Below, one piece after another: positions 1 through 64,000 of a stretch of 64,000 nt of DNA. A model generated the notes under the pieces. That model was not told the DNA's origin, did no database searches, and worked only from the letters and a program-made list of their open reading frames with translations. This stretch comes from Lachnospiraceae bacterium G41 (GTDB lineage: Bacteria > Bacillota > Clostridia > Lachnospirales > Lachnospiraceae), in NCBI GenBank assembly GCA_900100245.1, contig FNEU01000002.1:124001-188000 (forward strand), given 5' to 3'. Each line of letters starts with the position of its first letter. Positions within the stretch are counted from its first letter, which is position 1. Made by a program: the position numbers and the translations under genes.

Positions 1-1857
1 GATGTTAAGAGTGCAAAGGCCGCTACTCAGGACAATCAGACAACAGGCAACAAAGAAAACGTAGTTGCTCTGTCTTTAAACGATTCAGGTACTCAGAAAT
101 TCGCAGATGCCACAAGAAACGCTTATTCAAAGGGCGAAACAATAGCGATTTACTATGACGGCAACTTTATATCGGTTCCCAGAGTATCGGTAGTTATTAC
201 AAACGGTGAAGCTGTTATTACCGGTATGGCAAACCTTACAGAGGCGGACAGACTTGCTTCCAAGATTCGTATCGGTGCGTTAAAGCTTACACTTGAAAAA
301 TTAAGATCAAATATCGTAGGTGCTCAGCTCGGTACCGAAGCTGTTTCTTCATCCATCAAGGCAGCTGCAATCGGTCTTGCGCTTGTAGCAATCATCATGA
401 TCGCGGTTTACTTTATACCCGGTCTTGCATCTGTGCTTGCACTTGCGCTTTATACAGTACTTATCGTATGCATCCTTTCGGTATTCCATGATGCCATAAC
501 GCTTACCCTTCCCGGTATCGCAGGTATCATTCTTTCAATCGGTATGGCGGTTGACGCAAACGTTATTATCTTTGCGAGAATCAGAGAAGAGCTTGCCAAG
601 GGCAAGACACTTGAAGATTCCGTAAGCGTTGGTTTTAAGAAGGCTTTAAGCGCAATCTTAGACGGTAACATTACAACACTTATTGCAGCATTCGTGCTTA
701 TGTTCTTCGGTTCGGGTACAATCAAGGGCTTCGCTCAGACACTTGCAATCGGTATTGCACTTTCAATGTTTACAGCACTTGTAATCACCAGACTTATCCT
801 TCAGGGATTCATGGCACTCGGTATTACAAACCTTAAACTTTATGGTGTTGCAAAAGAGAGAAAGACCATCAACTTCTTAAGCAAGGGACATATATTTGTA
901 ATAGTATCACTTGTTCTAGTTTTAACCGGTTTCGCATTCATGGGAATCAACGGTGTAAGAAAAGGCAGTCCTTTGAATTATTCGCTTGAGTTTGTCGGTG
1001 GAACATCAACCAATGTAGAACTTGCTGAAGACTTGACAATTGATGAAATAGATTCAACCATCACACCCCGCATTGAAGAAATTACCGGCGACGGAAACGT
1101 ACAGATTCAGAAGGTCGGCGGCGGAAATGAAATTATTATTAAAACCAGAAGCCTCGAAGATTCCGAAAGAGATAAACTTGATACACTTCTTGTAGATGAG
1201 TTCCATGCAGTTGAAGGTTCACTTGAATCAGAGACCATTTCGGCTACGATTTCGGGCGAAATGAAAAAGGAATCAATCATTGCGGTATCAATCGCAGTTA
1301 TCTTAATGCTTTTATATATCTGGATCAGATTCTCGGATTTCAGATTCGGCTTATCAAGTATTGCCTGCCTCTTGCATGACGTACTTATCGTGCTTGCATT
1401 CTATGCGGTTGCACGTATCAGCGTAGGTTCAACATTCATTGCCTGCATGCTGACGATAGTCGGTTACTCAATCAACGCGACCATCGTAATCTTCGACAGA
1501 GTAAGAGAGGAATTAAAAGAAGAGAAACTTCGAATCGAATCCTTAGGCTCGAGAAGAAAGAAAAAGAGAAAAGGCGAAGAAGTCAATCCCGACAATGTGC
1601 TTGACGTAAAGGGTATCGTAAACGGCGCTATTACATCGACACTTTCAAGAAGTATCTTTACTTCGTTAACCACATTCGTTATGGTTCTTCTTCTGTACAT
1701 ATTGGGCGTTACATCGATCAAGGAATTTGCACTTCCTCTGATGATCGGTATCCTCTGCGGTACTTATTCGTCGGTATGCTTAGCCGGAACGCTCTGGGTG
1801 TTCTTAAGAAAAGTATTTGTCCCGAGAGACAACGACGAAGAAGACGAATTACCTTAA
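1..1857 (+). CDS. secDF: Protein translocase subunit SecDF (fused), 5'-partial
   Basis: Membrane component of the Sec secretion machinery that helps pull exported proteins across the membrane using the proton gradient. The frame is open from base 1, so the N-terminus lies outside the window; 618 codons are visible. The SecD half shows the signature VDANVIIFARIREEL in a run of membrane helices (about bases 340-830). The SecF half follows in the same frame, with the extracellular segment GSPLNYSLEFVGGT and the membrane motif YSINATIVIFDRVREE. A very basic stretch (RRKKKRK) lies in a cytoplasmic loop near base 1553. The SecF motif has Ala where E. coli SecF has Asp (SIND). The gene ends in a hairpin terminator. 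Identification is secure. Confidence 0.96.
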   Translation, partial: DVKSAKAATQDNQTTGNKENVVALSLNDSGTQKFADATRNAYSKGETIAIYYDGNFISVPRVSVVITNGEAVITGMANLTEADRLASKIRIGALKLTLEKLRSNIVGAQLGTEAVSSSIKAAAIGLALVAIIMIAVYFIPGLASVLALALYTVLIVCILSVFHDAITLTLPGIAGIILSIGMAVDANVIIFARIREELAKGKTLEDSVSVGFKKALSAILDGNITTLIAAFVLMFFGSGTIKGFAQTLAIGIALSMFTALVITRLILQGFMALGITNLKLYGVAKERKTINFLSKGHIFVIVSLVLVLTGFAFMGINGVRKGSPLNYSLEFVGGTSTNVELAEDLTIDEIDSTITPRIEEITGDGNVQIQKVGGGNEIIIKTRSLEDSERDKLDTLLVDEFHAVEGSLESETISATISGEMKKESIIAVSIAVILMLLYIWIRFSDFRFGLSSIACLLHDVLIVLAFYAVARISVGSTFIACMLTIVGYSINATIVIFDRVREELKEEKLRIESLGSRRKKKRKGEEVNPDNVLDVKGIVNGAITSTLSRSIFTSLTTFVMVLLLYILGVTSIKEFALPLMIGILCGTYSSVCLAGTLWVFLRKVFVPRDNDEEDELP

Positions 1858-1861
1858 AAAC

Positions 1862-1893
1862 AAAAGCCTTGCATATGCGAGGCTTTTCTTTCT
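1862..1893 (+). terminator. Rho-independent terminator after secDF
   Basis: The arms AAAAGCCTTGC and GCGAGGCTTTT pair over 11 positions (one G-T wobble) around an ATAT loop, and CTTTCT follows. It lies 4 bases after the secDF stop and about 30 bases before recJ. Confidence 0.85.
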
Positions 1894-1920
1894 AAACAGA
1901 CTTTTTTGGGAAACGCTTTT

Positions 1921-3684
1921 ATGAAAAACTGGATTCTTTTAAGAAAAAGTGCCGATTATGCGGGACTTTCAAAAGAACTGAATATAGACCCCGTTGCAGT
2001 CAGAATAATGGTCAACAGGGGTATAACCGAATTGGAAGATATGAAAAGATTTCTTTCGTCGGACATTTCGGACAGCTTTTCATATAAAGGTCTTCCGAAC
2101 ATTGACAAAGCGGTAGCAAAAATAAAAGAGGCCAAAGAAAAGAACTTAAAGACTCTGATAGTCGGAGATTACGATGCTGACGGAGTATGCTCAAGCGTCA
2201 TTCTAATGAAAGGCCTTAAGCTCTTCGGACTTGACTGCGATTATGTAATTCCAAACCGTATATCGGACGGCTACGGCATCAATGAAAACATCGTAAAAAA
2301 CGCGCATTTAGCCGGTGTAGGATTTATCATTACCTGCGATAACGGAATATCCGCAAGAGACTCGATAGACCTTGCTGTAGACCTTGGAATGGAAGTGGTG
2401 GTAACGGATCACCATACGGTTACCGAAAGCGAAGTTCCGACCAAGACCGAGACAATCGTAAATCCGAAGCTTTGCACCAACGAATATCCCTTCGAGGATA
2501 TATGCGGCGCACAGGTGGCTTTTAAGGTTCTCTCAGCGCTTTTTGATAACGATACAAGATTTGATACCATAAAAGAAGAACTGCTCGAATTTGCTGCCAT
2601 AGCGTGCGTTACGGATGTAATGCCTTTAACGAATGAGAACAGAAACCTGGTTAAGTGGGTTTTGCCGAGACTTAAATGTGCTTTAAACCCCGGCCTTAAT
2701 AAATTGGTTGATAAATGTGAATTAAGTGCCAAGGAAAGACTTGTAGCAACTGACATAGGCTTTAGAATCGGTCCGTGCATCAATGCCTCGGGCAGAATAG
2801 AAGTGGCTGATACGAGCGTAAATCTTTTCTTAAGTGAAAACGATTCTAAAAGAGAAGAACTATCTGACAAGCTTTTATCCTTAAATGCCGAAAGAAAAGA
2901 ACTTACAGAAAAATGTGTTAATGACGGTATCGGCAAAATAAAAGAAATGTACGCTGACGGCGAAATCCCTGATGTAATAGTACTTTACTTACCCGAATGC
3001 CACGTATCAATCTGCGGACTTGTGGCAGGAAGAATAAGAGAAAATTATTATCATCCTGCGATTGTTTTCACGGATTCAAACGAAGGTATTACAGGTTCAG
3101 GCCGTTCAATCGACGAATACAATATGATTGAAGGCATACAAAAATGCGCCGATATTTTAACCAAGTTCGGTGGTCACAAGGCAGCCTGCGGACTCTCGCT
3201 TAAAAAAGAAAATCTTAAAGAACTGACCGATAGATTAAATAATGACTCGTCGCTTTCCAAAGAAGATTTAACCGAAAAGCTTTATATCGATGCTGATATG
3301 CCTTTCGGATATGTAACGGAAAATCTGATAGACGATTTGTTTAAATTAGAGCCCTTCGGGACCAAAAATCCCACGCCGGTTTTTGCGCTAAAGGATTTAC
3401 AGCTTTTAAAGGGCAGAAGAGTCGGAGAAAACCATATTTTCCTTACTGTCAAGGACGCAAACGGAAATGTAAAAGAGCTTAAGCTCTGGCGAAAAGCCGA
3501 TGAGTTTGAAGAGTTTCTTTTAGGAGCAAAGGGTGAGGGAATACTAGAAAAACTCTACGATTACAGGGGTGTGAGTCTCGTAGGAGAAAACATTCGCCTT
3601 ACGGTTTCGTATTATCCCGGCATCAATGTTTACAAAGACAGACGAAGCATTGATTTTACGGTTAAAGACTATAAGTTTACATGA
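1921..3684 (+). CDS. recJ: Single-stranded-DNA-specific exonuclease RecJ
   Basis: 5'-3' single-strand exonuclease of recombination and base-excision/mismatch repair. The 587-residue product has the DHH-superfamily motifs in order: VGDYDADGVCS, the TCDNG segment, VVVTDHHT (the DHH motif), a DHHA1-type region containing GSGRS, and a C-terminal OB-like region. ATG at 1921 is preferred, with a weak GGGAAA 7 bases upstream; an in-frame TTG at 1906 would add five residues. No promoter is evident between the secDF terminator and this start, so read-through is possible. The stop is 13 bases before the sugar-kinase start, suggesting an operon. Length is close to the usual 560-590. Confidence 0.93.
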   Translation: MKNWILLRKSADYAGLSKELNIDPVAVRIMVNRGITELEDMKRFLSSDISDSFSYKGLPNIDKAVAKIKEAKEKNLKTLIVGDYDADGVCSSVILMKGLKLFGLDCDYVIPNRISDGYGINENIVKNAHLAGVGFIITCDNGISARDSIDLAVDLGMEVVVTDHHTVTESEVPTKTETIVNPKLCTNEYPFEDICGAQVAFKVLSALFDNDTRFDTIKEELLEFAAIACVTDVMPLTNENRNLVKWVLPRLKCALNPGLNKLVDKCELSAKERLVATDIGFRIGPCINASGRIEVADTSVNLFLSENDSKREELSDKLLSLNAERKELTEKCVNDGIGKIKEMYADGEIPDVIVLYLPECHVSICGLVAGRIRENYYHPAIVFTDSNEGITGSGRSIDEYNMIEGIQKCADILTKFGGHKAACGLSLKKENLKELTDRLNNDSSLSKEDLTEKLYIDADMPFGYVTENLIDDLFKLEPFGTKNPTPVFALKDLQLLKGRRVGENHIFLTVKDANGNVKELKLWRKADEFEEFLLGAKGEGILEKLYDYRGVSLVGENIRLTVSYYPGINVYKDRRSIDFTVKDYKFT

Positions 3685-3697
3685 TTCGGAGTGTGAA

Positions 3698-4681
3698 ATG
3701 ATACTTTGTGTATCTCTTAATCCCGCAGTGGATAAGATGCTCAAATTAAATTCAATAAATATAGGCAAGGTAAACCGCGCGAGCCTTGAGAGCGTGCATG
3801 CAGGCGGAAAAGCCGTAAATGTTGCGTTTGATTTACGTCTCCAGGGCGAGGATGCTTTCGTAACGGGCTTTGCGGGCGGAAAGTGCGGCAGGATAATAAT
3901 CGAGGAATTAAATCAGCGAAAGATGCCAAACCGCTTTATAATGCTTGCTTCCGAAACGAGAACCAATATGAATTACATCGATTCATACGGAAACGTGACG
4001 GAGATTCTAGAGGGCGGTCATCTGGTTGATGCAAGAAGCGAAGAAGAGTTTTTGCATCTCTACATGAACCTCGTAAAAAAAGCCGACATGGTAGTTTTAT
4101 CGGGAAGCCTTCCGATAGGCTTAGGCGAAGGCTTTTATGCTACCTTGACAGATATAGCAAACAGAGAGGGCGTGCCTGCGTGTCTTGATACTTCGGGCCC
4201 TGCGCTTATAAATGCGATATCGCATGCACCTTTCCTAATTAAGCCAAACTTAAGCGAATTTGAAAATCTGACAAATCACAAATATGATGTATCGGCTTTA
4301 GATGAAGGCTTTAACGCATTTTTCGAAAGCACTTCGTTTAAGAAAGTAATGCTTCCTGATTTAATTGATTTGCATAAAACAGGAATTGCAATCATCTGTG
4401 TCACACTTGGAAAACGCGGACTTCTTTTGTTTGCAAAGAATGAAATCATAGTCTGTGATGCGCCCGATGTAGAGGTAGTAAATACCGTCGGAAGCGGTGA
4501 CTGCGTAATGGCGGCACTTATTCATTCGCTTATGAAAAACTGCCCCTTACTTGAATGTGCGATATATGCATCCGCAGTATCAAGCGCACATGTTAACACA
4601 TTAAATGTCGGAGACGTTGATCCCGAACTGGTAGCTAAGCTTACCAAGAAAGTTAAATTTGCATCGTATAAACCGGAATGA
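3698..4681 (+). CDS. PfkB-family sugar kinase, 1-phosphofructokinase/tagatose-6-phosphate kinase type
   Basis: ATP-dependent kinase probably acting on a phosphorylated sugar (fructose 1-phosphate or tagatose 6-phosphate), 327 residues. It opens with ILCVSLNPAVDKML, the characteristic start of the FruK/LacC subgroup, has the sugar-binding GGKAVNVA segment, and ends with the anion-hole/catalytic motif NTVGSGDC (GAGD family, with Ser for the first Ala). A GGAG sits 6 bases before ATG 3698; the longer in-frame reading from 3626 overlaps recJ and is not supported. It lies between recJ and priA with no fructose PTS gene nearby, so the physiological substrate cannot be deduced from context. Confidence 0.82.
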   Translation: MILCVSLNPAVDKMLKLNSINIGKVNRASLESVHAGGKAVNVAFDLRLQGEDAFVTGFAGGKCGRIIIEELNQRKMPNRFIMLASETRTNMNYIDSYGNVTEILEGGHLVDARSEEEFLHLYMNLVKKADMVVLSGSLPIGLGEGFYATLTDIANREGVPACLDTSGPALINAISHAPFLIKPNLSEFENLTNHKYDVSALDEGFNAFFESTSFKKVMLPDLIDLHKTGIAIICVTLGKRGLLLFAKNEIIVCDAPDVEVVNTVGSGDCVMAALIHSLMKNCPLLECAIYASAVSSAHVNTLNVGDVDPELVAKLTKKVKFASYKPE

Positions 4682-4697
4682 TAGTTTGGAGGTCCAT

Positions 4698-6923
4698 TTG
4701 TACGCTGAAGTAATAGTGGATATTTCCCACGAAAAACTTGACAGACCATTTACATACAGAATCCCCGAATCGCTTGAAGCCGTGATTGAAGAAGGCAGTC
4801 TCGTAGATATACCTTTCGGCCGCGGAAACAAGGAAATAAGTGGCTATGTAATAAGAATCAAAGATAGCAGCGATTACGATTCGGATAAAATAAAAGATAT
4901 TATCGGAATTAAAAAAGGCAGCGTCAAGGCTGATGAGATACTGATTAAGCTTGCATCTTTTATAAGAAAGACCTACGGCTCGACTCAGATAAATGCCTTA
5001 AAAACCGTTATGCCGGTTAAGAAAACGGTTAAAAGAGAAGTCCGTAAAAGAGTTATTGCCTTAATGGATAAGGACAGACTTGAATATTTTGCGAATGAAG
5101 CTGCGAAGAAGCATCGAAACGCACAGGAGCGTCTTTTACGAGAACTCATAAAATATCCCGATATGTCTTATTCGTTCATCACGGGCAAAATGAATGTTTC
5201 CGCGCAGACGATTAATGCACTCGTAAAATATGACTGCATTAAAATCGAAGAGGAAACGGTTTACAGAAACCCTGTAAAAATCGTAAATCCCGAAGATGTT
5301 TCACTTTCTTTGTCAGATGAACAGCAAAAAATAGTAGATGATGTCAATAAAGATATCGCGAATAACGAGAGAAATACATATTTAATACACGGTATTACAG
5401 GTTCGGGTAAGACCGAAGTTTACATGCGTTTAATCGAAGACAGATTAAACGAGGGCAAACAGGCGATTCTTTTAATACCCGAGATAGCGTTAACCTATCA
5501 GAATCTGATGAGATTTTATGCGCGATTCGGTGACAGGGTAAGCGTCATTCATTCGAAGATGACTCCGGGCGAGCGATACGATCAGTATCTAAAGGTCAAA
5601 GAGGGTAAGGTCGATATAATGATAGGACCAAGATCCGCTCTATTTACACCCTTTGAAAACCTTGGGATCGTGGTAATCGACGAAGAGCACGAAAGCTCCT
5701 ATAAGGCAGACAATATGCCAAAATACCACGCAAGAGAGGTTGCTGCCAAACTTTGCGAACTGACGAATTCCGTACTTGTTTTGGGCTCTGCGACACCTTC
5801 GCTTGAGAGCTACTACAAGGCCAAAAACGGCGAATACAAATTATACAGATTAAACAACCGTCTGACCGGAAATACTCTTCCAAACGTATACGTGGAAGAT
5901 ATGAGAGCAGAACTTAAGGACGGCAACAAATCGGTATTTTCAAGGCGCCTTAAAAAGCTCATAAAAGAGAGATTAGACAAACATGAGCAGATAATGCTTT
6001 TCTTAAACAGAAGAGGTATCTCGGGATTTGTTTCCTGTAGGGAATGCGGCGAAGTGGTTAAATGTCCGCACTGCGACGTGTCGCTTTCATATCACAGGGA
6101 CGGCACGCTTAAATGCCATTACTGCGGATATGAAACACCTTTTACGAATATATGTTCAAAATGCGGAGCCGACAAGGTAAGAGGCTTTAAGGCCGGCACA
6201 CAGATGATAGAGGATTTCGTAAGAAAAGAATTCCCTCATGCACTTACCTTACGTATGGATGCCGATTCGACCAAAAAAGAAGAGGATTACGAATCGATTT
6301 TATCAAGGTTTTCAAACAGAGAAGCAGATATCTTAATCGGTACTCAGATGATCGTAAAAGGACATGATTTTAAGGGTGTAACCCTCGTAGGTATTTTAGC
6401 CGCAGACATGGCTTTAAATGCAGAGGATTACAGAGCAGGCGAGAGAGCGTTCCAACAGCTCGTACAGGCAGGCGGCAGAGCAGGAAGAGGCGAGAATGCA
6501 GGCGAAGTGGTAATCCAAACCTACCAGCCCGAGCACTACGCTGTAATACATGCAGCAAAACAGGACTATGATGCCTTTTATGAGGAAGAAATAGCTTACA
6601 GAAGAGAACTTATGTATCCGCCTGTGGGCAATCTTTTAGGAATACAGATTACGGGTGATGAAGAAAGAAGAGTTATCAAGCTTTCAAAAGTTATAGCCGA
6701 TATGATAGACAAGCTTCCATTTAGGGAAGATATCGGAAAAATCGGACCTGCGAATGCGACGCTTTCGAAAAAATGTGATATATACAGAAGAGTTATATAT
6801 ATTAAAAGTTTAAACTACGAAAACCTTATTTCTGTTAAGGATTTTATAGAAAATGAGACCGAAAAATTCAATTTAACTAAAGAAACGGTAATGTTTGATT
6901 TTAACCCTATGAACGGGTTTTAA
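4698..6923 (+). CDS. priA: Primosomal protein N' (replication restart helicase PriA)
   Basis: Helicase that rebuilds replication forks after stalling. The 741-residue product has a PriA-type N-terminal DNA-binding region (YAEVIVDIS...RPFTYRIP), Walker A GITGSGKTEVY, the DEEH box in VIDEEHESSYK, and a zinc-binding insertion with paired cysteines (CRECGEVVKCPHC and CHYCG...CSKCGA). TTG at 4698 is chosen because TTTGGAGG ends 5 bases upstream and YAEVIVDI is the family N-terminus; the reading from 4659 has no such site. It is followed 13 bases later by def, the usual priA-def-fmt order. Confidence 0.95.
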   Translation: MYAEVIVDISHEKLDRPFTYRIPESLEAVIEEGSLVDIPFGRGNKEISGYVIRIKDSSDYDSDKIKDIIGIKKGSVKADEILIKLASFIRKTYGSTQINALKTVMPVKKTVKREVRKRVIALMDKDRLEYFANEAAKKHRNAQERLLRELIKYPDMSYSFITGKMNVSAQTINALVKYDCIKIEEETVYRNPVKIVNPEDVSLSLSDEQQKIVDDVNKDIANNERNTYLIHGITGSGKTEVYMRLIEDRLNEGKQAILLIPEIALTYQNLMRFYARFGDRVSVIHSKMTPGERYDQYLKVKEGKVDIMIGPRSALFTPFENLGIVVIDEEHESSYKADNMPKYHAREVAAKLCELTNSVLVLGSATPSLESYYKAKNGEYKLYRLNNRLTGNTLPNVYVEDMRAELKDGNKSVFSRRLKKLIKERLDKHEQIMLFLNRRGISGFVSCRECGEVVKCPHCDVSLSYHRDGTLKCHYCGYETPFTNICSKCGADKVRGFKAGTQMIEDFVRKEFPHALTLRMDADSTKKEEDYESILSRFSNREADILIGTQMIVKGHDFKGVTLVGILAADMALNAEDYRAGERAFQQLVQAGGRAGRGENAGEVVIQTYQPEHYAVIHAAKQDYDAFYEEEIAYRRELMYPPVGNLLGIQITGDEERRVIKLSKVIADMIDKLPFREDIGKIGPANATLSKKCDIYRRVIYIKSLNYENLISVKDFIENETEKFNLTKETVMFDFNPMNGF

Positions 6924-6936
6924 TTAGGAGGAAAAA

Positions 6937-7410
6937 ATGGCTTTAAGAATTATTCGCGAAATGGGAGAGGATTGTTTAAGATGCGTGTGCAAGGAAGTAA
7001 CGGAGATTACTCCGAGAATTCTTGAGCTAATCGATGATCTTAAGGATACAATGTATGATGCGGACGGTGTCGGACTTGCAGCACCTCAGGTTGGTGTGAG
7101 AAAAAGAATAGCCGTAGTCGATGTAGGCGAAGGTCCTGTTGTTTTAATCAATCCCGAAGTAGTTTATACCGAAGGCGAGCAGACAGGCAACGAAGGATGC
7201 CTCTCGGTTCCCGGAAAATGCGGACAGGTTACCAGACCTATGAAGGTAAGGGTAAAAACCAGAAATCTGGATTTCGAATGGGAAGAGATTGAAGGCGAAG
7301 AATTATTCGCAAGAGCCATGCTTCATGAAATGGATCACCTTGACGGTATTCTCTACGTGGATAAGGTTGAGGGCGAATTAATGGATGTTGAACAGCCTGA
7401 AGAAGAATAA
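6937..7410 (+). CDS. def: Peptide deformylase
   Basis: Metalloenzyme that removes the formyl group from the N-terminal methionine of nascent proteins. The 157-residue product carries all three motifs: GVGLAAPQVG, EGCLSVPG (metal-binding Cys) and HEMDHLDG (two metal-binding His and the catalytic Glu). A strong AGGAGG lies 6 bases before ATG 6937. The gene is 13 bases after priA and 12 bases before fmt, whose product performs the opposite modification on initiator tRNA. Confidence 0.96.
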   Translation: MALRIIREMGEDCLRCVCKEVTEITPRILELIDDLKDTMYDADGVGLAAPQVGVRKRIAVVDVGEGPVVLINPEVVYTEGEQTGNEGCLSVPGKCGQVTRPMKVRVKTRNLDFEWEEIEGEELFARAMLHEMDHLDGILYVDKVEGELMDVEQPEEE

Positions 7411-7422
7411 AAGGGATATTTT

Positions 7423-8364
7423 ATGAGAATAGTTTTTATGGGAACACCGGATTTTGCGGTGCTTGCGCTTAGAAAATTACATGAAGCGGGACATGAAATC
7501 GTGCTTGTCGTAACACAGCCTGACAAGCCCAAGGGAAGAAGCAAACTTTATCTTCCTTCGCCCGTAAAAGAAGAGGCCATGCGACTTGGCGTTGAAGTTT
7601 TCCAGCCTGACAGAATTAAAAAGGCTGAGAATATCGAAATATTAAAGCAATATCCTGCGGATGTTTTTGTAGTGGCTGCTTTCGGACAGATTTTATCTAA
7701 AGAAATCCTTGAAATGCCAAAGTACGGCTGCATCAATATCCATGCATCGCTCCTGCCGATGTACAGAGGCGCTGCACCTATTCAGTGGGCTATTTTAAAC
7801 GGTGAGAAGAAGAGCGGTGTCACAATAATGCAGATGGATGAAGGCCTTGATACGGGAGACATGCTCCTAAAAGGAGAAGTCGATATCGAGGATACCGATA
7901 CCGCAGACAGTTTACATGATAAATTAAGCGAGCTTGGTGCAAACCTAATCGTTGATGCGCTTGATAAACTTGAAAAGGGCGAACTTACTGCAACACCTCA
8001 GCCCGAAGGACCGTTGTTTTATGCGAAGATGATTAATAAAGAGGATGGTGCAATTGACTTTAACGACAGCGCCGAAAGCCTTGCGCTTAAGGTGAGAGCC
8101 TTCTGGTCGTGGCCCGCAACTTTTGCTCTTTTAAACGGTGATTTCGTGAAAATCTGTGCGGCATATGCTACGGATGACGAAAGCGGTATGGAAGTCGGCG
8201 AAGTTTGTAATGTAACAAAGGATGCCATATTCGTTCAGACCGGCAAAGGATGCCTTGCAATTACCAAGATTCAGATACAGGGCAAGAAAGCAATGAACGT
8301 TCGCGATTTCTTAAACGGCAAAAAAGTTAATTTAAAAGATAAATTTACGAAGTATTCGGTTTAA
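7423..8364 (+). CDS. fmt: Methionyl-tRNA formyltransferase
   Basis: Transfers a formyl group from 10-formyltetrahydrofolate to the initiator Met-tRNA. The 313 residues begin with the typical MRIVFMGTPDFAV, include NIHASLLPMYRGAAPIQWAI (folate/formyl-binding core with the catalytic Asn-His pair), a GVTIMQMDEGLDTGDML segment, and the C-terminal tRNA-binding domain from about residue 205. Normal length. It lies between def and rsmB in a translation-related operon. Confidence 0.96.
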   Translation: MRIVFMGTPDFAVLALRKLHEAGHEIVLVVTQPDKPKGRSKLYLPSPVKEEAMRLGVEVFQPDRIKKAENIEILKQYPADVFVVAAFGQILSKEILEMPKYGCINIHASLLPMYRGAAPIQWAILNGEKKSGVTIMQMDEGLDTGDMLLKGEVDIEDTDTADSLHDKLSELGANLIVDALDKLEKGELTATPQPEGPLFYAKMINKEDGAIDFNDSAESLALKVRAFWSWPATFALLNGDFVKICAAYATDDESGMEVGEVCNVTKDAIFVQTGKGCLAITKIQIQGKKAMNVRDFLNGKKVNLKDKFTKYSV

Positions 8365-8391
8365 ATCTTTTATGAGGACATTGAATAAAGC

Positions 8392-9729
8392 ATGAACAAA
8401 GATGTTGAATTAAGAAAAATAGCGCTTGAGACGCTCATACAGATTGAGAAGAACAATGCCCCTTCACATCTTGTCATCAAGGATGTTCTCGATAAATACG
8501 ATTATTTTTCAAAGAATGAAAAGGCGCTTATATCAACCATCGTAAAAGGAACGATAGAGCGAAAAATCGAACTTGATTACGTATGCGATTTGTTTTCAAA
8601 GACACCGCATACAAAGATGAAACTGCCCATCAGACTTATCATTGAAATGGGCATTTATCAGATACTATACATGAAATCCTACGATACGCTCGCAGTAAAT
8701 TCAAGCGTTGAACTTGCTAGAAAAAAAGGCTTTTCCACGTTAGCCGGTTTTGTTAACGCAGTCCTTCGAAACATTTCAAAAAACAAAGACAATATAAAAT
8801 ATCCCGAAAAAGGCGAAGAGAACTACCTTTCGGTAAAGTATTCCATGCCTTTGAATTTGGTGAAACTGCTTGTTTCGCAGTATAACGAAGATACAGTTGA
8901 AAAGATGCTAAAGGCTTCTCTTGAAAGTGATTTCGTCCGTATCAGAATAAGCGAAAAGTGCAGTGCTTCGGAAAAAGAAGAAATCATCGAAGATTTTAAG
9001 AAAAAAGGCGCCGAGATAATGCCGGTTAACGGATTTGATTATCTCTTTAACATAAAAGGAATGGGCAATATCGGTGAATTTAAATCTTTTATGAGCGGAA
9101 AGATTTATATCCAGGATGTCGGAAGTTACATGCTTGTTAAAAATGTACCTTTCGGTGATAAAATTCTTGATACATGTTCGGCTCCGGGCGGTAAGAGCAT
9201 CTTTTTGTCCGAAAGATATCCCAATGCAAAGATTACTGCCTGCGATATTTCGGAAGATAAGATTTCAAGAATAAAAGAAAACATCGAAAGATGCAAAGCT
9301 TCAAATATTGACGTTAAGATTTGTGATGCCACGGTCTTTAATCCCGAATTCGAAGAGGCATTTGACGTGGTTGTCGCGGATGTTCCGTGCTCGGGGCTTG
9401 GTGTAATCGGAAAGAAGCAGGATATCAAATACAGACTCACGGACGAAAGTCTTGAAAGCCTTTATGAACTTCAGAAAAACATAATTGATAATGTTTCAAA
9501 GTATGTTAAAAAAGGCGGATATCTCTGTTACTCGACATGTACGGTGAATAAAAAAGAGAACGAAGAACAGATTGAAAGATTTTTATCCAAAAATGATTTT
9601 GAATATTCCGTTCTTTCATTTGTTCCTGAAAATATGAAAGAACGCATTAATAACGGAAGTCTTTCGCTAATGCAGGGTATTGATGATTCGGACGGATTTT
9701 TTATATCGGTTTTGAAAAAAAGAGTATGA
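8392..9729 (+). CDS. rsmB: 16S rRNA (cytosine(967)-C(5))-methyltransferase RsmB
   Basis: SAM-dependent methyltransferase that modifies C967 of 16S rRNA. The 445-residue protein has an N-terminal NusB-like RNA-binding domain (about 1-135) and a C-terminal Rossmann methyltransferase domain. The SAM-binding LDTCSAPGGKS is near residue 263, VADVPCSGLGVIGK carries one catalytic cysteine, and CYSTCT carries the second. Full length. Its stop overlaps the next gene by 4 bases (ATGA), indicating translational coupling. Confidence 0.94.
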   Translation: MNKDVELRKIALETLIQIEKNNAPSHLVIKDVLDKYDYFSKNEKALISTIVKGTIERKIELDYVCDLFSKTPHTKMKLPIRLIIEMGIYQILYMKSYDTLAVNSSVELARKKGFSTLAGFVNAVLRNISKNKDNIKYPEKGEENYLSVKYSMPLNLVKLLVSQYNEDTVEKMLKASLESDFVRIRISEKCSASEKEEIIEDFKKKGAEIMPVNGFDYLFNIKGMGNIGEFKSFMSGKIYIQDVGSYMLVKNVPFGDKILDTCSAPGGKSIFLSERYPNAKITACDISEDKISRIKENIERCKASNIDVKICDATVFNPEFEEAFDVVVADVPCSGLGVIGKKQDIKYRLTDESLESLYELQKNIIDNVSKYVKKGGYLCYSTCTVNKKENEEQIERFLSKNDFEYSVLSFVPENMKERINNGSLSLMQGIDDSDGFFISVLKKRV

Positions 9730-10487
9730 GAAAAAAACTAAAAATTTATTTTTTTACGATTCTGACTTTGCTTTTATTTTCAGGATGCAATATTTTTAAT
9801 CTTTTAGGAAATACAAACAATACTCAGAATACGAATACAGTTCAGAATACTAATACAGCTCAGAATTCCGAAGCAGGCGCTGCTGATTACGGAAGTATTA
9901 TTAAAAACGGCCAAACGGAAGTTTCCGAGGAATTGTATGATTATTTTAAAAAGATTACGGATGATTATTATCAGGGCAAAACGGATTATGAACCTGTAGT
10001 TTACTGTGAAAATTTAAAGGAATCCGTCAAGGGTGAAACTTTTATTTGCAAAACGGTTAAAGAAGAGGCGCCCGAAGATCCGTACTGGTCATTACTGTGT
10101 ATAGATGATGAGAGAGAAGCAATCGGATATGTTGATGCACTAAACCTTCAGGATTCCGTGCTGACAGACAGTGTTCAGACTTCGGTCCCCGAAACCGCGG
10201 GCGGAATGGGCATATGGAATTTTCCCGATTCGTACGAATTAACGCAGGATGCATTAAGCAATTTTAACGAGGCCTGCAAAAGCGCAGAAGAAAAGGGCGA
10301 ATTATATACGTTTGAACCGATAATACAGATGGGGTATGCCAAAAGTTACGAAGGAGAGTATTACGCATTTTTATGTTTAAAATATTTTCCCGATATAGAG
10401 GATTCCCAGTGGTTTGCGATTCTGTATCTGCGAAAAAACCCTGACGGAAAAATTGAATTTCTCAACGCGGCGACCATTCTCTGGTAA
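9726..10487 (+). CDS. Putative lipoprotein of unknown function
   Basis: A 253-residue predicted lipoprotein with a Lys/Arg-rich start, a hydrophobic core and the lipobox LFSGC, with modification expected on Cys 21. An Asn/Thr/Gln-rich low-complexity spacer (NTNTVQNTNTAQN) follows, probably a flexible tether, and then an acidic globular domain without a motif I recognise. It is coupled by a 4-base overlap to rsmB and lies 8 bases before rlmN, so it is embedded in a housekeeping operon but has no evident connection to rRNA modification. The function is not identified. Confidence 0.8.
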   Translation: MRKKLKIYFFTILTLLLFSGCNIFNLLGNTNNTQNTNTVQNTNTAQNSEAGAADYGSIIKNGQTEVSEELYDYFKKITDDYYQGKTDYEPVVYCENLKESVKGETFICKTVKEEAPEDPYWSLLCIDDEREAIGYVDALNLQDSVLTDSVQTSVPETAGGMGIWNFPDSYELTQDALSNFNEACKSAEEKGELYTFEPIIQMGYAKSYEGEYYAFLCLKYFPDIEDSQWFAILYLRKNPDGKIEFLNAATILW

Positions 10488-10495
10488 GAGACTAT

Positions 10496-11557
10496 ATGAA
10501 AGAAATTAAGAATTTAACCTTAACTGAATTAACGGATGAGATAAAAGCCTTAGGCGAAGCTTCCTACAGAGCAAAGCAGATTTACGAATGGCTTCATGTC
10601 AAGCTTGTTAAAAGCTTCGATGAAATGAGCAATGTTTCGGCTTCCTTACGAGAAAAACTAAAAGAAAACTACGAGCTTACGACTTTAAATACCGTCAGAG
10701 TCAGCGAATCAAAGATTGATTCTACGAAAAAGTTTTTATTTGAGACAAAGGACGGCAATTACATAGAGAGCGTGTGGATGCAGTATCATCACGGCAATTC
10801 GGTATGTATTTCCTCACAGATAGGCTGCAGAATGGGCTGCAGATTCTGTGCATCGACCATAGACGGACTGGTTCGAAGCCTAAGTCCCGCGGAAATGCTC
10901 GAGCAGATATATGAAATCACAAGAGAAACTAACGAGAGAGTATCAAATGTGGTAGTTATGGGAATGGGCGAACCCATGGATAATTACGATAATCTCGTAA
11001 AGTTTGTGAAACTTTTAACTTGTGCGGAAGGCTTGAATATTTCCGCAAGAAATGTTACAGTATCAACTTGTGGGATTGTACCAAAAATTAAAGAGCTTGC
11101 TAATGAAAATTTGCCAATAACTTTAGCTCTTTCCCTACATGCTCCAAACGACGAGAAAAGGAAGGAACTGATGCCTATAGCCAACAGTTACAGCATCAGC
11201 GAATGCCTGGAAGCGTGTGATTATTATTTTGAAAAGACCAAAAGAAGAGTAAGCTTTGAATATTCTCTGGTTGCAGGAGTTAATGATAATGACGAAGAGG
11301 CCGAAGAGCTTGCGACTCTTTTACGAGGTCATAACGGTCATGTAAACTTAATTCCCGTAAATCCCATAAAAGAAAGGGATTTCAAAAGGTCGGACAAAAC
11401 AAGGATTTACGCGTTTCAAAATAAACTTGAAAAAAACGGGATAAATGTTACTATAAGAAGAGAAATGGGCAGAGACATAGACGGTGCCTGCGGACAGTTA
11501 AGAAGGCGGCACAATGAAGAAGCCCGGGGGTTAAATAGTGATAAAGGTTGTATCTAA
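10496..11557 (+). CDS. rlmN: Dual-specificity 23S rRNA/tRNA adenine C2-methyltransferase RlmN
   Basis: Radical SAM enzyme that methylates A2503 of 23S rRNA and A37 of some tRNAs. The 353 residues contain the cluster-binding CRMGCRFC (CX3CX2C), VVMGMGEPMDN, and the late GACGQLR segment that supplies the second catalytic cysteine. Normal family length. The last 20 bases overlap the start of the downstream phosphatase gene. Confidence 0.95.
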   Translation: MKEIKNLTLTELTDEIKALGEASYRAKQIYEWLHVKLVKSFDEMSNVSASLREKLKENYELTTLNTVRVSESKIDSTKKFLFETKDGNYIESVWMQYHHGNSVCISSQIGCRMGCRFCASTIDGLVRSLSPAEMLEQIYEITRETNERVSNVVVMGMGEPMDNYDNLVKFVKLLTCAEGLNISARNVTVSTCGIVPKIKELANENLPITLALSLHAPNDEKRKELMPIANSYSISECLEACDYYFEKTKRRVSFEYSLVAGVNDNDEEAEELATLLRGHNGHVNLIPVNPIKERDFKRSDKTRIYAFQNKLEKNGINVTIRREMGRDIDGACGQLRRRHNEEARGLNSDKGCI

Positions 11558-12272
11558 AACAGATATAGGGAAACTCAGACAACTGAATCAGGATTTTGTA
11601 TTTACTTCGATTTATCCTCTGGGGGCACTGGATAATCTTTTTCTGGTTGCTGACGGAATGGGCGGACACAAGGCAGGCGATTATGCTTCCAAATGTGCGG
11701 TCGAAACGATTACTGAAATGTGTTCAAAGAGCAGGGGCAAGAAAATGGTCACTGCAATTTCCGATGCAATAAATGAGGCAAATACGAGAATCAGAAGAAA
11801 AGCAATGGAAGACGTCAACATGGTCGGAATGGGTACGACAGCCGTACTTGCAACCATCTCGAATGACACGCTTACCGTTGCGAATGTAGGTGATTCCAGA
11901 CTCTATGTTATATCCGCAGATAAGACCATCACTCAGATTACAAGAGATCATTCTCTCGTGGAAGAGATGGTAAGAATGGGCGGTATCGACAGAGTCAGTG
12001 CGCGCAATCATCCCGATAAAAATATTATTACCAGAGCAATAGGTGCTACAGGTAATGTTAATATAGACTTTTTTGAGGTTCCGCTAAGAGACGGAGATAT
12101 TATTCTTATGTGCTCGGACGGACTTTCCAATATGATAGAAGACAAAGATATTCTTGAAATAGTAACCTCCGAAGAGAGTCTTGAATCAAAAGCAGCAGGT
12201 CTTATCTGGGCGGCTAATGAAAACGGCGGCAGTGATAATATTTCGGTGGTTTTAATTGCTTACGAGCAGTAA
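11538..12272 (+). CDS. stp: PP2C-family serine/threonine protein phosphatase (Stp/PrpC)
   Basis: Metal-dependent phosphatase that reverses phosphorylation by the adjacent PASTA kinase. The 244 residues show the PP2C motifs DGMGGHKAGDYAS, GTTAVLA, NVGDSRLY, CSDGLSNM and GGSDNISVVLI with the metal-binding aspartates. GTG at 11538 is preferred: a GGGGG run lies just upstream and the family N-terminus (TDIGKLRQLNQD) follows directly. The start lies inside the end of rlmN. Kinase and phosphatase as an operon pair is the standard Firmicutes arrangement. Confidence 0.94.
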   Translation: MIKVVSKTDIGKLRQLNQDFVFTSIYPLGALDNLFLVADGMGGHKAGDYASKCAVETITEMCSKSRGKKMVTAISDAINEANTRIRRKAMEDVNMVGMGTTAVLATISNDTLTVANVGDSRLYVISADKTITQITRDHSLVEEMVRMGGIDRVSARNHPDKNIITRAIGATGNVNIDFFEVPLRDGDIILMCSDGLSNMIEDKDILEIVTSEESLESKAAGLIWAANENGGSDNISVVLIAYEQ

Positions 12273-12286
12273 GGAATGAGGTTTAT

Positions 12287-14521
12287 ATGGTAAAGATTGG
12301 TATGGTCATCGGTGGCCGTTACGAAATACAGGAATTAATCGGCACCGGTGGAATGTCTGATGTTTACAGAGCTAAAGACAATAAACTGAATAGAAACGTT
12401 GCAGTTAAGGTTTTAAAGCAGGAATTCTCTGAGAACAGGGATTTTGTGGCCAAATTCCGCAAGGAAGCCGAAGCTGCGGCTAACCTTATGCATCCTAATA
12501 TCGTTACCGTATATGATGTAGGAGAGGAAAACGGTATCTCTTATATCGTAATGGAACTCGTGGACGGCTATACCTTAAAGCAGTATATCGAAAAGAAGAG
12601 CCGTCTTACGATAAGCGAATGTATCAGTATAGCTTTGCCCATTGCTTCAGGTATTGAAGCTGCTCACAACAACGGAATTATTCACAGGGATATCAAGCCC
12701 CAGAATGTTATTATTTCAAAAGACGGTAAAGTTAAGGTGACCGACTTCGGTATCGCCAAGACTACCACATCAAATACGATTTCCAGCAATGTAATGGGAA
12801 GCGTTCATTATACTTCTCCCGAACAGGCCAGAGGCGGTTTTTCCGATGAAAAGAGTGATATCTATTCTCTTGGTATCACACTTTTTGAAATGGTTACGGG
12901 CAGAGTACCTTTTAACGGAGATACCACGGTTGCAATCGCAATCAAGCATATTCAGGAAGAAATGCCGTCTCCGAGAATCTATGTCGAAGACGTTCCCATC
13001 AGTATAGAACAGATCATCTTAAAATGTACGCAAAAGAGCCCTGACAGAAGATATCAGAAGATGAGCGAGGTAATAGAGGACTTAAAGAAGGCCTATATTT
13101 CACCGAACGAAAACTTCGTTAAGATTGATACTTACGAGCAGAATTCTGTCACCAAGACCAATCTTAACCCGATGTACAGACGTCGTGGCGAGGAAGAAGC
13201 TACTGATGTTACAAACCCCGTAAAAGAAGATGTTTCCCGTATAAGTAAGCAAAAGAGAGAAGCACTCGTTCTTCCGAAGAATGTTAAGAATACAGACGAA
13301 CCTGTAAATCAGAATGTACAAAGAAAGCCGAAGCCTCAGCAGCAGTCTGTAAATAAGCCTCAGGCTAACAAGCAGAAGCCTCAGACACAGAATAAACCTG
13401 TACAGACCCAGCAAAAACCTAAGCCTTCTCAGGTACAAAACAAGCCTGTACAGCATAAAAATACCAACGTTAAAAAGAATACCAAGAAGAAATCCGATGC
13501 ATCCGAAAAGATTAAGACAGTTGCAATTGCAGCAGTAGCCGTTACAATCGGTGTATTGCTTCTTATCCTTCTTGGAAAAGCACTCGGAATATTCTCTGAT
13601 AAGGCAGACAAGGTACAGTTTACAACCGTTCCCGTTGTAAACAATATGGTTTCTTCCGAAGCACAGAAATACCTTGAAAACCACAAATTTACGGTTGAGA
13701 CGATTTATGAGGATTCAGAGACCGTTCCTTCAAACAGAGTAATAAGAACAGAGCCTTCTGCAGGCAGCAACGTGGAAGAAGGCAGCAAGGTTACCATGGT
13801 TATTTCCGCAGTCAAGGATACCGGTGTTAAGATTCCCGATGTCGTTAATATGACTGAAGCGGAAGCTACCGCAAAACTTGAAAATGACGGTTTTAAGGTA
13901 ACAAAGACTACTGAAAAGAGCGATACCGTTCCCAAGGGAAAGGTTATTTCACAAAGCCCCGAGGCAGGCAGTTCCGGAAGCTTTGAAAGTCTTGTGACAC
14001 TGACTATTTCCGACGGTACGGGCAAAGAAAAGAGCAAAATGCCCGACCTTACAGGCAAGACCGTTGAAGAAGCTACCGAGCTTGTTGAAAGCGTAGGTAT
14101 GAAGGTTTCTTCAATAAATGAAATATATTCCGATACCGTTGACGCAGGACTAATCTGCGGTCAGAGTTATACTGCAGGTTCTACGGTTAAGGACGGTTCG
14201 GAAGTTACATTAAAGAAGAGTATCGGTCCCGAGCCCAGATATTACTCATGCAATATCATGGTTCAGGCTCCCGAAAAATATTCGGGCGGAGCAGTAAGCG
14301 TTATTTTAAAGACTCTCGACGGCGAGAAGCTCTATCATAATGATGCTCCTATATTCCCTCTTAACATCAACATTTCTCAGATTTATGCGCAGTCAAGGGG
14401 TGTGGTTGAAATCTCTTATACCATCATGACTACGGAAGAAACCGTTGATGAAAACGGAAACGTTGTTGTAACGAATGTTCCCAAGCCCGATGTTGTCAGT
14501 TACGAAGTGGAATTTGATTAA
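12287..14521 (+). CDS. prkC: Serine/threonine protein kinase with PASTA repeats (PrkC/StkP type)
   Basis: Membrane kinase that senses peptidoglycan fragments or lipid II and phosphorylates cell-wall and translation proteins. The 744 residues contain an N-terminal kinase domain (about 10-270: GTGGMSDVY loop, VAVKVLK lysine, HRDIKPQN, DFGIAK, SPEQARGG), a Gln/Lys/Pro-rich linker (about 330-400), one membrane helix (AVTIGVLLLILLGKALGIF, about 415-440), then three PASTA repeats (about 445-650) and a short C-terminal domain. It is the substrate partner of the phosphatase upstream. The stop overlaps the rsgA start by one base (TAATG). Confidence 0.95.
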   Translation: MVKIGMVIGGRYEIQELIGTGGMSDVYRAKDNKLNRNVAVKVLKQEFSENRDFVAKFRKEAEAAANLMHPNIVTVYDVGEENGISYIVMELVDGYTLKQYIEKKSRLTISECISIALPIASGIEAAHNNGIIHRDIKPQNVIISKDGKVKVTDFGIAKTTTSNTISSNVMGSVHYTSPEQARGGFSDEKSDIYSLGITLFEMVTGRVPFNGDTTVAIAIKHIQEEMPSPRIYVEDVPISIEQIILKCTQKSPDRRYQKMSEVIEDLKKAYISPNENFVKIDTYEQNSVTKTNLNPMYRRRGEEEATDVTNPVKEDVSRISKQKREALVLPKNVKNTDEPVNQNVQRKPKPQQQSVNKPQANKQKPQTQNKPVQTQQKPKPSQVQNKPVQHKNTNVKKNTKKKSDASEKIKTVAIAAVAVTIGVLLLILLGKALGIFSDKADKVQFTTVPVVNNMVSSEAQKYLENHKFTVETIYEDSETVPSNRVIRTEPSAGSNVEEGSKVTMVISAVKDTGVKIPDVVNMTEAEATAKLENDGFKVTKTTEKSDTVPKGKVISQSPEAGSSGSFESLVTLTISDGTGKEKSKMPDLTGKTVEEATELVESVGMKVSSINEIYSDTVDAGLICGQSYTAGSTVKDGSEVTLKKSIGPEPRYYSCNIMVQAPEKYSGGAVSVILKTLDGEKLYHNDAPIFPLNINISQIYAQSRGVVEISYTIMTTEETVDENGNVVVTNVPKPDVVSYEVEFD

Positions 14522-15411
14522 TGACCGGTAAGATTATAAAAGGAATATCCGGGTTTTATTACGTTTATTCTTACGAAAACGCATGCGTTTATACCTGTCG
14601 AGGACAGGGAAAGCTTAGAGATAAAAAGATAAAACCCCTTGTCGGTGACAACTGCAAAATAAAAGTTATGGATGAAGAGAAAAAAGAAGGAAGCGTGCTT
14701 GACATTCTTCCCAGAAAAAACGAACTCATTCGTCCCGCTGTAAGCAATGTGGATCAGATGATGGTCATATTTGCCCTAAGCAATCCCAAGCCGAATTTTT
14801 ATCTGCTTGATAAATTTCTTTTTTTCATCATGCATGAAAGATTAAATCCGATACTGATTTTTAACAAAGAAGATTTGGATTCCTCGGATAAAGAGGAAGT
14901 TGAAAGAATATATAAAGGCTTTGATGCTCCGCTTATTTTTACGAGCGCCAAAGAAAAGATAAACATAGATACCGTAAAAGAGTTGCTTCGCGGCAAAACA
15001 ACCGCCGTAGCAGGCCCGAGCGGTGTCGGCAAATCCACTTTAATCAATGCCGTTGTCGGCAGCGAAATAATGGAAACCGGAGATATATCTAAAAAGACTC
15101 TTCGCGGAAAACACACCACCAGACATACTGAAATGTTTGAGTTTGATGTGGAAGGTGAGGAATCTTTTATACTGGATACGCCCGGGTTTTCATCATTTTA
15201 TCTTCCCACTCTTCACGAGCAGGAGAGAGCTTCGGATTATTATCCCGAATTTCTTCCATTTATGCCAAAGTGCAGATTTAACGCGTGTCTTCATGACCGC
15301 GAGCCTGACTGCGGTGTAAAAAAGGCTGTGGAAGAAGGTATTATCTCAAGGGAAAGATACGAGAATTATCTAAAAATTTTATCTGAGATTAAAACAAATT
15401 ACAGATACTGA
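14521..15411 (+). CDS. rsgA: Small-ribosomal-subunit biogenesis GTPase RsgA
   Basis: Circularly permuted GTPase that assists late maturation of the 30S subunit. The 296-residue product has an N-terminal OB-fold, the G4 motif FNKED before the P-loop GPSGVGKSTLIN, the DTPGFSSF G3 motif, and a C-terminal zinc-binding region (CRFNACLHDREPDC). The permuted order and the Cys/His knuckle are diagnostic. It is coupled to prkC by a one-base overlap and followed by rpe, the usual Firmicutes order. Confidence 0.95.
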   Translation: MTGKIIKGISGFYYVYSYENACVYTCRGQGKLRDKKIKPLVGDNCKIKVMDEEKKEGSVLDILPRKNELIRPAVSNVDQMMVIFALSNPKPNFYLLDKFLFFIMHERLNPILIFNKEDLDSSDKEEVERIYKGFDAPLIFTSAKEKINIDTVKELLRGKTTAVAGPSGVGKSTLINAVVGSEIMETGDISKKTLRGKHTTRHTEMFEFDVEGEESFILDTPGFSSFYLPTLHEQERASDYYPEFLPFMPKCRFNACLHDREPDCGVKKAVEEGIISRERYENYLKILSEIKTNYRY

Positions 15412-15425
15412 CGAGAGGTTTATAC

Positions 15426-16079
15426 ATGAATTACATTTTGGCTCCGTCCATTCTTTCGGCGGACTTTCTTGATCTGAGAAGTCAGATTAAAGAGGTGGAA
15501 GATTCCGGTGCAAAATATCTTCACTTTGATGTTATGGACGGTCTTTTTGTTCCGAATATCTCATTTGGAATTCCCGTACTTGAATGCATCAAGGGGCATA
15601 CCGAATTAACACTGGATGTTCATCTAATGATCGTGGATCCTAATCGTTATTTTGAGAAATTCAAAGAAGCGGGTGCACAGATTCTTACAGTGCATGTGGA
15701 AGCCATGAAAGATCCTGCCGCAGATTTAAAGAAAATCAAAGAACTCGGAATGATTCCTTCAATCACTTTAAGTCCCGATACTCCTGCGGAAAGCGTATTC
15801 CCTTACCTTGAGCTGGTTAAGCAGGTGCTTGTCATGACGGTTAATCCCGGTGCGGGAGCACAGCCCTACATTGACAAATGTACAGACAAGATTAAGGCTA
15901 TCCGCGAAGAGATTAACAAAAGAGGTCTTGATGTGGATGTTGAGGTTGACGGCGGAATAAATGAAAAGACGATTAAAATCGCAAGAGAAGCCGGAGCAAA
16001 CGTGTTTGTAATGGGCTCGTCGATTTTTAATCATAACCCTTCGGAATCGGTTAAGAAATATCTTGAAATATTAAAATAA
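15426..16079 (+). CDS. rpe: Ribulose-phosphate 3-epimerase
   Basis: Interconverts ribulose 5-phosphate and xylulose 5-phosphate in the pentose phosphate pathway. The 217-residue TIM barrel has LAPSILSADF at the start, HFDVMDGLFVPN (metal-binding His and catalytic Asp), LDVHLM, and VDGGIN (second catalytic Asp). The phosphate-loop region reads VNPGAGAQPYI where most Rpe proteins have a form like VNPGFGGQ; the essential residues are otherwise intact. It is the last gene of the housekeeping run and abuts a strong bidirectional hairpin. Confidence 0.94.
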   Translation: MNYILAPSILSADFLDLRSQIKEVEDSGAKYLHFDVMDGLFVPNISFGIPVLECIKGHTELTLDVHLMIVDPNRYFEKFKEAGAQILTVHVEAMKDPAADLKKIKELGMIPSITLSPDTPAESVFPYLELVKQVLVMTVNPGAGAQPYIDKCTDKIKAIREEINKRGLDVDVEVDGGINEKTIKIAREAGANVFVMGSSIFNHNPSESVKKYLEILK

Positions 16080-16128
16080 AAAAAATATGGAGTCAGACAC
16101 CTTTGGGAGTCAGACACCATATTTTTTT
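16079..16128. terminator. Long REP-like hairpin acting as bidirectional terminator
   Basis: Two copies of GGAGTCAGACACC (16089-16101 and 16106-16118), separated by TTTG, are flanked by AAAAAAATAT and ATATTTTTTT. Because the 13-base unit is itself near-palindromic, the whole forms a hairpin with 23-position arms (20 paired, three A-A mismatches) and a 4-base loop. Both strands end in a T tract, so it can terminate rpe (+) and the metal ATPase (-). The unit resembles dispersed REP-type palindromes. Confidence 0.8.
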
Positions 16129-16146
16129 GTATGAGTAGAAGGAGTA

Positions 16147-18075
16147 CTAAAGTGTATTTTTGGTGCTTAATGCTCTTATGGCATTAAGCACTGCTATTAC
16201 CATTACGCCTACGTCTGCGAATATCGCAACCCACATGTTTGCTATGCCAAATGCTCCGAGGATTAAACATGCAAATTTTATGATGAGAGCGAAGCAGATG
16301 TTCTCGTATACGATCCTTATACACTTTCTTGATATTTTTATCGCCTGAGCAATTTTAATAGGATTATCGTCCATTAAAACCACGTCAGCGGCTTCTATGG
16401 CAGCGTCGGAACCGAGAGCACCCATTGCAATGCCTATATCTGCTCTTGCAAGAACGGGCGCGTCATTTATTCCGTCACCGACAAATGCGAGTACTTCTTT
16501 TTTGTCTTTATTTTTTATGAGTTCTTCAACCTTTGCGACTTTATCCGCAGGGAGAAGATTTCCGTAAACTTCGTCTACTCCAAGCGTATCCGCAACTTCT
16601 TTTCCGACCTTTTCAAGATCGCCCGTAAGCATTACGGTCTTTTTAACGCCTGCTTTTTTAAGCTTTTCAATAGCTTCTTTTGAGTCGGGTTTAACTTCAT
16701 CGGAGATAACGATATGGCCTGCATATTCGTCGTCTACGGCCATATGAACGATGGTTCCGTTTTTGTGACAAGATTTATATTCAAGTCCTAAACTTTCCAT
16801 CAGCTTTTCGTTGCCTGCCGCGATATTTATTTCATCAACCTTTGCGGTAATGCCGTGGCCGGATATTTCTTTTATATCACTTACTCTGGAAACATCAATT
16901 TCTTTGCCGTAAGCATTTTTAAGAGATATGCTGATTGGATGTGACGATGCACTTTCGCAGTGAGCCGCATACTCAAGGAGTTTACTTTCGTCCATTGTAT
17001 TGTGATGTACGCAGTTTACATTAAATACGCCTTTAGTAAGGGTTCCTGTTTTATCAAATACAACGTATTTTGTCTTTGAAAGTGATTCAAGGTAATTCGA
17101 GCCTTTTATGAGGATTCCTTCCTTGCTTGCACCGCCGAGCCCTGCGAAGAATGATAATGGAATGCTTATTACAAGAGCACACGGACAGCTTATAACAAGG
17201 AATGTAAGCGCTCTGTAAATCCATTCGCCCCACATCGGAGATTTTCCGACGAGTATTAAGAAGAGAGGCGGAATGATTGCAAGGCAAAGAGCACTTATAA
17301 CAACCGCGGGTGTATAGATTTTTGCAAATCTTGATATGAATGCTTCGGATTTTGATTTATTTGAAGAGGACGATTCGACCAGCTCAAGTATCTTTGATAC
17401 CGTGGATTCGCCGAATTCCTTAGTGGTTCTTATTTTAAGAACTCCCGTAAGGTTGATACAGCCGCTTATTACTTCATCGCCTACGTTTACATCCTTAGGT
17501 AAGCTCTCGCCTGTAAGGGCAGAAGTGTTAAGCGTTGAATCACCTTCTTCGATTATTCCGTCGATAGGAATCTTTTCGCCCGGATAAACAATGATGATAT
17601 CCGATACAGATACTTCGTCGGGCGATACCTTTTCGATTTTACCGTCTTTTTCAACATTGGCATAATCAGGTCTTATATCCATCAGATTGCTGATGTTTCT
17701 TCTGCTTTTGCCTACGGCGTAGCTCTGGAAGAGTTCGCCTATCTGATAAAAGAGCATAACGGCGATGGCTTCCGTATAATCACCGCTTTTTTTAATTAAT
17801 GCTATTACGATGGCTCCGACTGTCGCAACTGCCATTAAGAAATTCTCGTCGAAAGGTCTGCCTTTTATAATGCCCTTAAAAGCTTTCTTTAAAATGTCAT
17901 AACCTATAATCACATAAGGTATCATGTATAAAATAAACCAGAAAGGCTCTTTTATGATCCCAAGCGAATAGGGCTTATCGTCAGGTCCGAGTACTTTGTA
18001 TGCTATAAAAAGAAGACCCATCAGGACGGAAGATATAATTATTCTTATTAACATTTTTTTCTGCTTTTTGTTCAT
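16147..18075 (-). CDS. P1B-type heavy-metal-exporting ATPase (Zn/Cd/Pb class)
   Basis: Membrane pump that uses ATP to expel soft divalent metals. The 642-residue protein has eight predicted helices, the metal-site motif CPC in SCPCALVISIPLSF, the TGES actuator motif, DKTGTLT (phosphorylated Asp), SSHP (nucleotide domain) and GDGINDAPVLA. The last two helices carry a Lys in FALIIKFA and FADVG, matching the Zn/Cd/Pb group rather than copper pumps. There is no N-terminal HMA domain; that module is encoded separately just upstream. The start at 18075 follows AAGGATT. It converges with rpe on the shared hairpin. Confidence 0.93.
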   Translation of the reverse strand: MNKKQKKMLIRIIISSVLMGLLFIAYKVLGPDDKPYSLGIIKEPFWFILYMIPYVIIGYDILKKAFKGIIKGRPFDENFLMAVATVGAIVIALIKKSGDYTEAIAVMLFYQIGELFQSYAVGKSRRNISNLMDIRPDYANVEKDGKIEKVSPDEVSVSDIIIVYPGEKIPIDGIIEEGDSTLNTSALTGESLPKDVNVGDEVISGCINLTGVLKIRTTKEFGESTVSKILELVESSSSNKSKSEAFISRFAKIYTPAVVISALCLAIIPPLFLILVGKSPMWGEWIYRALTFLVISCPCALVISIPLSFFAGLGGASKEGILIKGSNYLESLSKTKYVVFDKTGTLTKGVFNVNCVHHNTMDESKLLEYAAHCESASSHPISISLKNAYGKEIDVSRVSDIKEISGHGITAKVDEINIAAGNEKLMESLGLEYKSCHKNGTIVHMAVDDEYAGHIVISDEVKPDSKEAIEKLKKAGVKKTVMLTGDLEKVGKEVADTLGVDEVYGNLLPADKVAKVEELIKNKDKKEVLAFVGDGINDAPVLARADIGIAMGALGSDAAIEAADVVLMDDNPIKIAQAIKISRKCIRIVYENICFALIIKFACLILGAFGIANMWVAIFADVGVMVIAVLNAIRALSTKNTL

Positions 18076-18120
18076 GGCTTAATCCTTTTTCGTCAACGGC
18101 AGTGCGATTAATAAAAAAAC

Positions 18121-18339
18121 TTAGAATTCGATATTGCAGTCGTCTTCAACCTTCTTGCAGTTCTTAAGACATTTTTTCATTACTTCTTTTTCATCAACGC
18201 CGTCTTCAAATTCAACGAGCATTTTCTGAGTCATAAAATTAACTGCGGCTTTTTTGATTCCTTCTGTTTTGTTTGCTGCGTCTTCCATAAGATTTGCGCA
18301 GTTAGCGCAGTCAACTTCGATAGCGTAAGATTTTTTCAT
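18121..18339 (-). CDS. Small HMA-domain metal-binding protein
   Basis: A 72-residue ferredoxin-like HMA protein with the metal-binding loop DCANCA and a cysteine-rich tail (CLKNC...DDC). It probably carries metal for, or replaces the missing N-terminal domain of, the adjacent ATPase. ATG at 18339 is chosen because AAGGAGG lies just upstream; the frame is open to 18369 but that stretch is the operator and leader. It is the first gene of a two-gene operon, 45 bases before the ATPase. Confidence 0.88.
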   Translation of the reverse strand: MKKSYAIEVDCANCANLMEDAANKTEGIKKAAVNFMTQKMLVEFEDGVDEKEVMKKCLKNCKKVEDDCNIEF

Positions 18340-18354
18340 TTTATCCTCCTTGGG

Positions 18355-18376
18355 TAAACGATTAAGCAATCGTTTA
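18355..18376. promoter_or_regulatory. Inverted-repeat operator upstream of the HMA gene
   Basis: TAAACGATT and AATCGTTTA form a perfect 9-base inverted repeat separated by AAGC. It lies just downstream of the expected transcription start of the leftward promoter and just upstream of the HMA ribosome-binding site, a position suited to blocking by the divergent ArsR-family repressor. The binding protein is inferred from proximity. Confidence 0.7.
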
Positions 18377-18390
18377 ATTGTTCTGACATC

Positions 18391-18419
18391 ATAATATAAG
18401 ATTTATCCCTTGATGTCAA
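18391..18419 (-). promoter_or_regulatory. Sigma-A promoter of the HMA-ATPase operon
   Basis: On the minus strand TTGACA (18414-18419) and TATTAT (18391-18396) are separated by exactly 17 bases. Transcription would start about 18384 and run through the operator at 18355-18376. Confidence 0.82.
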
Positions 18420-18635
18420 CATTATTCTTATATATTTTTTAAAAGAAAATCGGACATTCGGGATATAATCGCGGGAATGGTGTTTCATTGATTTATAGCC
18501 CGATTCGTGATAATATTTTATTAACTGCGGACATTTAAACAAAAGCGTTTTTTGCATGTCTGCAGAGACAATAAAAGCAGTATGTAAAATGATTTTCTTT
18601 GGGGAAATGTTTATAATTTTGAGAGGTATTATTCT

Positions 18636-19001
18636 ATGGCTGAGTTTATTTTGCCGCATGAGCACGGTGAAGAAAAGGGTATGGAAAAAATCAAAAACAA
18701 TCTTTCCAACAACGAGAGTTTTATAACAGTGGCAGATCTTTTCCAGCAGCTTTCAGACCCTACCAGGATAAGAATATTCTGGCTTCTTTGCCATTACGAG
18801 GAATGTGTAATCAACATATCCGCGATTCTTGAGATGTCTTCGCCGGCCGTATCGCATCATTTAAGACCGCTTAAGAACAGCGGACTCATCGTTTCGAGAA
18901 GAGACGGCAAAGAAGTTTATTACCGAGCGGCAGACACCGAAGAGTGCAGACTCCTGCATAAGATGATTGAGGAAGTAATGGAGATCAAGTGCCCTAACTG
19001 A
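18636..19001 (+). CDS. ArsR/SmtB-family metal-responsive repressor
   Basis: A 121-residue winged-helix repressor, probably releasing DNA when metal binds. It has LFQQLSDPTRIRIFWLLCHYEECVINISAIL (helices leading to the ArsR metal region, with one Cys), the recognition helix SSPAVSHHLRPLKNSGLI and the wing SRRDGKEVYYR. Potential ligands are HEHGE near the N-terminus, the Cys in EECV, a late DTEECRLLH stretch and a C-terminal Cys. This is not a complete match to the classical alpha3N (ELCVCDL) or alpha5 site, so metal specificity is uncertain. GAGAGG lies 9 bases before ATG 18636. It is divergent from the metal-export operon it probably controls. The 266 bases between the two genes hold only that promoter and operator. 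Confidence 0.88.
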   Translation: MAEFILPHEHGEEKGMEKIKNNLSNNESFITVADLFQQLSDPTRIRIFWLLCHYEECVINISAILEMSSPAVSHHLRPLKNSGLIVSRRDGKEVYYRAADTEECRLLHKMIEEVMEIKCPN

Positions 19002-19137
19002 CGTAATTTGCGGGGATTGGGAATTAAACATATATAAGTCACCATACCGTATATTTAATATATTTATATAAATAATATTATTAAGATAAGATAGCTGTTT
19101 TGTTATGCTAATCAGGTATGTGTGAGAGGTGAATTTT

Positions 19138-21021
19138 ATGGCTGAAACTTTGAACTGCAGATGCTGTGGGGGTGTCTTGGATGTTAAGGGAAGTTTGTGC
19201 GTATGCAAGTTCTGCGGTGCGACGAACTTCATTTCTCTGGTTGCTTCAAAAAACATCAATCAGCTTAATCGTGCAAATAAATTAAGACAGGAACGTGAAT
19301 TCGACAATGCGGCCAGAATTTACGATGTCATTTTGGTCGAGAATGATCCTACAGCCGACATTCTCTGGTATCGTACGCTCTGCGAATACGGTATCGAATA
19401 TGTTCCCGACCCTGTATCGGATAAATATTTTCCGACACTTCACAGAATAAAAGACGAGAGCATTTTCAACTGTAAATATTTTAATCAGGCTCTTGAATTG
19501 GCCGAAGGCACTCAAAAAGAAACGCTTTTAAAAGAAGCAAAATACATAGACGAAGTTCAGAGGAAATATCTGAATATTGCGGCAAACGAAGATCCTTATG
19601 ATGTGTTTATCTGCTATAAGGAAACCGATCTTGATACAGGTGAAAAGACCGAAGACGTCGAATTGGCAGAGGAACTTTACAACGAACTGACCCTAAAAGG
19701 ATATAAAGTATTTTTTGCAAGGGAAACCCTTAAAGAAAAGTTAAGCATAGATTTCGAACCCTATATATTTGCGGCATTAAAAAGTTCCAAAGCAATGGCG
19801 GTAATCGGTACCAGGGCAGAGTATTTCACTTCGGTCTGGGTTAAAAATGAGTGGGGCAGATTCCTAATACTCATGGATAAGAACCCCGAAAAGCAGATTT
19901 TCTTTGCGTGTAACGATCCCGAAGAACTGCCAAGGGCTTTTGCTGCCAAACAGGCTCAGCTTTTGGGAAAACCAAATGCAATCAAGAATCTTGCGGACAA
20001 TATAGACAACTTTTTAAATCGCAATAACGCTTCTGAAACAACACAACCCCCAAGAAATATATATCAGGAAGAATTTGACGAAATCATTGAGAATAAAACA
20101 CGTGAGTTTGTAAAAGACTTTCGTACGTCTGATTTAGGCAAATTGAGAAAAGAGGCACTCGATGATATCGAAAAGAATGCAGATGTGGTTGATTATTACA
20201 ACGACAAAGACAGACTGACATTTTTACTGGGAATATTAATTTATCTGAGCGCATTTGTTTTTATGATTTTGCTTCTGATTTTTTTTTCGGATTCATGGTA
20301 CTGGGACAGTTATGTCCTGGCGACACTTTTGAGCTTACCGCTTATAATAGCCGGGACGGCTGTATTGCTTTCATATAACTGGGTTTTGGATTTGATTACA
20401 ATCTCTTTTATGATGGTTGTTTTGTTAATCTCGACATTCGGACGAAGTGAATTTACAAACTTTTTAACTATTGTGGCCGTTTATGCTCCGATTGTGGTAT
20501 ATAGTATTACAAGTCAGGTTTCAGACAGTTTTAACAAGTTTAAGCATAGAAGAAGCAAGGCGAGCCTGGAAGTAAAAAAAGGACTCGAAGATCTTAAAGA
20601 GATTTCAAATATGGCAAGTACTGAATTAACCGAAGCGGCTTCGAATCTGTTAAGACAGTATAAAGAGAAAAACGGTACCCTTTCCGGTATTAAAATCAAG
20701 GATGATGATTATTTCAAGGCACTGGAAAATTTTAATTACATGTATGAATCGGCTGAAAGAAAGTATAAGAAATACGTTGACGTTTCCGATTCCGAAGCCC
20801 GAAAATCTCCGGAAAAAGAAGAATCAATATTTGGTACAACCATAATGGGTTCGTTTCTGATTGCTCCTTTTACCTTTATATCTTATATCGGAGCGGTATT
20901 GGATATAGTATTTGACCAATACAGAGAGCGAAGACACAGATATGCAATATGGGTATTATCTTTATATGTAATTGTGATTTTGGGCGGTATAACAATATTT
21001 ATCTGCACTATGAGATGGTAA
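19138..21021 (+). CDS. Zinc-ribbon/TIR-domain membrane protein, paralogue 1
   Basis: A 627-residue protein of unknown function, first of four tandem relatives. In order: a zinc ribbon (Cys 7, 10, 23, 26; CRCCGG and CKFCG), an alpha-helical segment (about 35-150), a TIR domain from residue 154 (YDVFICYKETD, GYKVFFARETL, AVIGTRAEYF), a hydrophobic region with several helices (about 365-470), a charged coiled-coil-like stretch, and one or two helices at the C-terminus. In SVWVKNEW, Glu 238 occupies the position of the catalytic glutamate of NAD-cleaving TIR enzymes. ATG 19138 follows GAGAGG; a GTG at 19129 is less likely. No convincing promoter was found in 19002-19137. NADase or signalling activity is inference. 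Confidence 0.85.
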   Translation: MAETLNCRCCGGVLDVKGSLCVCKFCGATNFISLVASKNINQLNRANKLRQEREFDNAARIYDVILVENDPTADILWYRTLCEYGIEYVPDPVSDKYFPTLHRIKDESIFNCKYFNQALELAEGTQKETLLKEAKYIDEVQRKYLNIAANEDPYDVFICYKETDLDTGEKTEDVELAEELYNELTLKGYKVFFARETLKEKLSIDFEPYIFAALKSSKAMAVIGTRAEYFTSVWVKNEWGRFLILMDKNPEKQIFFACNDPEELPRAFAAKQAQLLGKPNAIKNLADNIDNFLNRNNASETTQPPRNIYQEEFDEIIENKTREFVKDFRTSDLGKLRKEALDDIEKNADVVDYYNDKDRLTFLLGILIYLSAFVFMILLLIFFSDSWYWDSYVLATLLSLPLIIAGTAVLLSYNWVLDLITISFMMVVLLISTFGRSEFTNFLTIVAVYAPIVVYSITSQVSDSFNKFKHRRSKASLEVKKGLEDLKEISNMASTELTEAASNLLRQYKEKNGTLSGIKIKDDDYFKALENFNYMYESAERKYKKYVDVSDSEARKSPEKEESIFGTTIMGSFLIAPFTFISYIGAVLDIVFDQYRERRHRYAIWVLSLYVIVILGGITIFICTMRW

Positions 21022-21047
21022 TAGAAGATTGCTAAAGGGAAAACCAA

Positions 21048-22874
21048 ATGGGAAATGAGTTTTTAAACTGCAGGTGCTGTGGGGGTGTACTCGATACTTT
21101 TTCAAACCTCACCGTGTGCGAACACTGTGGCGCTACCAACTTTATATCGGATGTTGCCAACAAAAAAATCTTTCAGTTAAACCGCGCCAACAAATTAAGA
21201 CAGGAAAGCGAATTTGACAATGCTGCAAGAATCTATGACAACATACTTGAAGAGAATGAGCCTACGGCGGATATTCTCTGGTATCGTACGCTTTGTGAAT
21301 ACGGTATCGAATATGTTCCCGATCCTATATCTGATAAATATTTCCCGACACTTCACAGAATAAACGATGAGAGCATTTTAGACTGCTCATTCTTTAAAAA
21401 TTGTATTGAGTTATGCGAAGGCGAGCAAAAGGAAACGCTCCTAAAAGAAGCAAAATACATAGATGAAGTTCAGACCAAATATCTTAATATAGCAGCCAAT
21501 GAAGACCCTTATGATGTGTTTATCTGCTACAAGGAAACCGATTTGGATACAGGCGAAGAGACCGAAGACGTACACTTGTGCGAAGAACTCTACAAAAAAT
21601 TAAAAATGATGGGATATAAAGTATTCTTTGCCAGAGAAACTCTTGAGCAGAAGCTCAGCATTGAATACGAGCCCTATATATTTGCGGCATTAAAAAGTGC
21701 CAAAGTAATGGTTGTGCTTGGCACCAAAGCAGAATATTTCTCATCCGTATGGGTTAAAAACGAGTGGGGAAGATTCTTAAAACTCATGGCAAAGAACCCT
21801 GAGAAGCAGATATTTTTTGCATGTGACGATCCCGAAGAACTGCCGAGAGCCTTTGCTTACAAACAGGCGCAGATTTTAGGCGAAGCGGGTGCAATCAATA
21901 ACCTTGCGGGGAATATAGATGAGTATTTAAAAGGAAGTCCCCAAAAAACAAAAGTTATTACAAATCAGGAGAAATTCGATCAGGCAATTTCCGCAAAGTC
22001 ACTTGAGTATGCGGATAGACTTGATAAAACACAATTCGGGGACCGTGAAAAACATTTAAGACAAGATATTTGGCAGGAATACGGAAAAGCAGAATTAACA
22101 AACAAGATATATGAATATCTTTTTCATATAGGTGCAATTTGTTTTATATTGTGCCAAATGTCATATATTATTTTTTCCGCTGTCGGTTTGTTTGGATTGG
22201 ACTATTTTTATAAATCTCGAACGGGGATGTCGGAATTTTATATTATATCCATTACCGGTGCAATAAGTTTTTTCCTTTTAGGACTTATATTTCAGTTTTC
22301 ATCAAAACAAATATGTTCGACAATAAAGGAAGAACAAAGCATTGTCCTTCTTATTGTGACATTCGTAATAGGTTCTGCTTTTAGCTCATTTATTTTATGT
22401 ATTTTCTTAGGTGATGCTTATGATATTTTTTCCGCAGCAATAATGATGGCTATTCCGGTTGCGATGATTTTAGCCGCAACAGTTATGCCTTTTGTAAATA
22501 GTGATGAAAACGCCATTATAATTTCAAACACTCATTTAAGAAAACTTAAAGAACTTGAAGATGTTGCAAAAAACGAATTCTTTGAATTTGCGGATGCGAA
22601 TCTTAATGAGCTTAAGCAAAGCGGCTATGTCAATGATGAAGCAGAAGTCAAAGACTATCATTTTGATTTGGTAAAGACTGCAGTAAGCCAAAAGATTGAA
22701 GAAGATAAAAAATATGTCTGGAAAACGATTAATTACAATTCGAGTGATCATAGCCCTGTAAGCAAACGAATTGTTTTTACGATTCTTTATTGTTTGTTGA
22801 CAGGAGTATTGTCCATAATCAATATAGTGATTTTGTTCGGATCACCGCTTTCTGATGCGGTAGCATCGCTGTAA
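21048..22874 (+). CDS. Zinc-ribbon/TIR-domain membrane protein, paralogue 2
   Basis: A 608-residue paralogue starting 26 bases after the first. The N-terminal 300 residues are very close to the other copies: the ribbon has CRCCGG and CEHCG, the TIR starts with YDVFICYKETD, and SVWVKNEW carries Glu 239. The C-terminal third is hydrophobic with about four to five helices (about 360-490) and a final helix near the end, and its sequence differs greatly from paralogue 1. A stretch of 77 bases (21135-21211) is identical to paralogue 4. ATG 21048 follows AAAGGGAAA. The pattern suggests a conserved signalling head on a variable membrane module; the function is unknown. Confidence 0.85.
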   Translation: MGNEFLNCRCCGGVLDTFSNLTVCEHCGATNFISDVANKKIFQLNRANKLRQESEFDNAARIYDNILEENEPTADILWYRTLCEYGIEYVPDPISDKYFPTLHRINDESILDCSFFKNCIELCEGEQKETLLKEAKYIDEVQTKYLNIAANEDPYDVFICYKETDLDTGEETEDVHLCEELYKKLKMMGYKVFFARETLEQKLSIEYEPYIFAALKSAKVMVVLGTKAEYFSSVWVKNEWGRFLKLMAKNPEKQIFFACDDPEELPRAFAYKQAQILGEAGAINNLAGNIDEYLKGSPQKTKVITNQEKFDQAISAKSLEYADRLDKTQFGDREKHLRQDIWQEYGKAELTNKIYEYLFHIGAICFILCQMSYIIFSAVGLFGLDYFYKSRTGMSEFYIISITGAISFFLLGLIFQFSSKQICSTIKEEQSIVLLIVTFVIGSAFSSFILCIFLGDAYDIFSAAIMMAIPVAMILAATVMPFVNSDENAIIISNTHLRKLKELEDVAKNEFFEFADANLNELKQSGYVNDEAEVKDYHFDLVKTAVSQKIEEDKKYVWKTINYNSSDHSPVSKRIVFTILYCLLTGVLSIINIVILFGSPLSDAVASL

Positions 22875-22906
22875 ACGGTATTTTGTGTAAACCGGGGGAA
22901 AATTTT

Positions 22907-24733
22907 ATGGGAATAGAGTCTTTAAACTGCAGATGCTGTGGCGGTGCACTCGATACTTTTTCGAATCTTACCGTGTGTAAACACTGCGGCGCAACTAACT
23001 TCATATCGGATGTTACCAACAAATACGTCAATCAGTTAAACCACGCCAATAAGTTAAGACAGGAAAGCGAGTTTGACAATGCTGCAGGAATCTATGACAA
23101 CATCCTCGCAGAGAATGAACCGACTGCAGATGTATTATGGTATCGTACGCTTTGCGAATACGGTATCGAATATGTACCTGATCCCGTATCGGAGAAGTAT
23201 TTCCCTACGCTTCACAGAATAAATGATGAGAGTATTTTTAAATGCAGTTTCTTCATGCAGGCTCTTGAGTTATCCGAAGGCGAGCAGAAAGAAACCCTCC
23301 TAAAAGAAGCAAAATACATTGATGATGTTCAGAATAAATACCTTAACATAGCGTCTAATGAAGCTCCTTATGATGTGTTTATCTGTTATAAGGAGACCGA
23401 TTTGAAATCGGGAGAGAAAACCGAAGATGTGGAGCTGGCGGAAGAACTCTACAAAGAACTTACCACTTTGGGATATAAAGTATTCTTTGCCAGAGAAACA
23501 CTTAAGGAAAAGCTCAGCGTAGAATATGAGCCCTATATATTTGCGGCATTAAAGAGCTCTAAAGCAATGGCTGTGATTGGTACAAAAGCAGAGTATTTCA
23601 CTTCTGTCTGGGTTAAGAATGAATGGGGAAGATTTCTTAAACTCATGGAAAAGGATGCTTACAAGCAAATGTTCTTTGCGTGCGACGATCCCGAAGAAAT
23701 GCCTCGTGCTTTTGCCGGCAAACAGGCTCAGTTACTTGGAAACGAAGGAGCAATAAAAAACCTCGCTTCCAATATAGCCAATCATTTACAAGACATCAAA
23801 TTGGGCTTTTACAACAATTCTTCGGTATTATCTAAAGAACAGCAGAAATTTGACAGAATACTAGCCGAAAAATCGAGCAAATTTATAGATGATATTGAAG
23901 AAACCGAGTTTGGACGAGGCAGAAAAGGACTTAAAAAGATAATCTATCAATATGGAAATATTGCTGAGCAAACCCATCATACATATTTATCAACTTATAA
24001 ATTTGGAGCAACATGGCTTTTAGTAGCCGAAGCCGTAATATTTATTTTCTTTTTTGCAACGATTAGTGCCACAGGTGCTATCGGAGGCGAACCGTATGAA
24101 GTAGAGTACTATGTAATATTTTTGGTTTTCGGCATATTATTTAACTCTATCGGACTTTTGATACTTTCATCATGTAGCTCTATATTATTAACCTACGGAA
24201 TTCCGATTTACTTTTTAATGTATCTTGTTATGACTATTAACGGAAGGCTTTTCAACGTTTTAAATACAGTTTTAACTATTTCCATTCCGATTCTTATTCT
24301 GTACACAGGATTAAGTACTAAAGGCAATCGTTATTATAAAAAGAATGACGAAGCGGTAAAAGATGCACGCTACAAACTTGACCAATTACGTAATTTTTCT
24401 GAAACCGCACGTAAGGAATACGAAGGATTTGCGGGGATGGTACTTAACGAATATAAGAAAAACTATAAGGCATCGGACAATGTCCAGCTAAAAGAGCATC
24501 ATTTTGAAAACGTGAAATCGTTTGTTACCGAAGGATTGGACAAGGATGTAAAAGAATTATCTTCTTTTATAAACAGGAATGACGTTTCTTCTTATGAAAC
24601 TGCCAGGGAAAGAAGATTATTCACTTTTATATATTTTGCAATAGGAGTTTTTCTTGTAATCCTGCATTTTATTGTTATGAAATCACCGGGCATAGCATAT
24701 GAGATAGCTCATCTTTTAGACGCAATAAGTTAA
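22907..24733 (+). CDS. Zinc-ribbon/TIR-domain membrane protein, paralogue 3
   Basis: A 608-residue member of the quartet. It keeps the ribbon cysteines (CRCCGG, CKHCG), the helical linker and the TIR domain (YDVFICYKETD, FFARETLKEK, SVWVKNEW with Glu 239). Hydrophobic helices lie around 370-480 and one more sits near the C-terminus, separated by a charged helical stretch. ATG 22907 is preferred because CGGGGGAA lies 8 bases upstream; an in-frame TTG at 22883 has no such support. It starts 32 bases after paralogue 2 and is probably co-transcribed. No partner enzyme with a known defence role is adjacent. Confidence 0.85.
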   Translation: MGIESLNCRCCGGALDTFSNLTVCKHCGATNFISDVTNKYVNQLNHANKLRQESEFDNAAGIYDNILAENEPTADVLWYRTLCEYGIEYVPDPVSEKYFPTLHRINDESIFKCSFFMQALELSEGEQKETLLKEAKYIDDVQNKYLNIASNEAPYDVFICYKETDLKSGEKTEDVELAEELYKELTTLGYKVFFARETLKEKLSVEYEPYIFAALKSSKAMAVIGTKAEYFTSVWVKNEWGRFLKLMEKDAYKQMFFACDDPEEMPRAFAGKQAQLLGNEGAIKNLASNIANHLQDIKLGFYNNSSVLSKEQQKFDRILAEKSSKFIDDIEETEFGRGRKGLKKIIYQYGNIAEQTHHTYLSTYKFGATWLLVAEAVIFIFFFATISATGAIGGEPYEVEYYVIFLVFGILFNSIGLLILSSCSSILLTYGIPIYFLMYLVMTINGRLFNVLNTVLTISIPILILYTGLSTKGNRYYKKNDEAVKDARYKLDQLRNFSETARKEYEGFAGMVLNEYKKNYKASDNVQLKEHHFENVKSFVTEGLDKDVKELSSFINRNDVSSYETARERRLFTFIYFAIGVFLVILHFIVMKSPGIAYEIAHLLDAIS

Positions 24734-24758
24734 ATGTATTATTGGGGAATGAAAAAAT

Positions 24759-26945
24759 ATGAATCAGACAGAAAATCTTAACTGCAGATGTTGTGGTGGA
24801 GCACTTGATACTTTTTCAAATCTCACTGTGTGTGAACACTGCGGCGCAACCAACTTTATATCGGATGTTGCCAACAAAAAAATCTTTCAGTTAAACCGCG
24901 CCAACAAATTAAGACAGGAAAGCGAGTTTGACAATGCTGCAAGAATCTATGACAACATACTTGAAGAATATGGCCCTACAGCTGATATTCTTTGGTATCG
25001 TACGCTTTGCGAATACGGTATCGAATATGTGCCGGATCCTTTGTCGGATAAGTATATTCCGACGCTTCACAGAATAAACGATGAGAGTATTTTAGACTGT
25101 TCATTTTTTAAACAATGTATCGAATTAAGCGAAGGCGAGCAGAAGGATACCCTCCTAAAAGAAGCAAAATACATAGATGAAGTACAGACCAAATATTTAA
25201 ACATTGCGGCGGACGAATCTCCTTATGATGTTTTTATCTGTTACAAGGAAACCGATTTGGATACAGGAGAAGAGACCGAGGATGTACTGCTTGCAGAAGA
25301 ACTATATAATGAACTCTCAGGCATGGGATACAAAGTATTCTTTGCAAGAAAAACCCTCGAGGAGAAGCTTAGCATAGAATACGAGCCTTATATATTTGCT
25401 GCATTAAAAAGTGCCAAAGCGATGGCTGTGATTGGCACCAAGGCAGAATATTTTTCATCTGTATGGGTTAAAAATGAGTGGGGAAGATTTTTAAAACTCA
25501 TGGAGAAGCACCCTGAGAAGCAGATATTTTTTGCATGTGACGATCCCGAAGAACTGCCGAGAGCGTTTGCCTATAAACAGGCTCAGATTTTAGGTGAAGA
25601 GGGTGCGATTAAAAATCTTGCGAATAATGTGGATTCCTTTTTAAACGGCCCCAATACCCCTGCGGATTTGTCATTAACAGTTGCCAGGGATAAGATGCGC
25701 CAAGAGGTAATTCACCGTCTTAACGCAGGTGAGGACTTTGGTACCTTGGCTTTAATCAATGAAATTATCGGAGCTTTTCCCGATTATGCTGAAGGCTATT
25801 GGTTAAGAATGCTTTATATGAATAATGCCAAACCTTCGGAAATAAGAAAGCTGCCGCGTTATCTTTACGGAGATCGCGATTATGAAATGGCATTAAGCCT
25901 TGCCAAAGGGGATTTAAAAGAAGAGTACACCGAGATTGGCGCAATCTGCAATGAGAACCAAAAATATCAGGATGAATTCAGCAAAATCTTCAAGGAAAAA
26001 TCGATAGAATATGTCAATGATTTTGAAAAATCCGAATTAGCGCAAAAAAAAGAAAATATATTGGATAAAATCAGAAAATATGTGTACCAGGTTGAAACAT
26101 ACAACGACAAGCTCAAATATACTTTTACAATCGGATACAGCCTTTTCTATTTCGGTATTTTCTTAATGCTTTTGATTACGGCGAAATACAACGGTGAAAC
26201 GGCCTTTAATATGGGAGATACATATCATTTACGATTGGTAAGAAATCTTTTTTGTTCAATCTTTCTTTTAGCCGGAGTTATTGTGGGGCTTTCATATAAT
26301 AAGTTTTTGGATATAGCGATATCGGTGATTTGCGGCTTACTTTTGATTATATCAATTGTTTTTGCAAACCAAGGATTTTTCTTTATATTGTTTGTTATTT
26401 TAATCCCGACGGCAGCATTTATTTTTTCCGCAAACAATCCTGATATAAACGAGCACAAAAAGCTTAGGGAAGATGGAAGCAGAAAGATAAAAAATGAACT
26501 TGAAAAACTGCAAAAATTATTAAGCACAGAAGCAAAGGATGATATAAGACAATTCGGTGAGAAACTTGCTAAGCAGTTCAAAGAAGATAAAAAAATAGAT
26601 TCAATAATAGAAATCAATGAACAGGATTATATCAAAGAACTGGAAAAACTGGGTAAAATATACGAATATGCCAAAGATGAATACACGAAATATATAGAAG
26701 CTTCATTTCACGAAGAAAAGGAAGAAGATAAATACGACAGGAAGGAATTTATGTATAAAACAGACAGTGTAATCGGTTTTATTCTTCTTTTTACTTTTTC
26801 CATACCGGTTATTCCTGTTGCTATTTCTCTTGTTGATTTGGCAGTTGATAAGTATCACAAACGTATACACGTAGGCCCGATTTTGGCATTGTTTGCTTCG
26901 ATTCCAATGACGGTACTTTATGTGTGGGCTATGGAATTTACCTAA
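24759..26945 (+). CDS. Zinc-ribbon/TIR-domain membrane protein, paralogue 4 with helical insertion
   Basis: The largest of the four at 728 residues. The zinc ribbon (CRCCGG, CEHCG) and TIR domain are as in the others, with SVWVKNEW carrying Glu 240; FFARKTLEEK replaces the usual FFARETL. About 100 extra residues follow the TIR domain (roughly 305-410), including ALINEIIGAFPDYAEGYWLRML, which looks like a TPR-type helical pair. The hydrophobic helices then follow (about 450-550), with a long charged helix and two C-terminal helices. It starts 25 bases after paralogue 3 and ends 37 bases before the acyl-ligase gene. Function unknown. Confidence 0.85.
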   Translation: MNQTENLNCRCCGGALDTFSNLTVCEHCGATNFISDVANKKIFQLNRANKLRQESEFDNAARIYDNILEEYGPTADILWYRTLCEYGIEYVPDPLSDKYIPTLHRINDESILDCSFFKQCIELSEGEQKDTLLKEAKYIDEVQTKYLNIAADESPYDVFICYKETDLDTGEETEDVLLAEELYNELSGMGYKVFFARKTLEEKLSIEYEPYIFAALKSAKAMAVIGTKAEYFSSVWVKNEWGRFLKLMEKHPEKQIFFACDDPEELPRAFAYKQAQILGEEGAIKNLANNVDSFLNGPNTPADLSLTVARDKMRQEVIHRLNAGEDFGTLALINEIIGAFPDYAEGYWLRMLYMNNAKPSEIRKLPRYLYGDRDYEMALSLAKGDLKEEYTEIGAICNENQKYQDEFSKIFKEKSIEYVNDFEKSELAQKKENILDKIRKYVYQVETYNDKLKYTFTIGYSLFYFGIFLMLLITAKYNGETAFNMGDTYHLRLVRNLFCSIFLLAGVIVGLSYNKFLDIAISVICGLLLIISIVFANQGFFFILFVILIPTAAFIFSANNPDINEHKKLREDGSRKIKNELEKLQKLLSTEAKDDIRQFGEKLAKQFKEDKKIDSIIEINEQDYIKELEKLGKIYEYAKDEYTKYIEASFHEEKEEDKYDRKEFMYKTDSVIGFILLFTFSIPVIPVAISLVDLAVDKYHKRIHVGPILALFASIPMTVLYVWAMEFT

Positions 26946-26982
26946 AGGGCGGTTTAATTTACTTAAAAGGCAGGGCAAAAAA

Positions 26983-28599
26983 ATGGATTATCCGTATCTT
27001 GATACGGTCATATACGATAACTTTTATGAGATGCTTAAAGGAAGATATGAAACGAAGGCTAAAACCACAGCCATCCGTTTCATGGATAAAGAGCAGATAA
27101 CAGACATATCGTATGAAGAGATGATAAAAGAAACTTCCCTTATCGGACTGTATTTTAAAAAGCAGGGGATTGAGGGAAAGCATATCGGTATATTCTCTGA
27201 AAACCGTTACGAATATATAACCATATATATGGCAACGGTTATGAAGAATGTTATCGTACCGCTTGACAAGGAGATGACTTCAAAAAACCTCTCAGACTGT
27301 GTAAAGAATTTTGATGTTGATTATCTCTTAGTGACTGACGAGACAAAACAAAAAACCGAAAACGATGAGTTTTCAAAGCCTGACAATCTTAAGATTTTAA
27401 ACATTGACGACGAGGATTTTAAGAAGGTATTTAAAGACGAATCGGCAGATAAAGAAAAATGCATTGAAGAATTTTTTGAATATGTAAAAGATACGGATAA
27501 AGACAGATTTGCCGTTCTTGCATCCACTTCGGGAACGGACGGGGCAATGAAGGGCGTAATGTTAAGCCAGTACAATGTCATTACAAATATTCGCGGTACG
27601 CTTGAAAACAATGTCCTTAAAAATCCGACCTTTGCATTTCTTCCGATGAATCACACATACGGATTTAACCCCTGCATTTTGGCCACGATTTATAACGGTA
27701 CGACTCTTTGTTTAAACCTTAAAACAAAATACCTGCTTCGTGATCTAAGGACGTTTAATCCGTTCTTCTTTGGTGCGGTTCCGATGGTAATCGAGGGAAT
27801 GTATGACTCAATTATCAGAGAAGTCAAAAAGCAGAACAAAGAAAAAACCTTTAACCGTGCAATTAAGATTTGCAAGTTCTTCAGGAAATTCGGTATAGAT
27901 TTAAGACACCTATTCTTCGGCAAACTTATCTGCAAAAACTTGCGTCTCGTGGTAAACGGCGGAGCGGCGCTTAATGCGGATTATGTCCAAAAGTACGATG
28001 AAATCGGCATTACGATTTTAAACGGATACGGTTTAACCGAGTGTTCGCCCACAATTGCGGTTTCAAGAACGGGCAACAATGTGGTCGGAAGCGCCGGAAC
28101 CATTATGAAAAATATTGACGTCAAAATAGCCGAGGACGGTGAAATCCTCGTAAAAGGTCCCTGTGTAATGCTTGGATATTACAAGAACGAGGAAGCCACC
28201 AAAGCCATTATGAGAGACGGTTATCTTGCGACGGGAGATATCGGACATACGGACGGAAAGGTTATTTTTGTAACCGGCAGAAAGAAAAATCTCATCATCC
28301 TTGAAAACGGCAAAAACGTACCGCCCGAACTCTTGGAGAGTAAAATCAACTCGATTCCTTACGTCAAGGAAAGCATAGTGGTTTCAAGGAAAGTAAATGA
28401 CAGAAGCAATATCCTTTATGCGATAATAGTTTTACACGACGAAGAAAAGGAAGAATTCCTAAAAGATGATATTGCAAGCATAAATAAAGATTTGCCCTCA
28501 TACATGCAGATAACCGACTTTGAGGTAAGTAAAGAAGAGCTTCAAAAGAACAGCTCAAAGAAGATTATAAGAAGCGTGTATGCAAATAAAAATGAATAA
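26983..28599 (+). CDS. AMP-forming acyl ligase (ANL superfamily) of the radical-SAM cluster
   Basis: A 538-residue adenylating enzyme that activates a carboxylic acid with ATP and most likely loads it on the carrier protein encoded next. Motifs: STSGTDGAMKGVML (P-loop A3), NGYGLTECSP (A5), YLATGDIG (A7), GRKKNLIILENGKNVPPE (hinge A8) and the late catalytic lysine in NSSKKIIR. The overall pattern resembles fatty-acyl ligases more than NRPS adenylation domains. ATG 26983 follows AAGGCAGGG. It opens the biosynthetic run. The substrate is not predictable; a fatty or aromatic acid is most likely. Confidence 0.85.
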   Translation: MDYPYLDTVIYDNFYEMLKGRYETKAKTTAIRFMDKEQITDISYEEMIKETSLIGLYFKKQGIEGKHIGIFSENRYEYITIYMATVMKNVIVPLDKEMTSKNLSDCVKNFDVDYLLVTDETKQKTENDEFSKPDNLKILNIDDEDFKKVFKDESADKEKCIEEFFEYVKDTDKDRFAVLASTSGTDGAMKGVMLSQYNVITNIRGTLENNVLKNPTFAFLPMNHTYGFNPCILATIYNGTTLCLNLKTKYLLRDLRTFNPFFFGAVPMVIEGMYDSIIREVKKQNKEKTFNRAIKICKFFRKFGIDLRHLFFGKLICKNLRLVVNGGAALNADYVQKYDEIGITILNGYGLTECSPTIAVSRTGNNVVGSAGTIMKNIDVKIAEDGEILVKGPCVMLGYYKNEEATKAIMRDGYLATGDIGHTDGKVIFVTGRKKNLIILENGKNVPPELLESKINSIPYVKESIVVSRKVNDRSNILYAIIVLHDEEKEEFLKDDIASINKDLPSYMQITDFEVSKEELQKNSSKKIIRSVYANKNE

Positions 28600-28616
28600 A
28601 TGAAAGAATACAAAAG

Positions 28617-28850
28617 ATGTACGAAAAAATTGTTGAGATTCTAAAAGACAAATACGGTATCGAAAATGTTACGCCCGAATCGAATTTTAAAAAAGATCTG
28701 GGGCTTAATTCTTTTGACTTAATGGAGCTTGCATTTGTGGCAGAAGAAATCCTCGGAGTTGAAATGAAAGAAGACGCATACCGTAAGGCAGAAACAATAA
28801 AGGATATATGCGATTATCTTGAAACACTCGGAGCACGCAATGAAAACTGA
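28617..28850 (+). CDS. Acyl carrier protein
   Basis: A 77-residue carrier protein with the phosphopantetheine attachment site in DLGLNSFDLMEL: Ser follows Asn instead of the classical DSL, a variation seen in dedicated carriers. The acidic helical character is typical. It lies 17 bases after the ligase and overlaps the next gene by 11 bases. With the ligase it forms a loading module. It is clearly different from the FAS-type carrier at 52827-53066, arguing for a pathway-specific role. Confidence 0.88.
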   Translation: MYEKIVEILKDKYGIENVTPESNFKKDLGLNSFDLMELAFVAEEILGVEMKEDAYRKAETIKDICDYLETLGARNEN

Positions 28851-29925
28851 GATTGCCGACAGTAAAAAACTTCAGAATAAATTCCTGTCTTTTCGTAAAA
28901 AAATATACGGCGAGAAGAAGCTTTATGTCGACAACAGTTTTTTTATGCTAAAAGAGATTTTCTCCGACAAGCTTCATTTCACAAAGAGTTTAAGCATTAC
29001 TCCCTTAATGATAGAGGATGATGAAAACAATATTCTTTGTGAGGGAATAATTGCGGTTGCTAGAGACCTTCCTGAATATGTTCAACTTTGTTTTTTTGAA
29101 GCGCTTGAAGGAGTAAGTGATGCGGTAAATCTTCTTGTAGACGAAGCTGTAAGAATCGGTAAAAGCAAGGACTGTAAAAGACTGGTAATAGGTCTTTACG
29201 GACATGTGAATTACGGACTGGGTTTCCTGGATTCGCATTTTGATAAAGTCAATTCTTTTTCATCACCCGGAAACCCTTCTTTTTACAACGATTATTTTCG
29301 TTCCCTAAATTGCGAAGAGGTTAAGCTTAATTCATATTTTACGCATTCTCTCGACGGTAGACTTATGCGTTACGAAAAGATACTTGAGAAGCTTAACCGC
29401 GAATATGAATTTAAGAAATTCGACAAAAAGCATTTCGAAGAATATTCGAAGATGTATACGGATTTAAACAATAAATGTTTTACCGATCACAAATACTATT
29501 ACGTCCGCGATTACAAAGACGATGAGGAAATGTTAAAAGAACTCTTTCTTTTCATGAAGGAAGATTCTTTGATTTTTGCGTTTAAGGACGGGAAGCCTGC
29601 GGGCTTTATCCTCTGGTACCCTGATTTTAACGAGCTTGCAAAGCCGGGCGAAGCGTTCGGTACGAAGCATTATTTTAAGAATATTTTCGGTAATAAAAAG
29701 ATTAAGACCTGCAAGGTTATGGAATACGGAGTACTTGATGAATATAGGGGAGTGGGTCTTCCCTTTGCTTTGATTGCGCATGTTTATTCGATACTTTCGA
29801 ATTACGGCGTAAGTCAGGTTGAATCCTCGTGGATACTCGCGGATAACGAAGACTCAAACAGCTTTTGTAAAGCGTTCTGCGATGAACTTTACAAAGAATA
29901 CGTGGTTTATGAAAAAGAAATTTGA
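28840..29925 (+). CDS. GNAT-fold acyltransferase-like protein
   Basis: A 361-residue cytosolic protein in the ACP cluster. The C-terminal part (about 190-361) looks like a GNAT domain: YGVLDEYRGVGLPFALIAHVY resembles the acyl-CoA pyrophosphate-binding loop and helix, and it is followed by SSWILADNEDSNSF. The N-terminal half may be a degenerate second GNAT domain. ATG 28840 follows GGAG and overlaps the ACP gene; an in-frame TTG at 28819 is disfavoured. It could transfer an acyl group from the carrier protein to an amine or alcohol; that is inference. Confidence 0.7.
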   Translation: MKTEIADSKKLQNKFLSFRKKIYGEKKLYVDNSFFMLKEIFSDKLHFTKSLSITPLMIEDDENNILCEGIIAVARDLPEYVQLCFFEALEGVSDAVNLLVDEAVRIGKSKDCKRLVIGLYGHVNYGLGFLDSHFDKVNSFSSPGNPSFYNDYFRSLNCEEVKLNSYFTHSLDGRLMRYEKILEKLNREYEFKKFDKKHFEEYSKMYTDLNNKCFTDHKYYYVRDYKDDEEMLKELFLFMKEDSLIFAFKDGKPAGFILWYPDFNELAKPGEAFGTKHYFKNIFGNKKIKTCKVMEYGVLDEYRGVGLPFALIAHVYSILSNYGVSQVESSWILADNEDSNSFCKAFCDELYKEYVVYEKEI

Positions 29926-30946
29926 TGAATCTTTTAAAGAATATATCTGCGAAAATCCTACGGAGATTTTCGAGCATATGAAGAATGCACGTTTTTCCGA
30001 GGATTTATTTGAAAAGAGCGGAGACTTGACCTTTCCTTTTACGCTTTCAATGCTTACTCTTTTAAAAAGTGCCAATCCTTTAGAGCAGAAATATTATTAC
30101 ATTGAAGACGATTCGAATTACGCATTTTTTACGGTCTATGAAAACAGAATGAATCTTTTTACATACGGAAAAGCCGAATGGTTTATGAATATTCACACTA
30201 TAGCTTTCCCCTGTTCGTTAAGTAACAACGGCTTTATTACGAACAATGTTAAATGGATGCTTACCTACATTAAGACCATAAAAGGCTGCAAGCTGGTGCT
30301 TAACCTCGATGAAAAAACGGATATAAAAGGCATGAGCTTTGGCGAAACGCTTCCGACCTGCGTGTTTGCAATTCCGGAAAACATAAAAGATATAAAGACC
30401 TATATGGACTCCTTAAGAAGTCCTTACAGAAGAAGAATTAATATTGCTGTTAAAAACTGCAGCGATATCGAAATAAAAAGAATAAAGGACGACTCAATTG
30501 ATATTCATCCTTTGTATTTGCAGACTTACGAGAAATCCGAATATAAACTCGAATGTTTAAACAAAGAGTTTTTTGATAAAACCGATGGCGAAAAACTTGT
30601 TTTTTTACGAGATAAAAAACCGGTCGGATTTGTTCTTTTAAAAGAAACAAAAAAAGAGCTTGTCTTTATGTTATGCGGTATGAATTATACGCCGGATAAA
30701 GACAATGCGGATTTGTATTTTTACATGCTTTTAAAGATAGTGGAATATGCGCTTGAAAAAGGATTAAGGGTAATTGATTTCGGACAGACCTCCGAGAAGA
30801 CCAAGCTTAAATTCGGAGCCGTCCTTAAGAAAAAATACTTTTATGCGCACCATTCCAATCCTTTTTTAAATATTTTTGCCATGGTCGGAAAACATATGCT
30901 TGAATACAAATATGATTTTCCCGAATTCCATGTATTTAAGGAGTAA
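29909..30946 (+). CDS. GNAT/FemAB-like (Acetyltransf_6-type) acyltransferase
   Basis: A 345-residue protein overlapping the previous gene by 17 bases. The middle segment SLRSPYRRRINIAVKN and the C-terminal VIDFGQTSEKTKLKFGA are reminiscent of the FemAB/CelD-like acyltransferase fold, where such a segment closes the substrate site. There is no membrane helix. ATG 29909 is inside the preceding gene, as expected for coupled translation; the in-frame reading from 29819 lacks a ribosome-binding site. A role in transferring an acyl or aminoacyl group in the pathway is likely but unproven. Confidence 0.65.
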   Translation: MKKKFDESFKEYICENPTEIFEHMKNARFSEDLFEKSGDLTFPFTLSMLTLLKSANPLEQKYYYIEDDSNYAFFTVYENRMNLFTYGKAEWFMNIHTIAFPCSLSNNGFITNNVKWMLTYIKTIKGCKLVLNLDEKTDIKGMSFGETLPTCVFAIPENIKDIKTYMDSLRSPYRRRINIAVKNCSDIEIKRIKDDSIDIHPLYLQTYEKSEYKLECLNKEFFDKTDGEKLVFLRDKKPVGFVLLKETKKELVFMLCGMNYTPDKDNADLYFYMLLKIVEYALEKGLRVIDFGQTSEKTKLKFGAVLKKKYFYAHHSNPFLNIFAMVGKHMLEYKYDFPEFHVFKE

Positions 30947-30948
30947 AA

Positions 30949-32376
30949 GTGAACGTACTTCTCTTCAGACCGCGACCTGACAAAGAGACCATAGGACTTC
31001 AGAATGTAATGATCTGCGAGCCCTTGGAACTCGAGTATATCTCGGCTAATATCGAAGCGCTGGGCCATACATGTACGATCGTTGATATGATAATCGAAAA
31101 GAAAAACGTGCCGTACTTTGTGAAGCTTTACAATCCCGATGTTGTAGGCATCACAGGGTATATTTCACATGTCAACATTATGAAAAGATATGCGAAAGAA
31201 GCCAAGGAAGTAAACAAAAAAATAGTGACAATTATAGGCGGAGTTCATGCGGAGGTTAATCCCGCGGATTTCGAATCGCCCTATGTTGATTATATTATCC
31301 GTGCAAACGGCATCAGAACATTTATAGATATCTTAAACAAGCTTGAAAAAGATAAGAATAACACCAAGACAAACGAGGGTGGCAACAAGTCTGAAATAAT
31401 CGGAGAAAAAGACGAAATAGAGTGTATCTATGTGCCGGGTAAAAAACCTCCTAAAAAAGATACAACCTTTAATTATCTTTATCCTGACAGAGACAAGGTA
31501 AACAAATACCGTTCGAAGTATTATTACATGTTTCACAGAAACTGTACGCTTATTAAGACTTCGTTCGGATGCCCTTATAACTGTAAATTCTGTTTCTGTC
31601 GTCAGATAATGGATGACCAGTATTTTGCGAGGGATCTCGAGGACATCGTAAATGAGCTAGCGACGATTCCCGAGACCGAGATTTATATCGTTGATGATGA
31701 TTTTCTCGTAGGAAGGGAGCGAATACTTAAATTCTGCGACCTCCTCGAACAAAGAGGCATCGAAAAGAAATATCTTATATACGGTCGTGCGGATTATATC
31801 GCAGGTAATGAAGATGTAATTAAGCGTTTCAAGGAAGTCGGATTAAGAGCAGTTATAGTAGGCCTTGAATCCTGCGATTCGAAGCAGCTTGACGATTACA
31901 ACAAGCGTACCAATGTGGCCATAAACGAAAAGGCAGTCGGTATTTTAAAGAAATACGATGTCGAATGCTACGGTACATTTATTTTAGGACTTGACTGGAC
32001 CTGGGATGACTTTAATGCTCTTTACAAATGGATTAAAAAGCTTGGCCTTGTATTTGTAAATTTACAGCCCTTAACTCCACTTCGCGGAACGGATATTTAC
32101 GAAAAATACAAGCCGAGATTTATCGTAAGAGAAGATGAATACGAGAAGTGGGATTTGGCACACCTCGTGGTTCGTCCGGACAATATTTCCGTCAGAAAAT
32201 ACTACTGGTATACGATGGTTTTATATTACAGGATTACGGCTAATCCTATAAGCGGCTGGTATATGGTTAAAAAGTACGGTCTTCACGATACGCTTAAATT
32301 AAGTATTGGTGCGGTGGCTGTTAATAACCAGTATTGGAAAAAATTTATTGAAGGTGAAAAATGCAAGAAGAATTAA
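30949..32376 (+). CDS. B12-binding-type radical SAM protein 1 of 5
   Basis: A 475-residue enzyme with an N-terminal Rossmann-like cobalamin-binding domain (LLFRPRP, EPLELEYI, IIGGVHAEVNP) and a radical SAM core with CPYNCKFC (Cys 208, 212, 215), which binds the iron-sulfur cluster. A charged, low-complexity stretch of about 40 residues (around 130-170) lies between the two. The core continues with YIVDDDFLVGRERI and IYGRADYIAG. GTG 30949 follows AAGGAG and lies 2 bases after the preceding stop. Such enzymes often methylate or rearrange unactivated carbons; the actual reaction is unknown. Confidence 0.85.
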   Translation: MNVLLFRPRPDKETIGLQNVMICEPLELEYISANIEALGHTCTIVDMIIEKKNVPYFVKLYNPDVVGITGYISHVNIMKRYAKEAKEVNKKIVTIIGGVHAEVNPADFESPYVDYIIRANGIRTFIDILNKLEKDKNNTKTNEGGNKSEIIGEKDEIECIYVPGKKPPKKDTTFNYLYPDRDKVNKYRSKYYYMFHRNCTLIKTSFGCPYNCKFCFCRQIMDDQYFARDLEDIVNELATIPETEIYIVDDDFLVGRERILKFCDLLEQRGIEKKYLIYGRADYIAGNEDVIKRFKEVGLRAVIVGLESCDSKQLDDYNKRTNVAINEKAVGILKKYDVECYGTFILGLDWTWDDFNALYKWIKKLGLVFVNLQPLTPLRGTDIYEKYKPRFIVREDEYEKWDLAHLVVRPDNISVRKYYWYTMVLYYRITANPISGWYMVKKYGLHDTLKLSIGAVAVNNQYWKKFIEGEKCKKN

Positions 32377-33689
32377 GAGTATTGCTTATTCGTCCCAAAT
32401 ACACATCTTTGGTTGCACACCTTGAGCCCCTCGGACTTGAATATCTTATGGGACTTGCAAGGGATATGGGTATTCCATGCGATATCCACGATGAATTCGA
32501 TCATCCGTGGACCTTTCGCTTTTCAAGGATGTGTCGCGTCATAAAAAAGGGCAATTACAATTACATAGGTCTTAATGCGAATGCCAATACTGTGGATTAT
32601 ATCAACAAACGTGCAGCACAGCTTAAGAAAAAATTTCCCGATATTAAGATAATGGTAGGCGGTCCCGAAGCGGAGATGAACTATAAGGAATTCTGCGTGG
32701 ATGATGTGGACTTCGTATATTACGACAACGGTCTGTCGACATTAAAGAAAATGTGGGAGTCTGATTTATCGCCTGAAGCACTTGACAGATTAACCGGTAT
32801 AGCTTTTAAGAAAGACGGAGAGTGGGTCATAAAAGAAAAGGGTGAACCCGTTTGCGGATTTATCAACAAGCCCGACAGAACTGCCTTTTACAGAGGCCTT
32901 AAGAAAAATTATATTTTCATGAAAGGCAAATTCGCCTTAAGCAAGGCATCGTTTTCATGTCCTTTTAACTGCGCCTTCTGTTATTGTACGAAGATGAATT
33001 CAGGGGCTTATACAGAGCGTGACATCATGGAAGTTGTCGATGAAATCGAAGAGATTAAACATGATAAAATCTGGTTTGTCGATGATACGTTTTTCTTCCA
33101 CAAGGAAAGAGTTGAGACCTTCTGTAATGAGATAATAAAGCGTGGAATTAAGAAGCATTTCATGGCATATTCGAGAGCCGATTTTATTGCCGCACATCCC
33201 GAAGTTTTGCCTCTTGCATATGAAGCGGGATTCAGAGATATCTTAATCGGTCTTGAAGCAATAAGTGACGAAACGCTTGATGAATATAATAAGCAGACTT
33301 CGAGAGATGATAACATTATGGCGATTAAAAACCTTCATGATGCGGGAATAGTATGTAATGGTCTTTTCGTAATCAATTATACGGCTACAAGAGATGATTA
33401 CAGAAAGCTTATTAAGTTTATTCATGAGAACAATCTTTTATGGGTTGTATTCGGCATTTTCACACCTTATAAGGGTACTGATGCTTATGATGAATATAAG
33501 GACAAGGTTATTAACTTTAAGTCCTGGAGATTGGACGGTACGCATATTACGCTTAAGCCTACCAATATGTCGTCGCTTGAATATATGCTAAGGTACTATT
33601 GGATACATGTTTTGACATATCCTAAAATAATGGTTCGAACCCTGTTTGGAACCGCTTACGATACAAAGATAAAGGGCTGGTTTAAATGA
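32361..33689 (+). CDS. B12-binding-type radical SAM protein 2 of 5
   Basis: A 442-residue paralogue of its neighbours. The N-terminal B12-type domain has LEPLGLEYLMGLARDMG and MVGGPEAEMNYKEF; the radical SAM core has CPFNCAFC (Cys 200, 204, 207), IWFVDDTFFFHKERV and AYSRADFIAA. The Rossmann loop has Pro-Glu where protein 1 has Val-His, and a clear DxHxxG cobalamin-ligand motif is not visible, so B12 may bind base-off or not at all. The start overlaps the previous gene by 16 bases. It is probably part of one coupled operon. Confidence 0.84.
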   Translation: MQEELRVLLIRPKYTSLVAHLEPLGLEYLMGLARDMGIPCDIHDEFDHPWTFRFSRMCRVIKKGNYNYIGLNANANTVDYINKRAAQLKKKFPDIKIMVGGPEAEMNYKEFCVDDVDFVYYDNGLSTLKKMWESDLSPEALDRLTGIAFKKDGEWVIKEKGEPVCGFINKPDRTAFYRGLKKNYIFMKGKFALSKASFSCPFNCAFCYCTKMNSGAYTERDIMEVVDEIEEIKHDKIWFVDDTFFFHKERVETFCNEIIKRGIKKHFMAYSRADFIAAHPEVLPLAYEAGFRDILIGLEAISDETLDEYNKQTSRDDNIMAIKNLHDAGIVCNGLFVINYTATRDDYRKLIKFIHENNLLWVVFGIFTPYKGTDAYDEYKDKVINFKSWRLDGTHITLKPTNMSSLEYMLRYYWIHVLTYPKIMVRTLFGTAYDTKIKGWFK

Positions 33690-34999
33690 CACAGAAATAC
33701 ATGTTTGTCAGAGTACATTATGATAAAAGAGTCGCAAGCCTCGAGCCATTGGGGCTTGAGTATTTAATGGCTGCTGTTAAGGCTGAGGGAAAGTTTGGCC
33801 TTATACACGATGAAAGCATTGAAAGCTCTTTCGGCCGTTTTTCGAGACTTCTAAAAAAAGTGGATGATAACGGCATTACGATTGTCGGCTTTTCGATAAT
33901 GTCCAATACCGCATGGTATGTGCTTAAACTCATTCACAAATTAAGGAAAGCAAGACCGAATGTAAAAATCATGGTCGGCGGTCCCGAAGTCGTTGTTAAT
34001 TTCGAAGATTTTATGATAGATGATGTGGACTATGTATCCTTTGACAACGGCCTTGATTCGTTCAGACTGGCACTTCGAAATGACTTTAACGAAGAGGTTA
34101 TAAAGACCTGTACGGGTTTTGCGGGAAAGATAAACGGAGAGTGGTTTTTAAATAAAAAGGGAGAGCCGATAAGCGATTACGGTTTGCTTCCGGATCGAAG
34201 TTTCTTTTATGAGAACAGATCTAAATTTCGCGTGCTTGCAAAGGGCTGCTTTTCAATGATGAAGACCGCATTTTCCTGCCCGCAGAACTGTAAGTTTTGT
34301 ATATCAAGACAGTTTAACAGCTGTACCTATAGGGAAAGGGCGGTTGAAGATGTAATCAACGAAATCATATCCATCGACAACGACAAAATATTTATTATCG
34401 ATGATGATTTCCTTGTAAACAGAGACCGTGTTCTTGCAATCTGTGAAAAGCTTATAGAGCTTGATTTGAAAAAGACTTTTATGATCTTTGCGAGAGCGGA
34501 CAGTATCTGCAGATGCGAGGATATTTTCCCGATTATTTACAAAGCGGGCTTTCGCGATATGCTTGTAGGTCTCGAAGCGGTTGAAGATACCACGCTTGAA
34601 AAATACAACAAGAATTCTAGCGTTGAATTAAATATGCGTGCGGTTAAAATCTTACGCGAATACGAAATGGTATGCGTAGGTTTATTCGTAATCAACTACG
34701 ATTTTAAGCACAAGGACTTTATGAACATTAATAAGTTCATCAAAAAAGAAAAGCTTATATGGGTGCTTTTTAGTATATTAATTCCCTTTAAGGGAACTCC
34801 CGTATATGAGGAAAACAAAGACCGACTCTACCACTACAAATACAGAAGAACGGGCGGTACGAGTGTTCTTATGAAGCCCTCGAATATGCCCATGCTTTTG
34901 TTTAAGCTTGAATTTCATTTTCTTTACTATGTAAATTATCCGCGCATTTACTGGGCCGGTGTAACGCATATGTTTAACAAGAAATATAAAAACAAATGA
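33686..34999 (+). CDS. B12-binding-type radical SAM protein 3 of 5
   Basis: A 437-residue relative, closest in pattern to protein 2: LEPLGLEYLMAAVKAEG, MVGGPEVVVNFEDF, then CPQNCKFC (Cys 198, 202, 205), IFIIDDDFLVNRDRV and IFARADSICR. ATG overlaps the preceding stop by 4 bases (ATGA). The hydrophobic-aromatic C-terminal helical region (HFLYYVNYPRIYW) is shared by the group and could contact a lipidic substrate, which is speculation. Confidence 0.84.
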   Translation: MTQKYMFVRVHYDKRVASLEPLGLEYLMAAVKAEGKFGLIHDESIESSFGRFSRLLKKVDDNGITIVGFSIMSNTAWYVLKLIHKLRKARPNVKIMVGGPEVVVNFEDFMIDDVDYVSFDNGLDSFRLALRNDFNEEVIKTCTGFAGKINGEWFLNKKGEPISDYGLLPDRSFFYENRSKFRVLAKGCFSMMKTAFSCPQNCKFCISRQFNSCTYRERAVEDVINEIISIDNDKIFIIDDDFLVNRDRVLAICEKLIELDLKKTFMIFARADSICRCEDIFPIIYKAGFRDMLVGLEAVEDTTLEKYNKNSSVELNMRAVKILREYEMVCVGLFVINYDFKHKDFMNINKFIKKEKLIWVLFSILIPFKGTPVYEENKDRLYHYKYRRTGGTSVLMKPSNMPMLLFKLEFHFLYYVNYPRIYWAGVTHMFNKKYKNK

Positions 35000-36354
35000 A
35001 AATACTCCTTATCAAGCCGGAAACGGTCGGGATATTCAGTTTTACATACCTTGTAGACCATGAGCCTTTGGAGATGGAATACCTCTATACGGTTTTCACG
35101 AAGGACGGCCATGAAGCAATAATCTACGACAGAAGGTATGAACCGATATCCCTAAAAAAGAAACTGAATAAGGAAAAGCCCGATGTGGTTTGCATCACAG
35201 GTTATATCACGCAGGAAAAGCTCATAAAAAAGCTTTGTGTGGCGATTAAAAAATATAGACCTGAGGCTAAAATTATTTTAGGCGGTTCGCATGTGGAAAT
35301 AAATTACGAGAACTTTTATGATTCCAAAGCGGATTACCTTTATCTTTTGTCGGGCTTAGACAATATGTGCAGGCTCGTAAAAGACATAGAGAAAGAAGAT
35401 TTTTCGGATATAGAAGAAATCCCCGGTATCTGTTTTAAGAAAGACGGAGAGTGGGTAAGCAATCCCAAGATTTTCGAAACTCCCGAAGATTTGCCCGTTC
35501 CCGACAGAACACATTTTTACAAGAACAAATTCCGTTTCAGGTATCTGTGCTTTAAACCGCTTGCGCTTGTAAAGAATTCATACAGCTGTCAGAGAAACTG
35601 CAATTTCTGTTTTTGTACCAATCGTAACGGCGGAAGATATGCATGCAGAAGCGTCGACAAGCTCGTCGATGAAATCGCTTCCTTAGACGTTCCGGCTGTG
35701 CATATTACGGACGACAATTTCCTTGTAAACAGAGAGTATCTAAAGGAATTTATAAGGCTCGTCAAAGAAAAAGACATACATAAAAAATATCTTATATACG
35801 GACGTGCTGATTTTATCGCAAATAACGAAGACATCATAAAAGAACTCGCCGAGATTGGTCTCGCTCTTATTATGGTCGGACTTGAGGCCACAAATGACGA
35901 AGAACTTGATTCGTACAACAAGCATGTATCTCTCCATGAAAACGAAGAGTGTATTCGTATATTATCTGAGAACCATATTTTCTGCGCGGGACTTTTCATC
36001 GTGCATCAGGCGATGACAAAAGAAGATTTTAAAAAGCTTTACAAATGGATTGCATCAAGAGATATTATTCCGACAGTATCCGTATTTACTCCGATGCAGG
36101 GCTCTGCGATGTATAAGGAGTATGAGGATAAGCTTATTACCAAAGACGTGACCAAGCAGGATTTGTTCCACTGTCTTTTAAAGCCCGAGCATATGAGTGT
36201 AAGACGCTTTACGTTTGAATATTACAAGCTTTCCATGGGACTTGCTTTTAAAAACAGAAAATCACCGCTTTATGCGGATAACGAATATTTTAAGGGAATG
36301 CTTCACATTATTGCGGTAATTCTTTTAAAGATTAAGAGAGTATTTGTATTATAA
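34996..36354 (+). CDS. B12-binding-type radical SAM protein 4 of 5
   Basis: A 452-residue relative: HEPLEMEYLYTVFTKDGH and ILGGSHVEINYENF in the N-terminal domain, CQRNCNFC (Cys 198, 202, 205) in the core, then VHITDDNFLVNREYL and IYGRADFIAN. The GGSHVE loop resembles protein 1 more than 2 and 3. ATG overlaps the preceding stop by 4 bases. The C-terminal end is hydrophobic (LHIIAVILLKIKRVFVL), possibly a membrane-contacting helix. Confidence 0.84.
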   Translation: MKILLIKPETVGIFSFTYLVDHEPLEMEYLYTVFTKDGHEAIIYDRRYEPISLKKKLNKEKPDVVCITGYITQEKLIKKLCVAIKKYRPEAKIILGGSHVEINYENFYDSKADYLYLLSGLDNMCRLVKDIEKEDFSDIEEIPGICFKKDGEWVSNPKIFETPEDLPVPDRTHFYKNKFRFRYLCFKPLALVKNSYSCQRNCNFCFCTNRNGGRYACRSVDKLVDEIASLDVPAVHITDDNFLVNREYLKEFIRLVKEKDIHKKYLIYGRADFIANNEDIIKELAEIGLALIMVGLEATNDEELDSYNKHVSLHENEECIRILSENHIFCAGLFIVHQAMTKEDFKKLYKWIASRDIIPTVSVFTPMQGSAMYKEYEDKLITKDVTKQDLFHCLLKPEHMSVRRFTFEYYKLSMGLAFKNRKSPLYADNEYFKGMLHIIAVILLKIKRVFVL

Positions 36355-36357
36355 ACC

Positions 36358-37677
36358 ATGAAGAAAAAACTTTTGTTAATCCAGCCGACTCCATACGATC
36401 AGTACGGAAATCTGGTAAAAAAGAAAAAATTATATTTTGTCGGCCTTGCGCTTCCTTTGCTTGCAGCCTTAACGCCCGATGATTTTGAAGTCGAGCTTTG
36501 CTACGAGACGATAGAAGATGTACCCTTTGACACCGATGCGGAGTTAATCGGTATCAGCAGTATGGGACATGCCGTAATGCGTACCATCGATATCGCAAAG
36601 AAGTTTAAGGAACTCGGAAAGACTGTAATCCTAGGCGGCTACATGGTGTCCTTAATGCCCGAGGAAGCAAAGAAATATGCCGATGCCGTAATGATAGGAG
36701 ACTCCGAGGAAACCTGGGGCGAGATGATAAACGATTATCTAAACGGCACCCTGAAAGAGTATTACAAAAAGAAACTGACTAAGCTTGAGACTCCGCTTCC
36801 GAAATACGAGCTTGTATTAAATAAAAGAATCGGTAATTTCTTGCCGGTTCAGGCAGGAAGAGGATGTACCAAGACCTGCAGTTTCTGTTCCATATACTGC
36901 CTTTATCACGGACAGTATTTAAGAAGAAATATTCCCGATGTAATGCGTGACATTAAGCGTATAAAAGAACTGGGCTTTAAGCAGTTTCTTTTACTCGACG
37001 ACAATCTTTTTTCAGACAGAAATTATGCACTTGAACTTTGTAAGGAAATATCCAAAGTAAAAATGCACTGGATGACTCAGTGCTCAATAGATATTGCAAA
37101 GGATGAAGAACTTTTAACCGCCGTTGCAAAGAGCGGCTGCTATGCGTTAAGCTTCGGCCTTGAGAGTATAAGCCGTGAAAGTCTTGTAGGCATGCAGAAA
37201 GCCTGGGCACATCCCGACGAATATTCAAAACAGCTTAAAATCATCAGAAAGCACGGTATAGATATCTCTACGGAAATGGTAGTAGGAGCGGAAGGGGATA
37301 CGCTTGAATCGATTAAGGCTACCGCAAGATTTATCGAGGATAACAAAATTGCCGTACCGAGATTTTATATTTTAACACCTATTCCGGGTACTCAGTATTA
37401 CGACGAGATGAAGGAGCAGGATCGAATATACAATACCGATATGTATTCCTACAATGCCTGTGAAGCGGTTCATATTCCAAAGAACATGACGCCCGAGGAA
37501 CTGACCAAAGCATATTGGGACCTTTACAACGATGTATATTCCATCAGGTGTATTTTAAAAAGAACAATCTTTAGTGACTGCCTGATTAAGAGGCCGTATA
37601 ATGCGGTATTTTACCTTGGAGTAAATCTCTTTTACAGATATCACATAAAACACGGAATTGTTCCGAATATTGTATAA
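36358..37677 (+). CDS. B12-binding-type radical SAM protein 5 of 5 (divergent)
   Basis: A 439-residue enzyme from a different subfamily. The N-terminal domain reads MKKKLLLIQPTPYDQYG and VILGGYMVSLMPEEA; the core has GRGCTKTCSFC (Cys 170, 174, 177) and QFLLLDDNLFSDRNY, then LSFGLESI and PRFYILTPIPGTQYYDEM. The pattern recalls the hopanoid-methylase-like (DUF4070-containing) proteins, but I cannot verify this. It begins 3 bases after gene 4 and ends the cluster. No terminator is recognisable downstream. Confidence 0.84.
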   Translation: MKKKLLLIQPTPYDQYGNLVKKKKLYFVGLALPLLAALTPDDFEVELCYETIEDVPFDTDAELIGISSMGHAVMRTIDIAKKFKELGKTVILGGYMVSLMPEEAKKYADAVMIGDSEETWGEMINDYLNGTLKEYYKKKLTKLETPLPKYELVLNKRIGNFLPVQAGRGCTKTCSFCSIYCLYHGQYLRRNIPDVMRDIKRIKELGFKQFLLLDDNLFSDRNYALELCKEISKVKMHWMTQCSIDIAKDEELLTAVAKSGCYALSFGLESISRESLVGMQKAWAHPDEYSKQLKIIRKHGIDISTEMVVGAEGDTLESIKATARFIEDNKIAVPRFYILTPIPGTQYYDEMKEQDRIYNTDMYSYNACEAVHIPKNMTPEELTKAYWDLYNDVYSIRCILKRTIFSDCLIKRPYNAVFYLGVNLFYRYHIKHGIVPNIV

Positions 37678-37698
37678 ATGAATGATGAGGGGGATTAA

Positions 37699-37832
37699 AT
37701 GAGACTTGGAACTTCTTCTCCGCTTAGTCATATTACAGCGGAAGAATGGGCAAAGAGCTTCGCTTTGTAATGAGCGCCACAGGATTTTCCAAGGTATCGG
37801 AAATCAACGAATCTGTATTATACGAACTTTAA
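37699..37832 (+). pseudogene. Remnant of a sugar-phosphate isomerase/epimerase-like gene
   Basis: A strong ribosome-binding site (AGGGGG) precedes ATG 37699, which reads MRLGTSSPLSHITAEEWAKS before a stop at 37768. This resembles the N-terminus of TIM-barrel sugar-phosphate isomerases/epimerases. A second short frame from 37770 (MSATGFSKVSEI...) closes at 37832 in a different register. The whole is far too short to be functional, and looks like the result of deletion plus frameshift. The assignment rests on about 20 residues. Confidence 0.42.
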
Positions 37833-37853
37833 TTTGGTGAAGAGAATTAAAAT

Positions 37854-39302
37854 ATGATTATGAAAAACGGATTAACAAAAAAATTAAAAAGATTATTGGC
37901 AGGGTTACTGGCAGCAGGCACAGCACTTATTTTCTGTGCCTGCGAACTGCCGGGCACAGAGATTAATTACGGGGATAAAGACAACAGTGCTTACCATGCG
38001 CATATTGTAAAGCCACAGGAAGTGACGGTTGATGTTCCCGAGGAAAAGCCGGATCCCGGATACAAAGAGACTTACGAGTCTTTTATGATGAATTTTGTTG
38101 TTCCGAATGATTTTGATAAGATGGAATATTTTTCAAGGGAAGAGTTTTACAAGAAAAATCCTGAAGTGAAATATTCCGATGATGAACTTTTAAAAGCCTC
38201 CGAGGCATATTTTTCACATATGCAGGAATTGGTGGATATGGGCTGGGAGGTTAAGTTTAATTTTATCTATTTTAACAACGACAATCTGGCAGAACTTGTT
38301 TATGCATCCTATTCGGGAGATATCTACGAGGCTTTATCCGTTGAATTTCATATCTGTACTTATGATTTTGAAACCGGTGAAGTAATCGAAATCGGAACCT
38401 ATTATTCACAGTACGGAATGTCTCTTTATTATGTCGAAAAAGAAAATCTGATGTGGTATACGGAATGGAAAGACGATGAATCTTTTCTGTACAATTATTA
38501 TGTGACTATAAACCAAGAAAATAAATTTGAACTGGTGGCTTCTTTTGAGAGGGATGTATCCACTATGGATCCTGATTCGTTGGCAAGAGTAAATCATATT
38601 GATACGGATTATGATACACTGATGGATTATTTGGGATGTTTTGATTATCTTGTAAGTGACAGCAGAAGAGAACTTGATACTTATTCACTCAACACCATGA
38701 TTCCGTATGAAGGCTCTTATGTTTTCGACGTAAGAGATAACATCTATGATAATTACTACAAAGAATATGACGATGACTGTCTTAAGGCCGTATGTGAGGC
38801 TTATGTTGAAGAACTGGAATATAAAGCAGAGGATGTAAGTTATCTGTTTGCATTTGTTGACGGTGACAATCTACCCGAGATGTTTCTTTTATTGAATAAC
38901 AGGGTTTGCTTATACAAAGCAAGTGTTTATAAAGATGAGACTTGGGGTATTTCAAGATATGTTTATGAAGTATCAAATTCTGAGCTTGAAGGAGATTTGT
39001 CCTTCGCCGAATATCATGGTGTAATACGTGAATGGTCCGGAAATGTAAAATTTGAAGATGTAAGATATAAAATTTACAACAACTATGAATGTTTTCTTAT
39101 GCAAAAATTTGTTCGTTCCACGGATAAAGATGTATTTTATTTAAATGGCATGCCGATTTCCCGTAAAAAATTTGAAGATTTTTACGGAAGATGGAGCGAA
39201 TTTACATTTACCGATTTAAATAGATCCGATTTTTATCAGAACAAAAGTGAGAAAAATATCGAAAAAGCCTATTATGATGCATTAAAAAATTATAACCCTT
39301 AA
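37854..39302 (+). CDS. Putative lipoprotein of unknown function
   Basis: A 482-residue predicted lipoprotein. A basic start (KNGLTKKLKRL) precedes a hydrophobic segment and the possible lipobox FCAC, so Cys 27 or 25 would be lipidated. The mature part is acidic, rich in Tyr and Asp, with two similar-looking blocks (each containing DGDNLPEMFLL-like or NDNLAELVYA segments), suggesting an internal repeat of an extracytoplasmic sensor-like domain. An alternative start is ATG 37860. No family is recognised. It stands apart from the radical-SAM cluster. Confidence 0.75.
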   Translation: MIMKNGLTKKLKRLLAGLLAAGTALIFCACELPGTEINYGDKDNSAYHAHIVKPQEVTVDVPEEKPDPGYKETYESFMMNFVVPNDFDKMEYFSREEFYKKNPEVKYSDDELLKASEAYFSHMQELVDMGWEVKFNFIYFNNDNLAELVYASYSGDIYEALSVEFHICTYDFETGEVIEIGTYYSQYGMSLYYVEKENLMWYTEWKDDESFLYNYYVTINQENKFELVASFERDVSTMDPDSLARVNHIDTDYDTLMDYLGCFDYLVSDSRRELDTYSLNTMIPYEGSYVFDVRDNIYDNYYKEYDDDCLKAVCEAYVEELEYKAEDVSYLFAFVDGDNLPEMFLLLNNRVCLYKASVYKDETWGISRYVYEVSNSELEGDLSFAEYHGVIREWSGNVKFEDVRYKIYNNYECFLMQKFVRSTDKDVFYLNGMPISRKKFEDFYGRWSEFTFTDLNRSDFYQNKSEKNIEKAYYDALKNYNP

Positions 39303-39317
39303 GTTTGGAGACACGAC

Positions 39318-39968
39318 GTGAAAAAATATAAACTTGCAATTTTTGATATGGACGGTACGATTCTTGATACCCTAGAGGATTTAACCGATTCGACCAACTA
39401 TGCATTAAGAAAAAACGGATTTCGTGAACTTGGTATAGACGATGTCAGAAAAATAGTCGGAAACGGTCTTTATATGGAAGCTAAAAGAGCAACGCCCGAA
39501 GGCACTGACGAAGAGACCGTAATGGCTGTGTATAACGATCTTTTTACATACTACAAAGACCATAATGAAATAAAAACAAAGCCCTACGACGGGATTGTAG
39601 AAATCATAAAAGAATTAAAAGCAGAGGGCATTAAAACAGCTGTTGTTTCAAACAAAGCAGATATAGGTGTACAGAAGCTGGCAGAGAATTATTTTACGAA
39701 CTGCTTTGACTGTGCTATGGGAGAAACAAAAGGCTTTGCGCTTAAGCCCGAGCGAGATATGGTGGATGAAATACTTCGTCGTATGAATATAAAGACAGAG
39801 GATGCCGTATATATCGGAGATTCGAATGTCGATATGGAGACGGCCATTAATTCCGAGATGGATTTCATAGGTGTATCCTGGGGCTTCAGAGGAAGAAAAA
39901 AGCTTGAAGAATATGGCGTGAAAACCATCGCGGATATGCCCGAAGATCTGCTTAAAATAATGCTTTAA
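39318..39968 (+). CDS. HAD-superfamily phosphatase (phosphoglycolate phosphatase-like)
   Basis: A 216-residue hydrolase with the catalytic IFDMDGTILDT, a helical cap domain, the VSNKADIG loop and the metal-binding YIGDSNVDMETA. The family includes phosphoglycolate phosphatase and beta-phosphoglucomutase; the short cap favours the former, but the substrate is uncertain. GTG 39318 follows TTTGGAG by 7 bases. Confidence 0.88.
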   Translation: MKKYKLAIFDMDGTILDTLEDLTDSTNYALRKNGFRELGIDDVRKIVGNGLYMEAKRATPEGTDEETVMAVYNDLFTYYKDHNEIKTKPYDGIVEIIKELKAEGIKTAVVSNKADIGVQKLAENYFTNCFDCAMGETKGFALKPERDMVDEILRRMNIKTEDAVYIGDSNVDMETAINSEMDFIGVSWGFRGRKKLEEYGVKTIADMPEDLLKIML

Positions 39969-40083
39969 GACGATTTTTGGCAACTTGGTAATTTGCTTTG
40001 TACCGCTTGGTATCCGAAGTATTGATATCCGTTTTAGCCTTCTGTAAGATGTGCTCATAAAGAACATCTAAGGAGGATTAAAC

Positions 40084-40656
40084 ATGGATACATTAAGACT
40101 TTCAGGTAACGTTAACAATATCGAGGAATTAAGAAGAGAGGCCAAGATTTTACAGAAAAACGGTCTGCCTTACATGATGTCATCGGTAATCGTTTGGAGC
40201 ATGGTTTTAGGTGTACAGATTTTCGCAACATCATTTGAAAAAGCCAATCTGCTTACATTCGTAAGCTCCGCTTTTATGATGCCCGTAGCGATTCTTTTCT
40301 CACTCATACTTAAAGCCAGAATCTTTAAGAAAACGAAAAACCCTGTCAGCAAACTCGGATTCATGTGTACGATGAATCAGAACCTTTATCTTCCGATAGC
40401 GATGCTGACCTGTACATTCTTACCTCAGGCAATGCTTTTGATATATGCCATCATCTTCGGAGCACATCTTTTACCGTTCGCCTGGGTTTATAACTGCAAG
40501 GCATATACGGTTATCTCGATTATCGAAGCGGTCGGCGCAATGTTCGTATCACTGTTTTTCGGTAATGCAGGAATCGCCGCTTTTATAATAATCATGCAGG
40601 CAATACTTGTGGTTTTGCTTTTTATAAATGCCCGAAAGGAAAGAATTCTTAATTGA
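40084..40656 (+). CDS. DUF7010-like multipass membrane protein
   Basis: A 190-residue protein with about five to six membrane helices. The N-terminal RREAKILQKNGLPYMMSS leading directly into a helix resembles the DUF7010 group of Firmicutes membrane proteins. AAGGAGG lies just upstream of ATG 40084. It sits directly ahead of a LytTR/DUF3021 pair and overlaps the first of these by 4 bases, so the three may form one regulatory unit. Function unknown. The short gap before it contains a 6-base hairpin (AGATGT...ACATCT) next to the ribosome-binding site. Confidence 0.72.
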   Translation: MDTLRLSGNVNNIEELRREAKILQKNGLPYMMSSVIVWSMVLGVQIFATSFEKANLLTFVSSAFMMPVAILFSLILKARIFKKTKNPVSKLGFMCTMNQNLYLPIAMLTCTFLPQAMLLIYAIIFGAHLLPFAWVYNCKAYTVISIIEAVGAMFVSLFFGNAGIAAFIIIMQAILVVLLFINARKERILN

Positions 40657-41096
40657 GAGTTGAGATAATTAACAATCAGACAACTGAATCGGTCAATGTC
40701 GAAATTCACTGTAAGGATATTACGGATGAAGTCAAAAGACTTAAGAGACATATAGACAATTTCTCTACCGGTATTTCCGGAACGGAAGACGGTAATACAT
40801 ACATAGTCTCTCCGAATGAAATTTTCTATATCGAATCCGTGGATAAAAAGACATTTATATATACCGAGGATAAGGTTTTAAGCACGGATAAAAGACTGTA
40901 TGAGCTCGAGGAGATACTCGATAACAGGGATTTCTTCAGATGCTCCAAATCGGTGATTATAAATATTAATAAAGTGGTGAAGCTAAAGCCTGAAATAACA
41001 AGGAACATTCTTGCAACATTGTCGAACAATGAAGTCGTGGTTATTTCAAGGCGTTATGCGACAAATCTTAAGAAACTGCTCGGAATAAGGAACTGA
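40653..41096 (+). CDS. LytTR-family DNA-binding transcriptional regulator
   Basis: A 147-residue single-domain regulator. The C-terminal LytTR domain (about 40-145) shows VSPNEIFYIESVDKKTFIYT, LYELEEIL, FFRCSKSVIININKV and VISRRYATNLKKLL. There is no receiver domain; the N-terminal 40 residues are a short helical region. The likely TTG start at 40653 overlaps the stop of the preceding gene. Paired with DUF3021 downstream, this is a known Firmicutes arrangement in which the membrane partner restrains the LytTR protein. Confidence 0.88.
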   Translation: MRVEIINNQTTESVNVEIHCKDITDEVKRLKRHIDNFSTGISGTEDGNTYIVSPNEIFYIESVDKKTFIYTEDKVLSTDKRLYELEEILDNRDFFRCSKSVIININKVVKLKPEITRNILATLSNNEVVVISRRYATNLKKLLGIRN

Positions 41097-41097
41097 T

Positions 41098-41541
41098 ATG
41101 AGAAGTATAAAAGATTTTTTAATATATTTTAGGAACGCAATGTCATTTGTATTTTCATGGCTGGTGATATGCTCTGTGATACTTATGCTTTTACTTGGAA
41201 GCAAAGCTATTTCAATAGCATTCTTAATAAAATTATTCGTTTTATGCTTATGGGGAGTGATAACCTTCGGAATCTGCTTTCTTACAAAGAAAATGCAAAA
41301 GAAGGGATTTATCTTTTCGCTGACAATCTTTTATGTATTGTTTATTCCCGTTGAGGTTGCGATGTTTTATTTTATGGGTATGTTCTCCACAAAGGGAAAC
41401 GTGATAGTATGGAGTATATTCGGTGCGATAGTAGTGTTAACTTATATAACCTGCCTTGTAATTGAATTTTTCGTGCTTAAAAAACGTGCAGCGGATTATA
41501 CAAAGAAGGTACTTGAATATAAGGCCAAATCGGCTGAATAA
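41098..41541 (+). CDS. DUF3021-family membrane protein
   Basis: A 147-residue protein with four predicted membrane helices and a basic cytoplasmic tail, following the LytTR gene by one base. The order LytTR then DUF3021 is characteristic, and the pair probably acts as an inhibitor-activator module at the membrane. Target genes are unknown. A terminator follows. Confidence 0.85.
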   Translation: MRSIKDFLIYFRNAMSFVFSWLVICSVILMLLLGSKAISIAFLIKLFVLCLWGVITFGICFLTKKMQKKGFIFSLTIFYVLFIPVEVAMFYFMGMFSTKGNVIVWSIFGAIVVLTYITCLVIEFFVLKKRAADYTKKVLEYKAKSAE

Positions 41542-41556
41542 ATACATAAAAAACGT

Positions 41557-41580
41557 AAAAAGTCCGAGAGGGCTTTTTAT
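41557..41580 (+). terminator. Rho-independent terminator after the LytTR-DUF3021 operon
   Basis: AAAAAGTCC pairs with GGGCTTTTT (one T-G wobble) across a GAGA loop, with the arm's T tract as the tail. Confidence 0.8.
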
Positions 41581-41597
41581 TATGATTTAAAAACCTA

Positions 41598-41626
41598 TTG
41601 ACACAGTAGGCGAATAGGAATAAAAT
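41598..41626 (+). promoter_or_regulatory. Sigma-A promoter of nifS-nifU with overlapping inverted repeat
   Basis: TTGACA (41598-41603) and TAAAAT (41621-41626) are 17 bases apart. The inverted repeat CCTATT (41594-41599) and AATAGG (41613-41618), 13 bases apart, overlaps the -35 element and spacer, a position suited to a repressor. Confidence 0.8.
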
Positions 41627-41681
41627 TCTTTTTGGCAGGAAATAGGCAGATTATTAACCTGCCTGAAAGGAGTATCCATAC

Positions 41682-42866
41682 ATGATTTATGCAGATAATG
41701 CAGCTACAACAAAAATGAGCGACAAGGCCATTGAAACAATGGTTTCGCTTATGAAAGATACATACGGCAATCCGTCGAGTCTTTATGAATTCGGACAAAA
41801 ATCCAAGGAAGTATTGGAGGAGGCGAGGCTAAAGGTTGCAAACGCTATCGGAGCAAATCCCAAAGAGATTATATTTACCTCAGGCGGAAGCGAGTCTGAT
41901 AATCAGGCTATAAACAGTGCAGCAAAGGCAGGAGAAGCCCAGGGAAAGAAGCATATTATTTCATCAGCTTTTGAACATCACGCAGTATTACATACTTTAA
42001 ACAAGCTTAAAAAAGAAGGATTTGAAATAACACTTCTTGATGTACACGAAAACGGTCTCATTGATCCCAAGGAAGTTGAGGATGCAATCAGAGAAGATAC
42101 ATGCCTTGTAACAATTATGTTTGCCAACAACGAAATCGGCACAATCGAACCGATTCGTGAAATCGGCGAAGTCTGTAAGAAGCACGGCGTAACCTTCCAT
42201 ACGGATGCTGTCCAGGCAATCGGACATATTCCGGTAAATGTTGTAGACGATAATATTGATATGCTTTCCGCATCAGCGCACAAATTCCACGGTCCCAAGG
42301 GCGTTGGATTCTTATATGTCAGAAAGGGCGTGAAATTATATAACTTAATTGAAGGCGGAGCACAGGAAAAAGGCAAGAGAGCAGGTACCGAAAATGTGCC
42401 GGGCATCGCTGCAATGGCAGTTGCTTTAGAGGATGCGGTTGCTAATCTTGATAATTATTCAAAGCTTGTAACGGCCAAGAGAGACAGATTAATCGAGGGT
42501 ATATCCGAGATTTCACATTCTGCATTAAACGGCGATGCGACCAAGCGCCTTCCCGGAAATGTTAATTTCTGCTTCGAAGGAATCGAAGGCGAATCGATTT
42601 TACTTCTTTTAGACGATAAGGGAATCGCAGCTTCATCCGGAAGTGCTTGTACATCGGGCTCGCTTGATCCAAGCCACGTACTTCTTGCCATCGGAAGAGT
42701 GCATGATGTGGCACACGGGTCATTAAGACTATCGATTGACGAGAGCACCACGGATGAGGAAGTTGAGACTATCATTTCTTCGGTCAAAGAAGTGGTTGAA
42801 TACTTAAGAGGTTTTTCTCCTGTTTGGAGAGATTTGATTTCAGGTAAAAGAGAATTCATTTTATAG
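41682..42866 (+). CDS. nifS: Cysteine desulfurase (NifS/IscS family)
   Basis: PLP enzyme that takes sulfur from cysteine for iron-sulfur cluster assembly. The 394 residues start with MIYADNAATT, carry the PLP-binding lysine in SAHKFHGPKGVGFLY (Lys 201), and the persulfide-forming cysteine in SSGSACTSGSLDPSH (Cys 323). AAAGGAG lies before ATG 41682. It is followed 21 bases later by its scaffold partner nifU. Promoter and operator lie upstream. Confidence 0.95.
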   Translation: MIYADNAATTKMSDKAIETMVSLMKDTYGNPSSLYEFGQKSKEVLEEARLKVANAIGANPKEIIFTSGGSESDNQAINSAAKAGEAQGKKHIISSAFEHHAVLHTLNKLKKEGFEITLLDVHENGLIDPKEVEDAIREDTCLVTIMFANNEIGTIEPIREIGEVCKKHGVTFHTDAVQAIGHIPVNVVDDNIDMLSASAHKFHGPKGVGFLYVRKGVKLYNLIEGGAQEKGKRAGTENVPGIAAMAVALEDAVANLDNYSKLVTAKRDRLIEGISEISHSALNGDATKRLPGNVNFCFEGIEGESILLLLDDKGIAASSGSACTSGSLDPSHVLLAIGRVHDVAHGSLRLSIDESTTDEEVETIISSVKEVVEYLRGFSPVWRDLISGKREFIL

Positions 42867-42887
42867 AATATTTAGGAGGAAAACAAA

Positions 42888-43265
42888 ATGGCTTTATACA
42901 GTGAAAAAGTAATGGATCATTTCAGAAACCCGAGAAATGTCGGAGTTATAGAGGACGCTAACGGTATAGGTGAAGTCGGCAACGCAAAGTGTGGCGACAT
43001 CATGAAAATGTATTTAAAGATTGAAGACGACATCATAAAAGATGTAAAATTCGAGACCTTCGGCTGCGGCAGCGCAATAGCATCAAGCTCAATGGCTACA
43101 GAGCTTATTAAAGGTAAGCCCGTTGCGGATGCAATGAAATTAACCAACCAGGCGGTAGCAGAAGCTTTGGACGGTCTGCCCGATTATAAGATGCACTGTT
43201 CTGTACTCGCGGAAGAGGCTATTAAATCCGCACTTGATGACTATCATAAAAGAACAGGTGAATAA
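42888..43265 (+). CDS. nifU: Iron-sulfur cluster assembly scaffold protein (NifU/IscU N-terminal type)
   Basis: A 125-residue scaffold on which [Fe-S] clusters are built with sulfur from the adjacent desulfurase. The three cluster-ligand cysteines are present in NAKCGDIM, ETFGCGSAIASSS and MHCSVLAEEAI. It lacks the C-terminal NifU domains, as in Firmicutes partners of NifS. AGGAGG lies before ATG 42888. Followed by the promoter and leader of the metal transporter. Confidence 0.94.
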   Translation: MALYSEKVMDHFRNPRNVGVIEDANGIGEVGNAKCGDIMKMYLKIEDDIIKDVKFETFGCGSAIASSSMATELIKGKPVADAMKLTNQAVAEALDGLPDYKMHCSVLAEEAIKSALDDYHKRTGE

Positions 43266-43281
43266 AGATTACATTCATGAT

Positions 43282-43309
43282 TTGACTTTTTTGACTTTGA
43301 GAATATAAT
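43282..43309 (+). promoter_or_regulatory. Sigma-A promoter of the ZIP transporter gene
   Basis: TTGACT (43282-43287) and TATAAT (43304-43309) are 16 bases apart. The expected transcript starts near 43316, leaving a leader of about 90 bases. Confidence 0.72.
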
Positions 43310-43376
43310 GTTAGTTGAAAATAACCGGCAGAGATTTGCCGGTTATAAAAAGACAACAAAGTTTGTATAAACTAAC
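43310..43376 (+). promoter_or_regulatory. Strong leader hairpin with outer inverted repeat upstream of the ZIP gene
   Basis: ATAACCGGCA (43321-43330) and TGCCGGTTAT (43337-43346) form a perfect 10-base stem with a 6-base loop, beginning about 5 bases after the expected transcript start. An outer pair, GTTAGTT (43310-43316) and AACTAAC (43370-43376), surrounds it. A-rich sequence follows, not a T tract, so it is not a normal terminator on this strand. It could be an operator or an mRNA-stabilising or metal-sensing leader; it matches no riboswitch I know. Confidence 0.6.
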
Positions 43377-43405
43377 TTTTAATAAATCAGGAGAGGAGAA
43401 AGATT

Positions 43406-44188
43406 ATGAATTTAAATACAATACTCGGACTTGCAATACCTTTCTTCGGAACGACTGCGGGAGCTGCCTGCGTATTCTTTATGAAAGACAAAATGAGTGA
43501 TAAGGTTCAAAGGGGCCTTACAGGCTTCGCCAGCGGAGTTATGGTTGCTGCTTCGTTTTTCAGCCTTATAATCCCTGCAATAGAGCAGTCGTCTAATTTA
43601 GGAAGTATGTCTTTTATTCCGTCGGCCATAGGTTTTTCGCTAGGAATAGTATTTCTTTTGATATTAGACTCAGTGATACCTCATTTACATCTAAATACGG
43701 ATAAAGCCGAAGGACCGAAGAGCAAACTTAAGAAAACAACCATGATGGTACTGGCAGTTACGCTTCACAATATTCCCGAGGGAATGGCGGTTGGTGTAGT
43801 ATATGCCGGTCTTTTATCAGGCAAGACTTCGATTACCGCAAGCGGAGCACTTGCTCTTGCAATCGGTATAGCAATTCAGAACTTTCCCGAAGGCGCTATT
43901 ATTTCAATGCCTCTTTGTGCGGAAGGAAAGAATAAAGGCAAAGCATTCTTATCCGGCATGTTATCCGGTGCGGTAGAGCCTGTAGGAGCACTACTTACGA
44001 TACTGGCTGTTTCGTTTATAGTTCCTGCAATGCCTTATCTATTAAGCTTTGCTGCGGGAGCAATGATATACGTTGTTGTGGAAGAGTTAATCCCCGAGAT
44101 GTCTTCGGGAGAGCATTCAAATGTCGGTGTAATAACATTCTCTGTAGGATTTATACTGATGATGGCGCTTGATGTGGCGCTTGGATAA
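43406..44188 (+). CDS. ZIP-family metal ion transporter
   Basis: A 260-residue divalent-metal importer of the ZIP/GufA group with about eight membrane helices. The metal-binding motifs on neighbouring helices are HNIPEGMAVG and QNFPEGAIIS, with VEELIPEM later. Zinc is the most likely substrate, iron or manganese possible. AGGAGAGG lies before ATG 43406. The gene has its own promoter and structured leader and ends in a terminator. Confidence 0.9.
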   Translation: MNLNTILGLAIPFFGTTAGAACVFFMKDKMSDKVQRGLTGFASGVMVAASFFSLIIPAIEQSSNLGSMSFIPSAIGFSLGIVFLLILDSVIPHLHLNTDKAEGPKSKLKKTTMMVLAVTLHNIPEGMAVGVVYAGLLSGKTSITASGALALAIGIAIQNFPEGAIISMPLCAEGKNKGKAFLSGMLSGAVEPVGALLTILAVSFIVPAMPYLLSFAAGAMIYVVVEELIPEMSSGEHSNVGVITFSVGFILMMALDVALG

Positions 44189-44199
44189 AATGATATTTG

Positions 44200-44230
44200 A
44201 AAGGCTGCTTTGAAAAAGGCGGTCTTTTTT
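44200..44230 (+). terminator. Rho-independent terminator after the ZIP gene
   Basis: The arms at 44200-44211 (AAAGGCTGCTTT) and 44216-44227 (AAGGCGGTCTTT) pair over 12 positions with three G-T wobbles, and a T tract follows. Confidence 0.78.
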
Positions 44231-44252
44231 ATGTGTTAATAAGTCTCTTTTA

Positions 44253-44261
44253 TGGTAAAAT
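44253..44261 (+). promoter_or_regulatory. Possible extended -10 promoter of the metallo-hydrolase gene
   Basis: TGGTAAAAT is an extended -10 element about 35 bases before ATG 44296. No good -35 element is present at the usual distance, so this is tentative. Confidence 0.42.
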
Positions 44262-44295
44262 GGTATGCGTGATTTGAAAACTAAAGGGATATTTT

Positions 44296-45129
44296 ATGAG
44301 AATAATTAATCTTATTGAAGATACAAAAGGAAATAATGACTGTATATCCGCTCACGGACTTTCGTTTTATGTTGAAATCGCGAAGCATAAAGTACTGTTG
44401 GATCTCGGACCTTCTGCGGATACGCTTGAAAACGCAAAGGCACTCGGTATAGATTTATCCGAGATTGATACGGTTGTTTTAAGCCACGGACATTACGATC
44501 ACTCCGGCGGTATTATTCCTTTTACGAAGATAAACGATAAGGCACTTATTTATTTCCAGGAATCCGCAAAAGAAGATTATTATGCGGATGACGGAGAGAG
44601 CGCAATTGAAAGATACAGATACATCGGAATCGATAAAAGCATCGTTTCACTTTCACAGGCAAGAATTATAAACGGTGATACAAAAATAGACGAGGGAATT
44701 GAAGTATTTACCATAAAAAACAGAAGCCACAAGCTTCCTTCCACGAATAAGAACCTTTTGATAAAAAAAGCCGGTTCATTTGAACGCGACGAATTTAATC
44801 ATGAGCATTTTCTGGTGGTAAGAGAAAACGGAAAATCATATCTTTTATCAGGTTGCGCACATAATGGAATATTAAGTATTCTTGATGCTTATAAGTGTAA
44901 GTTTAACGAAGCGCCGGATGTGGTTATAAGCGGTTTTCATCTAATGAAAAAGAGCGATTATAGCGAGAGTGAAATCGAAGAGATAAAAGATATTGCGGAA
45001 GAATTAAAGAAATACCCTTCGAGATTTGTGACCTGTCACTGCACGGGTATTCCCGCATTTGAAATAATGAAAAATATTTTATCCGATAAGCTTGAATATG
45101 TTCATTCGGGCGAAGAGATAATTGTGTGA
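44296..45129 (+). CDS. Metallo-beta-lactamase-fold hydrolase
   Basis: A 277-residue hydrolase with the metal-binding motif LSHGHYDHSGG, a second His in SGCAHNG and a late HC in VTCHCTG. The length and motif spacing resemble the group annotated as 7,8-dihydropterin-6-methyl-4-(beta-D-ribofuranosyl)-aminobenzene-5'-phosphate synthase-like proteins, though that name is a family label, not evidence of substrate. The next gene's start lies 8 bases after its stop. Confidence 0.85.
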   Translation: MRIINLIEDTKGNNDCISAHGLSFYVEIAKHKVLLDLGPSADTLENAKALGIDLSEIDTVVLSHGHYDHSGGIIPFTKINDKALIYFQESAKEDYYADDGESAIERYRYIGIDKSIVSLSQARIINGDTKIDEGIEVFTIKNRSHKLPSTNKNLLIKKAGSFERDEFNHEHFLVVRENGKSYLLSGCAHNGILSILDAYKCKFNEAPDVVISGFHLMKKSDYSESEIEEIKDIAEELKKYPSRFVTCHCTGIPAFEIMKNILSDKLEYVHSGEEIIV

Positions 45130-45137
45130 GGAAAGAT

Positions 45138-45740
45138 ATGAATATATACGTTGATTTTGATGACTGCCTCTGCGAGACTGCGAGAGCGTTTTCAGACATT
45201 GCGCTTGAAATGTTTAATATAGATGTGCCTTATGAAAAAATGCGTTATTTTAATCTTCAAATGGCATTTGGTCTTGACGACGAACAGTATGACGCACTGC
45301 TTAGAAAAGGCCACGAGCCCGAAGTATTGTTGGGCTTTGATGAAACGCCGGGTGCGGTAGCCGTATTAAACGAATGGATTGAAAAAGGAAATAATGTCTC
45401 GATTATTACAGGACGTCCTTTCGGTTCGTTCGAGCCTTCAAGAGAGTGGCTTGACGAACACGGACTAAAAAATGTAAAGCTTTACTGCCTCGATAAATAC
45501 GGCAGGGAAAACTTTATGAAGAATTCTGATTTCAGTCTTAAGTTAGAAGATTATTACAAAATGAAATTTGATGTGGCTGTCGAAGACTCGCCCACAGCCT
45601 TTAAGTTTTTTAACCATCTGCCGGACATCAAAGTAATGGTATTTGACAGACCGTGGAACAAAGATGCAGAACTTCCGGGGGAAAATTTCATAAGATGCTT
45701 TGACTGGGAAAGCATACGTGAAAGGGTTATGAATTCATAA
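45138..45740 (+). CDS. HAD-superfamily hydrolase (5'-nucleotidase/5'(3')-deoxyribonucleotidase-like)
   Basis: A 200-residue hydrolase with the nucleophile motif VDFDDCLCET, IITGRPFG as motif II, and VEDSPTAFKFF as motif IV. ATG 45138 is preferred over the in-frame GTG at 45126, because GAGGAAAG precedes it and NIYVDFDD is the natural start. The substrate is unknown. The 3' end overlaps the convergent PAS regulator by 14 bases, with no terminator between them. Confidence 0.82.
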   Translation: MNIYVDFDDCLCETARAFSDIALEMFNIDVPYEKMRYFNLQMAFGLDDEQYDALLRKGHEPEVLLGFDETPGAVAVLNEWIEKGNNVSIITGRPFGSFEPSREWLDEHGLKNVKLYCLDKYGRENFMKNSDFSLKLEDYYKMKFDVAVEDSPTAFKFFNHLPDIKVMVFDRPWNKDAELPGENFIRCFDWESIRERVMNS

Positions 45741-47721
45741 GTTCTCCGAGAGTTGTTTCGGCCCAGCTGTAATTGTTTAAATAGCTTCCCTTAAAGGTTT
45801 GCGAATATTCTTCCTTGCCTGAGAGATAATCAAAGAGATCGCATTTAACCTTTTCGGTTACAATGCGTCTTTTACCGTCCACGCTTTCGACAATATTCGA
45901 TACACCGTATTCTTCGAGTGTGTTCTTAAGACGAAGCGCAACTTTCCTGTATCTTGAAAGTGTGAGAGTATTGGCAGGCTCGTCTTCCCAAAGGAAACCT
46001 ATGGCTTCCTCGCTTGTTACAAAACCGCCTCTTCTGTCTATAAGAAGAGCAAGAAGTTCCTTGGATTTTTTGTTTCTGAAAGCAATGGGTTTATCGCCCA
46101 CAAATACATCGAAATATCCGAAAGTACGAATTGATACATTGCGATTTTCGGGTATTTCTTTTTTATTGTTTTTATCATCGTCCACGGAGTAGAGTACTAC
46201 GTACCTGGGCGACTTTGTATTAGTATCCTTTTGCGTGCATACCGCACGGATTTTCTTTTCGCATTCTGCCTTATAGTCAAAGTATGTGAACTCGGCCTCG
46301 CCGTTTTTAAGGAAGTTTAAAAAGTCCTCGTTGTTTGCTTCACTCTTTGCAACAAAGTCCTTCCAGGGAGTGTATTTCTTCGTCAAAGGAATCCATTCCT
46401 CGTTTGTGTAACCAAAGAACTCGCAAACGTTTTCACTCGCGTAAAGAGGCTTCATGTATTCTTCGGGAGTTACTTCGAATGCGGCAATTCCGTCGGAGAA
46501 TTTCATGATAAGGTCGTTCATTTTTTCTTTTAATTGAAGATTCTGATTCTTTAAATCAGACATTTCCTTGCTCTCGTGCACACGTCTGCAGCAAAAATAC
46601 CCTATGGATTCGGTTACTTTAATAAAGACACCGTTGTACTGTCTTAAAACATTATCAGAGGAGATTGCCTTGTATGTGATTGTAGGAGGTTTTGCATCGG
46701 GCTCGAAGAATTTCTTGCTGCTAAAATCATTGAAGAAAAGTCTGACCATTTCGGAATCATCTTTATCCACAGAATCGGTAATAAATTTGGTCAATGCTTC
46801 ATCGAGCGGCATGGAAATATTTTCGAAATGTCTGAACATCGATGAATTGTTGCAGTAAAGACATTTAACAGTATTATTCAACGAATTGAATTCGAAGATT
46901 TTGTCGTATACTTCACTCAATGCCTTGATATATCTGTTTGCTTCGGTAATTTCATCGTTTTCGAAACGTTCGCTTATATCCATAAAAGCGCTCTGGAATT
47001 CTTCGCTGCCATCTTCATTGGTATGCTTTGTCACCCATCCGAATACACGGATTCTGGTTCCGTCCAATCGTAAAAGAGACATTTCGCCGGCTATAGGTTT
47101 ACCCGCGGTATTTACTCTGTTTAGGAACAAAGAAAAACGTCTTCTTTCTTCGGGCGGTATGAAAAGAAAGATATTCTGCTTGTACATTTCAGGCAGATCA
47201 AACTCGGGAGAATCCACATTAGGAATGCGAAGAAAATCAATGAGCTGTTTATTTACAAATGTTACTCTGGGATTTTTCTCACATGTATATTTTAGGAATC
47301 CGCAGGGAGCGGTTTCGTCTAAGAAACGTAAGTTTTTATTGTCGATTTCAAATTCGGAAATGTCTGTTAAATAAGACGAAAGAATCATTGTATTGTTTTC
47401 CGCCTTAACACTTGTAACAGTGTCGGAAACATAAATGATGCTGCCGTCTTTTTTTATTAAATGATATTTAGCGCTTTCGGTTGTTTCAAAAGCGCTTACT
47501 TTTTTGATTAATGTGGAATAATCTTTTAGATCTTCGGGATGAACAAGAAGAGAGTACAAATCCCTGCTTTCATCAAGAAGTTCGTCTTCTTTGTAACCGG
47601 TCAGATTTTCAAAATTCTGACTCACAAATGATAAATGTGCGGTACCGTCGAAGATATATTGATGAAAGCCGTTAATTTGAAAATTAAGTATGTCATCGGC
47701 TCTTTTCGGTGTATTGTTCAT
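45727..47721 (-). CDS. PAS-domain sensor with C-terminal winged-helix DNA-binding domain
   Basis: A 664-residue soluble one-component regulator. PAS-like domains lie at about 15-125 (FDGTAHLSFVSQNFENLTGY), 150-260 (CGFLKYTCEKNPRVTFVNK) and 405-510 (VCEFFGYTNEEWIPL), with a coiled-coil-like linker before the third. The C-terminal 130 residues (RTFGYFDVFVGDKPIAFRNKKSKELLALLI, then SRYRKVALRLKNTL) form an OmpR/SARP-like winged helix. ATG 47721 follows AAAGGAAA; a TTG at 47739 is rejected. It lies downstream of the fatty-acid operon on the same strand but has its own promoter. The ligand is unknown. Confidence 0.82.
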   Translation of the reverse strand: MNNTPKRADDILNFQINGFHQYIFDGTAHLSFVSQNFENLTGYKEDELLDESRDLYSLLVHPEDLKDYSTLIKKVSAFETTESAKYHLIKKDGSIIYVSDTVTSVKAENNTMILSSYLTDISEFEIDNKNLRFLDETAPCGFLKYTCEKNPRVTFVNKQLIDFLRIPNVDSPEFDLPEMYKQNIFLFIPPEERRRFSLFLNRVNTAGKPIAGEMSLLRLDGTRIRVFGWVTKHTNEDGSEEFQSAFMDISERFENDEITEANRYIKALSEVYDKIFEFNSLNNTVKCLYCNNSSMFRHFENISMPLDEALTKFITDSVDKDDSEMVRLFFNDFSSKKFFEPDAKPPTITYKAISSDNVLRQYNGVFIKVTESIGYFCCRRVHESKEMSDLKNQNLQLKEKMNDLIMKFSDGIAAFEVTPEEYMKPLYASENVCEFFGYTNEEWIPLTKKYTPWKDFVAKSEANNEDFLNFLKNGEAEFTYFDYKAECEKKIRAVCTQKDTNTKSPRYVVLYSVDDDKNNKKEIPENRNVSIRTFGYFDVFVGDKPIAFRNKKSKELLALLIDRRGGFVTSEEAIGFLWEDEPANTLTLSRYRKVALRLKNTLEEYGVSNIVESVDGKRRIVTEKVKCDLFDYLSGKEEYSQTFKGSYLNNYSWAETTLGELMNS

Positions 47722-47765
47722 TTGTTTTCCTTTTAGCAAAGACTTAGAAGTAAACGTACATAAAA

Positions 47766-47794
47766 ATTTTATCAGAGATAAATATTCTTTTCAA
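47766..47794 (-). promoter_or_regulatory. Sigma-A promoter of the PAS regulator gene
   Basis: On the minus strand TTGAAA (47789-47794) and TAAAAT (47766-47771) are separated by exactly 17 bases, leaving a leader of about 38 bases before ATG 47721. Confidence 0.78.
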
Positions 47795-47825
47795 CTTTCA
47801 CAGTCATTTTCATAAGGAAAATTTT

Positions 47826-49454
47826 TTATCCTCTGAGAGCCGGTTTTACGATTTTTCCGCTGATGGTTTTCGGCATTTCTTTTACGAATTCCACGAGACG
47901 GATCCATTTGTATTCGGCAAGTTTTTTATTGCAGAATTCTTTGATATCTTTTTCAAGTTTTCCGGAAGGAGTGTATCCGCGATCGAGTACCACTACGGCC
48001 TTTATAGCCTGGCCTCGTAAAGAATCGGGAACACCTATTACACTGCATTCCGCAACGGCAGGATGTTCCAGCAGTACGTTTTCAACTTCGTAAGGTCCGA
48101 CTCTGAAGCCGCCTGTTTTAATGATGTCGTCGAAACGGCCGTGAAAATAGAAGACGCCGTCCTCGTTTACATAGGCTGCGTCGCCTGTATGGTATACACC
48201 GTCTCTGAAGACATATTCATATTGTTTTTCGTTATCAAGATACGCGGAAAAAATTCCTATACGCGGTGAATTCTTTTTGGGTACGATTACAACTTCGCCT
48301 ATCTCTCCGGGAAGCGGTGTTTTACCGTCTTTTGTACGAAGCTCGATATTGTACAAAGGAGAGGGGATTCCAATAGAGCCCTCAGTTGCTTTGACTCCCT
48401 TAAAGTTTGCGATTAGTAAAGTAGTTTCGGTCTGGCCGTAACCTTCGGCGAGGGTAAGACCCGTCGCTTCGAAGAATTTACGGAATACTTCGGGAGAAAG
48501 CATTTCTCCGGCCGTAGTTGCATGCTTTAATGAAGGCATCTTTGGAATCCCTTTACGAACGAGATAACGGTAAACTGTGGGTGGAGCGCAAAAGGATGTA
48601 ACACCGTATTTGTTTATGACATTACTAAGCTGTCTGGGTTCAAAATTGTCGAAATCATAAACCATTACGGCGCAGCCTGTGAGCCATTGTCCATACAATT
48701 TGCCCCAGGAGGCTTTCGCCCATCCTGTCTCTGCAACAGTAAAATGTAAACCGTTATTCTCGGTTTGCTGCCAGTATCTGGCAGTTATTATATGAGCCAA
48801 AGGGTAGGTGTAATTGTGTATGACGCCCTTTGGATAGCCGGTAGTTCCGGAAGTGAAATACATTAGCATAGGATCGCTTGCAAGCGTGGGGATTCTTTTT
48901 AATTCATCGCTTGCTTCTTCCGTCTGCTTTGATAAATTCACGAAACCTTCTTTGTCTTCTTTGACGCAGAAGAGTTTAATATTCGATTCATTCCCTGATG
49001 TTGCTTCTTTTATTTTTTCAGGTACTTCATTCTGAGGTGTGCAAATTATTGCATCCACGCGTGCAGTACTTATACGATATAAAAAATCGCTTACCGTCAG
49101 CATATGTGATGCGGGTATTGCAAGTGCACCTATTTTATGAAGTGCGATAATAGCAAACCAGTACTCGTAATGTCTTTTTAAAACAAGCATTACGCGGGAA
49201 CCTTTTTTGATACCGTTTGACAAAAATACATTTGCCATTTTGTTTGAATATTTTTTTATATCCGAAAAGGTAAATATGTGTTCCTCACCTTCGACATTGC
49301 ACCAAACAAGAGCTCTTTTGTCGGGCTCTGTTTTTGCCTGAAGGTCTACAACATCATAGCCAAAATTAAAATCGAAAGGATAATCTAGTAAAAAATCGGT
49401 TAATGTACCGTTTGCGTCAGTAATCTCGCGACAGTAAAGTTGACTGATACTCAT
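47826..49454 (-). CDS. AMP-forming acyl-CoA synthetase
   Basis: A 542-residue adenylating enzyme resembling medium-chain acyl-CoA synthetases. Motifs: YFTSGTTGYPKGV (P-loop), AEGYGQTETTL, YHTGDAAY, GRFDDIIKTGGFRVGPYEVE (hinge) and the catalytic lysine in KTISGKIVK. ATG 49454 follows AGGAG; earlier in-frame starts are not supported. It is the last gene of the acpP-fabK-fabG-fabF-fabZ operon, an unusual place for such an enzyme. It probably activates an exogenous or intermediate acid for the pathway; that is inference. Confidence 0.87.
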   Translation of the reverse strand: MSISQLYCREITDANGTLTDFLLDYPFDFNFGYDVVDLQAKTEPDKRALVWCNVEGEEHIFTFSDIKKYSNKMANVFLSNGIKKGSRVMLVLKRHYEYWFAIIALHKIGALAIPASHMLTVSDFLYRISTARVDAIICTPQNEVPEKIKEATSGNESNIKLFCVKEDKEGFVNLSKQTEEASDELKRIPTLASDPMLMYFTSGTTGYPKGVIHNYTYPLAHIITARYWQQTENNGLHFTVAETGWAKASWGKLYGQWLTGCAVMVYDFDNFEPRQLSNVINKYGVTSFCAPPTVYRYLVRKGIPKMPSLKHATTAGEMLSPEVFRKFFEATGLTLAEGYGQTETTLLIANFKGVKATEGSIGIPSPLYNIELRTKDGKTPLPGEIGEVVIVPKKNSPRIGIFSAYLDNEKQYEYVFRDGVYHTGDAAYVNEDGVFYFHGRFDDIIKTGGFRVGPYEVENVLLEHPAVAECSVIGVPDSLRGQAIKAVVVLDRGYTPSGKLEKDIKEFCNKKLAEYKWIRLVEFVKEMPKTISGKIVKPALRG

Positions 49455-49459
49455 TTTTG

Positions 49460-49876
49460 TTATGCTCCTGTAACGGCGAATGAAAATTCGGCTGACATGC
49501 AAAGTTTATTGTTGACCGAGGCACTGCCTTTTCCAAAATAAAACGGGTGCTTTGACCGTGTAATCTCGCAGTTAAGTTCAACAGTATCACCCGGTCTTAC
49601 GGGAGAGCGGAACTTTACATTGTTAAGTCCGGTATAAACGGGAATGCAGTTTTCGGGTATTTTTCCCTGCATCAGAACGCAGGCATTCTGCGCCATCATT
49701 TCACAAAGGATGACTCCGGGAACAATAGGGTTTCCCGGAAAATGTCCCTTTAGAAAAAATTCGTCTCCGCGCACATGATAGTGTCCGATGGCGGTGCCGT
49801 TAATATTTTCCGAATCTTCGATAAGGAGCATATTGTCTCGGTGTGGCAGTATTTGCATTAATTCAAGTTTGTTCAT
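49460..49876 (-). CDS. fabZ: 3-hydroxyacyl-ACP dehydratase (FabZ)
   Basis: A 138-residue hot-dog-fold dehydratase that removes water from 3-hydroxyacyl-ACP in fatty-acid elongation. The opening ILPHRDNMLLIE and the catalytic His in HFPGNPIVPGV, followed by Glu in CEMMAQ, are diagnostic. It lies 2 bases after fabF, and ATG 49876 starts the family N-terminus. Confidence 0.93.
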   Translation of the reverse strand: MNKLELMQILPHRDNMLLIEDSENINGTAIGHYHVRGDEFFLKGHFPGNPIVPGVILCEMMAQNACVLMQGKIPENCIPVYTGLNNVKFRSPVRPGDTVELNCEITRSKHPFYFGKGSASVNNKLCMSAEFSFAVTGA

Positions 49877-49878
49877 AT

Positions 49879-51120
49879 TCAGGCCTTTCTGAATGCGAGA
49901 CATGCATTATGACCCCCGAATCCAAGTGAGTTAGAAAGTGCAAGGGTTATGTCGGAATTAAGGGATTTGTTAGGAATATAGTTTAAATCGCACTTTTCAT
50001 CGGGTTCACTTAAGTTGATCGTTGGTGGTAATATATTTTCTTTTAAAGCCATAATGCAGGCCAACGCTTCAATAGCGCCTGCCGCACCGAGCATATGTCC
50101 GGTCATTGATTTAGTGGAACTTACGAATGATTCTCTGGCTTTTTCTTCACCGAGGGCAAGCTTTATTGCCTGTGTCTCAAGGACATCATTCATCGGAGTT
50201 CCTGTTCCGTGAGCATTGATATATATTTTATCCTCTTCTTTATAATCTGCTTCGCTTAATGCGTTCTGCATTGCTTTTGCACCGCCTCTTGCTTCGGGGT
50301 GAGGAGCGGTAATGTGATATGCATCGCAGGTTGAACCGTATCCGCAGATTTCTCCGTAGATATTTGCGCCTCTTTGTTTAGCGTGCTCATATTCTTCGAG
50401 TACAAGCACTACAGAACCTTCGCCCATTACGAAACCGCCTCTTCTTTTATCAAAGGGCAGAGAAGCAGCATTCGGATCACTTGAAGTGGAGAGGGCCTGC
50501 ATATTTGAAAATCCTGCTATGGCAGATGCGCATATAGCGGCTTCAGTACCGCCTGTAATAACCGCATCGGAATATCCGTGGCGAATGAGTCTCATTGCTT
50601 CGCCTATTGCGTTTGACCCTGAAGCGCATGCTGTAACGGCAGGCATAACCGAACCGCGGCAGTCATATTTTATGGCAATCATTCCTGCGGCCATATTTGA
50701 AATCATCATGGGAACGAAGAGTGGAGATACACGTCTCGGTCCTTTTTCCAAAAATTTCGTATGTTCTGTTTCAAATGTGGAAATACCGCCGATTCCTGTT
50801 CCTAAAATAACGCTTATTCTGTCGGGGTCCACATTTCCTTTTATGTCACTGTCATTTAGTGCTTCTTCGGCTGCGCCCATGGCGAGCTGTGTATATCTGT
50901 CTGTTCGAAGTACTTCGTTTACATCAAGGAATTTTGAAGGGTCAAAATCCTTTACTTCGGCAGCAAGTGATGCCTTTAAATTATCCGTGTTAAAAAAGGT
51001 TACGGGTGCGATACCATTTTTGCCGTTTTTTAAAGATTCCCAGGTTTCTTTTACATTACCTCCTACAGGAGTGATTGCACCCATTCCCGTTATTACAACT
51101 CTTTTATATTCTTTATTCAT
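49879..51120 (-). CDS. fabF: 3-oxoacyl-ACP synthase II (FabF/KASII)
   Basis: Condensing enzyme of fatty-acid elongation, 413 residues. The catalytic triad is visible: Cys in TACASGSNAIGEA, His in NAHGTGTPMND and His in STKSMTGHMLGAAG. RVVITGMGAITPVG opens the protein. It is likely to be an elongation rather than chain-length-factor enzyme because the active Cys is intact. ATG 51120 is used. It lies 22 bases after fabG. Confidence 0.94.
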   Translation of the reverse strand: MNKEYKRVVITGMGAITPVGGNVKETWESLKNGKNGIAPVTFFNTDNLKASLAAEVKDFDPSKFLDVNEVLRTDRYTQLAMGAAEEALNDSDIKGNVDPDRISVILGTGIGGISTFETEHTKFLEKGPRRVSPLFVPMMISNMAAGMIAIKYDCRGSVMPAVTACASGSNAIGEAMRLIRHGYSDAVITGGTEAAICASAIAGFSNMQALSTSSDPNAASLPFDKRRGGFVMGEGSVVLVLEEYEHAKQRGANIYGEICGYGSTCDAYHITAPHPEARGGAKAMQNALSEADYKEEDKIYINAHGTGTPMNDVLETQAIKLALGEEKARESFVSSTKSMTGHMLGAAGAIEALACIMALKENILPPTINLSEPDEKCDLNYIPNKSLNSDITLALSNSLGFGGHNACLAFRKA

Positions 51121-51142
51121 TTCTTTTACTCTTTTCCTAAAA

Positions 51143-51883
51143 TTACATGGCGATTCCACCGTCGACCTTAAGGACTTCGCCTGTTACATATGATGCGAAT
51201 ACAAGATATTCGACAGCTTCGGCGACATCATCGGTATTGCCCATTCTGCCAAGGGGTATTCTCTCAAGCAGAGGATTTTCGATCTGATTTTCTGTCATAG
51301 CAGTAGCGATAAATCCCGGAGCTATAGCGTTGCATCTGATGCCTTTGGGCGCAAGTTCCCTTGCAACCGATTTGGTGAGTCCGATAAGACCTGCTTTGGA
51401 AGCAGAGTAGTTGCTTTGACCGGGATTGCCTAGGATACCGGCAACGGAAGAGATGTTTATAATGCATCCTTCGCGGTTTTTAATAAATGTTCCCGACACG
51501 TGTCTTATCATATTGAAAGCGCCCTTAAGATTTGTATTTAGGACTGCGTCGTAATCGTTTTCTTTCATCATTGCAAGAAGACCGTCTCTTGTGATACCTG
51601 CATTGTTTACAAGGATATGAATTGTTCCGAAATCGTTCTTAATCTGTGTGACGGTTTCCTTGCAGGCATTAAAATCAGACACATCCAGACGATATGCTTT
51701 TGCTTCGACTTTGTATTCGTTTATTATCTTTTTAACAACTTCGTTTGCGGCTTCTTCGTTTCCTGCGTAGATGACCGCAATATTTGCACCGTATGAAGCG
51801 AGCTTAAGTGATACTGCTTTTCCGATGCCTCTTGAACCGCCGGTAATTATGGCGGTTTTACCTGTTAATGTTTTTTCGTTCAT
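51143..51883 (-). CDS. fabG: 3-oxoacyl-ACP reductase (FabG)
   Basis: NADPH-dependent short-chain dehydrogenase, 246 residues, that reduces 3-oxoacyl-ACP. It has the TGGSRGIGKA cofactor loop, the NNAG motif, Ser in INISSVAG, and YSASKAGLIG with the Tyr-Lys catalytic pair. ATG 51883 lies 2 bases after the fabK stop, so the two are translationally coupled. Confidence 0.94.
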   Translation of the reverse strand: MNEKTLTGKTAIITGGSRGIGKAVSLKLASYGANIAVIYAGNEEAANEVVKKIINEYKVEAKAYRLDVSDFNACKETVTQIKNDFGTIHILVNNAGITRDGLLAMMKENDYDAVLNTNLKGAFNMIRHVSGTFIKNREGCIINISSVAGILGNPGQSNYSASKAGLIGLTKSVARELAPKGIRCNAIAPGFIATAMTENQIENPLLERIPLGRMGNTDDVAEAVEYLVFASYVTGEVLKVDGGIAM

Positions 51884-51885
51884 TT

Positions 51886-52830
51886 TTATTCCACCAGTTC
51901 TCCGGCTTTTTTAAGTATGGGTTCGGCTTCTTCGATTACTTCTTTTATGATGTCAGCCGCACTTTGTTCTTTGTTTACAACTGCTGCAATCTGACCTGCG
52001 AGGAAACATCCTTTTTCGTTGTCTCCGTCTATAACGGCTGATCTTAATGCTCCGACACCTAATTTTTCAAGTTCTTCATCGGAGATATCAGAATACTCGG
52101 CTTTGAAATAATCTCTTGCGAAAGGAGTTCTCAAACTTCTTACAGGATGACCGAGCCTTTTGCCGGTTACCATCGTGCAAAGATCGGTAGCATGTAATAT
52201 TTTTTCTTTATACGAAGGATGGATATTGCATTCGTAAGCGCTTAAAAATCTGGTGCCCATCTGAACTGCGGATGCTCCGAGTATAAATGCTGCGGCGACA
52301 CCGCGTCCGTTTCCGATACCGCCTGCGGCGATAACAGGAAGGGTAGTGGCATCGCAGATCTGAGGAACGAGTACCATTGTGGTAAGTTCTCCGATATGTC
52401 CGCCACTTTCACCGCCTTCGGCAATTAAAGCCGAAGCACCGAGTCTGGTCATAAGTTTGGCCATCGCTACGGATGCTACAACGGGTATTACTTTTATTCC
52501 GGCATTAAGCCAGTCTTTAATATATTTGGAAGGATTGCCTGCGCCTGTGGTAACCACGTTTATTTTTTCTTCCACGACAACCTTAGCCACTTCGTCGGCA
52601 AAAGGACTTAAAAGCATAATGTTTACACCGATGGGTTTGTCTGTAAGACCTTTTGCGATTTTAATCTGTTCTCTTACATATTCACCGGGTGCATTTCCTG
52701 CGGCTATGATACCAAGCCCGCCGCCTTCGGATACGGCAGCGGCGAGTTTTCCGTCGGATATCCAAGCCATTCCGCCCTGGAAAACAGGGTACTTAATACC
52801 CAACAGGTCGCATACTGCAGATTTGATCAT
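51886..52830 (-). CDS. fabK: Enoyl-ACP reductase II (FabK)
   Basis: FMN-dependent enoyl-ACP reductase, 314 residues, catalysing the last step of each elongation cycle. The N-terminus GIKYPVFQGGMAWISDGKLAAAVSEGG, GGESGGHIGE and the TIM-barrel phosphate site GGIGNGRGVAA identify the FabK/nitronate-monooxygenase family; the operon context decides for FabK. It overlaps the acpP stop by 4 bases. Use of FabK is typical of Clostridia. Confidence 0.92.
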   Translation of the reverse strand: MIKSAVCDLLGIKYPVFQGGMAWISDGKLAAAVSEGGGLGIIAAGNAPGEYVREQIKIAKGLTDKPIGVNIMLLSPFADEVAKVVVEEKINVVTTGAGNPSKYIKDWLNAGIKVIPVVASVAMAKLMTRLGASALIAEGGESGGHIGELTTMVLVPQICDATTLPVIAAGGIGNGRGVAAAFILGASAVQMGTRFLSAYECNIHPSYKEKILHATDLCTMVTGKRLGHPVRSLRTPFARDYFKAEYSDISDEELEKLGVGALRSAVIDGDNEKGCFLAGQIAAVVNKEQSAADIIKEVIEEAEPILKKAGELVE

Positions 52831-53066
52831 GACTGTACTCCTGCAGCTGCAGTTTTTTTCTGAATAAATTTATCGAGATCGTCAATGGTGTCAACTTTCT
52901 CGTCAAGATCGATTTCGATTCCGATTTCATCTTCGAGATTCATCAGAAGCTCTACTGTATCAAGAGAGTCGATTCCGAGTTCGAAGATTTTACTTTCGGG
53001 TTTGATTGTTGAAACATCACATCCGGTACGTTCGGAAATGATTTTTGCGATTGCGTCAAAGTACAT
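52827..53066 (-). CDS. acpP: Acyl carrier protein (FAS type)
   Basis: A 79-residue acyl carrier with the pantetheine serine in LGIDSLDTVELLMNLED. ATG 53066 follows GGAGG; the longer frame to 53159 has no support. It is the first gene of the leftward fatty-acid operon. Compared with the ACP at 28617 it has the canonical DSL motif, so the window encodes two distinct carriers. Confidence 0.94.
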   Translation of the reverse strand: MYFDAIAKIISERTGCDVSTIKPESKIFELGIDSLDTVELLMNLEDEIGIEIDLDEKVDTIDDLDKFIQKKTAAAGVQS

Positions 53067-53113
53067 AATTCTAGTAGCCTCCAAGATGTATTTACGGCAG
53101 ACCAATTTGTCGA

Positions 53114-53141
53114 CCGATAACACACATTTTAAACGTGTCAA
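53114..53141 (-). promoter_or_regulatory. Likely promoter of the acpP-fab operon, with pseudo-palindrome in the spacer
   Basis: On the minus strand TTGACA (53136-53141) is followed 16 bases later by TATCGG (53114-53119), a weak -10 rescued by an adjoining TGT (extended -10). The imperfect 17-base palindrome ACACGTTTAAAATGTGT (53122-53138) overlaps the -35 element and spacer and may be a repressor site. No FapR or FabT consensus is seen. Confidence 0.5.
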
Positions 53142-53207
53142 GTTCCTAAAGAATGGCATTTGCGTTCCTTATGCGTTCCTTTTAAAAAATTTTTAAAAAA
53201 ATTTAAG

Positions 53208-53237
53208 TTGAAACAAAAAAATGTTAAAATATATATT
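53208..53237 (+). promoter_or_regulatory. Likely sigma-A promoter of the small membrane protein gene
   Basis: TTGAAA (53208-53213) and TATATT (53232-53237) are 18 bases apart, and the transcript would start near 53244. Confidence 0.55.
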
Positions 53238-53246
53238 GATGATTTT

Positions 53247-53264
53247 ATTAACCGAACGGTTAAT
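53247..53264. promoter_or_regulatory. Perfect palindromic operator candidate
   Basis: ATTAACCG and CGGTTAAT form a perfect 8-base inverted repeat around AA. It lies just after the expected start of the rightward transcript and about 140 bases upstream of the leftward acpP transcript start. The shape (ACCG nn CGGT core) resembles TetR-family operators. The cognate regulator is not in the window. Confidence 0.6.
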
Positions 53265-53291
53265 TGTTTGAATGAATTTGTGAGGGTTAAT

Positions 53292-53744
53292 ATGGGCGAT
53301 AAAAGAAATTGGAGTGCAGGCGGTTACACCTCTTTAGAAAAAGACGGTAAAGGTGTTTCTGCCGGAAACGTATACGAAAAGTATCAGGGTAAAGTTGCTG
53401 AAGGTCACGGATCGTGGGAGGTAACTACCAAAGAAAAGATTGCTATGATCATAGTAATGGTTTTATCCGTGATAGTTATAGCTACGGCTTTTGTAATCTT
53501 TTTCTTGCCGGTTCCTCTTTTGGCGAAGATTGTTTCTTTTATAATTGCAGGTATTCTTTTCTTTGTATTAATCGGTGGCTTCTTACTGATTGTTGTATTA
53601 CGTCATAATAAAAAGGAGCCGGGTGAAATGCATTATTATGATGTGGATTATGAAATCAACAACATTAACGGCAAAGGGTACGATAATACAAAGGAAATTA
53701 CCAAGGAAGAGTTCCTTTCTTCGGGTGATAAAAAAGACAAATAA
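53292..53744 (+). CDS. Small membrane protein of unknown function
   Basis: A 150-residue protein with a polar N-terminal region (about 1-48), two adjacent membrane helices (about 49-72 and 78-103) and a charged C-terminal tail. The chosen ATG 53292 is just after GAGGG; the frame is open to 53160 but covers the promoter and palindrome. No family is recognised. It is divergent from the acpP operon and precedes ychF, which has its own promoter. Confidence 0.75.
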   Translation: MGDKRNWSAGGYTSLEKDGKGVSAGNVYEKYQGKVAEGHGSWEVTTKEKIAMIIVMVLSVIVIATAFVIFFLPVPLLAKIVSFIIAGILFFVLIGGFLLIVVLRHNKKEPGEMHYYDVDYEINNINGKGYDNTKEITKEEFLSSGDKKDK

Positions 53745-53752
53745 CAATTTGT

Positions 53753-53781
53753 TTGAAGAAAAGGCATCTGTGTGATAAAAT
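53753..53781 (+). promoter_or_regulatory. Sigma-A promoter of ychF
   Basis: TTGAAG (53753-53758) and TAAAAT (53776-53781) are separated by 17 bases; the transcript would start about 35 bases before ATG 53823. Confidence 0.75.
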
Positions 53782-53822
53782 ACTTCTCGCATGTCATATA
53801 AGAGATTTAAGGAGTTATAAAA

Positions 53823-54923
53823 ATGAAATTAGGAATCGTGGGTTTACCCAACGTCGGAAAATCGACACTTTTTAATTCATTGACAAAGGCGGGAGCCGAA
53901 TCGGCCAACTATCCGTTCTGTACAATAGATCCCAACATCGGAATCGTTACCGTTCCCGATGAGAGAATAGTTAAGTTAGGCGAACTTTACAATACGAAGA
54001 AAGTTACGCCTGCCGTAATCGAATTCGTAGATATAGCAGGCCTCGTAAAAGGTGCAAGCAAAGGTGAAGGCCTCGGCAACCAGTTCCTGGCAAACATCAG
54101 AGAGGTTGATGCAATCGTTCATGTTGTAAGATGCTTCGAAGATGAGAACATTATACATGTAGAAGGAAGCGTAGACCCCGCGAGAGATATAGAGACAATT
54201 AATCTTGAACTTATCTTTTCAGATCTTGAAATCCTTGAGAGAAGATTTGCCAAGGTTACAAAGGGTGCAAGAATGGATAAGGCGCTTGCAAAGGAAGAGG
54301 AGATGCTTAAAGGTGTAAAGGCACACCTCGAAGAAGGCAAGATGGCGAGAACATTCGAAGTTCCCGATGATGAAGATCTTCAGAAAGCTTTTAAGGAATA
54401 TAATCTGCTCACAGCCAAACCCACTATTTATGCGGCTAACGTAGCGGAAGATGATATGGCTGATGACGGCGCATCAAACAAATTCGTACAGAGCGTCCGC
54501 GAGATTGCAAATAAAGAAGGATCGGGCACAATCGTAATCTGTGCGCAGATGGAACAGGAACTCGCAGAGCTTGACGAAGAAGAGAAGAAGGAATACCTCG
54601 AGGAACTCGGAGTAACATCTTCCGGACTTGATAAGCTTGTAACCGAAAGCTATTCGCTCCTCGGACTTATCAGTTTCCTTACGGCAGGAGAGGACGAATG
54701 CCGTGCATGGACCATCAAGAAAGGAACCAAGGCACCTCAGGCTGCAGGCAAGATCCATACGGATTTTGAAAGAGGCTTTATTAAGGCCGAAGTTGTTCCT
54801 TATGAAGTACTCATAAAAGAAGGCTCACTTTCCGCAGCAAAGGAAAAAGGCCTCGTAGGACTTGAAGGAAAAGAGTACGTCGTAAAAGACGGTGATGTGA
54901 TTCTTTTCAGATTTAACGTATAA
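53823..54923 (+). CDS. ychF: Redox-regulated ATPase/GTPase YchF
   Basis: Obg-family P-loop protein that prefers ATP and associates with ribosomes and stress responses. The 366 residues start with [17 protein letters not shown], carry [12 protein letters not shown], the [20 protein letters not shown] switch, and a C-terminal TGS-like domain ([20 protein letters not shown]). The usual length and motifs are complete. AAGGAG lies upstream, and a strong terminator lies downstream. Confidence 0.96.
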
Positions 54924-54949
54924 ATACAAATAATATAAGAAATAAATTT

Positions 54950-54981
54950 GAGGATTGATGAAAAATCAGTCCTCTTTTTTT
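54950..54981 (+). terminator. Rho-independent terminator after ychF
   Basis: GAGGATTGAT pairs with ATCAGTCCTC (one T-G wobble) across a GAAAA loop, and seven T follow. Confidence 0.88.
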
Positions 54982-55050
54982 ATTTCTTTTTTGACGATAT
55001 TGGGGTTTGGGACTGTGTAAAGTACAAGATATGGACAATACGATAAAATC

Positions 55051-55071
55051 GGGCTTTGCGGCCCTTTTTTT
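55051..55071 (+). terminator. Possible weak second terminator upstream of the mra promoter
   Basis: GGGC and GCCC form a short stem with a TTTGCG loop followed by T7. It may isolate the mra operon from upstream transcription. Only four base pairs, so uncertain. The rest of 54982-55106 shows no gene or motif. Confidence 0.4.
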
Positions 55072-55106
55072 CTTTAAAAAAATTTAAAAAAATCTTAAAA
55101 AAATCC

Positions 55107-55135
55107 TTGAAAAACTTTAAAGATTCTTCTATACT
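55107..55135 (+). promoter_or_regulatory. Promoter of the mra/division operon
   Basis: TTGAAA (55107-55112) and TATACT (55130-55135) are exactly 17 bases apart; the start would be about 55142, immediately before the MraZ repeats. Confidence 0.82.
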
Positions 55136-55143
55136 AAAAACAA

Positions 55144-55183
55144 GTGGTGACTCAGTGGGGACTTCGTGATGATTTAGTGGTGA
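55144..55183 (+). promoter_or_regulatory. MraZ operator: four direct repeats at 11-base spacing
   Basis: GTGGTGA, GTGGGGA, GTGATGA and GTGGTGA begin at 55144, 55155, 55166 and 55177. This matches the tandem TGGGN-type boxes bound by the MraZ ring in other bacteria, although here they sit just after the transcription start. MraZ encoded 60 bases later would repress its own operon. Confidence 0.8.
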
Positions 55184-55242
55184 GAAAAGAGTCACAAATT
55201 GGTGATCAGTTGGCCGATAAGACGACGGTAAAGGGTAACAAA

Positions 55243-55659
55243 ATGGGCTTTATGGCAGAATATCAAAATAATATGGATGCCAAGGGTAGAGTAATCTTCC
55301 CTGTTAAGTTCCGTGAGGCCATTGGCAATTCTTTTATCCTTACCAAAGGAATCGACAACAACCTTACGATTTATCCGATGGATGAATGGAAGAAGGTTGA
55401 AGCAAAGTTAGCCAATCTTAAGGTTGCCAATGAAGGCGCCAGAAATTTAAAGAGACGTTTACAGGGCTCGGCCGTAACTATTGAAGTAGACAATCAGGAC
55501 AGAATATCAATTCCGCAGAACTTAAGAAGATTTGCCGGACTTGAAAAAGAAGTTCTCTTCATAGGCCAGGGCGAATACATAGAAGTTTGGTCCAAGAGCA
55601 GATATGAATCCATCGATGACTTTGATCTTTCGGCAGCTCTTGCGGATATAGATTTTTAA
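55243..55659 (+). CDS. mraZ: Transcriptional regulator MraZ
   Basis: A 138-residue AbrB-like DNA-binding protein that autoregulates the division and cell-wall operon. The duplicated motif is visible: [18 protein letters not shown] and [20 protein letters not shown] 55243 is used (AAGGG 7 bases upstream, [10 protein letters not shown] close to the family start). A GTG reading from 55144 would run through the operator repeats and is rejected. Its binding repeats lie directly upstream. Confidence 0.95.
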
Positions 55660-55673
55660 GCAAGGAAACGCGG

Positions 55674-56612
55674 ATGGAATTTAAACATTATTCCGTCATG
55701 CTCAAGGAAACAGTTGACGGACTGAACGTAAAAGAAAACGGAATATATGTTGACTGCACCTTAGGCGGTGCGGGACATTCGACAGAAATTCTTAAAAGAC
55801 TTAAAGGGACGGGCAGATTAATCGGAATCGACCAGGATGCGGATGCACTTGAAGCGGCGAAGGAAAGACTCAAAGATTTCGACAATGTCACATACGTCCA
55901 TTCGAATTTTGAAAACATAAAAGAAATATTAAAGAACGAAGGAATAGAAAAGGTCGACGGAATACTTGCAGACCTCGGAGTAAGTTCCTACCAGTTCGAT
56001 ACACCGGAGAGAGGCTTTTCCTACAGATTCGATGCTCCGCTCGATATGAGAATGAACAAAGAGAGCGAAATAAGTGCTTACGAAATCGTCAATGAGTATT
56101 CGGAAGATAAGCTTTTCAAAGTAATAAGAGATTACGGCGAAGAAAAATTCGCCAAGAACATAGCCAAGCACATCTGCATGAGAAGAAGCGAGGCACCCAT
56201 AAAAACAACATTTGAACTAAACGAAATCATAAAAGCTGCAATCCCTGCGAAAATGCGAGAGAAAGGCGGTCATCCTTCCAAGAGAACCTTCCAGGCAATA
56301 AGAATTGAATGCAACAGGGAACTGGAAGTACTTGAAAACACACTGGATGACATGATTGAGTGCTTAAACGATGGAGGAAGGCTCTGTATCATAACTTTTC
56401 ACTCACTCGAAGACAGAGCGGTAAAAAACAATTTCAAAACGAACGAGAACCCTTGTATATGCCCACCGAGTTTTCCGGTATGTACATGCGGCAGAAAGCC
56501 TAAAGGAAAAATAATTACCAGGAAACCGATTACTGCGTCGGAAGAAGAACTGGAAGAAAACAGCAGAAGCCAGTCGGCTAAACTTAGAATATTTGAAAAA
56601 ATAAGTGAATGA
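55674..56612 (+). CDS. rsmH: 16S rRNA (cytosine(1402)-N(4))-methyltransferase RsmH
   Basis: SAM-dependent N4-methyltransferase of C1402 in 16S rRNA, 312 residues. It begins with [13 protein letters not shown], has the SAM loop [21 protein letters not shown] and the late [12 protein letters not shown]. The order mraZ-rsmH-ftsL is standard. The stop overlaps the frame of the next gene. Confidence 0.96.
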
Positions 56613-56623
56613 GGGAAAAGGGA

Positions 56624-57088
56624 ATGGAACAGAGTTTGGAATTCAAAGGATTAAAAAGAAGAAATACAACATTATACACTAACTCCAATTTGGCAGTTAA
56701 AACAAATCCCAAGGAAAAAGTAAAAAGAAATCTTGATATTTTGCCCAATGAGATTAAAAAACACAATATATCGGGCAAATTACTCATGTCTTTATTCTAT
56801 ATTGTGTGTATAGGTCTTTTCATCGGGTCAATTTTGATGTATATTAGTCTGCAGGGTGATTTATCTACTTCGGTAGACAAAATCGCATCTCTTCAGTCAC
56901 AGTATGAGACATTAAAGAAAAACAACGATGCCGAATATGCTGCAATCAACAATTCCATCGACAATGAAGAGATTAGAAGAGTTGCAATCGAAAAATTAGG
57001 AATGCATTATGCATCGGAAGGCCAGATAGTAACCTACACAGAGAATTATGCTAATGACTATGTAAAAGTTCTTTCCGTAATCAATTAG
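56624..57088 (+). CDS. ftsL: FtsL-like cell division protein
   Basis: A 154-residue bitopic protein with a basic cytoplasmic N-terminal region, one membrane helix (LLMSLFYIVCIGLFIGSIL) and a coiled-coil extracellular part (DKIASLQSQYETLKKNND) ending in RRVAIEKLGMHYA. This is the FtsL/DivIC architecture and position, as the partner of DivIB at the septum. ATG 56624 is preferred for its GAGGGA/AAGGG site; ATG 56609 overlaps the rsmH stop and is a possible alternative. Confidence 0.85.
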   Translation: MEQSLEFKGLKRRNTTLYTNSNLAVKTNPKEKVKRNLDILPNEIKKHNISGKLLMSLFYIVCIGLFIGSILMYISLQGDLSTSVDKIASLQSQYETLKKNNDAEYAAINNSIDNEEIRRVAIEKLGMHYASEGQIVTYTENYANDYVKVLSVIN

Positions 57089-57097
57089 GAATAAAAC

Positions 57098-59374
57098 ATG
57101 GAAGGTTTTTTAAAAAAATTCTTACAATACATTCATGAAACAAACCTCTTTTTGGGAGAGAGTTTCAGAAGAATGTTCGGATTCGGAAAATTCGAAAAAT
57201 ACGGCAATAAAGATAATAAGAGTAACCAACAGGTTGCTCTTATTCGCGTATTATTCATATTACTTGCAATCTCTTTTGTAATAATTGTTTTACGACTTTC
57301 CTATATTGTTACTTTCAAAGGCGAAGAATATAAGCGAATGGTTTATTCGCAGCGTCAGACCTCCGATATCGTAATTCCCTGCGAAAGAGGAAGTATATAT
57401 GATGCGAAGGGAACCGTTCTTGCTTCAAACATAAAAAAATACATTGTTATCCTGGACGCAAAACAGGTAATGGATTATTCAAAACAGATGGGCAATTCGG
57501 CATACATTGAAGCAACAGCCGAAGCTCTCAACCAATATCTCGGTTTCGACAAACAACAAATCGTCGATTTTATCTACAACAATCCCAAAGATGCTTACGA
57601 GAGAATTTCAAAAGACGAAAACGGAAAAGTAATAGCTCTTGATGCTGAAGAGGTTAAACCTCTTATGGAAGCGATTACCGCTTCCAAATCAAAGGGCAGT
57701 ACCGTAAAACCTATTTACGGCATTCAGTTCGAGGATTCATACAGCAGAATTTATCCAAACAACTCACTTGCGTGTGACCTTCTCGGCTATGTAAACGATG
57801 GCGGCGTCGGAATGTATGGCCTCGAGCAGTATTACGAAGAAGAATTAAAAGGTGTTGACGGCAGATCGTTCGGTTACATCAATGACTATACAAATCTTGA
57901 AAGACAGATAGTTCCCGCTAAAAACGGCAACTCACTTGTTCTTAACATCGACGCTTCAATTCAGAGAATAGTAGAGAGAAAAATCATCGAAGTCAATGAA
58001 AGCATGGATTACAGTGAGCGTTCAGGCTCATACAATACCGGCGTTATTATTATGGAATGCGATACCGGTAATGTGCTCGCCATGGCAGGATGGCCCTTTT
58101 ATGATTTGAACAATCCAAGAGAAGTAACGATTGATAAGTATTATTCAACCAAGCAGATAAATGAACTTATGTCAAAATTTGCGATACAGGAAGGTTGGGT
58201 AAACGGAATATCGAGCAATATCTTTATCGAAGAAGATAAGCCTCCTTATTTTAAGATTTTGAATGAAGAGACGGGCAAAGACGATGTAGTAATGCTGACT
58301 CAGGAACAGCTTGACAAGCTTGACGACGATCTCTCGGGCTATGTCAGAGACGGTGTATGGAAGAACTTTTGTATTTCCGATACATATGAGCCGGGTTCTG
58401 TTGCAAAAACAATCACCACAGCCATCGGTCTTGACTCGGGCAAGCTCGTTCCTTCGGACAGCTTTCATTGTACGGGTCTGATTGAAGTACTCGACAGAAC
58501 AATTCACTGTTCACACAGATGGGGCTGCGGCGGCGGAGATTTAAGAATGTGTCTCGTAAAATCCTGCAACCCTGCATATACGCAGTTTGGCAAGAAAATC
58601 GGAAAAGAGACATTCCTTGAGTACTCAAAAGACTTCTACGGTGTTAAAACAGGCATAGATTTAACCGGTGAAGTAAGTGCCGAAGGTCTGGTATTCACTG
58701 AGAAAACACTTAATACGACAGAGCTTGCAACCGCATCATTCGGCCAGGGCTTTAACGCCACAATGATTCAGATGATCTGCGGTTTCAATTCGCTTATTAA
58801 CGGCGGACAGTATTATGAGCCCCATGTTGTAAACAGAATAGTAGATGAGAACGGATGTATAGTTAAAAATATAGAGCCCAGAATCTTAAAACAGACAGTA
58901 TCGGAGTCAACTTCCGACAAGCTTAAAGATTACTGTATCGGTGTTGTAGAAGAGTCTGAAGGTACAGGTAAGAAATCAAGACCTGCAGGCTACAGAATCG
59001 GCGGTAAAACAGGTACTGCTCAGATTTCGGGTGTCGGCGGATATCAGGCAGGACAGTATGTCGTATCTTTTATGAGCTTTGCTCCTGCTGATGATCCTCA
59101 GCTTGTAATGTATGTTGTAATCGACAGACCGAACATTCCCGACCAGTCATCGGGTGCTGTTAATCAGGCCTGCGAGCTTACAAGAGAGATTTATACGGAG
59201 GTGCTTCCGTACCTCAATATTCCGATGACGGAACCGCTGACCGAAAAAGAATACGAAGAACTCCTTGAAAAGGGTATTTATACGTCTAATATAGTTATTG
59301 AAGAAAATGTTCCCGAAGATAACACGGATATAGCTGATGAAATGACAGGCGAAATCATCGAGCCTGCAAATTAA
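57098..59374 (+). CDS. ftsI: Class B penicillin-binding protein (FtsI/PBP2B/SpoVD type)
   Basis: Septal peptidoglycan transpeptidase, 758 residues. A membrane anchor (VLFILLAISFVIIVLRLSYIV, about 50-70) is followed by the dimerisation region (RGSIYDAKGTVLA). The catalytic domain has SVAK (Ser 434, Lys 437), SCN (489-491) and KTGT (from Lys 637). There is no C-terminal PASTA domain, so it is a PBP2B-like rather than SpoVD-like form by that criterion. It follows ftsL by 9 bases. Confidence 0.93.
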   Translation: MEGFLKKFLQYIHETNLFLGESFRRMFGFGKFEKYGNKDNKSNQQVALIRVLFILLAISFVIIVLRLSYIVTFKGEEYKRMVYSQRQTSDIVIPCERGSIYDAKGTVLASNIKKYIVILDAKQVMDYSKQMGNSAYIEATAEALNQYLGFDKQQIVDFIYNNPKDAYERISKDENGKVIALDAEEVKPLMEAITASKSKGSTVKPIYGIQFEDSYSRIYPNNSLACDLLGYVNDGGVGMYGLEQYYEEELKGVDGRSFGYINDYTNLERQIVPAKNGNSLVLNIDASIQRIVERKIIEVNESMDYSERSGSYNTGVIIMECDTGNVLAMAGWPFYDLNNPREVTIDKYYSTKQINELMSKFAIQEGWVNGISSNIFIEEDKPPYFKILNEETGKDDVVMLTQEQLDKLDDDLSGYVRDGVWKNFCISDTYEPGSVAKTITTAIGLDSGKLVPSDSFHCTGLIEVLDRTIHCSHRWGCGGGDLRMCLVKSCNPAYTQFGKKIGKETFLEYSKDFYGVKTGIDLTGEVSAEGLVFTEKTLNTTELATASFGQGFNATMIQMICGFNSLINGGQYYEPHVVNRIVDENGCIVKNIEPRILKQTVSESTSDKLKDYCIGVVEESEGTGKKSRPAGYRIGGKTGTAQISGVGGYQAGQYVVSFMSFAPADDPQLVMYVVIDRPNIPDQSSGAVNQACELTREIYTEVLPYLNIPMTEPLTEKEYEELLEKGIYTSNIVIEENVPEDNTDIADEMTGEIIEPAN

Positions 59375-59392
59375 TAAAGAGGAATTAAAGTA

Positions 59393-60355
59393 ATGAGTGA
59401 GACGACAAAAATTATCGTAATATTTCTGGCAGCATTTGAAATAATGCTTCTTTTGGCACCTGCGGGACTGCCTCTTTTAAGAAGACTTAAATTCGGCCAG
59501 ACCGTAAGAAATGAAGGACCCGAATCGCACCTTGCGAAAAACGGTACTCCAACCATGGGCGGAATCATGATAATGATTGCATTTACTATTCCCTGTATTT
59601 TCTTTATCAAAGATCACGAGGAGATATTTGCACCATGCGTTATTGCAATTCTTTTCGGATTTGTCGGATTCCTCGATGATTATCTTAAGGTAAAAAGAAA
59701 GAAATCGGAAGGTTTAAAGCCTTGGCAGAAGATGGGTCTTCAGATAATTTTTACGATTGCAATAATTGTTTTCCTGTACTTTTTCTCGGACATATCACCT
59801 GCTATAAAGGTGCCTTTTATAAAAGGTGTTGAATTTAACATCGGCTGGTGGGTCTTACCCCTTAACTTTGTAGCAATCTTGGGAACCGATACCGGTGCAA
59901 ACTTTACGGATGGACTTGACGGGCTCGTATCTAAGGTTACCATCGTTATTTTGATTTTCTTATTCTTTGCGGCAAGAATGCAGGGAAGTGCACTCGTATA
60001 TCCCATTGCGGCTTTCTCAGGCGCATTGCTTTCATTCCTGCTTTTTAACGCACATCCCGCGAGAGTATTCATGGGTGATACCGGCGCGCTTGCAATAGGC
60101 GGATTTGTTGCCTTATGTGCGATTGAACTAAAGTTGACATTATTCCTTGTTATCATTGCGTTTGTTTACGTAGCAGAAGTTGCTTCGGTTATCATGCAGG
60201 TAAGTTATTTCAAGCTTACACACGGCAAGAGAATATTTAAAATGACTCCGATACATCATCATTTCGAAAAATGCGGATGGGCAGAAGAGAAGGTAGTAAC
60301 GGTATTTACAATCGTAACCATAATACTTTGCATGATTGCCCTGCTTGGTATGTAA
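59393..60355 (+). CDS. mraY: Phospho-N-acetylmuramoyl-pentapeptide transferase (MraY)
   Basis: Integral membrane enzyme that makes lipid I from UDP-MurNAc-pentapeptide and undecaprenyl phosphate. The 320 residues include GTPTMGGIMI, GFLDDYLKVKRKKS (catalytic Asp pair), NFTDGLDGLVS, FMGDTGALAIGGF and PIHHHFE, all in the expected order, with about ten membrane helices. Normal length. Start 59393, 18 bases after ftsI. Confidence 0.96.
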   Translation: MSETTKIIVIFLAAFEIMLLLAPAGLPLLRRLKFGQTVRNEGPESHLAKNGTPTMGGIMIMIAFTIPCIFFIKDHEEIFAPCVIAILFGFVGFLDDYLKVKRKKSEGLKPWQKMGLQIIFTIAIIVFLYFFSDISPAIKVPFIKGVEFNIGWWVLPLNFVAILGTDTGANFTDGLDGLVSKVTIVILIFLFFAARMQGSALVYPIAAFSGALLSFLLFNAHPARVFMGDTGALAIGGFVALCAIELKLTLFLVIIAFVYVAEVASVIMQVSYFKLTHGKRIFKMTPIHHHFEKCGWAEEKVVTVFTIVTIILCMIALLGM

Positions 60356-60373
60356 ATCATTTAAGAGATAAAC

Positions 60374-61672
60374 ATGAGCGAAAACGTAAAAGAAAAAAAG
60401 AATAGTGTAAAAGAGAGACTTTTTTCCGGAAAGGAAATCGATATATCCATTATCTTTATAGCGATTTTCTTATCGGTTTTTTGTCTTGTTTTCGTGTATT
60501 CCGCACTTGCTTTTGAAGAGGGTGCAAGTAAAACTATCTTTAATGTACTGACCCTTAAAAGCTCCGACAGAACACTGTTTAAAACGCTGATTTATATCAT
60601 TGCCGGAATCGTCGGAATGCTTGTTCTTGCTCTTGCAAACGTAAAGGGCTTTAAACAGAAATTCCCGCTTGTAATGTCAATACTTTCAAATCCGATGATT
60701 TATTATGTCATTACCTGCGGTATGTTTGTTTTCATCGAAATTATGAAGCACGTCGGAAACGATGTGGGCGGCGAGAGCGAAAAGACCGCGATTGTCGGCG
60801 GCGGCTGGCTTTTAAAAGCTAACGGTGCATACAGGTGGATTAGAATCCCCGGTCTTAATATTTCTTTCCAGCCTTCGGAGATTGCAAAATTCCTGCTTAT
60901 CGTATGTTTTGCGATAATTATTTATAATGCCGGAATGAGTCTTAAGTATAAAAGAGGCATATTCCTATATCTTTTTATAGCAGGTATTCCTACATTCTTT
61001 ATCTATGAATTTTCGTCGGATATGTCTTCCGCGATTGTTATGTTCGGTATTCTTTTTATCATGATGTTTGTGGCTGCACCGGACCTTAAAAACAGTTTGT
61101 TGATAACGGCTGTAATGTTCCTTCTGGTAGGCCTTTTGTTTACCGGCCTTATTGCAATTAACCACGGCAAAGAAGAGTCCGACATTCATCCTTATCAGGC
61201 TAAAAGACTTCTTGCTTGGCTTTATCCCGAAGATTATCCCGCATCCGCAGATCAGACCAATCAGGCTTTGTATGCAATAGGCTCGGGCGGATATCTCGGT
61301 GAAGGCATAGGCAACAGTATGCAGAAAATCAAAAAGCTTCCCGAAGCACAGAACGATATGATCTTCGCACTTATCTGCGAGGAGCTCGGATTTGCCGGAG
61401 GACTTATTGTTATTCTTTTATACTTTGTACTGATATTCAGAATGTATATGATTGCGCAAAATACCAAGAGTCTCTTGGACCGAATGATAGTCGTCGGGGT
61501 AATAGCCCACGTCGGGCTTCAGGTAATCATTAACATCTGCGTTGTTACCAGACTTTTCCCGAATACCGGTATTCCGCTTCCGCTTATTTCATCGGGCGGC
61601 AGTTCAATTTTATTCATGTATCTTGAACTCGGACTCGTGCTTAATATAGGCAAGTCCATAGTGAGAAAATAA
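60374..61672 (+). CDS. ftsW: SEDS-family peptidoglycan glycosyltransferase FtsW
   Basis: Septal glycan polymerase that works with the class B PBP encoded upstream. The 432-residue, roughly ten-helix protein has FQPSEIAKFLLIV, GIGNSMQKIKKLPEAQNDMIFALI and PLPLISSGGSSIL, the SEDS signatures. An insert in the first extracellular loops is visible. Position in the division cluster favours FtsW/SpoVE over RodA. Its last base shares an A with the next start. Confidence 0.93.
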   Translation: MSENVKEKKNSVKERLFSGKEIDISIIFIAIFLSVFCLVFVYSALAFEEGASKTIFNVLTLKSSDRTLFKTLIYIIAGIVGMLVLALANVKGFKQKFPLVMSILSNPMIYYVITCGMFVFIEIMKHVGNDVGGESEKTAIVGGGWLLKANGAYRWIRIPGLNISFQPSEIAKFLLIVCFAIIIYNAGMSLKYKRGIFLYLFIAGIPTFFIYEFSSDMSSAIVMFGILFIMMFVAAPDLKNSLLITAVMFLLVGLLFTGLIAINHGKEESDIHPYQAKRLLAWLYPEDYPASADQTNQALYAIGSGGYLGEGIGNSMQKIKKLPEAQNDMIFALICEELGFAGGLIVILLYFVLIFRMYMIAQNTKSLLDRMIVVGVIAHVGLQVIINICVVTRLFPNTGIPLPLISSGGSSILFMYLELGLVLNIGKSIVRK

Positions 61673-62511
61673 TGGCGAAAAAAAGAAAACTCAAAAAACC
61701 GGATATAAATACCTCTAAGATCGGATTGATATTCAAATACAATCTGACCAAGTTTATTGTTCCGTTTGTCGCTGTAATGGTAATCGGAATAGCTGTTTTT
61801 GCGTTCATTGAAAACTTTAAGGTAAAGACGGTAATAGTAGAGGGCTCTACACACTATACGACAGATGAAATCACCAACTACGTTTTGGATTCAAGATTTT
61901 GCAGGAATACGGCTTTTGTATACCTAAAATATCACAACAAATCCATAAAAGACGTACCCTTCGTGGAGCAGATGGATGTTAATATCGTCGACAGAAATAC
62001 GGTTAAGATTCATGTGTATGAAAAGTATACCGCTGGCTGCATTCAGAGCCTTGGAAATTTCGTATATTTTGACAATGACGGTAAGGTAATCGAAATATCG
62101 GAGATTAAGACCGAAAATGTACCGGTTGTAACAGGACTTTCGTTTGATCATTTTACACTCCATGAACCGCTTCCTATCGAGAATAAAGAGGTATTCAATT
62201 CGATTCTTAATATTACAAAACTCTTAAATAAAAACGATTTAATCGCAGACACTATTTATTTTGACGAGAACAGAAATATCACGCTTTTCTTTGATGATGT
62301 GAGAGTAAATATAGGTGACGGCTCAAACATGAACGAACAGTTTATGACTTTGCCTAAAATATTGCCTTCCTTAGAGGGTCAAAAGGGCGTTCTTCACATG
62401 GAAAAATATGCGGAAGACAACCCCAATGTGGTGTTTAATATCGACACCGAAGATGAGCCGCTTCTTACCACTGAATTACAGGATACTCCCGGCATAATTC
62501 TTGTTGAGTAA
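61672..62511 (+). CDS. divIB: Cell division protein DivIB/FtsQ
   Basis: A 279-residue bitopic division protein that binds FtsL/DivIC. The basic cytoplasmic start (AKKRKLKKPD) is followed by one membrane helix (FIVPFVAVMVIGIAVFAFI), a POTRA domain (KVKTVIVEGSTHYTTDEI), and a beta-domain. It overlaps the end of ftsW by one base. The tail ends near 62511, before the ftsZ promoter. Confidence 0.9.
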   Translation: MAKKRKLKKPDINTSKIGLIFKYNLTKFIVPFVAVMVIGIAVFAFIENFKVKTVIVEGSTHYTTDEITNYVLDSRFCRNTAFVYLKYHNKSIKDVPFVEQMDVNIVDRNTVKIHVYEKYTAGCIQSLGNFVYFDNDGKVIEISEIKTENVPVVTGLSFDHFTLHEPLPIENKEVFNSILNITKLLNKNDLIADTIYFDENRNITLFFDDVRVNIGDGSNMNEQFMTLPKILPSLEGQKGVLHMEKYAEDNPNVVFNIDTEDEPLLTTELQDTPGIILVE

Positions 62512-62526
62512 AAATATTAAAAAAAC

Positions 62527-62555
62527 TTGCTTTATTTTACATAAAATTGTAAAAT
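62527..62555 (+). promoter_or_regulatory. Promoter of ftsZ
   Basis: TTGCTT (62527-62532) and TAAAAT (62550-62555) are 17 bases apart, giving a leader of about 70 bases before ATG 62631, so ftsZ can be expressed independently of the upstream operon. Confidence 0.68.
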
Positions 62556-62630
62556 ACTAATATATGTGTGTAAATTTAGCAATATATCTATAAATTGTAT
62601 ATTTCATATTGTGTTTAGGAGGAGTTAAAA

Positions 62631-63800
62631 ATGTCCCAGGTTATGTCTATTGAGATTAAACCAAACGAATTTAATGTAGTTGCCCGTATTATTGTAGTCG
62701 GTGTAGGTGGCGCCGGAAACAATGCTATCAACAGAATGATTGACGATAATGTTCAGGGCGTTGAATTTATCGGTATTAACACAGACAAACAGGACTTGGC
62801 ATGTTGCAAAGCTCCCAAGCTCATCGGAATCGGTGAGAGACTTACAAAGGGCTTAGGTGCAGGCGGAGATCCCACAATCGGTGAAGGTGCTGCCAAAGAG
62901 AGTGTAGATGAACTTGAAGCTGCTTTAACAGGTGCCGACATGGTATTCGTAACATGCGGTATGGGCGGCGGAACAGGTACAGGTGCTGCTCCCATTGTTG
63001 CACAGATAGCTAAAGAACTCGGTATCCTCACAGTAGGTATTGTTACAAAGCCTTTCTCATTCGAGGGTGCTGTTCGTGAAAGATACGCAGAAGAAGGTAT
63101 TGCTAAACTTCGTGAATGCGTTGACTCGATTATAATCATTAAGAACGACAATATATTTAAAGTTGCAGATGACGATATGGATGCAAAGATGGCTATGAAG
63201 AAAGCCGATGAAATCTTAGAGCATTCACTTTCAGGCATCACAGACATCATCAACAGACAGGGTGATTTCAACCTTGACTTTGCAGACCTTAAGAAAGCCA
63301 TGACAGACAAGGGCGACATCTATATTGGTATCGGCCAGGCTTCAGGCGACAACAAGGGTATTGATGCATGCAACATGGCTATCGAGAATCAGATTCTTGA
63401 AACTGATATCGTCGGAGCTTCAGATGTTGTTTACTATGTTCAGGGTAAGGTTAAATTCAAAGACTTTACCGGCGTAGGTAAGAGACTTCTTGAGAAGTGT
63501 GGTTCACAGGCAAATGTATTCGGCGGCTTCCTTTCCGAAGACAACGGACAGGATTCATGTACAGTTACAGTAATTGCTACAGGACTTCATTCAGAACCTA
63601 TTATTTCAAAGCATATCGTTCCCGATACTGCTAATCGTACAGCTTACAATCCTGAGAGACAGAGAACTCCTTTACAGAGAAGAACAGTTTCACCGACTCC
63701 TGTAAGAAAACCTGTACAGAATACTGCAAGTATCGTAACGAGAGAACAGGGCAAAATTACAGTTCCCACATTTGTAAAGAAAACAAACAGAGAAGAATAA
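62631..63800 (+). CDS. ftsZ: Cell division protein FtsZ
   Basis: Tubulin-like GTPase forming the Z ring, 389 residues. Nucleotide-binding VGVGGAGNNAINRM, the tubulin signature GMGGGTGTGAAP, and the T7-type segment NLDFADLKKAM are present. A variable Arg/Pro linker (about 325-375) precedes the conserved C-terminal peptide ITVPTFVKKTNR, which recruits partners. GGAGG lies before ATG 62631. The usual neighbour ftsA is absent. Confidence 0.97.
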   Translation: MSQVMSIEIKPNEFNVVARIIVVGVGGAGNNAINRMIDDNVQGVEFIGINTDKQDLACCKAPKLIGIGERLTKGLGAGGDPTIGEGAAKESVDELEAALTGADMVFVTCGMGGGTGTGAAPIVAQIAKELGILTVGIVTKPFSFEGAVRERYAEEGIAKLRECVDSIIIIKNDNIFKVADDDMDAKMAMKKADEILEHSLSGITDIINRQGDFNLDFADLKKAMTDKGDIYIGIGQASGDNKGIDACNMAIENQILETDIVGASDVVYYVQGKVKFKDFTGVGKRLLEKCGSQANVFGGFLSEDNGQDSCTVTVIATGLHSEPIISKHIVPDTANRTAYNPERQRTPLQRRTVSPTPVRKPVQNTASIVTREQGKITVPTFVKKTNREE

Positions 63801-63814
63801 TAGGAGCCTAAAAC

Positions 63815-64000
63815 ATGAAATGTCCATTCTGTAATCACGAAAATACCAGAGTTATCGATTCGAGACCTGTTGAAGACAAGAACTCGATCAGACGACGCAG
63901 AGTATGCGATGAATGCCAGAAAAGATTTACCACATATGAGCAGATAGAAACCATTCCTCTTATTGTCAGAAAGAAAGACAATAACCGCGAAGCATATAAC
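63815..64000 (+). CDS. nrdR: Transcriptional repressor NrdR, 3'-partial
   Basis: Only the first 62 codons are in the window: [20 protein letters not shown], then [20 protein letters not shown]. These give the two zinc-binding CX2C pairs and the start of the ATP-cone domain of NrdR, which represses ribonucleotide reductase genes. TAGGAG lies before ATG 63815. It follows ftsZ by 14 bases. Confidence 0.93.

Follow-up and report, generated by a model that had tools for sequence, protein, structure and literature searches.

What does Lachnospiraceae bacterium G41, a rumen organism, make with an operon in which an acyl ligase, an acyl carrier protein (ACP) and two acyltransferase-like genes lead into five consecutive radical SAM genes? 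In the 64,000-nucleotide stretch analysed here (the window), nine plus-strand genes at positions 26983-37677 overlap or lie no more than 17 bp apart (Table 1), with intergenic distances of 17, -11, -17, 2, -16, -4, -4 and 3 bp in order from LIG to R5. The initial annotation had described this run as a ligase, an ACP, two GNAT-fold proteins and five B12-type radical SAM genes, and open reading frames, Pfam and AlphaFold2 agree with that description. dN/dS was ≤0.225 for 27/27 gene comparisons (against L020, L021 and L024); against three more distant loci it was computable for 4 of 27 comparisons, the rest being saturated, with a maximum of 0.424 (ACP, L031). The operon is thus under purifying selection in close comparisons, and the low dN/dS together with conservation of a core across phyla argues that the nine-gene set is not a chance arrangement. 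Promoter-like sites in the region showed no excess (28 versus 31.8 in shuffles, sd 5.9); terminator-like sites numbered 17 versus 7.8 in shuffles (sd 2.7), all 17 within the nine genes. A megablast search against a plasmid collection returned zero matches.

Table 1. Genes of the operon, with positions in the window and predicted assignments.
Gene	Position	Strand	Assignment and basis
LIG	26983..28599	+	AMP-forming acyl ligase, ANL fold; AMP-binding
ACP	28617..28850	+	acyl carrier protein; PF00550, GLNSFD
GN1	28840..29925	+	tandem GNAT acyltransferase; Acetyltransf_1, AlphaFold2, Foldseek
GN2	29909..30946	+	FemX/lysyl-PG-synthase/N-myristoyltransferase-like GNAT; Acetyltransf_6, AlphaFold2, Foldseek
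R1	30949..32376	+	B12-binding radical SAM enzyme, HpnR/BchE-like; core
R2	32361..33689	+	B12-binding radical SAM enzyme; sister to R3 in the tree
R3	33686..34999	+	B12-binding radical SAM enzyme; sister to R2 in the tree
R4	34996..36354	+	B12-binding radical SAM enzyme; groups with Rv/R4 of distant loci
R5	36358..37677	+	B12-binding radical SAM enzyme, separate subfamily; core

All five of R1-R5 contain the Pfam Radical_SAM domain and an intact CxxxCxxC motif. The B12-binding domain passed the Pfam cut-off of 32.1 bits in four of them, R5 barely (32.4 bits); R2 scored 31.5 bits, 0.6 bit under the cut-off, and was over it in the whole-genome scan, in which five of the six B12-binding domains above cut-off came from R1-R5. 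By sequence the five can be assigned to the broad class of B12-binding radical SAM proteins, with a borderline B12 domain in R2 and R5. The motif scan and a tree built from 220 radical SAM proteins of the clusters (400-520 aa; 12 near-duplicate or short loci removed) bore out the earlier view that R1-R4 share a motif pattern and that R5 is from another subfamily: R1-R4 carry GRAD, SRAD, ARAD and GRAD, respectively, and R5 has no such motif; in the tree R5 occupies its own long branch with R1-R4 on the opposite side, and R2 and R3 form sister groups that are mainly the Lachnospiraceae version. Of all the genes, R5 is the most strongly conserved, at 44-68% identity in distant loci, and R1 mostly shares 37-57% with R1 of those loci. 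The nearest solved chains to R5 are AprD4 (6fd2) and 9ccb.

The two transferases score low by sequence (GN1, Acetyltransf_1, 27.2 bits; GN2, Acetyltransf_6, 19.5 bits, under the cut-off of 22), and GN2 of two distant relatives scored 40.9 and 28.5 bits for Acetyltransf_6. A PDB sequence search with GN1 and GN2 profiles gave weak matches only. AlphaFold2 models have a GNAT fold with pLDDT 94 each, and on these models both proteins are predicted members of the GNAT superfamily. The best Foldseek matches were the tandem GNATs 7q3a and 2wpw for GN1, and Sbb17/Sba18, FemX and MprF for GN2, with N-myristoyltransferases also among the matches. A possible resemblance of GN1 to bacterial ceramide synthases was given no weight, the papers listed by a literature search for it including none with that term.

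LIG has an AMP-binding domain (172.3 bits), and its nearest NCBIfam model is the long-chain fatty-acid CoA ligase NF004837 (191.7 bits; cut-off 476). ACP matches PP-binding (39.7 bits), one of six such matches in the window genome, and the phosphopantetheine-site Ser is kept in 26/26 cluster ACPs examined. LIG was found at >300 bits in 30/79 loci and in 0/37 distant loci, and ACP was absent from 37/37 distant loci, while GN1, GN2, R1 and R5 recur there. Judged by this distribution, the ligase and the ACP are lineage-specific additions to the conserved core, and the earlier label "ACP-centred" does not describe the system. AMP-ligase genes near GN1 in L132/L133 (23-24% to LIG; 425 bits to a fatty-acid ligase model, 476 needed) and in L095 (23%) were taken to be general ligases without relation to LIG and left out of its count.

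The genes stay linked in relatives, where scattered and unlinked genes would by the initial annotation have spoken against its proposal: the core GN1-GN2-R1-R5 was complete in 39/44 loci with enough flank, drawn from Lachnospiraceae, Desulfobulbaceae, Calditrichales, Cloacimonadota, Gastranaerophilales and Myxococcota. Exceptions to linkage were L049 (R5 missing), L061 and L065 (GN2 missing) and L109 (R1 and R5 missing); among loci with less flank, L062 had GN1 alone (flanks of 10 kb upstream and 8.7 kb downstream), no R5 was seen in L059 and L077, and no GN2 in L112. In a phylum sample of 299 genomes, R5 (>690 bits, a threshold placed in the gap between 699 and 331) was present in 6 and GN1 (E ≤1e-40) in 7, both in the same 6 (Fisher p 7e-12); in the seventh GN1-positive genome, counted as a miss, GN1 is remote (21% to that of the window) and the cluster is missing. 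R5-like proteins at ≤331 bits occur in 30/299 genomes, and most of the 14 such loci (13 genomes) that were inspected by reading had no relevant context. A link to nitrogenase-like genes in L033/L039 was dropped, as it was seen in one genome only. Within one genus the cassette is patchy (15/31 genomes, some incomplete). The full window gene set is present in Lachnospiraceae bacterium AB2028, and the core in Anaerovirgula multivorans and Fusibacter ferrireducens; these are named strains and not MAGs, so the question of the product should be directly testable.

Genes beside the core in other lineages bear on that product. Putative amine-forming decarboxylases of three unrelated superfamilies lie in or near the operon in 12/37 distant loci and in L132-L134: LysA-like in L107, L110, L111, L114, L115 and L119 (a weaker match, 0.6 kb off, in L117), NspC-like in L113 and L116, SpeD-like in L097 (at 3.5-4.4 kb in L096 and L109) and PSD-like in L132-L134. 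Twelve of 15 decarboxylase matches lie ≤300 bp from the core, versus 109/691 of non-core ORFs, a comparison in which the queries were chosen after the decarboxylases had been seen and related loci are not independent. The NspC-like, LysA-like and SpeD-like proteins are all under NCBIfam cut-offs; the four LysA-like proteins scanned also match TIGR03099 (95-106 bits, cut-off 478). In the available part of PMC10407285, a SpeD homologue from Ca. Electrothrix aarhusiensis is described as an L-ornithine decarboxylase. A FeeM-family N-acyl amino acid synthase adjoins the PSD-like gene in 3/83 loci searched (L132-L134; Pfam 43-48 bits versus a cut-off of 27 in the two proteins scanned), and acyl-ACP is given as the donor for this enzyme class in the portion of PMC8762209 that was consulted. 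In L067 a DegV-family gene (FakB1-like, under cut-off) follows R5, ORFs from its sequence cluster occupy this position in L068 and L071, and a class I methyltransferase is present in 27/37 distant loci. Decarboxylase matches were absent from 25/37 distant loci, and the Lachnospiraceae loci searched gave zero decarboxylase or FeeM matches. In the window genome, searches for OKR-type, SpeD-type, PSD and FeeM proteins were without match and the LysA/NspC family search hit two places only, read as LysA and a YggS-like protein; since these five family searches found no dedicated amine source there, the amine would have to be imported or made otherwise, unless the acceptor is an amino acid itself.

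Building on which genes are present, on their intact motifs and their folds, and on the way they are linked and recur, we infer a substrate, an acceptor, an order of steps and a type of radical reaction. Our main, tentative reading (probability roughly 0.4) is that the operon directs the anaerobic biosynthesis of an N-acylated amine or amino acid of the acyl-amine, lipo-polyamine or aminolipid type. The ligase would activate a free acid with ATP and attach it to the dedicated ACP, a fatty acid being the likeliest choice, and GN1 and/or GN2 would pass acyl groups on to an amino acceptor, for which ornithine, putrescine or a related amine is plausible. Radical steps common to all lineages would fall to the core enzymes R1 and R5, and lineage-specific ones to R2, R3 and R4; using SAM and B12, they would tailor unactivated carbons through C-methylation, ring closure or the making of C-C bonds. 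The decarboxylases of three superfamilies and the FeeM-type synthase that accompany the core in some other lineages suggest that the acceptor is an amine or amino acid and not a glycerolipid. The earlier outline, in which an acid is activated, tailored by radical chemistry and handed to an acceptor, remains sensible, with the ACP no longer central and the neighbours elsewhere suggesting what the acceptor may be. The missing amine source in the window genome and the loci without decarboxylase or FeeM matches count against an N-acyl amine. Also counting against it, the closest folds to GN2 use aminoacyl-tRNA and not acyl-ACP.

That same observation (best structural matches Sbb17, Sba18, FemX and lysyl-PG synthases) favours an amino-acid unit over a fatty acid: the ligase would load an amino acid or another small acid on the ACP, GN2 would act with aminoacyl-tRNA in the manner of FemX/Sbb17, and C-tailoring by the radical SAM enzymes would complete a small metabolite resembling a peptide or polyamine. 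The TIGR03099 matches of the LysA-like decarboxylases, a model from exosortase-associated clusters, fit such a scheme, and butirosin biosynthesis follows a similar ACP-plus-decarboxylase logic. We consider it unlikely, however, as the ligase is closest to fatty-acid ligases, the FeeM-type and DegV-family neighbours indicate fatty acyl groups, and N-myristoyltransferases are likewise among the GN2 matches. Distinctly less probable is a small cofactor, signal or metal-binding compound without fatty acids, for which the Lachnospiraceae ligase and ACP would handle a short acid. The strong conservation of R5, as for a fixed small substrate, its kinship with AprD4, an apramycin-pathway enzyme, and the lack of recurring transporter, resistance or regulatory genes in the operon (by reading, in unsystematic annotation) would suit such a compound; patchiness among close relatives and widely varying accessory enzymes are ill-suited to a cofactor.

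Modification of membrane lipids, with glycerolipid acyl chains alkylated, cyclised or coupled as in ladderane, hopanoid, GDGT-ring or diabolic-acid lipids, seems very improbable to us. HpnR and BchE are nearest to R1-R4, the ladderane-associated model TIGR04072 scores 79.4 bits on R5, and the part of PMC13142503 at hand reports or proposes B12 radical SAM roles in hopanoids, ladderane cyclobutanes and archaeal GDGT rings. Yet every family match is far under cut-off, the core shows, by reading, no recurring gene for glycerolipid acyltransferases or ether lipids, two GNAT-fold transferases with linked amine-forming decarboxylases would be unexpected, and patchy presence within a genus is unusual for a structural lipid. 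Diabolic acid is recorded in Butyrivibrio lipids, which that genus makes (available text of PMC13274423); the connection of this operon to such lipids, raised as a possibility in the initial annotation, found no support.

That two GNAT-fold transferases and two B12 radical SAM enzymes are kept together as a core in several phyla of anaerobes implies a product that matters, and in this analysis it was not matched to any named pathway. More broadly, it is possible, if on balance doubtful, that the operon represents a previously undescribed multi-phylum anaerobic pathway family for B12-radical-SAM-tailored acyl-polyamines or aminolipids, in which the fixed GN1-GN2-R1-R5 core would build an N-acylated amine, lineage-specific modules (LysA/NspC-, SpeD- or PSD-type decarboxylases; FeeM; ligase plus ACP) would supply it, and further radical enzymes, three here, would add methyls or rings. 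If the product is an acylated amine worked on by several consecutive radical enzymes, the operon would allow C-H functionalisation to be studied on lipid-like molecules, and its products would form a candidate class of metabolites in rumen and sediment.

By sequence score, the cassette proteins reach the cut-off of none of the characterised families with which they were compared; we also recognised no description of the nine-gene set in open-licence literature (titles and abstract openings, among the matches listed). N-acyl ornithine synthesis by OlsH/GH3 (PMC12493201, seen in part) has a counterpart in L138-L141, where tandem R5-like copies stand beside GNAT-like genes and GH3-family genes adjoin them in L138, L139 and L141, whereas the cassette has no GH3 gene and the L138 GH3 protein scores 49.7 against an OlsH cut-off of 620. 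BchE, the anaerobic Mg-protoporphyrin cyclase (TIGR02026), shares its layout with the cassette enzymes (81-137 bits, best 136.5 for R1; 481 required) and is a precedent for a non-methylating B12 radical SAM enzyme in the accessible part of PMC13142503, but no tetrapyrrole gene was seen in the operon. The hopanoid C-3 methylase HpnR (TIGR04367) has the same B12-binding plus radical SAM layout and is the best NCBIfam model for R1-R4, at 113-156 bits (best 155.7, R1; R5 57.5; the L093 Rv protein 159.9) against a required 650. For the ladderane-associated family, whose model requires 360 bits and scores best on R5, a lipid context has been proposed, while the core here comes without a fatty-acid-synthase set. 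Exosortase/PEP-CTERM sets (TIGR03098, TIGR03099, TIGR03019) bring together a ligase, a LysA-like decarboxylase and a FemAB-like transferase; they are not known to include B12 radical SAM enzymes, and in this system TIGR03099 and TIGR03019 (FemAB, XrtA/PEP-CTERM associated; GN2 13.6 bits, 260 required) are far under cut-off. FeeM-type clusters, which include those for palmitoylputrescine-type products, use an acyl-ACP donor to give an N-acyl amino acid, and FeeM-family and PSD-like genes occur together in the L132-L134 operons; the window genome has no FeeM match and carries instead two GNATs of another kind and five radical SAM enzymes of the B12 type.

The nine genes of the initial annotation were confirmed at its coordinates, on one strand and with overlaps or gaps of ≤17 bp: an AMP-forming ligase, an ACP, two GNAT-fold transferases (GN1 and GN2) and five B12-binding radical SAM proteins (R1 to R5). 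Pfam matches were AMP-binding for the ligase, carrier protein for the ACP, GNAT for GN1 and GN2 (GN2 just under cut-off) and Radical_SAM with B12-binding for all of R1 to R5 (B12 domain 0.6 bit under cut-off in R2, just over in R5). CxxxCxxC occurs in all five, and R1 to R4 carry GRAD, SRAD, ARAD and GRAD, a pattern not found in R5. The initial annotation had assigned the fifth enzyme to another subfamily, and in a tree of 220 radical SAM proteins from the clusters (after removal of 12 loci that were near-duplicate or short) R5 indeed stands apart on a long branch; R2 and R3 group as sisters, R4 falls with the Rv group and R1 with Rx/Ry, further radical SAM proteins of relatives. Against three close loci dN/dS was ≤0.225 in 27 of 27 gene comparisons; against three more distant loci it was computable in 4 of 27 (highest 0.424), the rest being saturated. 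The cassette is real and conserved. It holds five of the six B12-binding domains above cut-off in the window genome, which has one cobalamin riboswitch and six PP-binding matches.

Relatives' loci were collected from 97 GN1 relatives in 84,980 species genomes, the best 80 of which gave 79 loci. The initial annotation had considered scattering of the genes in relatives; they are linked, with GN2, R1 and R5 beside GN1 in 39 of 44 loci with flanks of ≥6.5 kb on the upstream and ≥9 kb on the downstream side, a count unchanged across R1 thresholds of 200 to 400 bits. The exceptions are L049 (no R5), L061 and L065 (no GN2), L109 (no R1 or R5) and L082, where R5 lies farther along the contig, after an operon insert that in L075 is followed by R5 (domain scan of ATPase/GTPase made in L082). 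Overall, the full core was found in 57 of 79 loci (55 at 400 bits), many being broken off at contig ends; among loci with shorter flanks, L062 has GN1 alone, L059 and L077 no R5 seen, and L112 no GN2. Among 61 close genomes, several incomplete, close GN1 (E ≤ 1.5e-28) occurs in 15 of the 31 that belong to the genus, a count that includes the window genome, and in 1 of the 30 outside it; one more genus genome has a remote match only. Across 299 phylum genomes, R5 (>690 bits) was found in 6 and GN1 (E ≤ 1e-40) in 7, with both in six; a looser limit gave R5-like proteins in 36.

The ligase (>300 bits) was detected in 30 of 79 loci (Lachnospiraceae and others, including L077 (Defluviitaleaceae), L054 and L069), not counting the different AMP-ligases close to GN1 in L095, L132 and L133, and the ACP in 31. 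Neither occurs in any of the 37 distant loci (GN1 ≤40% identity), so both are an add-on and the cluster is not ACP-centred as initially proposed. Distant loci usually read GN1-GN2-Rv-MT-R1-R5-Ry; MT stands for a class I methyltransferase, present in 27 of 37, and Rv and Ry for HpnR-like radical SAM proteins. This version also occurs in 9 of 42 closer loci, some with ligase and ACP (L067, L068, L071, L077, L082); the window version is without MT and has R2, R3, ligase and ACP. The flavodoxin/ferredoxin-like protein of L102 and L103 (4Fe-4S domains above cut-off in L103) is a possible electron donor to the radical SAM enzymes. Other features are collected in the table.

Coordinates of the cassette, its surroundings and features of relatives' loci
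Locus	Position	Strand	Feature	Remark
Window	26983-37677	+	Nine-gene cassette	
Window	19129-26945		Four tandem TIR_2 paralogues	Ends 37 bp 5' of ligase; above cut-off in both of two scanned; by reading, Cys-rich N-terminal stretch, hydrophobic C-terminal part; two or three copies upstream of cluster in L020-L023
Window	47826-53057	minus	FabK-, FabG-, FabF-, FabZ-like genes	By reading; region 10 kb from cluster
Window	within 47826-53057	minus	AMP-binding ligase	MbcS/acetate ligases nearest, 386 and 348 bits, under cut-offs
Window	52899-53057	minus	Second carrier-protein match	
L033	15264-16604		R5	Contig shared with L088; of this and the next, one is two open frames, the other has one in-frame TGA
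L133 (G071:C31)			R5	
L033	16819-19501		NifH-like, nitrogenase-component-1-like genes	Directly 3' of cluster, then ABC transporter-like genes; one genome with L039
L039	819-3998		As L033	
L075	7305-9435		ABC-type ATPase, CobW/HypB-type GTPase, small cysteine-rich protein	Within operon
L082	17534-19628		As L075	Within operon
L102	1359-2219		Flavodoxin/ferredoxin-like gene	Directly 5' of MT
L103	3099-3959		As L102	Directly 5' of MT

Decarboxylases of three unrelated superfamilies join the core in some lineages. LysA-like genes adjoin GN1 or lie ≤300 bp from the core in one Bacteroidales, two Cloacimonadota, one Deltaproteobacteria and two Myxococcota loci; L117 has a weaker match at a distance of 0.6 kb. 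In two loci from Gastranaerophilales, GN2 is followed by NspC-like genes, whose Pfam family is that of the LysA-like ones. The SpeD family is represented by a gene ahead of GN1 in Desulfopila (L097) and by more remote ones, 4.4 kb off in L096 and 3.5 kb off in L109; PSD-like genes adjoin a FeeM-family synthase within the operon of L132-L134. A search of 83 loci, using a single query per kind for the four kinds, gave 15 matches, 12 of them ≤300 bp from the core versus 109 of 691 non-core ORFs (Fisher p 4e-8). This p-value is overstated, since the queries were picked with the genes already in view and related loci do not count as independent; that three unrelated superfamilies were recruited is the stronger argument. 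Counting against the link, no match was found in 25 of the 37 distant loci or in any Lachnospiraceae locus searched. Two SpeD-like proteins scored 49.5 and 62.4 against the AdoMet decarboxylase cut-off of 75.65; both have HTLT at the SIH motif and presumably lack the central-region proline, judged by motif rather than by alignment. PMC10407285 describes this proline as kept by bona fide enzymes, and demonstrates L-ornithine decarboxylation by a Ca. Electrothrix aarhusiensis SpeD homologue encoded beside casdc and casdh. The L109 gene may or may not be the tested one; its locus shows no casdc or casdh.

We favour, at a probability of about 0.4, a product in which an amine or amino acid is N-acylated and tailored by radical chemistry; the FeeM, SpeD and LysA/NspC links stand. 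On the lipid side, FeeM-type synthases use acyl-ACP, according to PMC8762209. A DegV-family gene directly 3' of R5 in L067 (FakB1 match 93 bits versus 350 needed) corresponds to genes in L068 and L071. What most weakens the N-acylated amine model is the absence of an evident amine source in the window genome, which has no OKR-type, SpeD-type, PSD or FeeM match and whose LysA/NspC family, at two places, reads as LysA and YggS-like.

The GN1 model (pLDDT 94) matched tandem GNATs (7q3a and 2wpw among them) ahead of FemX; that of GN2 (pLDDT 94) matched Sbb17/Sba18, FemX, lysyl-PG synthases and N-myristoyltransferases. GN2 may accordingly use either an aminoacyl-tRNA or an acyl thioester as donor. 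We rank an aminoacyl- or peptide-like product second, as somewhat unlikely; a cofactor or signal appears doubtful, and membrane-lipid modification, ranked last, more doubtful still. Beside the N-acylated amine reading, clusters L138, L139, L140 and L141 each hold GNAT-like genes together with between two and four B12 radical SAM proteins that are R5-like; in L138, L139 and L141 R5-like pairs adjoin GH3-family and GNAT-like genes. PMC12493201 attributes N-acyl ornithine in planctomycetes to a GH3-like enzyme. L138-L141 are a possible parallel aminolipid system.

No recognisable description of the cassette was found among the open-licence papers listed, and none of its nine proteins reached an NCBIfam cut-off. 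The cassette ligase scored 191.7 bits with the long-chain fatty-acid ligase model (476 needed). Best cassette scores were 155.7 bits with HpnR (650 needed) and 136.5 bits with BchE (481 needed), and models of PhpK-type and ladderane-associated enzymes were also among the nearest, under cut-offs; the solved chains closest to R5 are AprD4 (6fd2) and 9ccb.
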